NCBI GenBank assembly: GCA_009760855.2
Contig: WPIO01000077.1
Location: 1,709,001 to 1,773,000 of the forward strand
Direction of reading: 5' to 3'
Length of the DNA: 64,000 nt
Origin: Cristatella mucedo
Taxonomy: Eukaryota; Bryozoa; Phylactolaemata; Cristatellidae
Position 1 is the first letter of the stretch. The number at the start of each line of letters is the position of its first letter. The position numbers were made by a program, and so were the translations under genes. Of the stretch, positions 1 to 64,000 are shown one piece after another. The notes beneath the pieces were generated by a model. The model had not been told where the DNA came from, did no database searches, and was given only the letters and a program-made list of their open reading frames with translations.

Positions 1-466
1 CGACCTGCACTGGCTACCAGTCAAGCAACGGATTGACTTCAAGGTTTTGTCGCTCACTTTTAGGTCTCTTCATTCTATGGCTCCAGCCTACCTTTCAGAT
101 ATACTACCCCATCAAGCCAAGCATCGTACCACCCGCTTTTCGGAATCCAACAGTCTAGAAATACCTCGTACAAACGTTAAATCCTTTGGAGACTGTGCAT
201 TCAGCTCGTATGCTCCCAAAGCCTGGAACTTCCTCCCGACCAGCGTCAGAACATCCCATGACCTGACCACATTTAAAAGAAACTTAAAAACACACCTATT
301 TAGGACAGCATTTAGTGGGTCCCTGTGATTCGTCCTTAATGTGCTTATGCGTGCTGACACTGTGCATGCTGCCACTAACCACATTTGCATGCTGACCCTG
401 TGCATGTCACCCCCAACGATATTATTCATTTTGTTTGTTTTTCAAGCATGATTTTACTTACTATAA
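1..466 (+). mobile_element. LINE-A copy 1a, 3' part (outer, older copy)
   Basis: The window opens inside the C-terminal coding part of a CR1/L2-like LINE. Positions 47-328 encode the last 93 residues, with the family's landmarks AFSSYAPKAWN and TFKRNLKTHLFRTAFSG before a stop at 326-328. The 3' UTR follows, then breaks off near 466 at a TAA-repeat. The missing last 100 bp of this copy reappear at 3839-3954, beyond an oppositely oriented LINE-A copy. This is therefore the outer element of a nested pair. The 5' part lies outside the window. Confidence 0.9.
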
Positions 467-750
467 TAATAATAATAATAATAATAACTCACTTGATAAA
501 GCGCCCTTAGAGAACTTAATCTCTCTCCAGGCGCTTTACATTTGCTGTAAAGTGAAATGCAATTGAATGGTAAGTAAAATCATGCTTGAAAAACAGACGA
601 AATGAATAATATGGTTAGGGGTGACATGCACAGGGTCAGCATGCAAATGTGGTTAGTGGCAGCATGCACAGTGTCAGCACGGATAAGCACATCAAGGACG
701 AATCATAGGGACCCACTAAATGCTGTCCTAAATTGGTGTGTTTTTAAGTT

Positions 751-2606
751 TCATTTAAATGTGGCCAGGTCATGGGATGTTCTGACGCAGGTCGGGAGGA
801 AGTTCCAGGCTTTGGGAGCATACGAGCTGAATGCAAGGTCTCTAAACGATTTAACGTTTGTACGAGGTATTAGTAGACTGTTGGATTCCGAAAAGCGGGT
901 GGTACGATGCTTGGCTTGATGGGGTAGTATATCTGACAGATAGGCTGGAGCCATAGAATGAAGAGACCTAAAAGTGAGCGACAAAACCTTGAAGTCAATC
1001 CGTTGCTTGACTGGTAGCCAGTGCAGGTCGGCGAGAAGTGGAGTAATGTGGCAACTGCGACGCTCACGACAGACAAGCCTAGCTGCAGAGTTTTGCACCA
1101 GCTGCAATCGCCTGATCGCACATGCTCGTAGGCTAGTAAGTAGTGAGTTGCAGAAGTCGAGACGGGATGTCACGAATGCATGGACCAGCTTGGACGTGGT
1201 ATCTTTATCAAAACATGCCCGAATTTTAGCAATGTCATGAAGCTGAAAATAGGCGGATTTGACTGTGGAGCTGATATGGTCGTCTAACGAGAGGTTGCTT
1301 TGGAATATGACACCTAGATTTCGAGCTGATTCAACTGGAGATATGCTGGCAGAGCCAATTTTGAGAGTCAGCCTTTCCAATCTCTGGATGACACTGGGTT
1401 TGCCCATAATTAGTAAGTTAGTTTTATCATCGCTAAGTTTTAGAAAGTTTGCTGCCATCCATGTGCGGATGTCATCAATGCATGCAGCTAGTGAGTTGGG
1501 AGAATTTGAGGTGCTCGAAGGCTGGGAGGGATCAAAGCAAAGGTACAACTGAGTGTAATCCGCATAGAAGGGAAAGCCTAGATTGTGCTTGGCAATCACA
1601 TCAGCAAGAGGCAGAGTATAAACCGTGAAAAGAACCGGACCTAGCACTGAGCCCTGAGGTACTCCATATTTCAGAGGTACTTCAGATGATCTCTGTCCAT
1701 TCACGTCAATACTCTGGAGTCTCCCACTGAGATAGGACCTGAACCACTGCAGAGCAGTGCCAGTGATGCCCAGGCGAGATGAGAGGCGCTCTAGAAGAAC
1801 TTTGTGATTGATGGTATCAAAAGCTGCCGAAAGATCAAGCAAAACAAGCAGAGACACTCTACCCATGTCTGCATTCCTAAGTCGGTCGTTGTATACCCAA
1901 AGCAATGCTGACTCTGTGGAGTGATTAGTTCTAAAGCCAGACTGGAACTTACTAGCAAGGTGTGAGGTTTTGATATACGAGTTCAGCTGGTCCGCCACGA
2001 CCCGTTCGAGTGTCTTTGATAGGAATGGTAGAAGGGAAACTGGGCGGTAGTTGCTCAAGTTCTCTTGGTCAAGTGTAGCTTTCTTGAGAAGTGGCCTGAC
2101 TACAGCTTTTTTGAAAGGTGCTGGGACATGACCTGAGGCTGATGACATATTAATGATGTTAGTTATGCATGGCAGCAGCAGCAGATCAATGCAACGTAAG
2201 AGCAGGACAGTGGGAATAGGGTCCAGTGGGTTTGTTGTCTTCTTTGATTGAGATACAAACTTTAGGACTAGATCACTAGTGACCTGCTTAAATGCAGACA
2301 TTGAGGTGCAGCCAGGAACCGAGGAACAGCATTCTAGTGGGGAGGTTGTCATCGCAGGGATGGATTCCCTGATCTTGTCTATCTTCTGCACAAAGAATCG
2401 AGAGAAGCGATCGGCTAGATCATCATTAGGATCATCAGGTAAGGAGCTAATCTGGGAACGGTTGAGGAGATGGTTTATTGTCGACATCAGCATTTTTGGA
2501 TTGTGCATCTGTGATTCAACAATGTTTTTATAGAAGCTAGACTTGCCCTTTGCTAGGATCGATTGGTACGACATACAGTAGTCTTCATATGCCTGTCGAT
2601 GGACAG
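751..2606 (-). pseudogene. LINE-A ORF2, reverse transcriptase and C-terminal domain
   Basis: About 607 residues are readable after the frameshift. Reverse transcriptase blocks appear in the expected order: LSNYRPVSLLPFLSKTLE, FQSGFRTNHSTESAL, LLDLSAAFDTINH, GVPQGSVLGP and the catalytic box, which reads FYADY instead of FYADD. The Asp-to-Tyr change removes a metal-binding residue. The C-terminal domain (RLVQNSAAR-type motif, LHWLPVKQRIDFKVL) follows. A T substitution creates a stop at 751, 17 codons short of the end seen in other copies. Confidence 0.9.
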
Positions 2607-3835
2607 TTAGTCCGATCTTTTGTATGCTTTTTCAAGCTTTCGTTTTGTAGACTTGGCTAGTTTATTGTCTTCGGTAAACCATAGGCCGTCTGGGCGGGGG
2701 CGCACAGTGCGCTTTGTCAGAGGGGCAAACTCGTCTAGCGTGTCAGCTAGTGTCATGTTGAAGCTATCTACCAATAATGACAGATCGGAGGGAGGATTGA
2801 GCAGCAGAGGTGAAACAGATATTCTCGCACGGACAGCATCGATGTCAAGGGCCTTGAGGTTTCGCGATTCACAGGTAATTTTAGAGGAGGATGTGGGCAT
2901 ACACTGTAGATTGAATGAGATCTGCATGTGGTCAGATAAGCATGATTTGGTAATAATTGGTGATGACAAAGTGCAGTTATATGAGAAAATCTGGTCGAGT
3001 GTGTGACTCTTGATGTGGGTAGGGCCATGCACATGAGCCACAAGAGATAATGAGTCAGTCAATGCACGAAATTCGGTGCTGAAAGCGTCAGATAAGTTAT
3101 CAAAGTGAGCGTTGAAATCACCCATTACGAGGAAGGATCGATTTCTTGCACACAGAATCGATATGAGATCGGAGAAATCTGAGATAAAGGAGGATTTGGT
3201 ACCTGGTGGGCGATAGACTACTGCCACTATCGGTAGCTTGTTTTCGGGTGAGACCAAGACAATTGATTCAAAAGACTGCTTCGAGGGTACCGCAAATGGC
3301 TTGAAGTTGAATTTCGAGCGCACGACAATAGCAACTCCACCTCCAGTTTTGATTGATCTAGGGGTGTGAAAGAACGAGAAACCAGATGGAGTTGCGTCTT
3401 TAATTGTCGGACAGTTTATCGATTTCAGCCAAGTTTCAGTTAGGGCGAGCAGGTCGATACCATTTTCAGAAATAAGGTCGCTTATTACTAGAGGTTTATT
3501 GCACATTGAGCGAGGATTCCAAAGGCAAGCCTTAAGTCTGGCCGATGGGGTTACAACAGGTTTGATGACCACTAAGTTTGAGGAATTTACAGTGACGCAT
3601 GTGGGGGAGCGTGCTGAGCGGTTCGAGACAATGCTAGGAATACCGAACGAGCTGGTACTCAGCTTGCAGGTTCCGCCCAACGAGCGGCGTCTGAGCTGGC
3701 GGTTCCGGCCACCGCGGCGGCTACGGGGTGCTTTTCTTTTGTTAATGCATAGTTCATGAATCTTAGCAACAACATTAATATCTAGGAATGCATTTGATAT
3801 GTGATGACGAAGCGATAACAGCTGCTGACGATCAT
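2607..3835 (-). pseudogene. LINE-A ORF2, N-terminus and APE endonuclease
   Basis: The translated minus strand shows an Arg/Lys-rich segment (KRKAPRSRRGG..RNRQLRRRS, about 3675-3745), then a full apurinic endonuclease-like domain: WNPRSM (about 3510), LTETWL (about 3440), VVYRPPG (about 3210), the catalytic-type GDFNAH (about 3115) and SDH (about 2930). In LINEs this domain nicks the target DNA to prime reverse transcription. The frame stays open upstream to the copy's 5' edge, with QQLLSLRH just inside, resembling the N-terminus of CR1/L2 ORF2 proteins. The frame ends at 2607 because one C is missing relative to copies at 50.0 and 58.0 kb; the protein would otherwise run on into the reverse transcriptase. 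Confidence 0.85.
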
Positions 3836-3838
3836 AAC

Positions 3839-3954
3839 TAACTATTCAATTGCATATCCCTTTGCAGCAAATGTAAAGCACCTAGAAAGAGATTAAGTTC
3901 TCTGAGGGCGCTTTATCAAGTGCAATATTATTATTATTATTATTATTATTAGCA
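3839..3954 (+). mobile_element. LINE-A copy 1a, displaced 3' tail
   Basis: These bases are the terminal LINE-A tail in plus orientation: a segment starting TTCAATTGCAT, then the AGCACCTAGAAAGAGATTAA hairpin, then an ATT repeat. They join seamlessly to 1-466 if the minus copy between them is removed. A short direct repeat (ACTA at about 463-466 and at about 3838-3841) is compatible with a small target-site duplication. Confidence 0.88.
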
Positions 3955-3971
3955 TTACACGGAAATCTCAC

Positions 3972-4126
3972 CGGATACATGCTGATGGTCATCATGTAGT
4001 TTCCCTTTTTCAGCCATAGCTTAGCGTTACTGCCAAGTAGCCAACAGCCGTAACCAAAGAGCGCCCACACAGACAGTGTGCTGATGCCGGCTATAGCAAT
4101 CATTGACACTGCCACCGAGGATGAAG
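3972..4126 (-). CDS. OST-alpha-like gene B, exon 2 (first membrane segment)
   Basis: This 155-bp exon has acceptor TTGCAG at its 5' end and donor CCG|GTGAGA at its 3' end. It encodes 51 full codons after two phase bases. A hydrophobic helix (MIAIAGISTLSVWALFGYGC) is followed by NAKLWLKKGNYMMTISMYP, matching in layout the first membrane segment and cytoplasmic loop of SLC51A/TMEM184 proteins. Those are seven-pass membrane proteins; SLC51A pairs with SLC51B to move bile acids and steroids across basolateral membranes in vertebrates. Start phase matches exon 1 at 7214-7316. A frame-corrected paralogue lies at 53285-53438 (31 of 52 residues identical by eye). The downstream exons lie beyond the left edge. 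OST-alpha rather than TMEM184 is inferred from gene A. Confidence 0.72.
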
Positions 4127-5019
4127 CTGCAACGCAGACAAAACCAAACAGGTTTCAGAGCACTGATGGTTGGATACACAGTCGGAGTTTGATTTGATAG
4201 ACATTTTTTGAAAGTGTACCTATGACTGCTAAGCATTTCACTATTGGGCTTCTCTGCCAACAGACAGATCTCAAGTAAGCAGCAACTGAAAAGAGGCTGA
4301 GACTGCATTTACACACATCGAATGTGCTTGTTAATATTGAATATTTATCGCCTTAGTCAAGTCTTTTACAATCCAAAATATTTCAGTGTGCTTCGTTACC
4401 TACAGAGCGAGATTCTTAAAAAAGAAACGCTAATTATATTTTTAGCCAGTTTTAACGCCCGCACACAGCGAAATGCAATGGGCATATATTTGGCTTCGAA
4501 GGACGTCGTGATGAGCTTTTAAGGTTGATATCTGCCCGATCCTCACAGCAGTAACACAGAACAACCAACTGCCGAACGGTCACAATCGCCGGAAATCGAG
4601 ACTAGACTATCAGGCAGCAGTATATCCAGGAACTAGTCTGCTTTGCACCAATATAAAGGCACATGGGCTGGAGCTGCAAGGATTGTGTACATACATGGAT
4701 TTTTAGCTAAACGCCCACTACTAGTACTTAAAACGCACTCACATGACGCGTCGCACACGCTTGCAGTATATATTAGCCAACACGCTCTAGTTGCGTGAGG
4801 CGGCTTACATGTCCAGCGGAGGCACACGATTCTTACAGAGAGAAAAAACAAGTGGCTCTCGCTATAGCGTAAGGATTGCCTATTCAATTTTCACTTAAGA
4901 AATATTGGTATCGCAGCGAAATTTTATGCCCACGTACTGGTATTTGTGTACGCATTTTTGTCTGGTAAGTACTCAAAACCACTAGGAGTAAGTAGGTGCT
5001 AAGCTGGAGACTTTTTATA
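4127..5019. other. Gene B intron 1, non-repeat part
   Basis: The bases just upstream of the exon (4127-4165) resemble the intron flank of the paralogous exon at 53439-53475, including a shared CAGTGCTCTGA. The rest shows no coding potential or repeat that I recognise. Confidence 0.5.
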
Positions 5020-5330
5020 ACCTGGAAGCAGCAGCCCACGACGGTTGTAAAGGCTGAACCAGCGTTGGCAGCAGGAGGAGAGATGTCATTGAGTAAGAAT
5101 TGAGGAACTCATTTCCACTGCGTAGTAAATGCTGAGAAAATAACTTTTGTCGCCAACGGTCGAATGGAATTGAATGGATTTATGCTCCTGAGGCTACCTG
5201 AGGCCAGCAGGAGGGTAAACATAGTATAGGTAAGGCCGATGGAGCCGGGTCTATGGCGACCCCTGTGGATGAGAGTAAGAATTTTACTCCTTATCTGCTT
5301 CTCAACGAAAATCAATCGCTTATCGCTAAG
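5020..5330 (-). mobile_element. LINE-B fragment, diverged
   Basis: The segment matches, at a distance, the C-terminal coding region of LINE-B copies at 12.5-12.8 kb and 5.8-6.1 kb. Shared landmarks are GCAGCAGGAG...GTAAGAATTG, CTTTTGTCGCCAACGGTC and GGATGAGAGTAAGAATTTT. Reading frames are broken. It lies inside intron 1 of gene B. Confidence 0.6.
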
Positions 5331-5404
5331 TGCACACATGGCTGCTTTTGTAGAGCTACTGGCTTCCCGGGGAGGGTCTGGATTACGGTCTTTGCAGCGT
5401 AATG

Positions 5405-6195
5405 TGATTTCTCTCTGCTCGTAACTCTACACAGTCACGAAGGCTAAGTGGGTGTTTTAAACAGAATTTTGTAGTGCGAACTCACAGCCCAAGCGGCTTT
5501 CGATGGGCCTAGGACAGCCAACAGACTTAATCTTGCACGACAAAGAGAAAGTGAGAAGCATAGCTGAGTCAGGACAGCAGTTGAGGATGTGAGTAGTATG
5601 GAAATCGCAGCGCAGAACAGCTGGAAAGGACGTGCCACATGCGGCAGCAAGAGTGTTGATAATATAATATAATATAATTCATTTATATAGCGCCCCAAGA
5701 GAACTTAATCTCTATTCAGGCGCTTCACATGTGCCTCGGGGCTCGAGCACACGACCTCAGTCAGACCTTGGTCGGGGCGAGCACCTTAACCGCTAGACCA
5801 AACCAGCTCGGCGATGTCGTTTCGCATGAATTGCGGAAGTGAGTTCCGTAGTTTAGGATCTCCAGAGAAAAAGCTTCTGTCGCCAACTGTCTTTTAGCGT
5901 AGAAATGGAGCAGCTAATTCATTATCCATAGACCAACTGAGGACACGAGGAGGCTGAAACTGGTGCAGCAGTTGAGCTAGGTATGAAGGAGCCGAGCCAT
6001 GGCCTAGCGGGGCAGTGCAAGAGTTTTTCTCTATATCCGTTGATCAACAGGGAGCCATCGCAGCTCCTTCAGCAAAGGAGGCTCGGTGGGCTGAACCTCT
6101 GGGATTTGTTGGCTAGCCTTGCAGCCGTATTCATCACCACGAGCTGCAGAGACTGCAGTGGGTTTTTAGTGCCCATGGCTCGTCGCATGTGACAC
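5405..6195 (-). mobile_element. LINE-B copy, interrupted by a SINE-A
   Basis: On the minus strand this is a LINE-B 3' portion: the C-terminal coding region (about 5815-6195), then the 3' UTR (about 5405-5657) with the CACTTAG..TTCGTGACTGTG end. A SINE-A sits at about 5658-5812 inside it, so the SINE is younger. Compared with the copy at 15.7-16.4 kb it is diverged and has no intact frame. Confidence 0.75.
5658..5812 (-). mobile_element. SINE-A copy in LINE-B
   Basis: Read on the minus strand: a tRNA-like head with box A (TGGTCTAGCGGTTAAGGTGC) and box B-like GTGCTCGAGCCCC, then the shared 3' hairpin (GCGCCTGAATAGAGATTAAG..CTTGGGGCGC) and an AT-rich tail ATTATATTATATT. This is the best-preserved SINE-A in the window. 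Transcription would be by RNA polymerase III. Confidence 0.85.
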
Positions 6196-6199
6196 ACAT

Positions 6200-7213
6200 T
6201 TTTTGAGGAAGAGCGGGCTAAAGGCCTTTAGCCCCCTAGCTTGGCTAAAGAAGTGCGTTATTGCGCTAGTGCGACTTCGTCATCGTTGTCCACATGCTCA
6301 GTCGAGAATAAGATACACAAATTTCAATAATGAAATTTTCCGGCAGCAAGCACTGCCGTTGACGAGGCGCTGTAGGAAAAGCGATTACCTTTTCATTAGT
6401 AATTTTCCATGAATTATACAATTAAATATATGAGTTCTAATTCTGAAATGTGAATTTGAGCCAGTTCCAGGGCTCGCAGTGAGGGTATTTTTTGTCGCTG
6501 CGAGTCGTACGGCCCATTATTACAAGCTAGTTTTGCATGCCATTCGGCGCGGTGCCTGCAGTTCAAGCACTAGCAGTATTATTCACTGGCCAACCAGTGA
6601 GCAAATGAAAACATTGTTAGCTTAGCACACTCAATACTTCGCCTAGGCTTATGGCCAGCTCAAACCTAGACTCTGATGTGGCCTAGCAGGGAAACTAGCT
6701 CGGTATTGGTAGAGCTAATTTTCAGCGTCAGTCGTCTAAATTTGAGATGTAATAACATTAAAATATCGTAATATTCTGAATCCAAATTATGCCCAACGTT
6801 CGTGACCCTGTTACCCAATAAAACTGCAAATCAGAAGGGAGGCAAGTCTCGAACGCCACCATTAGGTGGAAACGTTTGAGGCTGCAAAGAAGAAACGAGA
6901 AGGAATGAAATGATCACAATACCAAGGGAATACTTAAAGGTACATGAAGTCGGTGCAGAAATATGGTTGGGGGTTTCGCTTTGAGATATACACTTTTCGA
7001 CACCCGCAGAGCAGTCGCCTCGGCTGCGGCTAGAGCACAAGGTGCGTCTCTGCGGAGAATCTGAGCTGCGGCTGCTGCTTCACGGGGCGACAGGGCCGAC
7101 GTCGTGTTGCTCGCGCGTAGCCTATCTTCCAGTATGATCTCGGCGGAAATTCCATGCGGTACCCTGTAGCAACACTGGCTCTGCTCTTCGATTTCGCTCT
7201 GCGATCGACTTAC
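6200..7213. other. Unassigned part of gene B intron 1
   Basis: I see no conserved coding segment or recognisable repeat between the LINE-B copy and exon 1. The last 200 bases, next to the exon, become GC/CpG richer. Confidence 0.4.
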
Positions 7214-7316
7214 TTTTGAGATGCTCCTGAAGCGTTTGCACGCGCGTCGCGCAAGCCGCGAGCGGCTGCGTGGCGCTCGAATTATGTAGCTGATTCGCTG
7301 CTTGCGTCTCGCCCAT
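7214..7316 (-). CDS. OST-alpha-like gene B, exon 1 (N-terminus)
   Basis: An ATG at 7316 opens 34 codons plus one base, ending at a consensus donor (AAAA|GTAAGT). The peptide is hydrophilic, with a possible glycosylation site (NSS, residues 12-14) and one Cys at residue 22, as expected for the short extracellular N-terminus of OST-alpha proteins. Its end phase (one base) fits the start phase (two bases) of the exon at 3972-4126 exactly, giving EHLK followed by T-SSSVAVSM. The intron would be 3,087 bp. The call rests on the start codon, donor, phase fit and CpG-rich composition, not on strong residue similarity. Confidence 0.55.
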
Positions 7317-7894
7317 CAAGATGCCCGTGGCTATAATAAGAAACGCCCATCAAGACACGTATATATACACTGCAGCAAGAGATAACTATAACCATGTTCT
7401 GGCAGCTTGCCGTTGCTCGTAGTTCCATTTGAAATTAAGCATGAACACGCTAAAGAATTATGAGCAACGTTCTTGTAACGTCCTCCAGTGGCTGATACCG
7501 CCCATATGTACTGATGTGCTGACGTGATTAAAAGAAGGAAGATAGTGGTATAACTTCGACGGAAAGCATATTTGTTCGCCTCTGCTTATACTATGTTCGT
7601 CTCGTTTTACGTTATATAACCGTGCCAAGTTTTTGGCGGAGCATCTTCTGTAAATCTTTCGACGAGAGGCAGCAGGGAATGTCGCAGTCATGAAAGGCCA
7701 ACTCTTAGACCCCACAGGCAAATAAGTCAAGCCAGTCACGTTGACTGGAACCGCTTGCCCATGGCCGCCGAGCGGGAAGTGGTTCTAACATCGGTTACGC
7801 AAGTAGTCTGCCTGGCCCCAAGGTGGCTGACAGGGAACGGCTCGTCAGTCGGGCCCAAAGGACCTGATAGCTGCAGTCGGCTTACAATACTCAA
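7317..7894. other. Presumed 5' flank of gene B
   Basis: This stretch should hold the 5' UTR and promoter of gene B. A TATATATA-containing segment lies at about 7361-7370 and a short duplicated CGCCCATCAAGA at 7310-7321 and 7347-7358. No initiator can be assigned with confidence. Confidence 0.3.
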
Positions 7895-7985
7895 CTAGGG
7901 AGGCTAGGCTTAGTGTTAAGGTTCCTTTAACGACCAGGATCGTAGGCTCGAGCCCCGAGGAATATGCTAAGCGCCTAGTATAGAT
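7895..7985 (+). mobile_element. Degenerate SINE-A-like relic
   Basis: The order of signals matches SINE-A: a box A-like TAGTGTTAAGGTTCC, a box B-like GGCTCGAGCCCCGAGG, then AAGCGCCTAGTATAG. The hairpin's second arm is lost. Confidence 0.45.
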
Positions 7986-8028
7986 ATATAGTATATATTT
8001 ATGTAAATGTTATACATTAGATATGATA

Positions 8029-8165
8029 TACAGTCGTCCGTCGTTTATCACCGTTAATCGGTTCCAGACTCTGCCGCAATAGGTGAATTTCCGCGAAGTA
8101 CGAGTCTTTATTTATAAATCAAATATTTTTGTAACTAGAGCATAAAAAACCTGTTCACGACCCTC
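8029..8165 (+). repeat. Terminus of a widespread animal repeat (possible DNA-transposon/MITE)
   Basis: The sequence starting CAGTCGTCCGTCGTTTATCA and containing GGTTCCAGACTC, GTGAATTTCCGCGAAGTA and ACCTGTTCACGACCCTCTAA resembles a dispersed repeat that I recall from fish and other animal genomes, where it begins CAGTCGTCCCTCG. No matching inverted terminus was found nearby, so class and boundaries are open. Confidence 0.45.
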
Positions 8166-8392
8166 TAATTCGGTTTTCCTTATCTAGCGCAGGTTTGTTT
8201 ATGCGGGGATATTTGAACTATGACCACTTTTTCCAGAAAAGAAAAAGAAAGAACGACGAAGGTCAATAATTTTAGCAAGCCTCGTTGTCAAGACCTGGCG
8301 TTTGCCTACCTACGCTCAGAACCAGGAACTGTCTCTGTAATGTACCTTCAGGAAATGCCCGCGATCTAATTACGGCAGAAGCTGCCGCGATG

Positions 8393-8540
8393 GTTTGGCC
8401 TAGTGATTAAGGCTCTCATCTCAACCAATTTCATGGCGATGTACTTGATGACCGAGGTTGTCGGCTGAGCCACGTGGCATATGTGAACCACCTGAATAGG
8501 GATTAAGTTCTCTTAGGGCGCTAGACAAATGAATACTATT
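8393..8540 (+). mobile_element. SINE-A copy
   Basis: Plus-strand copy with head GGTTTGGCCTAGTGATTAAG, a weakened box B, then CACCTGAATAGGGATTAAG..TCTTAGGGCGC and tail ATGAATACTATTTTAATT. Diverged in the tRNA part. Confidence 0.7.
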
Positions 8541-8877
8541 TTAATTAAATTTGTAAGCTCACTGGCCCACCGAGTTTACTTGCCCCTCGCCGCACAGTAG
8601 TTTTTTTTTCTCGAAGAGTGTCTATGTGTCTAAAGTATAGAGTATAGGTCTAGAGTCCCTAGATATCTCAGGCGCACAGCCGTCAACTCATGCCGGCGTT
8701 GAAAAAATCTCAGAAGAAAACCTCATCAGCATGCATTTAACGAATGTGCTGTTAGCTGCATTACTGGCAAGTATCTCAAGTCCATACTGTTAAATATCTA
8801 TTCAAGCCTGCGAGGGAACACATGACGCGGTAGCCGGCGAACGCTGGGGGGGGGGAAGATACTATGAGCGATTTATA
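8541..8877. other. Unassigned spacer
   Basis: No gene or repeat recognised, apart from a nine-base G run at about 8847-8855 next to the LINE-A 5' end. Confidence 0.4.
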
Positions 8878-10034
8878 CTCTCCCTCTTGCTGATGAGATT
8901 GCCAAGCAAAATTTAGGCTTTCACTTCTATGCGGATGACACTCAGTTGTACCTTTGCTTTGATCCCTCCCAGCCTTCGAGCACCTCAAATTCTCTCAACT
9001 CACTTGCTGCATGTATTGATGACATCCGCACATGGATGGTAGCAAATTTTCTAAAACTAAATTACGATAAAACTAACTTACTAGCTATGGGCAAACCCAG
9101 TGTGATTCACAAATTGGAAAGGCTGAAACTAAAAATTGGCTCTGCCAGCATATCTCCAGTTGAATCAGCTCGAAATCTAGGTGTCATATTCCAAAGCAAC
9201 CTCTCGTTAGACGACCATATCAGCTCCACAGTCAAATCCGCCTATTTTCAGCTTCATAACATTGTTAAAATTCGGGCTTGTTTAGACAAGGATACCACAT
9301 CTAAGTTGGTCCATGCATTCGTGACATCCGTCTCGACTTCTGCAACTCACTGCTTACTGGCCTACCAGCATGTGCGATCAGGCGATTGCAGCTGGTGCAA
9401 AACTCTGCAGCTAGGCTTGTCTGTCGTGAGCGTCGCAGTTGCCACATTACTCCACTTCTCGCCGACCTGCACTGGCTACCAGTCAAGCAACGGATTTACT
9501 TCAAGGTTTTGTCGCTCGCTTTTAGGCCACTTCATTCTTTGGCTCCAGCCTATCTCTCAGATATACTCCCCCATCAGGCCAAGCATCGTACCACCCGCTT
9601 TTCGGAATCCAACATTCTACAAATACCCTGTACAAACCTCAAATCCTTTGGAGACCGTGCATTTAGCTCGTATGCTCCCAAAGCCTGGAACTCCCTCCGA
9701 CCTGCGTCAGAACATCCCCTGACCTGACCACATTTAAAAAGAATTTAAAAAAACACATATTTAGGACAGCATTTAGTGGGTCCCTGTGATTCGTCGTTCA
9801 TGTGCTTATGCGTGCTGACACTGTGCATGCTGCCACTAGCCACATTTGCATGCTGATCCTGTGCATGTCACCCCTAACCATGTTATTCAGTTTGTTTTTT
9901 TACCAGGCATGATATTACTCACCATTAAATTGCATTTCTCTTTGCAGAAAACGTAAAGCGCCTAGAAAGAGATTGAGTTGTCTGAGGGTGCTTTATCAAG
10001 TGCAATATTATTGTTATTATTATTATTATTATGA
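8878..10034 (+). mobile_element. LINE-A copy 2, 5'-truncated
   Basis: It begins within the reverse transcriptase just before the FYADD box and runs through the C-terminal domain and 3' UTR to the hairpin and an ATT-repeat tail at about 10005-10032. A missing C near 9329 (in the segment equivalent to TSRLDFCN) shifts the frame, so the two readable pieces (8946-9330 and 9386-9727) are no longer joined. It is inactive. Confidence 0.9.
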
Positions 10035-10405
10035 GGGCTCAGACTGTCTAAGCAACCGCAGGCGCTCGAGCGGTTGACGGGCGAACAATGGCTCTCGGTG
10101 AATGACTCGGCAGTCTGGCAGAAATCCATGCTTTGGCATCGTATGTGGGGACATCCATCTTCCATACACTGCCGCCAGCCGTTGCGCGGGTTTCGGAATG
10201 AACAATGGCACACACAATGACAGTGCAAACAAAATGCATGCGCGGAATATAAGGGCTGCGGACGAGTGCTAGGAAGGAGGGAGAGGGCTACATCCCTCGA
10301 AGCCAGCAGCCGTCTAGAGTATCTAGACTTGGCTTGGCCGGCGCGGTATCTCAATAAAGTGCTCGGTGTTCGAGCCTGGAAACTTGTCGCTCGGTCGCGA
10401 TATTT
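10035..10405 (+). repeat. Element X, copy 1
   Basis: This roughly 370-bp segment starts directly after the LINE-A tail. It is similar to the reverse complement of 26316-26763. Shared landmarks are GTCTAAGCA..GCGCTCGAGC, AGTCTGGCAGAAATCCATGC, GGAGGGAGAG, GCAGCCGTCTAG and CTTGGCTTGGCC. There is no long reading frame and no terminal inverted repeat. Confidence 0.6.
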
Positions 10406-11159
10406 AGCTGATTACAGGTCGTGCGGAGGACTGTCATAAAGTCTGATGTCACATGTATTGATTTGTTGAATTACGAAGCCGAATATAAGAATATATGCCG
10501 TTTCTCAAGAGAGTCTGTTTTTTCATTGCCAGACTTCAGCTTACAAGCAAGGAACCATGCAACCAGCCAAGCTCATACCGGGGTGGAAGAGCAGTGGCAA
10601 GATGGAGTGGCACACAGCTAGCGTACCGATCTTTGTTAGGAGCCTCTGTTCATTAGGTAACCGGTCCTGAGCTCTATCCGCGGGTCAACGAACAGCGAAA
10701 CTTACTATTGACGAGATAGCCGATGGCTGGCATGTGTGTTGAGTACATTGTCAGTGAGCCGCCTTCTGTCAAGCTAGACGTTGCGTTTATTGTCTGGTCG
10801 ACGAGCATTTCGGCTAAAACGAAAGTGCGGTGGACGAATATTGGATGCATTCGCTACCAGAAATTCGGCGGTCCACAACTCAATCGACCACTAGAACGTT
10901 GAAGGTTATGAACCAGCGTCACCGGCTAATAGATGTCATCTGTGATCAAGATGTCTCCTGAGATAAAGGGCCATGTCTCTCAAAGGAGAAATAATGGATG
11001 CCAAACGTGATACTTGCAAGAAAGGCAAGGTAAAGGTTCAGCCCGCATAGCTAATTTTTGCATTAGTCACTTTATGGAGTAACTAAATCCCTAAGTGCTA
11101 TCGGTCGAAATCGTCCATGTAAAACTTATAAAAAGCTCTAGCAATTGAAGTTTCTAAAG
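10406..11159. other. Unassigned spacer
   Basis: No coding pattern or known repeat seen. Confidence 0.35.
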
Positions 11160-11318
11160 ACTAATAATACAATATTATAATTCATTTGCATAGCATCCTA
11201 AGGGAACTTAATCTCTAATCAGGCGCTTCACATACGTCACGGGGTTCTATCCCACGACTTCGGTCAGACCTTGGACGGGCGAGTACCTTAACCACTGGGC
11301 CAAACCAGCGTCGGCGAT
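11160..11318 (-). mobile_element. SINE-A copy
   Basis: Minus-strand copy: head CTGGTTTGGCCCAGTGGTTA, box B degenerate (GGATAGAACCCC), hairpin GCGCCTGATTAGAGATTAAG..TCCCTTAGGATGC and tail GAATTATAATATTG. Confidence 0.75.
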
Positions 11319-12138
11319 TGGAACCTAAGGGAAGCACGAATGGCTAAAACTAGTTTGCCATCTGAGAACCTCTGGCGAATCAGGGACCGGTCTGCTAATA
11401 TCCGAGCAACCAGTTTCACAAATTTTCATGTTTAACCCAGTTGATGTTGCACACTGTAAGCTTATCGATCGCTTAAAAGCCTATGAAGTTCGGCCGGATC
11501 TTTAACTTGTTTCCAAGCGTGGAAAGTTCTCCACTAAAATAAGCTTAAAAACTGTGTTTAGCCGGGTCACCCTTAAAAAGCTGCTAAATAAAATTAAAGT
11601 ATAGTTTGCGGTGGTGATTTGCAGCGTACGTGATACTAAAGGAAAATATCTGTGATCACAGATATGAATGCGCCATATTGTGATCACAGATATGGAGTAG
11701 CTACGCTAAACATCTTTGGACCAGCGGCGCTGTGGATGCGAGTCACGTCTCTTGAACGAACGTTTTAACAACTTACTTTATTGTCAACTGCAAGCAGTTG
11801 TAGTAGACATTAATTATTTTCTGCTGATATATAAATGAGGCGGCTAAATCATCAAGTGATTAATTCTCAGTGGTAAGATGCAATGATGCTTCATGAGGCT
11901 CGGTGGGTGGGTGGACAGTGACATTACGTTGTCCGAGAAATTTTTACCCAACTAAATATTGCATATCTAAAGTAAGGAAATTGCAAAGGGAGGCCACGAG
12001 AACGCCAAAATCATATACAGTACATTCTCACGCACTTAAGAGATACACATTCCACCACAGTAACAAATTCCGATCGGTCACTGTCGGATTCCCGCTTGCT
12101 CAGCATTGTGAATCACCAGAGATGAGTCATTCACGCCT
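11319..12138. other. Unassigned spacer
   Basis: Mostly featureless. A short direct repeat of GATCACAGATATG occurs at about 11654-11666 and 11681-11693. Confidence 0.35.
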
Positions 12139-13690
12139 GAGGTGTGCACATGTAATGTAATGCATCTCCATCTGTAACTCCACAAAGTCATAAAGACTAT
12201 GTGAGTGTTACGCAGGAGAATTTTGTATAGCGCACTCACAGCCTAAGCGGCTTTCGGTACGCATTCGGTAGCCAACAGACTTCGTTTCACGCAACAAAGA
12301 GAAAGTGGGAAGCATAGCAGAGTCAGGAGAGCAGTTAAATATAAATAAAATAAATATAATTTATTTGTATAGCGCCCCAAGAGAACTTAATCTCTATTCA
12401 GGCGCTTCACATATGCCTCGGGGCTCGAGCCCACGACCTCAGCCAGACCTTGGTCGGAGGTAGTGAGTAGCATGGAAGTAGCAGTTCAGGACCCTTGAAA
12501 AGGATGAGCCATAGCCGGCAGCAGGAGAGTAGTTGTCGTTGCATAAGAATTGGGGAACGAATTCCACAGTCTAGGACCTACAGAGCTAAATCAAAGCTTC
12601 TGTCATTAACGGTCTTTAAGCGGAGGAATGGAACAGCTAATTTATTGTCTATACAGGACCTGAGGGCACGAAGAGGCTGAAACTGGTGCAGCAGTTCAGC
12701 TAGGTACGAAGGAGCCGTGGCCGGCCTTGTGGATCAGCGTAAGAACTTTGCTGTGCATCCGTTGCTCAACCGGCAGCCATCCTGGCTCTTTTAGTAAAGG
12801 AGACACGTGCTCAAACCTCTGGGACTTGAAAACTAGCCTTGCAGCCACATTCATAGTCAGCTGCAGTGGTCCAGTTGCTTTCTTTGATAGCCCAGCCAAA
12901 AGGGAATTACAATAATCAAGCCAAGACAGAATTAAGGAGCTAGTTAAATTTTTTGCAAGTAACTGCGGAAGACAGCTCATAATCTTGGATAGGGATCGGA
13001 CGTGATGGCTAGCTGTAGAAGCAGTCTTCTGAATGAAGCTGTTAAAATTGCGGCAGCTGTCAAAAATGACACCTAAATTTTGAGCACGTGGCGACAGAAT
13101 CACCTATTAGAAGAGCAAAGCCTTCTAATCCAGCCACACGCTTAGGGTGTCCTATTAACAGCAGTTCGGTTTTATCGTCATTTAGTTTCAAGAAGTTTTC
13201 CGACATCCAGGATCGAATGTTGGCAAGGCAAGTATGCAGTTTCTCAGTTGCTGCAGCAGATTCCGACGGTTTGAGTGGCATAAACAGCCAAGTATCGTCA
13301 GCATAAAAATGATATCCTATTCCGTGGGCCTTAGTCACTTTTCCCAGAGGTTGAGTATAAATGGAGAACAGCAAGGGACCGAGTATGGACCCATGAGGGA
13401 CTTTACAGGCGACCCGTCTCGTGTGTGAAACCTGACCCCCACACAACACGGATCAAACACAATCAGACAAGTACGATTTAAACCACGCCAGTGCCTAGTC
13501 CACCAGACCGATCTTTTTTCTCAATCGTTCAAGTAAAATATCGTGATCAATGGTGTCGACGGCAGCTGACAGATTTAGCAGAGTTAGGGCAATGAATTCC
13601 CGTCATCATTGCCACGTAGAATGTCATTGTTAACATGGAGGAGAGCAGTTACATGCAGTACATAGGCCGATAATCTTGATTTGCAGCTAA
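12139..13690 (-). mobile_element. LINE-B copy, longest, interrupted by a SINE-A
   Basis: This is the fullest LINE-B. The minus strand encodes reverse transcriptase blocks KVPHGSILGPLLFSIY (a PHGS variant of the usual PQGS) and HFYADDTWLF (catalytic box intact), FLKLNDDKTELLLIGHPK, then a C-terminal domain with GWLPVEQRMHSKVLTL. The frame is split near 13080-13103. The 3' UTR runs to about 12139 and ends in ATTAC repeats, unlike LINE-A's ATT tail. It is a separate CR1/L2-like lineage. The 5' end is truncated near 13690. Confidence 0.85.
12339..12458 (-). mobile_element. SINE-A copy inside LINE-B 3' UTR
   Basis: Minus-strand SINE lacking the box A half of its tRNA head: it starts near CCGACCAAGGTCTGGCTGAG, has box B GTGGGCTCGAGCCCC, the shared hairpin and an ATAAATTATATTTATTTT-type tail. 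It splits LINE-B at a position close to, but not the same as, the insertion at 5658-5812. Confidence 0.8.
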
Positions 13691-14218
13691 CTATAAACAG
13701 ACAGCGTAGCGAAAAAGATTCGTCAATGCTTATTGGCCATAAAAAAGCAGCGGCTGACCTGTTTACCACATCGTCTCCAGTCAACTCGTGTACCCATGCT
13801 TTGAATGCAATTCCAAGCGCTGAATCTTCAAACACTATGAATGAATGGCTATACAACTCGCTTAATCAGCTAAATTACATCATATTAAGCGAACACGACC
13901 GTGGTCTAAGAGCAGCGAGGCTGCAGTTGTACCCACGCACCACACTTCGGCATGATCTATCCCCACACAGCTACAGGCGCTTCTGGTGCATAGTTTGTCC
14001 TGGCAGTCAAATCCCGAGCTGAATGTAAAAATATCCCCTAAGCTAGTTTTTGGTCCTTCAACATTCTCTTAGGCATTAGAAGCCTAAAGTACGAGGATTG
14101 CTACGCCCGCGGTTTTAAGGGTCATGGACGCTGGACCGGCCAGGCGGCAGCCAGCTGAATTGAAATTATGGCCACAGTCGCTCTAGACGCATGCACCAGG
14201 GCAGAAGCAAGCCCGGGG
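13691..14218. other. Unassigned spacer
   Basis: An open stretch on the plus strand (13681-14022) has no recognisable motif and is probably chance. Confidence 0.3.
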
Positions 14219-14243
14219 GATGTGTGTGTGTGTGTGTGTGAGG

Positions 14244-14306
<63 letters not shown>

Positions 14307-14310
14307 TGGG
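14219..14310 (+). repeat. (GT)n microsatellite
   Basis: A GT run of about 90 bp, broken once by AGGACATG near 14241-14248. The same interruption, inverted, occurs in the CA run at 41703-41872. Confidence 0.97.
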
Positions 14311-15179
14311 TGTGAATGAGGCGCGGCCATGCAGGTGTCGTTCAAGATGTCGCCGAGAGAACGTAAATAAAGCCGGCTATTGAACTCGGTTTTTCCATTC
14401 GGTAGCACTTGTTATTATAAAATCAATTATTTTGACAGCCAAGTTATGGAATGACCGTCCCTGTCGTGCGTTGCTCTCTTTATTTTGCAGTTTCAGACTG
14501 TCTATTATTTTCTACACGTATGAGAGACGGAACACTTTCGTCCATTCGCATCAATCCATGGAAGCTACTGCCAATCTGTAGGATTGGTTCTTATCCATGG
14601 CGGGAGCGTAGCACATAACTTACTGGAGTTCGTGGGTCTGTGTAGTGAAGAACTTGCTTAACCTGCTCGGAGGTAGGGGGTGGAGCACGGGAAGAGAGGA
14701 GCTCTCCTGGCTGGTTCCTACCCATCGTAACGGTCGAAGAACTCGCCGAGTCCAACCCATTTACGACAAACCCATTCAAACTTTACACAAACCCATTCAA
14801 ATTCCTTCAGATTCGTAAATGTGTCTGCTCATGACTCACGGATGCCGGAGTAATCTTTGCTATCAATCCTTAGCCAGTAAGGGGACTCTGGACCTTCCTA
14901 AGAACCTGGCTATTCGGGGTTCTCTTTTCATCGGTATCCTGCCAGGTATTACACTACCAGCAGAGCACTAGCGCCCTATAGTTCAAGACGAGAGAGGCGG
15001 CGTCACTCCTTGCTGCTGGCGCGATTTAACGGCTACACCGAGAACCCAGCCGAGCTGGCGAGGGCTGGCGAAATCCGCTGACCCCTGACCCTACTCTTTT
15101 ACCTCCTTACCCGAGTCAGAGGGTAGCCGAGTCTTGGCTGGCAGCCAGCAGCTAATTATATCGAATGTATACCGCTTGA
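14311..15179. other. Unassigned spacer
   Basis: No gene or repeat recognised. A short direct repeat of ACAAACCCATTCAAA occurs at about 14765-14802. Confidence 0.35.
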
Positions 15180-15734
15180 CATGGGATTCAATTCAGACGA
15201 TACAGCAATCTATGATTGTCTGTTACAATTACAAACAAAGCTGGTGGGAGATCACATTTTCTTGCGTAACAGTGTGCTGTATTAAAAGTGCAACCGAATC
15301 CTACCAACCAATCTTGAACGTACATTCGAAGGCAATGCACAGCAATCGACGGCAACGGCCTGGGAAAATACGTAAATCTATCCGTAGTAAGTGTACACAC
15401 TCAACTCAAGTCCTGAGACCAGTGGACAGTTGCCGGGAATTGGGGTATTGGCTCAGGACATTGCTGTCGATTGCCGTTCATTCCTCGCGATTGCACGTGT
15501 GCGATTGGTTGAAAGGATTTGATTGCACGTTTAGCACAGTGGGCTGTGACAGTTAAGATATATTTTATCTTGGCCCAGTACCTTTCCACCGATTTTCGAC
15601 GGACCATAATGGATTGCCGTATTTGCCCGTGCCATTGCCGTCGATTGTCATGCATTGCCCAAGATTGAATGGTCAGAGCTGGGTTGAAAGGGTTGAAAGT
15701 ATGTGTGCAAGCAGTGAGATGTTACGTGGAATAA
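15180..15734 (+). repeat. Diverged satellite array, left part
   Basis: Contains about three monomer cores. The first (about 15334-15379) is inverted; those at about 15425-15478 and 15611-15665 are direct. The core reads approximately GATTGCCGTATTGGCCCGGGC followed by ATTGCNGTCGATTGC and TGCATTG. The array continues at 16403 after a LINE-B insertion. Confidence 0.7.
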
Positions 15735-16402
15735 GAATGGGAGCTTGGGGCATCCGATTTCTCCCTTTTGGCTGGGCTGCCAAAGAAAGCTATTATGCCA
15801 CCACAGCGGACTATGAATATGGCTGCAAGGCTGGTCTTCAAGTCCCAGCGGTTTGAGCACGTGTCACCTCTTCTGAAAGAGCTAGGATGGTTGCCGGTTG
15901 AGCAAAGGATACAGAGCAAAGCTCTTACGCTGACCCAAAAGGCCCGCCACGGCTTGGCTCCTTCGTACCTAGCTGAACTGCTGCATCAGTTTCAGCCTGT
16001 TCGCGCCCTCAGGTCCTGTGTGGACAATAAATTAGCTGTCCCATTCCTCCGCTTATAGACAGTTGACGACCGAAGCTTTAGCTCTGCAGGTCCTAGACTG
16101 TGGAACTCGCTTCCACAATTCTTACGCAACGACAACTACTCTCCAACTGCCGACTATGGCGCATCTTTTTCAGCGGTCCTGAACTGCTACTTCTATGCTA
16201 CTCACTACCTTAACTGCTCTCCTGAATCTGCTATGATTCCCACTTTCTCTTTGTTGCGTGAGACGAAGTCTTTTGGCTACCGAATGCGTAACGAAAGCCG
16301 CTTAGGCTGTGAGTGCGCTATACAAAACTCTCCTGCGTAACACCCACATGGTCTTTATGACTTTGTGGAGTTACAGACGGAGATACATTCCATTACATTT
16401 CT
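15735..16402 (+). mobile_element. LINE-B 3' fragment inserted in the satellite
   Basis: 5'-truncated LINE-B in plus orientation. It encodes the C-terminal domain (MAARLVFKSQRFEHVSPLL, GWLPVEQRIQSKALTL, SYLAELLHQFQPVRALRSC) until a stop near 16058, then the 3' UTR to an ACATTCCATTACATT tail. Satellite monomers lie on both sides, so it inserted into an existing array. Confidence 0.88.
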
Positions 16403-18050
16403 CGTCGATTTGCCACGGATTTCGGTATTGGTCCCTGCCATTGCTGTCGATTGCCGTGCATTGTTGACAATTAGCGTGCAAAAAAGCTTGAAAGTCCTGC
16501 AATTTCACTTTTAGCACAGAAATTTGAAAAGCGATGACAATTGGCACTTCTTGCAGCCAATTTAGTGTCAATTTGCCACGGATTGTAGTGGATTGCTGCT
16601 TCAAGCCGAGCCGTTGCTGGTGATTGCCATGCATTACCCGAGATCGTACGAGCGCAACTGCTTAAAATGGTGTGGCTGACTTTAACTAGTGTGCTTTGCA
16701 ACATGCATTCAAAATTGGAGCACTAAGAAACCACCGATTTCAGGTCGTTTTGCATCGGATTGCTGTAGATTGCCGTATTGGCCCGGGCGATTGCAGTCAA
16801 TTTCAGTGCGTGGCTGCCGAATGAACAAGGCAATTTCAGTGAAATTGTGCGATTATACAATAACCAAAAATTAGAGCAACACGCAATCACTATTAGAGCT
16901 TAAAGAGTACATATTCTGGTCATTTTTCGGCGGGTTTCGGTGGATTGGCCACTGGCCCGGGCAGTTGCAGTCAATTGCAGTGAATTGTTACAGAATGATC
17001 GAGGCAATTACAGTAAAATTATATGAGTTCACAGCAAACAAAGAGTAGAGCAGCGTGCAATCATAATTAGAGTTCTAGTGCATGCGTTCTGGTCGCTGTG
17101 CGGCGGATTACAGCGGATTTCGGGGATTGAGGTGGATTGCGGTATGGGACCGGGCCGTTGCAGTCGATTGCAATTCATTGCATGAGAACGCCTGTGCACA
17201 TGGAGCTAAATTTTGTGGGTGCACTTTGAACTTAGTCTAGTCCTATATGCAATGTCAAGTAGAGCTCCGCGATGGCAATTTGAGGATGATTTGCAGTGGA
17301 ATAGAGTGGATTTCGGTAGTTTTCCTGGTAATTTCAGACGATTGCCGCCTATTGCAACAGTTTGACACACTTTTTTTATTTTACGCAGTTTTGCACACAG
17401 CACGTTTCACTTTAATATGCAATAAAACTGGAGCTCAGCCCAACCTATTTCGATTTTTATGCGATGAATTTGTGGACTGGAGTGGATTGCAATATTGGCC
17501 CGGGCTACTGCAGTCGATTGCACGAGAACGGCTGCCAATGCAAGGGAAATTTCAAGTCAATTGTCGCAGAGTGTGCTGTCAAATTCAATCAAAAAAGGAG
17601 CTTTTCGAACAGGATTTCTTTTCGTTGCGTGGTGGAATTCAGTGGATTGCGGCGGATTGCGGTTTATTGTGGTGTTGGCCTGGGTCACTGCAATCTTATA
17701 TCAGTAGACTTCGTGAAAACGCGTGAGCGGAATCGCACAAATTGTTCTGGGTAAATTGAAAGCGTAGCGTGGTTTGATATTAAAAACCTTTTTGGAGCTG
17801 TGCACAGCTGATTTGTGGTGGATTTGACGGGAACTAGAATGGATTCTGGTGGATTGTGGTATAGGCGTCCGGCGTCAAAGCTCATTTGTATAAGTGTGTG
17901 TGCGAAGCGACATGAAATTTGGTGGACAGATAAATTCAAACGTGGACTACAACATCAGTGCAAAATTTTTTATTTGGCCATACTCATGCCTGGTCGTTGT
18001 TAGCCTAGTTATAGTAGATTGGGGTGGATTGTGGTAATTCGTCGAACCCG
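16403..18050 (+). repeat. Diverged satellite array, right part (about ten monomers)
   Basis: Core-like segments recur near 16412, 16570, 16750, 16925, 17100, 17290, 17470, 17635, 17815 and 18005, spaced 158-190 bp. Each has GGATTGNGGT-type motifs. The best-preserved monomers (16750, 16925, 17470) carry TTGGCCCGGGC or a close variant, then TTGCAGTCNATTGCA. Between cores, weaker similarity includes a segment like GCAATCATAATTAGAG. Open frames here (for example 17247-17726) follow the repeat composition and are not regarded as genes. No centromere or other role can be inferred from sequence. Confidence 0.75.
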
Positions 18051-18204
18051 TTTAGGCCAAGCCGCCGAGTCAGCCAATCAACTACGACTCTCTTAGTCAC
18101 TAAATGCTGCCTATTTGGCCTCCTATTTTCGGGTGGCCCAGTCATCCTTATGGTCAACATAGCTGGCTAATGTGCTACTGTAGTTCGAGAAACTGAGTTT
18201 GGGG

Positions 18205-18530
18205 CTTGTAATGTAATGTATCTTCGCCTATATACCTCATCAAAGACTAAAAGGATGTTCGGCAGGAGAGTTTTTGCAGCCCACTCACAGCCTAAGTGGC
18301 TTTTAGTAGGCATACGATAGCAACCAAACTTAATCTTCCTCAACAAAGAGACAGTGAGAGGTCAAGTCAGAGTCAGGGGGCAGTCGAGGACGTGAGTAGC
18401 ATGGGCGTCGCAGCTTAGGACGGTTGGAAAGAATGTGCCGCAGTTGATAGCAAGAGGATAGATAGATGTCTTTGCGTAAGAACTGTGGATATTAATTCGA
18501 CTGTCTACGACCTTCAGAGTAAATGAATCG
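18205..18530 (-). mobile_element. LINE-B 3' UTR fragment
   Basis: Minus-strand LINE-B tail: TACATTACATTACA at the 3' end and the CACTCACAGCCTAAG..AAGTCTGG-type block shared with 12.2 and 5.5 kb. Abuts an old LINE-A-like relic. Confidence 0.7.
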
Positions 18531-18533
18531 CGA

Positions 18534-19440
18534 ATAAGCACAGAAACAAAATTCGCACGGACCAAGCATGTTCAGAAAGGAACAGGTGGATTTTTACCTT
18601 CCTCTTAAATACCATCAAGTCAGATGATGTTGTGGTGTCAGTCGGTAGCCAATCGCAGGCTGCGGGAGCATGCGAACTGAAGACCAGGCCCCGAAGGGTT
18701 TTAGGTTGATTAGAAGCACAGCTAACTGACCATATTCCGAAATCAGCTGGCACGATGGACGCCTAATAAGTATTTCAGATAGCTAGGCCGGAGCAAGAGC
18801 GGGAAGTGAGTTAAGAGTGAGTGACAGAGCACTGATGTTAATTCGCTGCCTGGTAGAGCTCGAGCGCAGGTTGGAAAACGGTGGTTTTAATCTGGCAATT
18901 TCGATGTTCCCGTCAAGCATGCCTGGCTGCAGAGTTTCGCACTAGGCGTATGCGTCTCATTGCGCATGCCGGAAGACTTACAGTTTAGACGCGATGCCAC
19001 AATTCAGGGACCAACATGACCACAGTATTATTATCTCGACAGGATCAAACTTTTGCCATTTTTGTAGCTTAAACGAGTTGGATTCGATGAGGTCTCACTG
19101 TGAAAAGTCATTTTTATCACAGGACGCACAGATTCCACAGATGCTACAACTGATATTAAATATTAGGGTCGAGCTCATCCAGAAGGAATAACACTAGGCT
19201 TTCCCTCCGCCGAACTAATAAACTGGTTTTATCTTCGTTCAGTCTAAAGAAGTTGTCTGCTGCTCAAGCACTAATGGCGTCAATACATACTGCATGCGAT
19301 TTTAGAGAGTGTGAGATATTGGAAGGAGGGAAGATGGTCAAAGCATAGGCGCTGCTGTAATCTATTTAGAAATGAAAGCCCAGATTACGCTCGGAGATCG
19401 TAAAGGCAAGGGATAGTTAGAGTAAACAACGTTAATAGAT
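18534..19440 (-). mobile_element. Ancient LINE-A-related relic
   Basis: The minus strand keeps LINE-A order at low similarity: the C-terminal ACDWLPT..SDLMVFKRKVKIHLF motif at about 18570-18660, then upstream segments matching the LKIGS/DDKTNLL region near 19190-19260 and the ACIDDIRTW region near 19260-19310. No open frame. Older than the other LINE-A copies. Confidence 0.65.
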
Positions 19441-19544
19441 GTGGACTTATAACAGATTCCCTCAGAATGGAATGCCAGGCTTTTAAGGCCCATGGAACAA
19501 CTGTACGCCGTCGACATCTACTTTATGTTACAATATCTCCCGCG

Positions 19545-19735
19545 CGGTAAAAAAGAAATATGAGCTGATTTAACATAACAGCCTCTTTTGCATGGCGACA
19601 GGTGAGCCTTTACGGCTATCATCACTGCTTGCAGCAACGATAAGGAATCACCAACCGCAGGATTCGATCCCACGACCTCGCGACCGAGGTCGTGAAAAGC
19701 AACCACCTTACCTCGATGAATCATTATAACTTAGC
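19545..19735 (-). mobile_element. SINE-B copy 1
   Basis: Minus-strand tRNA-like head with GGTAAGGTGGTTGCTTTTCA and box B (GTGGGATCGAATCCTGC), a body with AAGGCTCACCTGTCGCCATG, and 3' end GCTGTTATGTTAAATCAGCT. A near-perfect palindrome, CACGACCTCG(N)CGAGGTCGTG, spans the head. Confidence 0.8.
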
Positions 19736-19759
19736 TGGTCTGCCAATATTCCCCTATTG

Positions 19760-20100
19760 GCCGCATCGCTTTACACCTCTGTTTTCAGCTTAACCGGCTT
19801 TCTAGCGAGCATCGAATCAATTTCAAGATGCCCGCCGAAATCTCTTTCGTACGCTTACCCATCCGACCACGCACTTATTCACGACCCGCTCCTCAGCATC
19901 TAGTTTCCTAGCCGCCCACTCGCACTAAACTAAGTATTTTGGGGATAGAGCCTTCAGCTCGTACGTACCAAAAGTCTGAAATTAGTATACAGCAGCAGTC
20001 GCTACCTGCAATGCTCTTGCATCATTTAGGCGTCAGCTAAGGACGCATCCGTTCCGGCTCTCCCTTTGCCCCAGTAAACTTCGTTTTTTCGTTCCTGAGT
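19760..20100 (+). mobile_element. Ancient LINE-A-related 3' coding relic
   Basis: The plus strand has scattered matches to the LINE-A C-terminus: EHRINFKM (compare KQRIDFKVL), then GIEPSARTYQK-like remains of GDRAFSSYAPK, then LRTHPFRLS-like remains of LKTHLFRTA. Heavily decayed. Confidence 0.5.
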
Positions 20101-20236
20101 GCTTTGTCATACTAAACGCGCTTACCATTCTGTGAGTGCTACTAGCTATAGGTCCTGCTAGCAGATGACCACGACTGTCTGCTTGTTTGCAATAGCATGC
20201 TGGCTACAACATGATACCTGTATACTGCTTTTGCGT

Positions 20237-22650
20237 AATAATAATAATAATAATAATGCACTTGATAAAGCACCATCAGAGAACTCAATCTCTTTCTAGG
20301 CGCTTTACATTTTCTGCAAAGAGAAATGCAAGTTAATGGTGAGTAATATCATGCCTGGTAAAAAACAAACTGAATAACATGGTTAGGGGTGACATGCACA
20401 GGGTCAGCATGCAAATGTGGTTAGTGGCAGCATGCACAGTGTCAGCACGCATAAGCACATTAACGACGAATCACAGGGACCCACTAAATGCTGTCCTAAA
20501 TAGGTGTGTTTTTAAGTTCTTTTTAAATGTTGTCAGGTCATGGGATGTTCTGACGCAGGTCGGAGGGAGTTCCAGGCTTTGGGAGCATACGAACTAAATG
20601 CACGGTCTCCAAAGGATTTGACGTTTGTACGGGATATTTGTAGACTGTTGGATTCCGAAAAGCGGGTGGTACGATGCTTGGCCTGATGGGGGAGTATATC
20701 TGAGAGATTAGCTGGAGCCAAAAAATGAAGTGACCTAAAAGTGAGCAACAAAATCTTGAAGTCAATCCGTTGCTTGACTGGTAGCCAGTGCAGGTCGGCG
20801 AGAAGTGGAGTAGTGTGGCAACTGCGACGCTCACGACAGATTGGCCTAGCTGCAGAGTTTTGCACCAGCTGCAATCGCCTGATCGCACATGCTGGTAGGC
20901 CAGTAAGCAGTGAGTTGCAGAAGTCGAGACGAGATGTCACGAATGCATGGGCCAACTTAGATGTGGTATCCTTATCTAAACAAGCCCGAATTTTAGCAAT
21001 GTTATGAAGCTGAAAATAGGCAGATTTGACTGTGGAGCTGATATGGTCGTCTAACGGGAGGTCGCATTGAAATATGACACCTAGATTTCGAGCTGATTCA
21101 ACTGGAGATATGTTGGCAGAGCCAATTTTGAGTTTCAACCTTTCCAATTTTTGAATCACACTGGGTTTGCCCATAACAAGTAAGTTAGTTTTATCATCAT
21201 ATAGTTTTAGAAAACTTGCTGCCATCTATGTGCGGATGTCATCAATAAATGCAGCTAGTGAGTTGAGAGAATTTGAGGTGCTCGAAGGCTGGGAGGGATC
21301 AAAGCAAAGGTACAACTGAGTGTCATCCGCATAGAAGTGAAAGCCTAGATTTTGCTTGGCAATCACATCAGCAAGAGGCAGAGTATAAACTGTAAAAAGA
21401 ACCGGACCTAGCACGGAGCCCTGAGGTACCCCATATTTCAGAGGTACCTCAGACGATCTTTGTCCATTCACGTCAATACTCTGGAGTTTCCCACTGAGAT
21501 AGGACCTGAACCACTGCAGAGCAGTGCCAGTGATGCCCAGGTGAGATGAGAGGCGCTCTAGAAGAACTTGGTGGTCGATAGTATCAAAAGCTGCCGAAAG
21601 ATCGAGCAAACCAGGCAGAGACACTCTATGGTCGTTGTATAGCCTAAGTAATGCTGACTCTGTGGAGTGATTAGCTCTAAAGCCAGACTGGAACTTACTA
21701 GCAAGGTGTGAGGTTTCGATATGTGAGTTCAGCTGGTCCGCCATGACCCGTTCCAGGGTCTGTGATAGGAATGGTAGAAGGGAGATTGGGCAGTAGTTGC
21801 TCAAGTTCTCTTGGTCTCGTGTCGATTTCTTGAGAAGTGGCCTGACTACAGCTTTTTTGAAAGGTGCTGGGACATGACTGAGGCTAATGACATAATTATT
21901 ATGTTAGTTATGCATGGCAGCAGCAGATCAATGCAACGTAAGAGCAGGACAGTGGGAATAGGGTCCAGAGGACTTGCTGTCTTCTTTGATTGAGATACGA
22001 ACTTCAGGACTAGATCACTAGTGACTTGCTTAAATGCAGATATTGAGGTGCAGCCAGGAACCGAGAAACAGCATTCTAGTGGGAAGGTTGTCATCGCAGG
22101 GATGGATTCCCTGATCTTGTCTATCTTCTGCACAAAGAATCAAGAGAGGCGATCGGCTAGATCATCACAAGGATCATCAGGTAATTAGCTAATCTGGGAG
22201 CCGTTAAGGAGATGGTTTATTGTCGATATCAGCATTTTTGGATTGTGCATCTGTGATTCAACAATGTTTCTATAGAAGCTAGACTTGGCCTTTGCTAGGA
22301 TCGATTGGTACGACCTTCAGTAGTCTTCATATGTCTTTCGATTGACAGTCAGTTCAGATCTTTTGTATGTTTTTTCAAGCTTTCGTTTAGTAGACCTGGC
22401 TAGTTTAATGTCTGCTGTAAACCATAGGCCGTCTGGGCGGGGGGCGAACAGTGTGCTTTGTCAGACGTGCAAACTCGTCGAGCGTTTCAGCTAGTGTCGT
22501 GTTGTAGCAATCTACCAGTGATGACAGAGCGGAGGGAGGGCTGAGCAGCAGAGATGAAGCAGATATTCTCGCACGGACAGCATCGATGTCAAGGGTCTTG
22601 AGGTTTGGCGATTCACAGGTAATTTTAGAGGAGGAGGTGGGCACACATAC
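20237..22650 (-). mobile_element. LINE-A copy 3, 5'-truncated
   Basis: ATT-repeat tail at 20237-20257, hairpin, 3' UTR, then reverse transcriptase and C-terminal domain on the minus strand. 20533-21225 and 21226-21804 form one frame split only by a TGG-to-TAG stop in the IRTW motif; FYADD and PQGS are intact. Further frameshifts occur upstream of 21804 and near 22150. The LINE match ends near 22650 in the region after the endonuclease, close to the 5' breakpoints of the copies at 50315 and 58322. Confidence 0.9.
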
Positions 22651-23519
22651 TTGTCTAATCGTGACACTGAGCTTGCCACTAATCCTCGGTGAGTGATTCT
22701 CTTGCAGCGAATAGTAAAGAACCTGGACAGAGATATGGTTTCTAGAAGTGCTACACAATTGACCTATTACGGCAATCATAACTAGTACTATATCAATCTA
22801 TATAATCTATACTATATAATCATTATTATTACTGCACGCCAATTAGTCTCATAAGTAATTGCAGATTCAGTAAGCCTAGTACGAGTACATCAATTCCTGC
22901 TAAAGTGGACGTCTGCTCTGGCCAGTGTGCCCGTAGAGAAACAGTCTCACTAATTTGTGCGCTTACATACATCTCGGAACGCATTTAATGTATTGACACA
23001 CCCTTAGTGACAGAGTGGCCAAATAAGACACCGAACGGGCCAAGGCTTCCCTTGGTCCGTAGGTGTAGCCAGGATTGTCAATCTGCCAAACGTGGCCTTT
23101 GCAAAGGTAATCGTAAGAGGGTTATAGAGGATGTCAGGTCACTTGTCTTCTAGGAGGAATCCCACTTTTCATGTCGGTTTCAGCTGTATCACGAATGTAC
23201 GATGTCAGTACAAGTCTGTCAGTACTGACACGTTCTGCCCTCTAGCTCGAAGAAGGCGAGCCATATTTGCGAATCAAGCGGCCATTAAACACGTGGGACA
23301 CGTACACACGAGCTGTAACCGTTCTAAGTTTATCGCTGACCTGGCACTGAGATGGGCAGAAAGAGCTCGTGGCAGCTTGAGGCTGATCTTGGGAATGATC
23401 TGAGGATAATGCTTATCGCTGAGCGCTAGTAAGCCGATCAAATCCTGATATCCTTCAAGCTTTTCATCTAATCCTAATCCCGACCCCCGTATATGTATCG
23501 CGAGGCAACGGTGTCACGT
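22651..23519. other. Unassigned spacer
   Basis: AT-rich at 22780-22860, otherwise featureless. I see no coding motif in the open frame at 23131-23403. Confidence 0.35.
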
Positions 23520-23888
23520 CTCACTCCCTCCCAGCCTTGGAGCACCTCGAATTCTCTCAAACCCACTTGCTGCATGTATTGATGACATCCGCACATGGGG
23601 AGCAGCAAATTTTCTAAAACTAAACGATGATAAAACTAACTAACTTACTAGTTATGGGCAAACCCAGTGTGATTCAGAAATTGGAAAGGCTGACGTTCAA
23701 AATGGGCTCTTCTAGCATATCTCCTGTCGAATCAGCTCGAAATCTAGGTGCCATGTTCCAAAGTGACCTCTCGCTAGACGATCGCACCAACTTCACAGTC
23801 AGGTCTGCCTACTTTCAGCTGCATAACATTGCTAAAATTTGTGCTTTTTTTAGATAAGGATACCACGTCTAAATTGGTAAATGCGTTT
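23520..23888 (+). mobile_element. LINE-A fragment
   Basis: Covers the segment after the FYADD box (SQPWSTSNSLKPTCCMY.. through GKPSVIQKLERL, NLGAMFQSDLSLDDR, SAYFQLHNIAKI) and stops at the DKDTTSKL equivalent. Closer to the recent copies than to the relic that follows it. Confidence 0.8.
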
Positions 23889-24007
23889 GTGACATCCCAT
23901 CTTCGCTAGTGCGTGTGCAGGAGCACAGTCAATATTGATGCTGTCGCAATTATTGAACGTACTTATTATATCAAAAACAGGACAACTGCTAGTATAAACG
24001 GTGCCTT

Positions 24008-25425
24008 GAGAACTTGAGCAGCTTCCTCCTTCTATTGTTCCTATCAAAGACACGACTACGAGTTGTGGCAGACCAGCTGAACTCTTATATTGAAACCTCA
24101 AACCTAGCAAGTAAGTTCCAGTCTCGGTTTAGAGCTAATCACTGCGAAGAGGCAGCATTGCTTAGGATATATGATGACCTTCTCAGAAATTCAGGCTTAG
24201 GTAAAGTCTCTCTGCTTGTTTTGCTTGATCTTTCAGCAGCGTTTGATCCAGCTGATCACAAAGTCCTTCTTGAGCGCTTCTCATCTCTCCTGGGCATCAT
24301 TGACACTGCGATGTGGTTCAGACCTAATCTCAGTAAAAGGCTACAGAGTATTGGTGTCAACGGAAACGGATCATCCAAGGAACTACTGAAATGGGGTGTA
24401 CCTCAGGTCTCCTTGCTCGTCTCCATTCTTTTCACAATTTACATTCTCCCTTTTGGGATGCGATCGTCAGGCTTAATCTGGGCTTTCACCTCTATGTAGG
24501 GGACACTCAGCAGTACAGTTGCTTTGATTCTACTCAGATCATCTCTCAGAATCGGCTCCGCCAGCATATTTACCGTTGCTTCTGCACGTAATCTAGGTGT
24601 CCTGTTCTCAAAGTGACCTTTCAGTAGATAAACGCATCAGCTCCATAGTCAAGTCAGCCTTCTTTCAGCTGCATAACAATGCTAAAATCGGCCTTGCTTA
24701 CTCAGGGAGACTACATACAAATGGTCCTGTTTATTTTTAACATCCCGTCTCGACTTCTGTAACTCACTGCTTGCTGAGTACCTGCATGTGGAATCAGGCG
24801 CTTACAGATACTGCAAAAATCGACAGCTACGCTTGTCTGTCGTGAACGTCGCAGTTGCTACATCACACCACTTGTCGCTGCCCTGCACTGGCTGCCAATC
24901 AAGCAGCGTATTGACTTCAAGATTCTGTCACTTACTTTAAGGTTCTTTCATTCTCTTGCTGCAAGCTTACCTATCAGGACTACTCCCCTATCAGGCCAAT
25001 CAAAGTACAACCCACTGTTCTAACTCAAATCGTTGAGCTATACCTCGTACGACCTCAAAACGCTTGGAGACCCTGCCTTTAGTTCGTATGCTCCCTATGC
25101 CTGGAACGCACTCTCGATCGAGGTCACGAGATGCTCTGACATGACGACATTTAAAAAGAAGCTTAAAACGCACATGATATTACAGCATTTAGTGGGTTCT
25201 AATGTATCGTCCTTTATGTGTGCATGCGTGCTGACACTGCCTGCTGCTACTAACCATATCTACATGTTGACGCTGAGCCTGTCAAATATAAAATTGCCAC
25301 ACTTGATGAAATTGCAAATGATACCACTTAACATCTGGTCATGCTTTCTTTAGGGCGTTTGCAAATTGCCTAGAAAGAGATTCAGTTCTCCGAGGTCACT
25401 ATACAAATGTATTATTACTATTATT
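24008..25425 (+). mobile_element. Old LINE-A relic with frameshifts
   Basis: Starts in the reverse transcriptase (RVVADQLNSYIETSNLASKF, 24055-24110), continues through LLDLSAAFDPADH and VPQVSLLVSILFTIY (PQGS lost), a segment near 24490 where YADD reads YVGD, the C-terminal domain (24750-25200) and a tail hairpin with TATTATTACTATTATT. About 120 bases lie between it and the preceding fragment. The order differs from a single element, so these are two insertions. Confidence 0.75.
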
Positions 25426-25554
25426 CTTACTTGATTAATCCTATAGGACCCCAATTGAACGTCCACCACTTGCAAAATCCAATTAAGCGTTCAAACACTT
25501 GCTTTAAGATCAATTAATTTTCTTGAATCGCTTCATTTTTCTTTAAAATCCCGC

Positions 25555-25660
25555 AGACTACGTAGAGCACGTGTTTCCCTGACTCATTCTACTCCACTTA
25601 CAACCAATCTAAAATCTTTGGGAGATCTTGGCTATAGTTATAGTGCATCTACAAACTGCA
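25555..25660 (+). mobile_element. Small LINE-A-like relic
   Basis: Encodes RARVSLTHSTPLTTNLKSLGD, parallel to the LINE-A segment RTTRFSES..RTNLKSFGD. No boundaries visible. Confidence 0.45.
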
Positions 25661-25754
25661 GTACTTTCGGCCTTTGCATTAGGTTCTCTTATGTGTCTTA
25701 ACATCTAGCCACGGCTTTAACGGATTCAAATAATAGTGGAGATCAACCTTCATG

Positions 25755-27075
25755 TTCTTCATACAAACGTAATGGTTATGGGAAAGCCAAGCGTGACTCA
25801 GAAAGTGGAAAGCTTAATGCTCAAAAAGTCAGCTCCGACACCATATTGCCTCTGCACGAAATCTGGGTGTCCTGTTCCAAGCTGACCTTTCAATGTGCGA
25901 CCACATCAGCTCGTCCGTTACGTCTGCCCACTTTTAGCTGCGCAACAGTGCTAAAATTCTGGCTTGGGCGGACAGGTGAACTATCCTTGAAGTTGGTCCT
26001 CGCATTTGTGGCGCCCCGTCTCGAATTCTGCAGGCCTGTTGGAAAGCCTGCCTGCGAAATCAGGTACTTACATTTGGTGCAAAGCTCTGCAGCTAGGGTT
26101 GTTTTTCGTGAGCGTAGCAGTTGCCACACCGTACTACGTCTTGCCAACCTGTACTGGCTCTCAATCCACTAGTGCATCGACTTCAAGGCTCTGATACACA
26201 CTTTTAGGTCCCTCCATTTTCGGCTCCAGCCTACCTATCAGAACTACTAACTAACCAGCCGAGGCATCGTGCCACCCGTTTCTCTGACTCAAATCGTTCA
26301 GCTACACCTCGTACTAACATGTGCCAGCCCTGTGGAAAACCTGTCGTCCGGCTGGATATCGCGGCGGCCTAGTAGCATTATTCATAAACCACGCGGGCCA
26401 AGCCCAGTCTAGGCACACTAAACGGCTGCCAGCGTAGAGGGATCTAGCATTCTCTCTCCTCCCTCTCCTCTCCAGGCACTCCCGCGGCAGCGCTTACGTT
26501 CCATGCATCAATGGTTTTTGCACGGTCGAGTCATTGGTCGTTTCAAACCCACCCGACGGGAGGCTGCAGGTATTTTGGCAGATGGATGTCGCAACAGATA
26601 CCGCCAATGCACGGATTTGTGCCGGACTATCGAATCGTCCGCCGACAGCATTTGTAAGCCTCTCAAATGCTCGAGAGCCGGCGGCTGCTTAGACTCTGCT
26701 CCGATCCCTCGAATGGCCTTAGTCCGATGCTCAAGGCCTCCTGAGTCACGCTCTCTCAAAGAACTTCAAATCATTTGGAGACCGTGCGTTCAGTTAGTAT
26801 GCTCCCAAAGCCTGGAACTCACTACCGACTGTCGTCATGACGTCCAACGACTTGAGGAAATTTAAAAAGAAGTTTAAAAGGCACCTGTTCATCGCAGCAT
26901 TTGGTGGTCCTTGTGAGTGATTTGCTTTTTAAGTGCTTATGCGAGGTGAAATCAAGCCTCAACGCTGTAAATCAACTTACTATTTGATCACGCATCCTTT
27001 AAAGCATATATAACTTGCCTAGAAAGAGATCATGTTTTCTAGAAGCACAATACAAATGTATTATTAAAATTATCT
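25755..27075 (+). mobile_element. Old LINE-A relic split by element X
   Basis: 25755-26315 matches from GKPSVTQKVESL through the C-terminal domain. The match stops at the RTN position and resumes at 26761 with NFKSFGDRAFS-like sequence, continuing through TFKKKFKRHLF and a tail hairpin (TTGCCTAGAAAGAGATC..) to about 27070. The gap is filled by element X. Confidence 0.78.
26316..26763 (-). repeat. Element X, copy 2, nested in LINE-A
   Basis: Reverse-complement relative of 10035-10405. The LINE sequence resumes on the far side with a possible 3-bp duplication (AAC), giving real insertion boundaries. The length is about 445 bp. No inverted termini are visible (ends ATGTGCCAG and CTCTCAAAG on the plus strand) and no poly(A). 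Its class is unknown. Confidence 0.68.
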
Positions 27076-27233
27076 TATAAGAACTATAAAAACTTGATTC
27101 ATTTGTATAGCGTGCCAAGAAAACGTAATCCCTATTCAGGCGCTTCACATTTGCCTCCGGGCTCGAGCTCTCAACCTCAGGCGGACCTTAATCGGGGCGA
27201 GCACCTTAACCGCTGGACCAAACCAGCTCGGCA
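27076..27233 (-). mobile_element. SINE-A copy
   Basis: Minus-strand copy with box A (TGGTCCAGCGGTTAAGGTGC), box B (GAGAGCTCGAGCCCGG), the shared hairpin (GCGCCTGAATAGGGATTACG) and a tail starting CAAATGAATCAAG. Confidence 0.82.
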
Positions 27234-27289
27234 GTGGCGAAGAAATAGCAGCGAAAGGCGGAGGTCAATGAAATGACAAGAGTCGGCAG

Positions 27290-27450
27290 TCAAAGAAAGA
27301 ATACGATTGCTTAAGAGTTGTGGATGTGAGCTCCGCAGTATAGGAAATGCAGAGCCAGCCGGTGCACCTGTCATCAATGAATGAAATTTGGAAAAAAGAA
27401 CAGCAAATATTTATTGTCTGTGAAGGATCCGAGGGTGCCAACAGATGCGA
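27290..27450 (-). mobile_element. LINE-B fragment, diverged
   Basis: Matches the LINE-B segment TGCGTAAGAATTGTGG..GAGTTCCACAGTCTAGGA and the following ..ATTTATTGTC..AGGACCTGAGGG as seen at 12.54-12.67 kb. Confidence 0.5.
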
Positions 27451-29619
27451 GAGGGGTAATTATTCAAGAGTAAAATTATTTTCGCTTGCATCCACTTTCA
27501 GCGTGGAGCCATAATGGTTCCCAACTCGCAGAATTAACCTGAAAAATTGTTAAAGTTTCAACTAATCTACACAATATATTTAAGAAATTGCCTTAGCGAA
27601 GCTAGAGAATTTTTGGCAGCCTTGCTAAACGAGAATTACCGTTTTCTAATCCTGAAAGAACCAGGGAGCTATTTTGTCATTTTTTAGAATGAATTATTGC
27701 TCGACTTAATACAAGCGGGCTAATTAATTAACTTTTAAAAGAGCCATACTCTCGAACCATTTTTATGTACTATCGGGAAGTTGGCAGTTAACGGTTTTCG
27801 CACCCGCCAGATGTAGCTCAAACGCCAATGGACCCACTAATTCACGGCAAACACTTTTTAATTTGCTGGACTTCCCGATACCAATTGCGCTAAGCGTGGC
27901 TAGTTTCTTATTCCCCCAGTGCCTCCAAATTTTCTGCGTGAAAAACTAAAATACGAGATAACAATTGCCGTCATTATTAACCAAAAATCAATTTGAAGAC
28001 CCAAAAAGCTTCTGCCGCTTCGGGAGTAGAGAAAACGTAGTTCTCTATTTCTCAAGCTACGAGCAGCTCACTGCAGCCTGTTTACTTGCTTCGCTGAGCT
28101 ATAGTAGTTCTGTCATGGAAGACACGCAATCTAGCCGCTTGACGGAAGTGCGAAATATCTTGCCACTTGAAGCAAATGCATCGACTTGCGGCGTGACGAA
28201 CGTTCATTCTTTAATTAGTAGAGATTCAATTAGATGCCATTCCAAAGACAGCCACTGTATTTGGCGGCCATAAATTACATTTGCTCTTTGGAATATTTGG
28301 AGGATTCTGGGTCCCGAGTCTTGGCATAGCGGTATGCAGCTCTCACTTTACGGCACAAGTCATAGGTTTTAGTCCTGCAGCTAGCAATATTTTGGTGTAC
28401 ACATCGAGTGGGGGTAAGGGGCTAGAGGTCACTATGGCATATAGCGGATGAAGAGAGTTTCGTTCTTTTTTTCAACGAGGCAGCTGAAGAGAACACGTCT
28501 CTGACGCTGTTTCCTCGCAAACAGGAATTTTAAAATGGCCAGCTTCGTACCCACAACAGGTAACCAGAGCATTCGCTTTGTTAAATACATGAACGTCGAA
28601 CTTTGCCAGTTTAATTTAACCGCGTACATTTCAGAACAATGAGGGAACAAAGAAAAGCAGACTGCCTAGACGCATTCTTGTTAAGCATTAGGATGTTCAG
28701 CGAGCCACATTTTTTGAAATAAATTTGTAGTCATTTTAAACAGCGGCTTAAATAATCAAAATAATTTGATGCTCTACCTAGCCCCGAATCAGATAAAAGC
28801 CAGACACTCACATTATTGAGATCCTTGAAGCCGTCAATAAAACAGACTTAGGAAAGCCGCAGTTTTCGGCTGGCCTCTAATCACTTGAGCATTTCGGTAT
28901 TAGCCTTGAAATGCCTTTGGAGGTCCTGAAGTAAGAGCTGACCTAGAATAAGATTTTAAACTTCGAACAGCCAGAGACAGCCAGAAGTACTAGGCCTTCA
29001 GATCTGCAGACAGAGTTTCACAAGTGGACACACTTTAAGTGGACAGTGCTTTTGCAGAGTCTGGAGTCAAGCATCGGGTTGGTGCAGACCGAAGCGACGC
29101 TCAAAACGCTAAAGCACACACCCAGGCGGGAGAAGTGCAAGGTCTGCCATATCGTCGGTCGCTGTTTTTCTAACACCTCTCTGGCTGTTGGTATGTTTGC
29201 CAGAGAAAGAGCAAATTCTCCCGCGAATTCTGTGCTCGCCTGAATACCGCCAGCGATGAATGTGCCACGCCTCTGCGTGTCCGCGGAGGGGAGAGGCAAC
29301 GCTGAGCAGGGTTCGACGGTTGAGCTGGAACTCGAGGGTGGCTCGGCCGTGAGAGACTAGTCCCTAAAGCCGCGGAGTTGATCGGTGAGTTAACTTGGGG
29401 ATAAGTGATGCCATTAGCAAAGATATCGGTTTTTGCTCGACTAAGCCGAGTTTACGTGAGTCTTGCTTCCAAGCTGCTTCCTACCTGCTCTGTCATACTT
29501 CGGCCTTTCTTTTTTTTAGGAGGTTTACACGGTCAGCCCTTCTCAAAGTCTTGCTTCCTACTCGCTCTACGCCTGATGTTCGTGGGAAATGGCTTCTGTT
29601 AGGAAGGCAGGAAATGACC
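27451..29619. other. Unassigned 2.2 kb
   Basis: Moderately AT-rich single-copy-looking DNA. Open stretches at 27965-28273 (+), 28432-28650 (-) and 29018-29299 (-) show no family motif that I recognise. The last could be an exon, but nothing beyond length supports it. Confidence 0.3.
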
Positions 29620-29780
29620 GTCCGAGGTAATAATAGTAATACTAATTCATCTGCATACCGCCCTAAGAGAACTTAATCTCTATTCACTCTCGTCACATAC
29701 GCCACGGGACTCGAACGCACGACCTCGGCCAGACCTTGGTCGGGGCGAGCACTCCAACCACTGGGCCAAACCAGATGCAC
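29620..29780 (-). mobile_element. SINE-A copy
   Basis: Minus-strand copy with head CTGGTTTGGCCCAGTGGTTG, box B GTGCGTTCGAGTCCC, a hairpin whose first arm is altered (GAGAGTGAATAGAGATTAAG) and tail TTAGTATTACTATTATTACC. Confidence 0.8.
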
Positions 29781-30117
29781 CTGCCGGTGACTTCTAACCT
29801 TCTGCGAGTGCTTTTATCGCCCTCCGCCGCCTCACTGTCCGATTCTTTTAGAAAATAAACAGGGAGACTCTCGTGGATTTTGCTCGATGATTTCGCCGAT
29901 CGAGACGTTCGCCGCGATTTTTAAAGCAATGAAAGAGGCACTGGCCTTCGACCTTTCACCTTCGCGGCACCTACGATTAGTCGTTGGCCAAGTCTTGCCG
30001 AGTCTAGGCCAAGAAATAGAACCAAGATTGGCTGCCGAGTCTTCGTTAAGTGTTCCCCCCTCAAAGGTCATGGAAATCCCTCTGTATTGGCGACGTATGC
30101 ACCGAAGGCTCAAGAAA

Positions 30118-30290
30118 AAAACTGTTTTAGCTGATTTAAAAGTCTCATTTGTCTAGCGGCAGAAGAGCCTTGTCGGCCGTCACCGCCGCTTGCACTTGGC
30201 AATGAAGGATCGCCCAGCCGCAGAATTTAAACTCACGTGACCTCGGTCGCGAGGAGCGAGCGCCTTACCTCGTGGGCTATGCAGTAGAAA
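30118..30290 (-). mobile_element. SINE-B copy 2
   Basis: Minus strand: AGGTAAGGCGCTCGCTCCTC, a CGACCGAGGTCACGTG core, box B degenerate (GAGTTTAAATTCTGC), AAGGCTCTTCTGCCGCTAGA, 3' end TTTAAATCAGCTAAAACAG. Confidence 0.72.
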
Positions 30291-30539
30291 GGAGGCATGT
30301 AGGAAGCAAGACTCGCCAAGTAAGCCAGGCTGTATTCAGCCACGTGACAGGCCTCGGGAAGGTGAAGGACGCGGGCTCCCTCACCTCTTACAAGTTGGGT
30401 GCGATGGGGACGCCTGGCGGCCGAGCCTTGTAGCCTTCTTACGAGCTCTGGCAAGGCTGAGGTGTGCTCGCTCCGTCATTGGCTTAATCGCGGCTATACC
30501 CGTGTGTAACAGTACATTTCACTGACTACTTCGTAGTTG

Positions 30540-32510
30540 AGGATGCCGTCGCATCGAGGTGCACGCTCTCCAACGCCTGGTAGCGAGTGTCAGTCAAAAC
30601 GGAAGTCGAATCGCGCGCGGGGACCGCGCAGCAAGCCTGGCGGCGCTGCGGTCGCGCCCGTACCCACGCCTCGCCAGGTAGTCTCGCTGCTGATGAATGC
30701 TGGCCGCCGGCTGCGAAGTAAAACAGTGCCCCGGTAGCTGGGCGCGGGCGCAGGGTCGTACCCGGTCTGGCGCACTGGTACCCGCAGATTGCCGCCGGCG
30801 GCCGCCGCGACCCCCCCCCCCTGGGGGCCCTCGCGGGCGCTCGCGGGCGCTCGCGGGCGCTCGCGGGCTAGCCTCCAGCCGTCGGCGAAGCCCTAACTAG
30901 CGCCCTTTCGCAGCTCGGAGCACGCTCCGGGTGCGCGCTCGCGCGCGACCGACCTCGGCCGCCAGCGCCTCCGGTGAACGCCGCGCGGGCGCGGGCAAGC
31001 GCGCGCGCGCTCATGCGTACCTGTCTGCGCCGGCCGGCGGCAGCCTGGGATGCTAGCTTGACTGGCGGTCGCTGCGGCCTCCGCCAGGAGAAGCGACGAG
31101 CAGAAGCGGCGGCGAGGACGCCAAAGGTCAGAAAAACGCGCCCGCGGCCGACGCTCGCAGGTCACGATGCGAGCGCCCTGCGCGCTACCTAGCGTCAAGG
31201 CTCGGAGGCGTCCGGAAATGACTCGGCGAAATGCAGCCGCGACGATCTGGCAATCCAGGCAGCCGGTCAGGCAGCGGAGACGGCGGCGGTGATGGGAGTG
31301 GGTGGGGGGGGGGCGGTGTGTTGAGGTGGCTAATTTCGCAGCTGGACCCAGCTCGGGCTGCGGTTAATCCGCACCGAGCACTGAATAAATCAGCGACAGT
31401 GCAGGAGCGCATTGTTGGAGACGGGCTGTGGCGGCGGCTTCACTTGCAGAAGTAGCGCTGCCAGTTGCTGCCATCGACCGGCGACGAATATGGACGAAGC
31501 CTCGAATCGTTGGACCGCGGCTGGTGACTTGTCGATGCGGCACTAGTGCACCGGCGAATGGCCGGGCTGCAGTAGCGGAACAAGACGGCAACGGATAGCA
31601 GCCTTGCACTAAGATAGCGACTTCATAACCATAGCGCAAAGAAGTCTATTCGACAGCGGAGGAGGGTTACAGGTGTCCAGAATCAGCCGCGGCGTACAGC
31701 GACTCACGTTCAGCGACTCTCGTCTCGTACAGCGAGTCTGGTGTCGTACAGCCAGTCTCGTACGGCTCTCGCTTGGAGCGCCCGAATCGAATGTCAAGGT
31801 GCACAGCCCTACTTTAGCCGGGCCCAATGTCTAGAGCCTCGCTAAATGAATATCGCGTAACGCCGGCGCTTACGCCGCCTAACCTTAGACTACCGCCTAG
31901 ACGCTATAATTCAGGAACCGCTAATTATGAATGTATCAGATTCGTAATCTCGCCGATCTAGCACGCAGCCTTCTCAACAAGCCAGCATTTCTGTCTCCCG
32001 AGGCTTTCGGAGCGGAAAAAAAGGCGGTAAAGGAAAGTAAAGAAAGCTACGCTGAGCGAGCGAAGCCGCAGCCGCAGCCACGCATGCACATCGAGCTCGA
32101 TGACCGCAGATAATGGCCGCGGACGCGTCGCGGGCCGCCGCGCGAAGCAGCGAGGACTGCGGCTTCCGGTTCGCAGGTGCAGCGTCTCCGACGACGAGCG
32201 CCAGAGCGGCCTTGACGCCTGCTGCTGCTGCTGCTGTGGCCGAGACGCCGTTCTGCAGCAGATGTCGTCGAGTCTGCGCTGAGAGTAGCTCGGCGTGGCG
32301 CTGGCTGGACCGCTCTGCAGACAGACAAGCCTCGGTTTCGCTGGTCCCGCCGTTTCGCTGGTCCGGCTGCACATCGAGTGCTCCTCAAGCATGTTTCTCA
32401 GCCCACGGGTCGGGCGCCTCGACCTTGACGACCCAGGGATCGCAGGTTACAGTCCTGCAGCTGGCGAGCCTTCGTTGTTCACCGCGACGGAGCGCTGGCC
32501 ACTAAGGTAA
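30540..32510. promoter_or_regulatory. GC/CpG-rich island (candidate promoter region)
   Basis: A 2-kb stretch far richer in GC and CpG than its surroundings, densest at 30600-31200, with alternating CGCG tracts. In animals with methylated genomes such islands often mark promoters. Both strands stay open over several overlapping stretches because stop codons are rare in GC-rich sequence, so I do not call genes here. A plus-strand stretch at 32113-32505 has a CTG run (32218-32237) encoding alanines and a donor-like AAG|GTAATT at about 32505-32511. It could be a first exon, but no protein family is recognisable. Confidence 0.5.
30829..30870 (+). repeat. 10-bp tandem repeat in the island
   Basis: Four copies of a GC-only ten-base unit, TCGCGGGCGC. 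Confidence 0.9.
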
Positions 32511-32839
32511 TTCTGCCGCTCTATAAACGACGCTTTTGAATCAGCTGCTTTGAACCTTTGCCCTTGTCACCTGAATTTTACGTCGCCTCGGAGGGCGGAG
32601 CTTCGCTTATGCTTAAGCTGGCCTTGACCGGGGCTGTCCAAGTTTGCTTCCATCTCGCCAAGTGCTGACGAACTCTTTAACGAGAATGGTTCGCATTTTG
32701 CTTAGCTTGTGCGCGAAACAGTGGATTCTCTCGCCGGGGAGGGGGTTAGGTGGGAGGGTGGTGGCTGTGCTCGAATTTCTAGATTTGATTTCGCTCACAG
32801 TTGAGCTATAACGCATAAATGAATCGCAGGATTATGTTC

Positions 32840-33110
32840 TTACACAACGTTGTCTACAGTCTCCTGCTGCCGACTATGGCACATCCTTTCCAGCCGTCCT
32901 GAGCTGCTATTTGCATGCTAATCACTACATCAACAGCCCTCTTGACTAAGCTATGCTTCTCACTTTCTCTTTGTTTCGTGAGATGAAGTCTGTTGGCTAC
33001 CGAGTGGGTACCGACTTCCACTTAGGTTTTGAGTGTGCTATATCAAACTCTCCTGCGTAACACCCACTTAGCATTTGTGGCGTTGTGATGTGACCGACGT
33101 AGAAGCATGC
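32840..33110 (+). mobile_element. LINE-B 3' fragment
   Basis: Matches the end of the LINE-B coding region and 3' UTR: CTTACACAACG..., GCCGACTATGGCACATCC, TCACTTTCTCTTTGTTTCGT, CTCCTGCGTAACACCCAC. Severely 5'-truncated. Confidence 0.8.
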
Positions 33111-34245
33111 ATGCATACATTCATTCCTTTGCAGCAGATGCAAAGTGACATTCGTCAGCTGAATACAGAACGCCACAGCGTCGGCTGCCAAAAAGCCTTC
33201 AGCTGAAACCGAAGCATTCGATAACTGGTCCTTTTACGACTGCTGGCCCGGATGCAGTAGCTCACGTGACCGATGCATGAGCTGCTCTCTTAGCTAGACA
33301 GAGTGAGGTGTGACAGAGCGCCCTGACAACTGCAGATGACACTAACGATCCTGCAAATCCGTCGATGCGCATGAAAACACACTGCTCCTGGTCGTTGTTA
33401 GGCATCGCCAAATGCGGCTGCAATGGATAAGCTCAACCGTGAGTAAGCACAGCCGATTCATCGGGCACTCCTGGGCTTCAGTTTTCGACAACTACTTCTT
33501 TAATGAGACTTGACTTAGTGCGAGACCTACAGGAAGTGATAAGAAGTTCGCGTAGACGTATAAGAGCATGCTGAACCAGTTTGACTAGCCTATTTTCTAT
33601 GTTTATTTCGTCGACTCTCACTCATCCGGGGATCCATGAAACGGACTCGTCTTAAATAGTCGCAGTCTATTTTCATGACTCTCGCACTCCTAGCCTTTTC
33701 GCCTGCTACCCACTACCTCGGTAGCCGCTGTTGTGTTCTCTCTTCCCAGCCGCCGTTTCTCTGCCCCGTCGCTGTAATGAAGAACTCGTCTCCTCACTTT
33801 AACGCAAACCATTTGTAGCGCTCTGAAGTGGAAAAAACATCACTAGCATCAGCGTCATCACCTGTCAAGATCGAGGCGTCCACTGCAGTCGTCGAGTCCG
33901 CAGTTTTACTGCCGCTTGATTCATGTTGACTTAGGAATACGCTTAGACGACACAAGCTTCATCTTTAGCAGCAGACTCGGCGACTAGGCTCGATGCTCCC
34001 AGCATGCTCTCACTCTGTTGCTGCCCCTTTCTCGGGCTATGGCCGACCGCAGCCCCTCCCTCTCATGAACGCTGGATGCTCACACCGAAGACCGGCCGTG
34101 GTCACGCGTCTCACGTACTGAAGCGTGCATTTCGTCGTTGGTTACCATATCGGTGAAGTCTGTATGCGGCCGCATGATGGGGACGAGAAGAGAGTGGCGC
34201 TTTCATCTATCCTCTGCTCAGAGGCATTTATGTGTAGGTAACATT
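33111..34245. other. Unassigned spacer
   Basis: No gene or repeat recognised. A T/C-rich, CCC-containing segment at about 33690-33780 is not diagnostic. Confidence 0.3.
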
Positions 34246-34247
34246 CA

Positions 34248-34402
34248 GACACCCTGGTTTGACCCAGTGGTTAAGGTGCTCGCTCCGACCGCGGTCAAGG
34301 TGAATGTATTTAATGACCGAGGTCGTGGGGTCGAGCCTCGTTGCATATGTAAAGCGCCTGAACAGAGATTTATAAGTTCTCTCTGGGCACCATACAATTG
34401 AA
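34248..34402 (+). mobile_element. SINE-A copy
   Basis: Plus-strand copy: CTGGTTTGACCCAGTGGTTA, then box B GGGGTCGAGCCTCG, AAGCGCCTGAACAGAGATTT..GTTCTCTCTGGGCACC and tail TTGAATTATG. A short insertion (GTGAATGTATTTAAT) separates head and box B. Confidence 0.82.
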
Positions 34403-35309
34403 TTATGTTTTTTTATTTGACTGCAGTGTAGACATTCCAGGCTGATGGCGTCTTTCTGAACGCTTCTTTGCATTTGAAAGATGTAGCCGACAGGTTGTTA
34501 TCACGATAATGCTACATGGCTAAGAAGCTGCTGAAATAAAGAGCTCTCAATCACCCCCAAAGAAAGATACACGGCAGTCACAGCCACGAACCAGCAGTCG
34601 ACTGGCCTCTCAGCGAAGGATTATGCAGCATTTATTAATCAAGATTTTTTGGGATTATGGCAAGATTAGGTTCAAGGCCTTTATGTTTCCCTGTGGCGGT
34701 AACTGCAGCCCAGTCTGCCCTACGACTCGGCTTAGCAAGTGGTCCCTTCACTAATATCTTCAAGTAGAATAAGAATAAACCAACTTAATTGTTTAGGGAA
34801 AAATTGGTATAGACTCAAAAACTAGATAGCTTAGCGCTCAAACTTTTTGCGGCCAGCACAGCCCCTGTAGTATGAAATTTAGGTGACCGGTTCCGTAGCA
34901 AATTTCGCTAGATTGCCACAAAGATAATAGATTGCCACACAGATCTACACTGAACTGCCTGATATAAGTTGTTTGGCAGTTGTAGTTATTTTCCAAATAT
35001 ACTTCACAAGTAATGATTTATTTCGTATTTTGCTTTGCTTTTGCACGTCGGGTTTGGTAGAATTTGTCGATCAAACATTTGGGTGCACTTTAACATTAAG
35101 CATTATTTATAACTATATTAGCTTCGATTAAGTTTACTCTTTACAGTCACTTAATGCCATGCATTTTGTGCGCTGCTTTTTAGAATGATTAGCCACTTTG
35201 CTGGTTGATATAATTGCTTAGATCGATTGGTATTTGCTATGTACCATACCAAGGCAGTCTAAGAATTATCCACATATATTCTGTTACACCTGCAGAAGAT
35301 TCTCGACGA
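34403..35309. other. Unassigned spacer
   Basis: AT-rich with no coding signal. A short repeat of TAGATTGCCACA occurs at 34910-34940. Confidence 0.3.
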
Positions 35310-36960
35310 AAGAGCAGCGGCTAAGGATCACTATATTGATCAAAGAGTGCCATCATGCCTACTTTTGATGCAAACTGGGAGGTCGGGATAAAAAATGGGC
35401 ACCTCACATGGTGTGCAAGCCATGCGTAGAAAATTCAAGACCGTAGTTTAAAGGGTAAGCAAATACAAGCCATTTGGAGTAAGAATGATTTGGAAACAGC
35501 AAACCGGCCGTGTTTTGGGTTTTTTCTGCATCACTTAAGTGTAGCTTTTCAGCAATAAGAATATAAATACAATTCAATATCCAAATATACCATCAGCGAT
35601 GCGACCTCTGCCACACAATGATGAGGTGGAGTCTCTGTTAGACATGTTGCACTTGATGATATATTGACAGAGATTTGAGTTCAACTGAAGGTGACGTTGA
35701 TGAAAACTATGCTGGTTTTGATTTTATAACCCATACAATAATGTCACAATCTGATCTTGATGATTTAGTGAGAGAAATTGACCTGCCCAAAGAGTCGGCT
35801 GAGCTCTTCGGTTCTAGATTAAAAGAGAGAAATTTTTGCGCTGGGTACTAAGTTTTCGTATTATAGGCATTGTGAAAAAGAGTTTCTATCGTAATTTTTG
35901 ACGAAGGATTCACTGATCTATTGCAACAACGTCGAAGGATTAGTTAACCGAATAGAAAAGTGCTATTATCTAAATGGTTGGAGACTCTTCATTGATTCAT
36001 CAATTGCCATTTAAGGGGATTTATGCATCACAATGGGAGCACATGTTCCTCTTTGCCGGTTGCACATTCTGTGCAATTGAAAGAGACTTAAGGAATAACT
36101 ACTTCTCATTGTCACAATGGAAGCACACGTTCCTCTTTGCCGGTTGCACATTCTGTGCAATTGAAAGAGACTTAAGGAATAAATACTTCTCAATAAAATT
36201 AAATACGATTAAAACCAGTCTAGGCATGGGGCGATTTAGAGGTCATTACCGTTCTGCGTGGACTTCAAGGTGGCTATACAACATTTCCGTGCTTTTATGT
36301 CCGCTTGATAGTTGCACTGATGGTACCAGAGCGAACACATTTTGCGCCGCGGAGAGAAATCATCCGAGAGCTTGAAAATGCTATTTTTTCCCTTGCACAT
36401 AAAGCTTAGACTATTTTAAATTATGTTAAGGCTCTGAACCAAGACGGCGATACCTTAAAGTGATTACAAGAAACTTTTCCTTTAACTTATGAGTTAGCGA
36501 TACAAGCTGGAATTTTGTTGATCCACAGATAGAGAATTGCTCAAAAACACATAGCTTGTGACAAAATTACTGGGTTCGAGTTGCAGGTATGGAATGGAAT
36601 GGATTTAAGTCTGTGGTAGAGAATGTTCTCGGCAATCACAAGTTTGCTCACTACGCGCGAAGCACTTTGCAGCAGAATGAGTGCCAAGATATATTTTATA
36701 AATTCTCACCATGACTATTTCCCATTACGTTTAGGAAAATTCATTGAGGAACTGGGTAAGAGGTTCGATCAGCAGATATGTGAAATGCAGCGTTGACATC
36801 AAGGCCGCTGGCATGATAGCATAATGGCCGATTACTGTTCGAGAAATTCAGCTGTTGAGCATAGCAGAAAGTCGACGAAGAATTAGTTTAAAAGCATTTG
36901 AATAAACGAAGGAAGACTTGTGTTTAAGTTTCGCATAACCTAGATGATATTGCTATTAAA
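35310..36960 (+). pseudogene. Decayed copy of an uncharacterised animal protein family
   Basis: Fragments in all three plus frames line up, in order, with a multi-copy protein family that I recall from aphid, Hydra and other invertebrate genomes: CHHAYF and WAPHMVCKPCVEN (about 35350-35430), FGNSKPAVFW (about 35490), a DLDDLVREIDLPKESAEL segment (35755-35808), NGWRLFIDSS (35972-36001), VLRGLQGGYTTFPCF (about 36258-36302), LNQDGDT, VENVLGNHKFAHY (about 36617-36655), LGKFIEELGKRFDQQICEM (about 36735-36790) and HQGRWHDSIMADYC (about 36797-36838). Many stops and frameshifts make it dead. No introns are apparent. The family has cysteine/histidine motifs and unknown function; a mobile-element origin is possible but not shown. 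Confidence 0.75.
36031..36198 (+). repeat. 84-bp tandem duplication within the pseudogene
   Basis: Two copies (36031-36114, 36115-36198) differing at a handful of bases. The length is a multiple of three, so in one frame it repeats 28 residues (FLFAGCTFCAIERDLRN in both). Confidence 0.95.
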
Positions 36961-37157
36961 GGATTCTAAGAACTGTATGCATTGCACGGGAAAGTATTGT
37001 AAAATAATAATGCAAATTGTTAAAATCCAGACCTGCTGAATTAAAACAAGTTACAGATTCTGAAATAGCATAAAAAATGTATACCTATCACATATTAGAT
37101 TAAAAACAACTGACAAATATGGTAGTAAAGTCAGTATAATTTCCAATAATAGACATA

Positions 37158-37330
37158 AATAAGGTTAGCTGATTTAACAGTTTAATTTATATAGTGGCAG
37201 AAGAGCCTTAACAATTATTACCACGGCTTGCAGTGGTCAATAAAGGATTGCCCACTGCAGGACTCGAAACCACGATCCGGGTCTTAAAGAGCGAGCATCT
37301 TACCCATGGGCTTAGACCCCGGGGCTACAT
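37158..37330 (-). mobile_element. SINE-B copy 3
   Basis: Minus-strand copy with degenerate head (CCCATGGGTAAGATGCTCGC), box B TGGTTTCGAGTCCTGC, GGGCAATCCTTTATTGACCA, 3' end TGTTAAATCAGCTAACC. Confidence 0.8.
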
Positions 37331-37469
37331 AGCAAAATTTGAGCATGCTTAGATAAGTCTATCGGGTCCCCGACAGTCTATGCCTTTCTTTACGTCCTAC
37401 TTAGGCTGTAATCACTGCCTTTCTATTTTCCTGCCGATGCGATGAGACGCCTGGAGGTAAATATTTAGC

Positions 37470-37665
37470 AATACTAGCTGATTTAGCAGTCTCTTTTGCA
37501 TAGCGACAGACGAGCCTTTACGGCTATCACCACCATTTGCAGCAGCCAAAAAGGATCGCAGCCCACCGCAGGATTCGAACCCTGACTTTCACGACCTCGG
37601 TCCCGAGGTCGTGAAAGCAACCGCCTTACCTAGTGTGCCTTCACGGCTCCACCAGATGGTGCAAG
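37470..37665 (-). mobile_element. SINE-B copy 4
   Basis: Best-preserved SINE-B. Minus strand: GCCGTGAAGGCACACTAGGT, GGCGGTTGC, a palindrome (CACGACCTCGG.. CCGAGGTCGTG), box B GGGTTCGAATCCTGC, AAGGCTCGTCTGTCGCTATG, TAAATCAGCTAGTATT. It lies 140 bp from copy 3, same orientation. Confidence 0.85.
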
Positions 37666-38521
37666 CCTTCAAAGCTTCTCGGCTCCTCTACCGCGAACGC
37701 TGGCACCACTATAGTACACCGAATCTCTCCGTCGTTCGCTAGCCCCTCGCCGAGAAGCGCGTCGAGTTCACGGTTTTTGCAGTCGACTTAACTGTTTCAA
37801 AGTTGACTTTTCCATCCCTTCTCTATCTTGCGCCGCCCAACCAGCTATCCGAAGCCCCTGCTATTCAGACTTTCCTCTGCCCGACAGCTACTCCTCCGGG
37901 CGCTCAGCTGACTACCCCTGACCTCTTCAGCTTCACCCCTGACCTCAGCTTTACCTCTTATGAATTTCAAATCATCTATAGACCATGACTTCAGTTCCTT
38001 TTCTCCCAAATACCTAAACTACTTACTGACTGACTTCTTACCAACTCGGTCTTACGAAATCCCGTGACTAGACAACATTCACGCGGAAGCTCAAACCTTA
38101 CCTGCTCCCCACAATATTTGCTTCATCCGTATGAATTGTTCGCAATGGGTTGTAGCGTAACACAATTTTGCATACTGTTTTCTCTGCCAGTCATCGATCG
38201 GACCAGACCGGTCTTTCTCTCCTATGTGGATGGGAATCTGTTAAGAACCAGACCCTCACTGCATTTACCCTTGAACTTGCTATGCTACAATATCTCTTTA
38301 AATCTGGCTCGTTGATCAAGCAGGCGTTGTGGTTACAGCTCGCAGGACGCAGATCTTGGAGCTTTGGCACTAACATACGTCGACGAGTCCTCTAGCCACC
38401 CTTGATTCGAGCTGGGCCTATTAATCTGAATGCGAAGCGAATGCACGGATGCACGCGTTCGAGAGCATACGAGAGTGCCAGCGTCTGTCTGTCTGTCAAG
38501 ACGTTGATCGTGCGCTCGCTC
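37666..38521. other. Unassigned spacer
   Basis: Pyrimidine-rich at 37780-38110 on the plus strand. The open frames here lack recognisable motifs. Confidence 0.3.
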
Positions 38522-39829
38522 CTCGAATGGGTCGTGGCAGACCAGCTGAACTCGTATATCGAAACCTCACACCTTGCTAGTAAGTTCCAGTCTGGCTTTA
38601 GAGCTAATCACTCCACAGAGTCAGCATTGCTTCGGGTATACAACGACCGACTTAGGAATGCAGACATGGGTAGAGTGTCTCTGCTTGTTTTGCTTGATCT
38701 TTCGGCAGCTTTTGATACCATCGATCACAAAGTTCTTCTAGAGCGCCTCACATCTCGCCTGGGCATCACTGGCACTGCTCTGCAGTGGTTCAGGTCCTAT
38801 CTCAGTGGGAGACTCCAGAGTATTGACGTGAATGGACAAAGATCATCTGAAGTACCTCTGAAATATGGAGTACTTCAGGGCTCAGTGCTAGGTCCGGTTC
38901 TTGTCACGGTTTATACTCTGCCTCTTGCTGATGTGATTGCCAAGCACAATCTAGGCTTTTACTTCTATGCGGATGACACTCAGTTGTACCTTTGCTTTGA
39001 TCCTTCCCAGCCTTCGAGCACCTCAAATTCTCCCAACTCACTAGCTGCATGCATTGATGACATCCGCACATGGATGGCAGCAAACTTTCTAAAACTTAAC
39101 GATGATAAAACTAACTTACTAGTTATGGGCAAACCCAGTGTGATCCGGAGATTGGAAAGGCTGACTCTCAAAATTGGCTCTGCCAGCATATCTCCAGTTG
39201 AATCAGCTCGAAATCTAGGTGTCATATTCCAAAGCAACCTCTCGTTAGACGACCATATCAGCTCCACAGTCAAATCAGCCTATTTTCAGCTTCATAACAT
39301 TGCTAAACTTCGGGCTTGTTTAGATAAAGACACCACATCTAAGTTGGTCCATGCATTCGTGACATCCCGTCTCGACTCCTGCAACTCACTGCTTACTGGC
39401 CTACGAGCATGTGCGATCAGGCGATTGCAGCTGGTGCAAAACTCTGCAGCTAGGCTTGTCTGTCGTGAGCGTCGCAGTTGCCACATTACTCCACTTCTCG
39501 CCGACCTGCACTGGCTACCAGTCAAGCAACGGATTGACTTCAAGGTTTTGTCGCTCATTGTTTGGTCCCTTCATTCTATGGCTCCAGCCTATCTGTCAGA
39601 TGTACTACCCCATCAGGCCAAGCATCGTACCACCCGCTTTTCGGAATCCAACAGTCTTGAAATACCTCATACAAACCTTAAATCCTTTGGAGACCGTGCA
39701 TTTAGTTCATATGTTCCCAAAGCCTGGAACTCCGTCCCGACCTGCGTCAGAACATCCCATGACCTGACCACATTTAAAAGGAACCTAAAAACACACCTAT
39801 TTAGGACAGCATTTAGTGGGTCCTTGTGA
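38522..39829 (+). CDS. LINE-A reverse transcriptase, intact C-terminal two-thirds
   Basis: An uninterrupted frame of about 435 LINE-derived residues, from VVADQLNSYIETSHLASKF to the family's normal end TAFSGSL. FQSGFRANHSTESAL, LLDLSAAFDTIDH, FYADDTQLY (catalytic box intact) and HWLPVKQRIDFKVL are all present. The usual GVPQGSVLGP reads GVLQGSVLGP, a Pro-to-Leu change in a conserved motif, which may impair activity. The frame extends upstream to an ATG at 38402, but 38402-38521 is flanking DNA, open by chance. It lacks the endonuclease, so it cannot move on its own. Confidence 0.88.
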   Translation, partial: LEWVVADQLNSYIETSHLASKFQSGFRANHSTESALLRVYNDRLRNADMGRVSLLVLLDLSAAFDTIDHKVLLERLTSRLGITGTALQWFRSYLSGRLQSIDVNGQRSSEVPLKYGVLQGSVLGPVLVTVYTLPLADVIAKHNLGFYFYADDTQLYLCFDPSQPSSTSNSPNSLAACIDDIRTWMAANFLKLNDDKTNLLVMGKPSVIRRLERLTLKIGSASISPVESARNLGVIFQSNLSLDDHISSTVKSAYFQLHNIAKLRACLDKDTTSKLVHAFVTSRLDSCNSLLTGLRACAIRRLQLVQNSAARLVCRERRSCHITPLLADLHWLPVKQRIDFKVLSLIVWSLHSMAPAYLSDVLPHQAKHRTTRFSESNSLEIPHTNLKSFGDRAFSSYVPKAWNSVPTCVRTSHDLTTFKRNLKTHLFRTAFSGSL

Positions 39830-40072
39830 TTCGTCCTCGATGTGCTTATGCGTGCTGACACTGTGCATGCTGCCACTAACCACATTTGCATGCTGACCCT
39901 GTGCATGTCACCCCTAACCATATTATTCATTTCGTCTGTTTTTCAAGCATGATTTTACTTACCATTCAATTGCATTTCACTTTACAGCAAATGTAAAGCG
40001 CCTAGAGAGAGATTAAGTTCTCTGAGGGCGCTTTATCAAGTGAATTATTATTATTATAATTATTATTGCAAC
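38522..40072 (+). mobile_element. LINE-A copy 6, recent
   Basis: 5'-truncated at the reverse transcriptase (similarity begins with GGGTCGTGGCAGACCAGCTG). It has an intact coding end, full 3' UTR, hairpin (about 39990-40035) and an ATT-repeat tail. It sits downstream of, and opposite to, the last exon of gene A. Confidence 0.92.
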
Positions 40073-40966
40073 TGCTCGGTCACGAGCTGCGCCCTCGCCG
40101 CCGTCGACCCACAGTACACCTGTGGTAGTAGCGGCCGAACGCAGCACTCACAGAGGCCATAGCAGCGGCAGTACTGAGCGAGTTAGTACGGTTACAGGCA
40201 CAGTCTTAGCTTTTACGTATGTACCTATGGATATATCCCCTTTCTCTGCAAAACTAAGAAACCATCAATGACTCGGTATTGCATCCGAAACGAAGATTCG
40301 GCCGTATTTTATTTGGAAAGTGTACGTCTTCAACGCTTGCAAATCGGATGTGAATTTTTGGCGAAAGCACTGGAGTACGTATGCTTAGCCAAATTGAAAT
40401 TGTGGAGCACGAGTGGGTAGGCGGTGTAATTATGAAATGAGGCCGATTTTTCGAGCTATCAGCCAGAACCTTCCAAAGTGAGTCTGCTAGATTTGCTTGC
40501 AACTTTTAGCCGACCAAACAGTCAGCCGAGCCCCTTAGTAACGGGCCGGATTTAGCAAATTCGACAACGTGTTATCTAAAAAAGGCTACCAAGCGAGCGT
40601 TCATCCTCCACCATTTCGCAGCCACAATGGTGAATGTATGCACGATTTGGAACGTTCTAGCTGCCCGCACATGCATTCAGGCAGCGAATCGCATCGCTTC
40701 GTCGGGGGCGCTGGGGAGGCCCAGCGTCACTCAACGTCAGTGAGGCCACCAATCTTATCCTAGTGTGAAAATCGCATCGCGTGACTCGCACACTCGCCGT
40801 CGTAGGCGTGAGCGCTTTGAGCGGTAGCAACCAGCGGACAGCCAACTGACTGCCGCGCCTCGCCATCTATTTTTCGACAAACATCGGGCAAAAGACGGCG
40901 TCTGTTTTGCTCGCTATTTGTCAAGCAAGCAAGGGGCGCAGCCAACTGGAAGTGAATCCTGATACG
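40073..40966. other. 3' flank of gene A
   Basis: This is downstream of the gene A stop codon on the minus strand and should hold its 3' UTR. An AATAAA signal on the minus strand lies at 40308-40313, about 650 bp past the stop. 40700-40960 is CpG-rich. Confidence 0.4.
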
Positions 40967-41163
40967 CTAGCGATTTCCGCCGCTGCCGGCGACCTTGATA
41001 TCATTCAACTCGACCTCGCTGGCGGTGGCGGGCGGCTCCACGTCGTCGTGGAGCAGCCGCTTGTCAGCCGTCGTTGCGTTCGCCAGGGATGCTCGGCGGT
41101 AGACGGAGACTGCCGCCGCGCACAGTGAGCACGTGAGCATAGTAGCGGCGAAGTGGAAGTATC
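40967..41163 (-). CDS. SLC51A: OST-alpha gene A, last exon
   Basis: A 197-bp exon after acceptor CACCAG. It starts with two phase bases, matching the one-base end of the exon at 44254-44506 (together a Gly codon), and encodes 64 further residues to a TAG at 40967-40969. A membrane segment (YFHFAATMLTCSLCAAAVSV) ends in YRR, then a hydrophilic acidic tail. Vertebrate SLC51A ends the same way: last helix, YYRR, short cytoplasmic tail. The acceptor tract is modest, so the exact start is slightly uncertain. The phase fit and family layout support it. Confidence 0.75.
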
Positions 41164-41715
41164 CTGGTGATCGAGAAGCAGTTTCCTCATTGAGCACGGG
41201 CATTGCCAATGGCTTGAACGCGTGCACATCTCAAAAGCACGCCAAATGCACGGTAACAAGGCACGTCTAGAGCAGTGAGAAGCCGAAGATTTGCTTGCTG
41301 GCTTCAGTGAGCGACGAAACGTGTTCCTTCACCTAGCTTGATGATGCACCGAAACTCGAGCACTCAATTATTTTGGTACAATTGCAATATTTTATCTATA
41401 ATTGCAATATTTTTATTGCAAATTTTATCCCAAATCCTGGCATCTATTTTGGAGTAGCTTGAGTGCAGACTTGCCCGATTTGCCGGAATTCAAGCGATTA
41501 GCCCTGATTTAGTTTCCAATTCAGCTCCCTCGCTAGCATAAATCATGATCTTGATCTTAGAGCTACCTCGCCATCATCCCTCGTGACCATGATCTGCGAT
41601 CTCAAAACGACTGAAAAAAGCAATCGTGCAGGAAAAGCTAATTGGGACAAACAGAGTTTCCCTAACAAAATGTTCAGTTCGTACACTATCCTGTAATTGA
41701 TGGACACACACATGT

Positions 41716-41718
<3 letters not shown>

Positions 41719-41799
<81 letters not shown>

Positions 41800-41872
41800 A
41801 CACACGCACACACACACAAACGCACACACACGCACATACACACACACACACACGCACACACATCTACATACC
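41719..41872 (+). repeat. (CA)n microsatellite
   Basis: CA run of about 150 bp with sporadic CG or CAGA variants, preceded at 41703-41718 by CACACACATGTCCTCA. It lies in the 3,090-bp intron of gene A. Confidence 0.97.
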
Positions 41873-43284
41873 TGACACACAAACACTCATATACACGTGC
41901 ATACATACAACAAACTTGAACGGCTGCGTGACTGTACTATAAGAGAACTAAGCAGCTTTATAATCAAGACGTTTTGCAGTATACATGTTTCTTTCTTGTA
42001 GTCAACGACCCTTGGTGAATGATGCATCAACTTATCAAGTTCCGCACTGCGGAACTCACTTTCGTATTTCTCGTGCATTTCTTTCACATTTCGGCTTGCA
42101 GGTTCTGGAAAGCCTGTGTACTAACCATCGTCCTTGCTAGTCTTTGCTGTCACCTAATTTTTAGTCACATTTATGAAAGGAATTTCACTATTTTTTCCCC
42201 CGAAATCTATGCAGTTCGCTATCGAATGCGAACACTATCCGATTTGAATGAGCTCTGAACCAGAGTCTTAGCTTAGCGCTATAGTGCTCGAACATCATGC
42301 TTTAGGTCATGGAAATGAGTCATGCAGTAGACATTTATCTATTGTTAGCTGCGGGAGCGGCAGCCTGTAGTCGCTAAGTCCAAGCCAAGCGGTAGCCGGA
42401 AGGGCTCTCATGCGACTCTACCAATGAGGCTGCTGAATCAGCCAAAATGCACTTTCATTCTTGAGCAAAGTTAAGAAAACTTGCTTTATAGTTATGCTAG
42501 AGTTTTCATAATTTGCTGTATCTTCTTAAAGATGTTTCATCAGACGGCACATTTCCTTAAATATTGGAAACATGTTAGACAGAAAAATAGAGCATGAGAT
42601 GAATGTGCATAGAAAGTATCTGAAATAAATGCGGTTGCTGTCAAGTGGGAGTAGGCAGAAACTAAGCTAACGGATAGGATCAATACGGGTAGGATCAGTG
42701 TTACATGATAATGCATAGGGAAACACCTGCATCTTTGTAGGTAAAGTGCCTCGTATTTTTGAGGATTTTTACGTAAAGAGCTTCGTATTTAAGAGGCTTT
42801 TATTGGAAAGGCCATGGAAGATGTACGTGGACCAATTTCACATTAATGCTAGTTGAGATTTACGGGCTATTTCATTCTATTCTGTTTCACATAAGATTAC
42901 TAAATTGGCTCCGCAACTGTAAAAGTCATCGGATACTTACGGCTATCGGGCTTAAATATGAAATGTATGTAACCAATATTAACCACAGTCCTTAAAAAAC
43001 GACACTCATTCAAGTCTAGTGAAGCGCCGCAAGTTTGAATTATAACATGAAGATTATATTTTATTAACAGAAGTATTAGACTACTACCTCAGTGCGAATG
43101 TTTCCTATATTTCCCGAATTGAAATGACTGACTTTGGTAATTTCGTGCCCATAACAGGGATAGATTATGTTGATACACCTAGACGATTTTTACTAATACA
43201 AGCACGGCTATAAATAGTCATTACATCAAAACCATCACCAAAATATTACTGGAATAGTGTGAACTGCAATCTGCTAGGCAATGA
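41873..43284. other. Gene A intron, unassigned part
   Basis: AT-rich with no recognisable exon or repeat. The open frame at 42019-42258 (+) is antisense to the gene and has no family motif. Confidence 0.35.
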
Positions 43285-43460
43285 AATTAAAGGTTAGCTA
43301 ATCGAAAAGCCTTTTCATTTACATAACGGCAGAGGAGACTTAACGACTATCGCTTGGCTATCAGAGGACAATAAATGACTGCCTGACACGGTGGGACTCG
43401 AAACCCACGATCACGGGCATGGAGTGCGAGCGCCTTACTGTGGGGCTAGGGCTAAGAGGC
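43285..43460 (-). mobile_element. SINE-B copy 5
   Basis: Diverged minus-strand copy: CCCACAGTAAGGCGCTCGCA, box B GGGTTTCGAGTCCCAC, 3' end AAGGCTTTTCGATTAGCTAAC. Within the gene A intron. Confidence 0.7.
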
Positions 43461-44253
43461 TAGCAATGCTCAACCTTATTCCAATCTGTGAGAAAATCGA
43501 ATTACTGGGATTCCGAGCTGCAAAAATAAAATAAAACGTGGCTGCTAGCAAGGAAGGAAGTGTATTTGTAAAATAAAGTACTCCAAGCTTTCGACGCATT
43601 CATCTTCTGATTACGACTGTTTGATCTAGAAGGTGAGGCGAAATGATAATAGCTATTGATTCTGAAGCTAAGTGGAGAGTTTCGCGACGAGTTGGTGACA
43701 GAGAAAAACACATAGACCCATAGATCCGATGAAAGACACCATGAAGGCTACTGGATACAAACGCTCAAGACCTTCTTGTTGAAAGAGCAGCTACGCAGAC
43801 TCACAGTGTGCTACATGCAACGCTCTGACATAGCAGCAGCTTAGTTATCGTAGAGTTGCAGATTGGTGAAACAACCGATTTGTAGTGGCTAGATCTGCTT
43901 CGCCCAGATCAAGCTCGCGGGCCTTATCCATGAGCTTGCTTCTCAGCGAACCCCACCCTTATTGATGCGCTTGGATACGCTTGCTTCATTGGAGTGCTAG
44001 CACAATGCTTCGATGTCCAGCGAAATCGAAGTCGAGGAGCCACAGACAAATAGCTCATCCATCGAGTGAGCTCGGCGACACCTCTAATGTATCACTAATA
44101 AATAACCACTGATGCATAGTTTTGAGAAGAAGATTCAAGTAGTCACGGTATCGGCACTGATCTCCCCTGTAGTGGCGCGAGTTAGGGCGAATGACAAAAG
44201 CATGCAACGAGCAACAAACACCGAGTTCTTACGGGGAAAGTGACGTCACTCAC
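43461..44253. other. Gene A intron, near the donor
   Basis: No repeat or exon recognised. Confidence 0.35.
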
Positions 44254-44506
44254 CACTGGCGATTTGATTGGCCGGAGCGTTGATGGTACAGCGAATTATC
44301 CCGGTGGAGGTGAGGATATTGACGGTGACATTAGCTAAGCTTGTGCTCAAAATGATGAATACCAGAGTCAAGAACCGGCCAGCAATCATTGTCGCCGTCA
44401 GATGAGTCTTAGTGACACGCAGAAGTAAGGACAGGCCGTACATGGCGAATAAGAAGGACACCGTACTAAGGACGGTGACGTACAAGAAGGCGCCACGAGG
44501 GCTGAA
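44254..44506 (-). CDS. SLC51A: OST-alpha gene A, exon with two membrane segments
   Basis: A 253-bp exon with acceptor TTATTGCAG and donor AGTG|GTGAGT, 84 codons plus one base. FSPRGAFLYVTVL opens a membrane helix (FLFAMYGLSLLL), then RVTKTHLTATMIAGRFL and a second helix (TLVFIILSTSLANVTVNIL), ending STGIIRC. In OST-alpha/TMEM184 proteins the matching block reads as a helix with LFAMYxLxLFY, a short loop, a KF..LF helix and a C-terminal G.I. The order and spacing agree closely. The 97-bp intron upstream (44507-44603) is short and clean. Confidence 0.88.
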
Positions 44507-44603
44507 CTGCAATAACGAGCAAGTGGAATTAATAAGCGTATTTTCCGAGGCTCGCTTTCGTTGTACCTGGCGTAGCGCAAGAGGGCGCCATGAGGTGACC
44601 TAC

Positions 44604-44715
44604 CGACGATGGGTCGTAACTGCCGTTGACCCACAAAATGGCGGAGAGGCCCATAAGCACGGGTCGCAGGAGCAGGCACTGTAATATGAGTATCAAAATG
44701 CCGCCGATGAACCCA
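44604..44715 (-). CDS. SLC51A: OST-alpha gene A, exon with central membrane segment
   Basis: A 112-bp exon: one base completing an Arg codon from the exon at 45486-45644, then 37 codons ending phase 0 at TCG|GTAGGT. It encodes GFIGGILILILQCLLLRPVL and a helix, then NGSYDPSS. The family has LGPFQY..K or LQ.TVVRP followed by a helix and GIYD at this place, and the IYDP of vertebrate SLC51A is echoed by SYDP. Phase matches on both sides are exact, which argues strongly for a functional gene at least in this part. Confidence 0.87.
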
Positions 44716-44824
44716 CTGAAACGGTCCGAAGTAGCAGCCAGCTTCACTCCTGCTTATAAAATAAACCTGCAAGGTCGCTCAAAAGCATGCCGCTTAGTCA
44801 ATTCTACCTATCAGCTTTAAATAG

Positions 44825-45005
44825 AAAAATACTAGCTGATTTAACAGCCTCTTCTGCATGGCGACAGAAGAGCCTTGCTGGCTATCACCACCACTTGCAG
44901 TGGAAATAAAGGATTGCCCACTGAAGGATTTGAACCCATGACGTTGGGACCGAGGTCTTAAAAAGCAACCGTGTTAGCTAGTGTGCACCACGGCTCACCA
45001 AATCA
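44825..45005 (-). mobile_element. SINE-B copy 6 in gene A intron
   Basis: Minus-strand copy: GCCGTGGTGCACACTAGCTA, CACGGTTGC, box B-like GGGTTCAAATCCTTC, AGCAAGGCTCTTCTGTCGCC, CTGTTAAATCAGCTAGTATT. Fills part of the 770-bp intron 44716-45485, in the same orientation as the gene. Confidence 0.85.
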
Positions 45006-45485
45006 AACGCAGTGTAATGCGCTCTTTTCTAGTTTTTGAAAGCACTTCGGTTCTACTTTGTTTAACAATTAGTTTTGCCACCAGTTTTGTAAAATATAGC
45101 ATTCCAATATGATTGGTTAAGTATGTTGCAGGAAGGCAAGTCATGTTTGTTCGATTTATTACAATTGGTTAGCATAGCAAGAAGTGCGAGCTGTTTGGTG
45201 AGACGTGCTGCGAAAAAAAGCAAAATAGGATTGTAATTTTGTCTACTGCATTCCGCCACTGGTAAGGTCTGCTCGCCTTTAGGGTCTTTACCACGGCTGT
45301 CATCGCAGATAAGCGTGGTGCCGCATTGTGAAGTTTGTAGGAGTAAGCAACAAGAGGTTCAACCAGTCATAGCTAAATATGATGTTCATGTTTCGCACAG
45401 AGTGCCTAGCACGTGATCACGAACTACATCGATCGTAGACGTAGAAAAAATGTATGGCCGCAATGTTCCATTTGTTGCAACTTAC

Positions 45486-45644
45486 CGAGACACTTCCTTT
45501 GTGGGCAGGCACACGCAGCAGCAGCAGCATGGCGGCGACCTGAGCGAGACCTTGGTGAATGCAGCCTTCCTTAAGAGCTCCTCTTTGCCGCCGAGGCCAG
45601 CGACCATCGAGCAGGCCATCTTCCACAGCACCACTGCCAGATAT
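45486..45644 (-). CDS. SLC51A: OST-alpha gene A, exon with GGKE and Cys5 motif
   Basis: A 159-bp exon (acceptor CCGTCCACAG, donor TCTCG|GTAAGT). It encodes a membrane segment (YLAVVLWKMACSMVAG), LGGKEELLRK, then SLRSPPCCCCCVCL. A GGKE block followed by a run of five cysteines is the signature of the vertebrate bile-acid and steroid transporter subunit SLC51A; TMEM184 relatives have GGE but no such run. The cysteines are usually thought to be lipid-modified at the cytoplasmic face. Phases (start: one base completing a codon; end: two bases) fit the exon at 44604-44715. The exon encoding the preceding loop and second membrane segment was not located. Confidence 0.92.
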
Positions 45645-46864
45645 CTGTGGACGGCGAGAACCAGGATGCCTTTATTTTACCGAAAGTACGGCTAACAACG
45701 CCACCATCCCATCGTGTAGCTGTCTCAAAGAAACACCTTCACCTCATAGTGGGCGTAAACGAAGCCAAATGATCGGGAAAAGCAAGAGAGTAGTAGGTCA
45801 TGCACATGGAGAATGGCCCGGCAGCTAACACACGCGGGTCAATAGTGCTAACGATTGATGACGCGAATTCCTGCAATAGTCGCTACATGTGTTCCAAAAG
45901 AACGCTATTGAAATGCAGCCAAGATGCCCCTTCACCTTGACCGGGTCTGCTATCTAGTGATAGACCGTGACAATGTCAAGTTTTGGCTTCCCAATTTTAA
46001 GATCAGCCCTCTCAAGAATATTTCCTTTAAGCCTATGGATAATTACTCTGAAAATATTTCATTTAAGCCTATGGATAACTACTTTGAACTTGGGTAAGTG
46101 TCATGCACAATTTCATTTTGAGGCCACCGAAAGTAATTTTCATGAATACTACAGCGATACATTTTTTGTGCAACCGCTCTGTCAGCATAGTATCGCTGCG
46201 GTAGTGACGTTAAGAACCTATGTTAGCTGCCGCAGCCAAATGTGTAGAGCACACTTTCGTCAAGGAAAATGCCAAGTTTCGGGCTATAGGTGAGCGAATA
46301 TTTGTAAGATGCGTACGAAATATTTGAAGCGGTTCAAACACGAACGCGCGAATAACCACGTCGAAGGAAAACACACTAGCTACGATTGTTACCCTTGGTC
46401 ACTAGATTGGTACCTCTAAAAAACCTGTAATTTGCAAGTGAATACTCGTGCCTTTTTAGTTAGCGTCTTTGCTTAGCTTTCCTCGATTCAGAACTATCTG
46501 GTTCAGGTCCTGGCGCCTAAAATTGTTCAGAGAGCCAGAGTATGGCACTTGCGGAAAAACCTTTTATCAACCTCTCCTGCAGCGGATTAATCCTCAAAAT
46601 GTTTTTTGAGTAGTAGTGCTTCGGTCTATAACTTGACGCGATGTAGGAGGCCCTTGATAATTTCACATCTATATTCCACTTCGATCATATTGCGGTGTGG
46701 GGAGATCATCGACAGTTATAGTGAAGTGAGCTCGTGCTGTTCGAATTTGCTTTAGGACGCAGTTCCGCCAGGCATCCTGGCTCGTGTAAATGATTGATAC
46801 GGATTGCTCACACAAACCAGGACGTGGAGAGCTTACTTGGAAAGCTGCCCGACTACTCAGTACA
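45645..46864. other. Gene A long intron, 3' part
   Basis: I searched the minus strand for the missing exon (phase 0 to phase 2, about 80 bp, with a Pro-Arg after a helix) and found no convincing candidate. A 36-bp tandem duplication containing TTTAAGCCTATGGATAA lies at 46018-46089. Confidence 0.35.
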
Positions 46865-47040
46865 TAAAAAAAGTAATATTAGCTGATTTAACAGCTTCAT
46901 TTGAATAGTGACAGAAGAGCCTTGACGGCTATCACTACCGCCGGCTGTTGGCAATAAAGGATGGCCCGCTGCAGGCTTCAAACCCACGACCTCGGTCATG
47001 AAGAGCGATTACCTTACCTTCTTGGCTATCACGGCCCTAA
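46865..47040 (-). mobile_element. SINE-B copy 7
   Basis: Minus-strand copy: GCCGTGATAGCCAAGAAGGT, GGTAATCGC, CGACCGAGG..CGTGGGTTTGAAGCCTGC, AAGGCTCTTCTGTCACTATT, TGTTAAATCAGCTAATATTA. Confidence 0.83.
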
Positions 47041-47870
47041 AAATTTCAAAGCTAGAAAATATGCCAGAGTTAGCATGCTCGACTAATACGCTGCTACCAC
47101 TGCCTTGCAGCAGTCAGAGCTAGGAAAGATGTCAGCTCTAGGACGCTGGGCTCCGGTGCCGCTACAGCAAAAGCTCTTGCCTCAAGTAACAATCTTGCAG
47201 ACGCAAGCCGCGGTCGCCGGTGCTTGATGAAAACAAGTGACACCCTTAGAAAACGAAAGAGAAGCTCAGTTAACAGACGTTAATACATATCGGCGGAAGA
47301 TCCAGTTAGGCTTTCACACTACTTGCATCTGGCCATAAATACGACAGAATTGCTTGGTTCTGCACTCGAACTCACGACCTGGGTAAGTGCGAGAACCATA
47401 CAGACAGGCTGAAACCCAGTGTCGAAAAGAGAAGCTGCTTAAACTCCCTCATTTATTCATCGGAACAGACGGCTTAGCCGATTTGCACCTACCCGGTTTG
47501 CAGAGGGCAAAAGGAATTGCCAAACAGGTGAACCATTTTAGGTCACAGTTACCTCATTGTCTGCTTATGATTGAATTTCTTCTTTCGCGTTTTTTACGCC
47601 ACAGCTCATTCTTCGTCGTTTTTTCTAGCGCTGCCGCTATTTGAATTCACTTTAGCATGGCTCTCTTGTTCATCCTTAGGGCGCTGAACTGACTCGCCAG
47701 TTCAAATCCCGTTGTGAAGTCTGAAAAAGCTCGTTTTACTAGACTACTCTGTGGGCACCTCTGTGGGCCGGTCATTGCCTTCCCGTGGTTCCGCGCCCAC
47801 GCCCACGGTCCATCCCAGAGCGTGACGCGTTCCTTGCTGCGCAATTTACGTCTTGCCTGTGCGTCGGCGA
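47041..47870. other. Gene A long intron, middle part
   Basis: No exon identified. AGTTCAAATCCCGT at about 47700-47713 looks like an isolated box B, probably a SINE relic. Confidence 0.35.
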
Positions 47871-50315
47871 GTAATAATAATAATAATAATATTGCACTTG
47901 ATAAAGCGCCCTCAGAGAACTTAATCTCTTTCTAGGCGCTTTACATTTGCTGCAAAGTGATACGCAATAGAATAGTAAGTAAAATCATGCATGAAAAACA
48001 AACAAAATGAATAACATGGTTAGGGGTTACATGCACTGGGTCAGCATGCAAATGTGGTTAGTGGCAGCATGAACAGTGTCAGCACGCATAAGCACATCGA
48101 GGACGAATCACAAGGACCCACTAAATGCTGTCCTAAATAGGTATGTTTTTAAGTTTCTTTTAAATGTGGTCAGGTCAGGGGATGTTCTGATGCAGGTCGG
48201 GAGGAAGTTCCAGGCTGTGGGAGCATACGAGCTAAATGCATGGTCTCCAAAGGATTTAAGGTTTGTACGAGGTATTTCTAGACTGTTGGATTCCGAAAAG
48301 CGAGTGGTACGATGCTTTGCCTGATGGGGTAGTATATCTGAAAGGTAGGCTGGAGCCATAGATTGAAGAGACCTAAAAGTGAGCGACAAAACCTTGAAGT
48401 CAATCCGTTGCTTGACTGGTAGCCAGTGCAGGTCGGCGAGAAGTGGAGTAATGTGGCAACTGCGACGCTCACGACAGACAAGTCTAGCTGCAGAGTTTTG
48501 CACCAGCTGCAATCGCCTGATCGCACATGCTGGTAGGCCTGTAAGCAGTGAGTTGCAGAAGTCGAGACGAGATGTCACGAATGCATGGACCAACTTAGAT
48601 GTGGTATCCTTATCTAAACAAGCCCTAATTTTAGCAATGTTATGAAGCTGAAAATAGGCTGATTTGACTGTGGAGCTGATGTGGTCGTCTAACGAGAGGT
48701 CGCTTTGGAATATGACACCTAGATTTCGAGCTGATGCAACTGGAGATATGCTGGCAGAGCCAATTTTGAAAGTCAGCCTTTCCAATTTCTGAATAACACT
48801 AGGTTTGCCCATAACTAGTAAGTTAGTTTTATCATCGTTTAGTTTTAGAAAATTTGCTGCCATCCATGATCGGATGTCATCAATGCATGCAGCAAGTGAG
48901 TTGAGAGAATTTGAGGTGCTCGAAGGCTGGGAGGGATCAAAGCAAAGGTACAACTGAGTGTCATCCGCATAGAAGTGAAAGCCTAGATTGTGCTTGGCAA
49001 TCACATCAGCGAGAGGGAGAGTATAAACGGTGAAAAGGACCGGACCTAGCACAGAGCCCTGAGGTACTCCATATTTTAGAGGTACTTCAGATGATCTTTG
49101 TCCATTCACGTCAACACTCTGGAGTTTCCCACTGAGATAGGACCTGAACCACTGCAGAGCAGTGCCAGTGATGCCCAGGCGAGATGAGAGGCGCTCTAGA
49201 AGTACTTTGTGATCGATGGTATCAAAAGCTGCCGAAAGATCGAGCAAAACAAGAAGAGACACTCTACCCATGTCTGCATTCCTAAGTAGGTCGTTGTATA
49301 CCCAAAGCAATGCTGACTCTGTGGAGTGATTAGCTCTAAAGCCAGACTGGAACTTACTAGCAAGGTGTGAGGTTTCGATATACGAGTTCAGCTGGTCTGC
49401 CACGACCCGTTGCAGTGTCTTTGATAGGAATGGTAGAAGGGAGACTGGGCGGTAGTTGCTTAAGTTCTCTTGGTCTAGTGTAGCTTTCTTGAGAAGTGGC
49501 CTGACTACAGCTTTTTTGAAAGGTGCTGGGACCTGACCTGAGACTAATGACATATTAATGATGTTGGTTATGCATGGCAGCAGCAGATCAATGCAACGTA
49601 GGAGCAGGACAGTGGGAATAGGGTCCAGTGGACTTGTTGTCTTCTTTGATTGAGATACGAGCTTTAGGACTACATCACTAGTGACCTGTTTAAATGCAGA
49701 CATTGAGGCGCAGCCAGGAACCGAGGAACAGCATTCTAGTGGGAAGGTTGTCATCGCAGGGATGGATTCCCTGATTTTGTCTATCTTCTGCACAAAGAAT
49801 CGAGAGAAGCGATCGGCTAGATCATCACAAGGATCATCAGGTAAGGAGCTAACCTGGGAACGGTTGAGGAGATGGTTTATTGTCGACACCAGCATTTTTG
49901 GATTGTGCATCTGTGATTCAACAATGTTTCTATAGAAGCTAGACCTAGCCTTTGCTAGGATCGATTGGTACGACCTACAGTAGTCTTCATATGCCTGTCG
50001 ATGGACAGTTAGTCCGGATCTTTTGTATGCCTTTTCAAGCTTTCGTTTTGTAGACTTGGCTAGTTTAATGTCTGTGGTAAACCATAGGCCGTCTGGGCGG
50101 GGGCGCACAGTGCGCTTTGTCAAAGGTGCAAACTCGTCGAGCGTGTCAGCTAGTGTCGTGTTGTAGCAATCTACCAGTGATAACAGAGCGGAGGGAGGAC
50201 TGAGCAGCAAAGGTGAAGCAGATATGCTCGCACGGACAGCATCGATGTCAAGGGTCTTGAGGTTTCGCGATTCACAGGTTATTTTAGAGGAGAATGTGGG
50301 CACACACTGTAGATT
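47871..50315 (-). mobile_element. LINE-A copy 7, youngest-looking
   Basis: ATT-repeat tail and hairpin at 47871-47945, full 3' UTR, then one uninterrupted coding frame to the 5' truncation point near 50315. It lies inside the long intron of gene A, in the same orientation. It lacks the endonuclease. The absence of any stop or frameshift over about 2.2 kb marks it as a recent insertion. Confidence 0.93.
48108..50315 (-). CDS. LINE-A reverse transcriptase, intact, endonuclease missing
   Basis: About 735 residues: linker (SITACESRNLKTLD-type start), KLAKSTKRKLEKAYKRSGL, LSNYRPVSLLPFLSKTLQ, FQSGFRANHSTESALL, LLDLSAAFDTIDH (about 49215), GVPQGSVLGP (about 49060), FYADDTQLY (about 48970), then HWLPVKQRIDFKVL and the end TAFSGSL. 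All catalytic motifs are intact. On the same frame 50316-50702 adds 129 residues of flanking, non-LINE sequence up to an ATG; that extension is probably chance, although a chimeric protein cannot be excluded. The enzyme could supply reverse transcriptase in trans if expressed. Confidence 0.88.
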   Translation of the reverse strand, partial: NLQCVPTFSSKITCESRNLKTLDIDAVRASISASPLLLSPPSALLSLVDCYNTTLADTLDEFAPLTKRTVRPRPDGLWFTTDIKLAKSTKRKLEKAYKRSGLTVHRQAYEDYCRSYQSILAKARSSFYRNIVESQMHNPKMLVSTINHLLNRSQVSSLPDDPCDDLADRFSRFFVQKIDKIRESIPAMTTFPLECCSSVPGCASMSAFKQVTSDVVLKLVSQSKKTTSPLDPIPTVLLLRCIDLLLPCITNIINMSLVSGQVPAPFKKAVVRPLLKKATLDQENLSNYRPVSLLPFLSKTLQRVVADQLNSYIETSHLASKFQSGFRANHSTESALLWVYNDLLRNADMGRVSLLVLLDLSAAFDTIDHKVLLERLSSRLGITGTALQWFRSYLSGKLQSVDVNGQRSSEVPLKYGVPQGSVLGPVLFTVYTLPLADVIAKHNLGFHFYADDTQLYLCFDPSQPSSTSNSLNSLAACIDDIRSWMAANFLKLNDDKTNLLVMGKPSVIQKLERLTFKIGSASISPVASARNLGVIFQSDLSLDDHISSTVKSAYFQLHNIAKIRACLDKDTTSKLVHAFVTSRLDFCNSLLTGLPACAIRRLQLVQNSAARLVCRERRSCHITPLLADLHWLPVKQRIDFKVLSLTFRSLQSMAPAYLSDILPHQAKHRTTRFSESNSLEIPRTNLKSFGDHAFSSYAPTAWNFLPTCIRTSPDLTTFKRNLKTYLFRTAFSGSL

Positions 50316-51084
50316 GATACGCACGCTCTGCACTCCCTTTCTATCCTTCTCTTTTATCTTCGCGCTCTGGAGCTGCGTCCACGACGGCTTCCACTGCATT
50401 CGTTTGCACCCTCGCTCGATCGCGTTTGCCTGCATGCACACATTACAGCCTTCATCGTCATCACCGCAGCTCGCTTCAAGGGGGCTTCGTTCTTCGTGGC
50501 GCCGCCCAGCGTGCTCATGAGCCCCTACACATTTGCTTGTGCCGCCGCCCGCCTCCCTGGGTATCAACGAGGCCCTTACTAGTAAATTAAATTGCCGACT
50601 ATGAAAAGCCGAATGTCCAAGTATAAAAAAGTCCAGTATAGTGCTGATCCGGAAGAAAAAATACTGTAGTTGATTGATTTTTGCTCTTGCCTTTGTCCAC
50701 ATCTAAGATTTACTAGAAGCAGCAGACTATTTTAGGATGCTGCTCTCTGAAGACGTCTCAACAGACAAACTAAAAAAAGACGAACTCCCATCTTTTCTTT
50801 TGTAAAGCAGGCATGCAAGGATACGCAATGGACCGGGAAAGCAGGGCTCGCCGTAGAAATAGTGGATTAGCCAAACGCTATTAGACACCTATAGTGCATG
50901 CGTAGCCGGACCTCGGCTATGTGCAGAGGCTCATGGTAGATGGGTTTTTATAATTCAAGTTCATTGTACAATATCTATTTATACATTTACTGTCAATTGA
51001 AAAACATGGAGCTATGCTGCTTATTCTATACTGCAAGTAAATATTGGTGTCCGTTCAACTTGACAGTGCTTCGTAATGTTTAGC
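50316..51084. other. Gene A long intron, LINE-A 5' flank
   Basis: CpG-containing at 50320-50580, where the LINE frame stays open by chance. No repeat recognised. Confidence 0.35.
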
Positions 51085-51208
51085 TGTACACTTAATCTTT
51101 ATTCAGGCACTTCACATATACCACGGGGCTCAAACCCACGAGGTCGGCCAGATCTTGATCGGGTCGGACACTAACCTTAACCACTTGGCTAAATCAGCTC
51201 GTCAAACC
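51085..51208 (-). mobile_element. SINE-A copy, diverged
   Basis: Minus strand: GAGCTGATTTAGCCAAGTGG, box B GTGGGTTTGAGCCCCG, AAGTGCCTGAATAAAGATTAAG. The second hairpin arm is lost at the 3' end. Confidence 0.7.
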
Positions 51209-53284
51209 AAGAGAATGTGGGTCCACCTGCTGCAACCGGAAGTCATGGCACGCCGACCATTCTGATAATTAAGGACCCACGGCAAATATGAACGTTACTT
51301 CTCGTGGCGAATTAAGCACCTATGGACGGCATACTTGTGAATGACTTTCAAGGACGGGTGTGTTGGAGGCCAACAGCCGGCGTAAAATGTGCAGCTCTGC
51401 TTCTATACCGCTTGCACTGTGCTTTATACTTATTGCATTCGGTAACTCTCTAATGCAACAAGTTTACTTCGTCATTATAAAAAATACGACTTCTGGGACA
51501 CAAGAAATAGTCGGGTACTTGTCAAGGTGCGCTTTCTGTCACTATTATTTTCAGAAAGCTCATTCTAATTTTTTACGGCAGCCGTTACGCAAGTCGAAGA
51601 ATAATTTCTCGCTGCACTAGCACGTGGCTACTCCGAAAATTTTTGAATCGCCTGGCTGCTACCCTATGGATCGCACGACCTGCCATGTGCCCAGAGAGAT
51701 AATACACGGAGGCAAATTATGCAGGACAGTTTTAAAGTGTACATTTCACTCAACCATGCCTTTCATGTCTTCAGGATCTGGCTTAACCTCATCCAAGCAC
51801 AATATGATACAATGATGAGCTTGGGTGAGTGTCATGGAGGAATACCACACGAATGTGTGCATGGCTTTTTTCTTAGAGCCATCGCTCGGCTATATGATAG
51901 TATGCATAATACAATAGTAGATATATAGTAGTACAGATATTGCCAGCTCGGCCATCTCCGGCTTCATGCCGCCCGAAAGACTGGGAGCAAACCGGCCACG
52001 CCAACTCTTGCCTAGCGCTAGTACCCTAGACAAATCGAACATCTAACCGATTAGGAATACCTCCGAAGTGTTCGATACAAGAAATCTGTCTAATCGTAGT
52101 GAATTAGGCGAAGCCCCAGCCAGCTCTTACGCTACTTGGTGCGACTCTCTACGTGACGGGAAACGAGCAAACCCAAAGGCTGCCCATTTCCGAGCCATTT
52201 TCGAAAGCCTGGCACCAGTCACTTACGTGGCATCAATAGCTTGGCACAAGACGGACGATGCAGGAAGTAGGATCCCCAAAAGGGACGAGAATGAGAGCAC
52301 CTGAAAAATTTGACCGCAATGCGAACATGTCAAGATCCTGTTAGGTGGGTGTGCCGGTTCAGCTTCGAGCTTTGCAAGCCGAGTAACGAGTTGCAAAAGG
52401 CAATGGATTCAATAAATAATAAAGAAATACAATTCCCCTGACTGATACTAACTCAAGAGCTCGTCTGTTATTGCAGCGATCACAATGGCGCCTTTCGGTG
52501 TCTTGACGGTTACTCGGTCTTTTTCTGATGGCCTTGCATTGTTCTCTCCTCCTACGAGTCTACACACAATCTCCCATACCTTGCATGCTCACACCACACT
52601 GATGCGTACCCACAAGCAAATATGCATATTAAAACATAGACAAACGAACTCTGTTACCTACCTCTCTCCTCTCTCTTTCTCTCTCTCTCTCTCTATCGTT
52701 CCTAGACAAAGCCTAGCCCTAGTCCTAAGTCAGTCTTTAATGCTTCAAAACTATTTCTCTCTTTTTACATCATTTGTATATCTTCCATAGCTTCCATTTT
52801 CCATCATCTCCTTTGGCTCATCAGTTCTTCACTCAGTTACTCAGTCCTTGATCAGTCTCCTTTACTCTCCACCCACTCACTGCTCTCTCAACTCTCTCGT
52901 CTCTCTAAACCCTCTCTCGCTCTCTCTCCCTCCCATTCTCTCTGTCTCTTCCCCTCCGTCTCTCTCACTCACTTTTTTCACCAGCCCCTCCGTCCCCCCC
53001 TTTTTCGGTGCATCTCTACAGAGCTGCTTTCTGGGGGCAGCACTGTTTCTTTCAAGATCAATAGAACTGTTCAGGCGGTTCAAGCCGATAATGCCCCGCC
53101 GAGGCTTTGCATTTCTCTTGAACCAGTCACATAGCTCGGCTGTTTCCTTGCAGCTATTACAATTTTAGCATCTCAGCCCTCCAAACAGTTTTTGACGCTG
53201 TAAATTATTCCATTCATTGCTGCCCCCACAGATACTCGATTTCATTCTTCAAATTGGCTCGATTACCAGATGTACTGTCTTACC
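51209..53284. other. Gene A long intron, 5' part
   Basis: No exon confirmed. 52650-53010 is strongly pyrimidine-rich on the plus strand, with a CTCTCT run at about 52667-52696, so the minus-strand transcript would be purine-rich there. Confidence 0.35.
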
Positions 53285-53438
53285 GGATATACGCTGATGA
53301 TCATCATGTGGTACCCATTTTTAAGCCAAAGCTTAGCATTTCCTCTGATAAGACAACACCCGTAAATAAACAAGGCCCAAGTCAGCATCGTGCTGACACC
53401 AGCGACGCCCACCATTGAAAGCGTCGATGTTGAAGAGG
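53285..53438 (-). pseudogene. OST-alpha-like first-membrane exon with one base missing (gene A?)
   Basis: Homologue of the exon at 3972-4126, bounded by acceptor TTGTAG and donor CCG|GTAAAG at the same positions. It is 154 bp rather than 155: a base is missing in the GGAATGC context where gene B has a codon more, so the frame breaks after WALFIYGCCLIRG. Restoring the length would give NAKLWLKNGYHMMIISVYP, and 31 of 52 residues would equal gene B. It lies upstream of the gene A exons in the right order and strand. Either gene A's start is dead, or this is a homopolymer read error, or another exon replaces it. Confidence 0.7.
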
Positions 53439-55805
53439 CTACAATACAGACGAAAGTGGTGTCAGAGCACTGGCAAATTACTTGCTCTTTGCCTGGCTGA
53501 TTTGGGATTACTTTAGAAACAATACCGAAAACGCTATTGGTGAAAATAAAGGCAATCGTAATAAAATGCGAAGCTGCAGGTTAACGCGGTAATGGAGAAG
53601 GACATTTTCTGCTACTGGTAACTCACAGGCCATTCGATCGTCTTTACTTAAACTCCTCCGAGCCCCACATCATTTGGTCTGCTAAAATCTAACATCTCGC
53701 ACTGATATTAGGGCCGACTCACACCACAGTGGCAAACGATACTGGAGTCGTCTCTACCGGCGTTGGCCGGCATGAGCAGCAGATGTGGTCTGTGGCAAAA
53801 GCAGACTGGATAGTCGGAGTCAGGCAACCAATATCAATTACAAAAACGAACACTCACTCACTCGCGTAGAGTACTAGAATCAGGCTCGAGTGCGTAAGTG
53901 GAAACTTACGGGTAAGCTGGGCCGTTGCCCTGTATTTGAGTGTAGTGGAATGCTTGGCTGGCTAACTTGAGTCGGTGCAACACTGCGCCAGATCAAAGGT
54001 TGCACAATCGCTCACAGCTGGAGGCGCACAACTTTGCACTCGGTTTCTTGACTTCGCTGCCTTCAGCCGTTCTAGACTTTCGAAATAATGCACTGAACTG
54101 CAACTCACAGTTGATTTTCATTGCGGCTACACTCCTCAACTATCTCCTTCCTTGTCGTTTTCTCATCTCAGAAATCGCTCTATACTCAAATATGGGCGCG
54201 ATCGCTCATCATTTGTACAAAGTGCCATGACTGGGCGCATGGCTTCATTTTCAATATCTGCGCGAGACTGTGTGTCTGTCAAACCTGACTGATGAAATAT
54301 AACCAAGAACTAACAGATCAGTTGTAGCTCAGTGCAATCACAGCTCAATTCTAAAATCGAGGTCCCGCGAAAAATTTCTTAGAGCCATCACCATCCTGCT
54401 CCAAGCGATAATCAGTTTCGTGCTGCCGATTTTACTAGTTCAGTCAACTAATCATCTCATTAGTCTACTGAACTCAAGGACATTCAAACATCGTAGGTTA
54501 TTTCTCTGTCCGGTATTTAAGAAATGGCTGGATGCGGCGGGTGTTTTAACCCCCCCCCACTAACTAGGATACTTAACGGATTTACTTTTGTTGCTTATGC
54601 ACTAGTAATAAACGTACAGGTTTGAAGCTTTCAAATTTTCAAATTCAATAGGCTAAGCGAGTGCTATGGTAGAGAGGTTTCCTTAGACTACTTGCCGCTG
54701 AAGCTTTTCATTGTGAGCAATTCACAGACAATAGTGTTAATCTCAAGCGACGGTAACTGGAAAACTTGAAAGAGATGGCCTATTGGAAGGTCAGGCGATA
54801 TAGCAAAGAATTAGCAGTGGAGGATGGGAAATAATAAGCACCAGAATTCATACCAGGCTCACACTTAAAATTTCGAATATAAATTATGAAGACGCTAACG
54901 TCTTGCAATTCTGTTCTGTTGATACCCGTCAGAGGCTACCTATTCATGGCAGTATGCTTTTTATTTGTGCTCTCTTACTTTATGTGTACATGCAACCATA
55001 AAAAGATATATACATATATTCAACAGATACTGAGTGCGAAAACGTATAGGCATGAGCAAACGCTGACAATTTCTGTCCCCTGTGCCCGACAGTGGCCCCG
55101 ACCTCGTGTCAAACTCAAGCCGAGGCGCTGAAGCAGCGTTGCAGGGAGGTCAACTCCTACTTCCATTATCGGTTATCTGTCTAACTCAATTGATACTCAA
55201 AACTGAACCATATTATTTACCTTAGCATACACGGAATGCTTGCTCTACAAGTAGGCTATGTACAGTATCCCGTGCACTCCACACCTCTTTTCTGCAATAC
55301 AGTACCACTGCTACTATCTTCGGGTCCGTTGGAGCTGCCAAGCGGTAAAGTAATCCAATCCATAAAATACTTGACGATTTCACGCGTTACATTTAATGGA
55401 TCGCTTGGAGAAAGAAATTACTTTGTAAAAACTTCAGTAGCAGAGGCTTAAAGAGAGCACTGCTTTTCCAAAAGCGTGAGGTACCCATATCTTTAGATAC
55501 CACGCCTTATGCACGTGACGTCCTCGCAATGCTTGCCTAACGATTCTAGTTAGGTCCCTCAAGCACTCAAAATTTCATCGATGCAAAGTTCAAATTTCAA
55601 ATTTCCGTAACAAAAACTAGTCGGCAGTAGTCGTGTTCAGCATGCAGTAACTTACTGTAAAGAAATTCCTCTATGGTTTGCAGGCGCATTGCACACACTA
55701 GGGACGAGTTCTTTTCAGTCATATTAGGTGCTTGAGGCGTTACTTGATACTGGCCTGTCATGGCGCCCGTGACTGAAAAAACCAAAATAAATCGATAAAA
55801 AATGT
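53439..55805. other. Upstream of gene A, unassigned
   Basis: The first 40 bases resemble the flank of the gene B exon. A minus-strand ATG at about 53770, followed by 16 codons and a GT near 53722, could be a short first exon of suitable phase, but nothing confirms it. The remainder has no recognised repeat or gene; a C run lies at about 54551-54559. Confidence 0.3.
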
Positions 55806-58322
55806 TAATAATAATAATAATAATAATAATTCACTTGATAAAGCGCCCTCAGAGAACTTAATCTCTCTTTAGGCACTTTACATTTGCTGCAAAGTGAAAT
55901 GCAATTGAATGGTAAGTAAAATCATGCTTGAAAAACAAACAAAATGAATAATATGGTTAGGGGTGACATGCACAGGGTCAGCATGCGAATGTGGTTGGTG
56001 GGAGCATGCACAGTGTCAGCACGCATAAGCACATCAAGGACGAATCACAGGGACCAATGCACAGTGTCAGCACGCATAAGCACATCAAGGACGAATCACA
56101 GGGACCCACTAAATGCTGTCCTAAATAGGTGTGTTTTCAAGTTCCTTTTAAATGTGGTCAGGTCAGGGGATGTTCTGACGCAGGTCGGGACGGAGTTCCA
56201 GGCTGTGGGAGCATACGAACTAAATGCACGGTCTCCAAAGGATTTAAGGTTTGTACGAGGTATTTCTAGACTGTTGGATTCCGAAAAGCGGGTGGTACGA
56301 TACTTGGCCTGATAGGGTGGTATACCTGAGAGATAGGCTGTGGCCATAGAATGAAGGGACCTAAAAGTGAGCGACAAAACCTTGAAGTCAATCCGTTGCT
56401 TGACTGATAGCCAGTGCAGGTCGGCGAGAAGTTGAGTAATGTGGCAACTGCGACGCTCACGACAGACAAGTCTAGCTGCCGAGTTTTGCACCAGCTGCAA
56501 CCGCCTGATCGCACATGCTGGTAGGCCAGTAAGCAGTCAGTTGCAGAAGTCGAGACGGGATGTCACGAATGCATGGACCAACTTATATGTGGTATCTTTA
56601 TCTAAACAAGCTCGAATTTTAGCAGTGTTATGAAGCTGAAAATAGGCGGATTTGACTGTGGAGCTGATATGGTCGTCAAACGAGAGGTCGCTTTGGAATA
56701 TGACACCTAGATTTCGAGCTGATGCAACTGGAGATATGCTGGCAGAGCCAATTTTGAGAGTCAGCCTTTCCAATCCCCGAATCACACCGGGTTTGCCCAT
56801 AAAAAGTAAGTTAGTTTTATCATCGTTTAGTTTTAGAAAATTTGCCACCATCCGTGTGCGGATGTCATCAATAAATGCAGCTAGTGAGTTGAGAGAATTT
56901 GAGGTGCTCGAAGGCTGGGAGGGAACAAAGCAAAAGTACAACTGAGTGTCATCCGCATAGAAGTGAGAGCCTAGATTGTGCTTGGCAATCACATCAGCAA
57001 GAGGCAGAGTATAAACCGTGACAAGAACCGGACCTAGCACTGAGCCCTGAGGTACTCCATATTTCAGAGGTACTTCAGATGATCTTTGTCCATTCACGTC
57101 AATACTCTGGAGTTTCCCACTGAGATAGGACCTGAACCACTGCAGAGCAGTGCCAGTGATGCCCAGGCGAGATGAGAGGCGCTCTAGAAAAACTTGTGAT
57201 CGATGGTATCAAAAGCTGCCGAAAGATCAAGCAAAACAAGCAGAGACACTCTACCCATGTCTGCATTCCTAAGTAGGTCGTTGTATACCCGAAGCAATGC
57301 TGACTCTGTGGAGTGATTAGCTCTAAAGCCAGACTGGAACTTACTAGCAAGGTGTGAGGTTTCGATATACGAGTTCAGCTGGTCCGCTACGACCCGTTGC
57401 AGTGTCTTTGATAGGAATGGTAGAAGGGAAACTGGGCGGTAGTTGCTTAAGTTCTCTTGGTCTAGTGTAGCTTTCTTGAGAAGTGGCCTGACTACAGCTT
57501 TTTCAAAAAGTGCTGGGACATGACCTGAGGCTAATGACATATTAATTATGTTAGTTATGCATGGCAGCAGCAGATCAATGCAACGCAGGAGCAGGGCAGT
57601 GGGGATATGGTCCAGAGGACTTGTTGTCTTGTTTGATTGAGATACGAACTCCAGGACTAGATCACTAGTGACCTGCTTAAATGTAGACCATTGAGGTGCA
57701 GCCAGGATTTGCGGAACAGCATTCTAGTGGGGAGGTTGTCATCGCAGGGATGGATTCCCTGATCTTGTCTATCTTCTGCACAAAGAATCGAGAGAAGCGA
57801 TCGGCTAGATCATCACTAGGATCATCAGGTAAGGAGCTAATATGGGAGCGGTTGAGGAGATGGTTTATTGTCGACATCAGCATTTTTGGATTGTGCATCT
57901 GTGATTCAACAATGTTTTTATAGAAGCTAGACTTGGCCTTTGCTAGGATCGATTGGTACGACCTACAGTAGTCTTCATATGCCTGTCGATGGACAGTTAA
58001 TCCGGATTTTTTGTATGCCTTTTCAAGCTTTCGTTTAGTAGACTTGGCTAGTTTAATGTCTGTGGTAAACCATAGGCCGTCTGGGCGGGGGCGCACAGTG
58101 CGCTTTGTCAGAGGTGCATACTCGTCGAGCGTGTCAGCTAGTGTCGTGTTGTAGCTATCTAACTATGATGACAGATCGGAGGGAGGATTGAGCAGCAGAG
58201 GTGAAGCAGATATTCTCGCACGGACAGCATCGATGTCAAGGGTCTTGAGGTTTCGCGATTCACAGGTTATTTTAGAGGAGGATTTGGGCACATACTGTAG
58301 ATTGAATGAGATCTGCATGTGA
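55806..58322 (-). mobile_element. LINE-A copy 8, 5'-truncated, with 3' UTR duplication
   Basis: ATT-repeat tail at about 55806-55832, hairpin, 3' UTR, reverse transcriptase with intact FYADD, PQGS and AFDTIDH. A nonsense change between 56500 and 56537, a one-base deletion near 57196 and changes near 57680 break the frame. It ends near 58322, past the equivalents of the 22650 and 50315 breakpoints by only tens of bases. A 51-bp tandem duplication in the 3' UTR spans 56006-56107. Confidence 0.92.
56006..56107 (+). repeat. 51-bp tandem duplication in LINE-A 3' UTR
   Basis: Two units beginning ATGCACAGTGTCAGCACGCA, at 56006 and 56057. Other LINE-A copies carry a single unit. Confidence 0.95.
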
Positions 58323-58867
58323 GGTCATTCATAAAATGCTCCCGACGACCCAAAAAGAAAGCTGAATATGAGTTCATACAGCAGACCCATTACACCGTCG
58401 TTTAAAATGCATTCCAATTATAAATGTGCAAGATATAACATTTCTATTTTTATAGGTTAAATGCAGATATTGAATGTTACACTGGTCAGTTGTATGGAAC
58501 CGAATGACATACGGTAATACGGTAAAGGGCAGTTTATTTCAATGCAGTCAAGATGGTGGTTCCCTAACGCATCCCATAATTTTCAAAAGGATCAAGGCAA
58601 ACCACAGTCAGACTTCAGGATTTTTGCAAGCAAACAGCTCATGACACGGTATGAGAAGAAAAGTTAATTACGCTGATGTGGCAAACATAACGGACAGCTT
58701 CTAACAAATTTCCTTTGACTACTGGATTTAAAGACACTCTTCCCATGGCCCAAAGAGCGTAGGACTTGTGCTAGCTAACGTGGATATGCAGATTTATCTG
58801 TATCATAATTTTGACGATTTTCAAAATGTCAAATTTTCCATGCATCGAATAATCTGAGAAGTCTACC
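58323..58867. other. Unassigned spacer
   Basis: AT-rich; nothing recognised. Confidence 0.35.
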
Positions 58868-58950
58868 CTGATTTCTTTATTTGATAATAGTAACAATAAA
58901 AATAGGTCCTTGGTATAGTGCCCCAAGAGAACTAAATCTCTATCAGGGTG
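58868..58950 (-). mobile_element. SINE-A or LINE-A 3' tail relic
   Basis: Only the hairpin remains: AGCACCCTGATAGAGATTTAG..TCTTGGGGCAC with an A/T-rich end. The SINE-like TTGGGGC arm favours SINE-A. Confidence 0.6.
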
Positions 58951-61139
58951 CTATATAACTCGGTGCAAGAGAATCAAGTACCAAGCGTACTTGATTCTCA
59001 CAGGTACATGCACTGAGTCATGCTTAGACTAATGTGTACGCGAGCAAGCAATTACGATGCTTAGGCCAGAATCCAAGTGCAGACTCAGACTAGAAGACAC
59101 CCAGGTCTACCGGTTAGAAGGAGCCCCAGATGCACTGAATCTCACACAGATCTGTGCATGGAAATCCGAGGAGAGCAGGCACAGAAAAGAAAAGGCACAC
59201 ATTTCACGATTGAGGAAAGGCAATCTGAGCGGAATAGACGGGTCTTAGCTAGCAGAGACTTAAGTTAAGCAAAGCTTCAGGCGGCGACAGAAGCTCCAGA
59301 CGGTTCTTGGTTTCTGGGAACTCACAAGTCTTTAAATTGTGACCAGCTGGTTCAGATTTTCATATTGAAATATGAAAAAATGGAATTCAGAATGTCCCTC
59401 AAAGTAAATATTTGTTATGCTCATCTTGAAAGATTCATGGAAAGCATTCATGGAAGCTTACTCAGTGGAGCAAGACGAACGCCTCTACTGAACTTTGAAC
59501 GTGATTACCTAGCAGAGCATAACGGAAATACGAAAGCACGATAGGGGACCACGTTTGGAGGGTCCAAGAAAGACTGAGTCCCGCTTCCTGGAGCGTGTGC
59601 TGCCTGAAATAGATTGAGCGTAACAGGTGTAACATGTGCAACAGGCCGCTGTCGTATACCCAGAGTCCAGGCCAGTGTACACCCTTGGTTAAAACGGCCG
59701 ACGCTAGATTCTACTCGGTTATATTTATCGCCTAGACGAATTCATACGCTGGGGCTTATTATGGCCTAGGCCTAATAATACATCTCTATTCAAAATTATG
59801 CCCCAATGATAGTAACAGTGTGGAACAAAATACGCACGAATAGCTAAGTTTTCAGCATTTTATTTATACCTGTAAGGCACATAGACTTTGATTGATTCAA
59901 CCAGAGGAACTTTAATCGGAAACAACTATAAACTTCTACAGAGATCAAGATTAGTAGCGTACTTGTCAGCAGTGTTTATATATTAAAATAAAAGCACATA
60001 TCTTACACTCCATACTGTGGAGATAGTTTAAATGCTCAAAGTTTAATACTGATAACAACATCAACAATGATCATGCTTGTTTTCAAGATAACTTTCATGT
60101 TCTGCTGTTGAATGCAGATTGAAACTTGCGGAATAAGTCATTTTGCTATGCTTCGAGAAAGCGCTTTACGGTATAGCCGCAATCTAGAGCATCTACTCAT
60201 TTCTAAAATCTTGTGAGTGGTTCCTTTTGTAGTATTTTAAAGTCAATGCAGATTAATATAATTTCACTTGGTGTTCTCACTGACTACATTTGAACCCCAA
60301 TACGCGAATTTATCAGTTTTCTCATCGGAAATAGGTTATTCTTAAAGTTACTCTTTATGCCGGTCACAGCATCATAGTTTTTGGAGAATCACGGTAATTG
60401 CATATATATATATATATATGAAGCATAAGCAATTAGGAAAAAATACACACTACCCATGGACAAAAATTGGGCTACATTGCATTATGGACAGTCTTAGAGT
60501 CTTAGACAAGGTGAAGTCACCTTGGTGATTGACCTGACTAATAGTGCTATTGATAAGATTCGGCATACGCTAGCCATCGTTAGGTAGGAAGTCGGCAATG
60601 TTTTTAGCAGCTCAGTAGCGGCTAGCACACTGCGTGCTGAAGTGGTTCTTTGCAAGGTGATGTAGATGACGTCTTACTGCAGGAGCTTGTCTTAGGGCGA
60701 ACGATCTGACCACGAATAAAACCCTGGAAGGCTAACTGATTCATTGGCCGGCTAAAAAAAAGAGCCCGTATCCAACTATTAAAGAGGTCTAATCTGCATT
60801 TGAATACCATTTTACTTGTTGCGTTAGATTTATTCCTACTCCTTAGTGGCTGTCAATATGAAGCTAATTCGGCTATAAGTAAGAAGGATTTGCTGGAGGC
60901 CCCCCAGGGTTACTTGCACCTTAGCTCAAGGAATGCCCACTCAAGCCACTGTGGTGTTTTTCAAATAGTTGGCAGCCGTTCCATAGCTATGCATAGTTTT
61001 TAGTGTCTCTAAACTTTGAGGCGTCGATGAGCCTTAACCAGAAGCCACGGAGAAATTATATATTCATTTCGCCTACTTCCTGTCGGCTCAGCTTAACAAG
61101 CCAGGAGCACACGCTTTTTCTTCCGAATTCACCCAATAA
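58951..61139. other. Unassigned 2.2 kb
   Basis: AT-rich, with a short TA run at about 60403-60418. Two overlapping open frames at 59057-59268 encode low-information basic peptides. No family recognised. Confidence 0.3.
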
Positions 61140-61790
61140 ACTTGTAACAAAGTTGGACCACACGTCTCTTTTTCTGAAAGAGATTGGATGGCTGCCAGTT
61201 GATCAAAAGATACAGAGTGAATTTCTTACACTGACCCGCAAGATCTGCCACGGCCTAGTTCCTACATACCTAGCTGAACTGCGGCACCAATTTCAGCCTA
61301 TTCGTGCCCTCAGGTCCTGCATGAACAATAAATTACCTGCTCCATTCCTCCTCTTAAAGACCATTGGTGACAGAAGCTTTTGCTCTGCAGGTCTTAAACT
61401 GTTAAACTCACTTCCACAACGCAACGACAACTACTCTACTGCTGCCAAGTATGACATATCTTTTCCAGCCGTCCTGAGCTGCTACTTCGATGTTATTTAA
61501 TCACGCTTCTTTTGCAGCAAATGTAACGGGCCTAGAAAGAGGTTGAGTTATCTGAGAGCGCTATAACAAATGTATTATTATTATTATACTACTCACTATC
61601 TCAACGGCTCTCCTGACTCTGCTATGCTTCTCGCTTTCTCTTTGTGGCGTGAGATGAAGTCTGTCGGCTACCGAATGCGTACCGAAAGCCACTTAGGCAG
61701 TGGGTCCTCTAAATAAAAAAATCTTGCAATAACACCCACATAGTCTTTGTGGAATTACAGACGGAGATATACATACATACAGCAACTGAG
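61140..61790 (+). mobile_element. LINE-B 3' fragment split by a LINE-A tail
   Basis: Encodes the C-terminal domain in plus orientation (LFLKEIGWLPVDQKIQSEFL, YLAELRHQFQPIRALRSC, RSFCSAGLKLLNSLP), then 3' UTR, ending in ATACATACATACAGC. The coding end is interrupted at about 61497 by a 92-bp LINE-A tail; LINE-B resumes at 61589 with CTACTCACTATCTCAACGG. Confidence 0.85.
61497..61588 (+). mobile_element. Minimal LINE-A insertion (tail only)
   Basis: Only the last 90 bases of LINE-A: a TTTTGCAGCAAATGTAAC segment, the GGGCCTAGAAAGAGG hairpin and an ATTATTATTATTAT tail. It is an extremely short, 5'-truncated insertion, with a possible TTAT-type target duplication. Confidence 0.85.
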
Positions 61791-61795
61791 TGGTC

Positions 61796-64000
<2,205 letters not shown>

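Follow-up and report, generated by a model that had tools for sequence, protein, structure and literature searches.

Structure of the main OST-alpha gene

On the minus strand of the 64-kb window (the whole stretch of DNA that was analysed) we identified what is very probably a complete and apparently functional animal gene, whose seven predicted coding exons would specify a 351-residue multi-pass protein of the OST-alpha (SLC51A) family. The gene spans positions 40967–55761, which replaces the span of 40967–45644 given in the preliminary description. All of its borders are AG/GT, all six junctions are in phase (intron phases 1, 0, 2, 2, 0 and 1), and the coding total of 351 sense codons plus the stop codon runs without a frameshift or an internal stop. 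We infer that the exons are spliced together in vivo and that the gene is expressed.

The preliminary description had drawn four exons of this gene, at 45486–45644, 44604–44715, 44254–44506 and 40967–41163. Their coordinates, minus-strand orientation and order were all found to be correct, with AG at four of four acceptors, GT at three of three donors and a TAG at the end of the fourth exon. The compatibility of their phases was borne out as well, the joined 721 bases being open in one of the three frames, and both GGKE and the five consecutive cysteines after it are indeed encoded in the first exon of the set (45486–45644). The search that had been proposed with the joined peptide (239 residues) gave a match to the Pfam family PF03619 with E = 2.1e-27 and 96.6 bits (cut-off 24.9), covering profile positions 70–263 of 267, in agreement with the OST-alpha identity that had been claimed. 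What did not stand was the extent of the gene: the four exons hold, but they are exons 4–7 of seven and carry the C-terminal two thirds of the domain. Since the match of the four-exon peptide started at position 70, leaving the 5′ part absent, exons were sought upstream of exon 4. Three further coding exons (55656–55761, 53284–53438 and 52227–52300), overlooked in the earlier reading together with a second gene copy, supply the start codon and the missing N-terminal part of the protein.

Exon 1 (106 nt) begins with the ATG at 55761, leaves in phase 1 through a GTAAGT donor and encodes an N-terminus with NMT and NSS sequons. Exon 2 (155 nt) and exon 3 (74 nt), both with AG/GT borders and matching phases, encode the first and the second predicted transmembrane helix, respectively. 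They are followed by exon 4 (159 nt), exon 5 (112 nt) and exon 6 (253 nt), and then by exon 7 (197 nt), which is entered in phase 1 after an AG acceptor and encodes the last hydrophobic stretch and a hydrophilic tail before the in-frame TAG at 40967–40969. About 650 bases past the stop codon lies an AATAAA (40308–40313, minus strand), a consensus match that may represent a polyadenylation signal; it is the sole AATAAA or ATTAAA on the minus strand from the stop codon to position 38001. Exon 1 may be preceded by another, non-coding exon, as suggested by an AG ending 11 bases ahead of the ATG. The same arrangement of AG, one base and then CACGGGC is found shortly before the ATG in both OST-alpha copies (55762–55774 and 7317–7332, minus strand), which suggests that the two share the acceptor of a non-coding 5′ exon.

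Profile and PDB evidence for family membership

The full 351-residue protein matched the Pfam profile Solute_trans_a (PF03619, Organic solute transporter Ostalpha) with E = 1.5e-36 and 126.5 bits (cut-off 24.9) over profile positions 2–263 of 267. When the later exons were scanned singly, exon 6 gave E = 2.6e-12 and 47.1 bits, exon 5 remained under the cut-off (14.1 bits, E = 0.031), and exons 4 and 7 had no match in Pfam; it is because exon 6 alone passes the PF03619 cut-off in this way that the gene is overlooked by single reading frames. Exons 2 and 3, taken without the rest, matched PF03619 positions 2–67 with E = 5.8e-05 and 23.0 bits, slightly below the cut-off, and exon 7 added 2.6 bits to the score of the full protein (126.5 versus 123.9) or 2.8 bits to that of the four-exon peptide (96.6 versus 93.8). 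As judged from these scores, the family signal is carried by exons 2–6, with weaker support for predicted exon 7, the assignment of which rests on its splice signal, phase, hydrophobic stretch and stop. Predicted exon 1, lying outside the PF03619 domain, rests on its donor, its phase and its likeness to exon 1 of the second copy. A weak second Pfam match, to 7TM_GPCR_Str (E = 0.0034, 17.2 bits, cut-off 22.4), overlapped residues 11–94.

The best match in the PDB was OST-alpha, with E = 1.3e-19 for the seven-exon protein and E = 7.8e-17 for the four-exon peptide. Among the eight PDB sequences listed, three were OST-alpha (E from 1.3e-19 to 1.5e-19) and the other five had E of at least 0.028. 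These OST-alpha chains (9ljg and relatives) we take to be human; the PDB listing gives no species. The alignment, in which 63 of 233 residues (27%) are identical, spans four of the exon junctions, being free of gaps at E3/E4, E4/E5 and E5/E6 and having an 8-residue gap adjoining E2/E3, while E1/E2 and E6/E7 lie outside it. GGKE and PCCCCC align with the PDB OST-alpha position for position. By itself the run of cysteines is weak evidence, since a TGC repeat codes for it and a run of six cysteine codons occurs elsewhere in the window (32220–32237, plus strand). The identity of the four exons is settled instead by the PF03619 match together with the gap-free PDB alignment over E4/E5 and E5/E6.

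A second OST-alpha copy on the same strand

A tblastn search of the 64-kb window with the main protein detected a second, related gene. Its exon 2 (3972–4126, minus strand, 155 nt) matched with E = 4.9e-13 and 62% identity over 45 aa, and its exon 1 (7214–7316, minus strand), which has an ATG, a phase 1 exit and a GTAAGT donor, gave a weak match (E = 0.35). Some 34 kb past the end of the main gene the copy starts, likewise on the minus strand and with its exons in the right order; the splice phases of both exons equal those of the main gene, as does the length of exon 2. The two first exons aligned with a local score of 51, which was reached by none of 5000 shuffles (maximum 42). When the first two exons and their introns were compared between the copies by blastn, three matches were obtained, one of them at the 3′ end of exon 2 (82.5%, 63 bases); the other two, outside the exons, were taken for repeats.

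Substitutions between the copies gave pS = 0.597 and pN = 0.300 over the 86 codons of exons 1 and 2. In exon 2 (51 codons) pS was 0.657 and pN 0.237, the differences by codon position being 18, 6 and 27, and none of 2000 bootstraps, made on this exon only, gave pN equal to or above pS. The dS value, 1.57, is near saturation. The synonymous excess in exon 2 therefore points to coding constraint since the copies parted, in a test that cannot tell which of the two is constrained.

No convincing exons 3–7 of the second copy were detected in positions 1–40900 with residues 87–351 of the main protein as the query (best E 0.77), a search that a diverged short exon could escape, given how weak the match of exon 1 had been (E = 0.35). 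By themselves, the two exons of the copy gave no Pfam match at E of 0.001 or below, only exon 2 falling in the domain. Since LINE open frames for a reverse transcriptase (751–2574) and an endonuclease (2607–3680) lie on the minus strand directly past exon 2, the rest of the second copy is probably beyond the left edge of the window.

The stretch at 62244–62331 was considered as an alternative first exon of the main gene, having an ATG, an open frame, a phase 1 exit and a GTAAGT donor, and was rejected. Its score against exon 1 of the main gene was reached by 1409 of 5000 shuffles, and that against exon 1 of the second copy by 1304 of 5000. Stretches with this combination of features occur 25 times in the window: three in the two real first exons, two in this candidate and 20 in neither.

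Alternative readings of the locus

The family profile by itself does not separate OST-alpha from its relatives: according to the sections of PMC9333335 on these proteins, human TMEM184A–C and SLC51A all have a Solute_trans_a domain, so that the exons could form a TMEM184-type gene, from a related branch, and not OST-alpha proper. We regard this as very improbable. The main protein is 27% identical (63/233) to the PDB OST-alpha, whereas the same sections put human TMEM184 proteins and SLC51A at 12.3–13.6%, TMEM184 being judged here by this published range only. Moreover, the five consecutive cysteines, described in the relevant part of PMC5942847 as highly conserved in vertebrate OST-alpha, align in place in the main protein. 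That the gene is an inactivated OST-alpha copy, a pseudogene, would be consistent with a locus rich in repeats and with the LINE open frame within intron 3, but its 351 codons without a stop or frameshift, its canonical splice borders and the synonymous excess in exon 2 relative to the second copy make this reading very unlikely too.

Phase-compatible chains of open stretches with GT-AG borders are easy to find, the minus strand of 40901–45700 having 334 GT and 280 AG dinucleotides, and a run of six cysteine codons arose elsewhere in the same window. A chance chain of this kind is nevertheless already refuted by the PF03619 matches of the four-exon and seven-exon products, and both the absence of gaps at three junctions of the PDB alignment and a second copy with the same layout of exons 1 and 2 argue against it; the probability that we would leave to it is negligible. 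An OST-alpha gene, complete and apparently functional, is thus the reading that we retain.

Sequence surroundings in the window

Within the main gene, intron 3 (about 6.6 kb) contains a LINE-type reverse transcriptase open frame (48108–50702, minus strand, 864 aa; PF00078 RVT_1, E = 5e-32), which is on the same strand as the gene and outside its product. LINE retroelement open frames, with endonuclease and reverse transcriptase domains, also lie on the minus strand at 751–3680. Fragments of LINE-like proteins were recognized by eye at 8946–9722 and 38402–39829 on the plus strand and at 20533–21804, 56096–57097 and 57677–58096 on the minus strand.

A GC-rich island at 30501–32500 reaches 55–71% GC in its four 500-base bins, whereas 15 of the 16 4-kb bins of the window are at 44–48%. 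The island contains overlapping open frames on both strands and is perhaps a promoter, possibly that of the second OST-alpha gene. Simple repeats were also observed: an 84-base unit present twice in tandem (36028–36192, 96% match) within a 133-codon open frame (35974–36375), adjoining long (AT)n and (AG)n arrays at 61798–61950, and a (CA)n array (41719–41862) in intron 6 of the main gene. No tRNA was found in the 64-kb window, and no Rfam family reached its gathering score there.

Predicted topology and proposed function

Seven transmembrane helices are expected in the OST-alpha family. The Kyte–Doolittle hydropathy of the main protein in 19-residue windows has nine peaks above 1.1, one of which is the run of cysteines, so that eight others remain and not exactly the seven expected. 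Past residue 307 this profile has no hydropathy peak that could correspond to a fused beta helix.

In vertebrates, a heteromer with OST-beta is required for the surface localisation and function of OST-alpha, and the transport of bile acids or steroid conjugates is a feature of OST-alpha (SLC51A). By analogy with the vertebrate protein, the main protein would be a plasma-membrane carrier through which steroid-like or other amphipathic organic solutes may pass down their gradient, usually as efflux. Its likely role, as suggested by the family to which it belongs, is to let amphipathic organic solutes cross the plasma membrane by facilitated transport. It is a speculative idea, and one that we consider rather unlikely, that an invertebrate lineage has two tandem OST-alpha genes, both coding-constrained, which function with no conventional OST-beta subunit, for instance as partners of one another.

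Comparison with known systems

The main gene is a further member of a known family, recovered through ordinary gene anatomy. The value of the result is mainly one of annotation, in that phase and homology were enough to recover a gene lying in short exons amid LINE copies. From the tandem copy a little may be learned about the working of OST-alpha in invertebrates.

The Clonorchis sinensis protein CsOST is likewise an invertebrate protein with a Solute_trans_a domain, as described in the part of PMC5942847 devoted to it. CsOST has 480 aa, three conserved cysteines and a proposed OST-beta-like C-terminal part, whereas in the main protein five cysteines follow one another directly and hydropathy peaks are absent past residue 307. 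By the account given in that part of PMC5942847, which proposes the beta-like part to be fused to the fluke protein, OST-beta from invertebrates had not been reported as of 2018. TMEM184A, TMEM184B and TMEM184C belong to the same Pfam family and are predicted to have seven helices; the sections of PMC9333335 that treat them report the low identity to SLC51A cited above. The identity of the main protein to OST-alpha/SLC51A (PDB 9ljg) is 27% only; the likeness extends through Solute_trans_a nearly from end to end, the GGKE and PCCCCC positions match, and the two proteins are of similar length, with 351 aa in the main protein and 340 in chain 9ljg_A.
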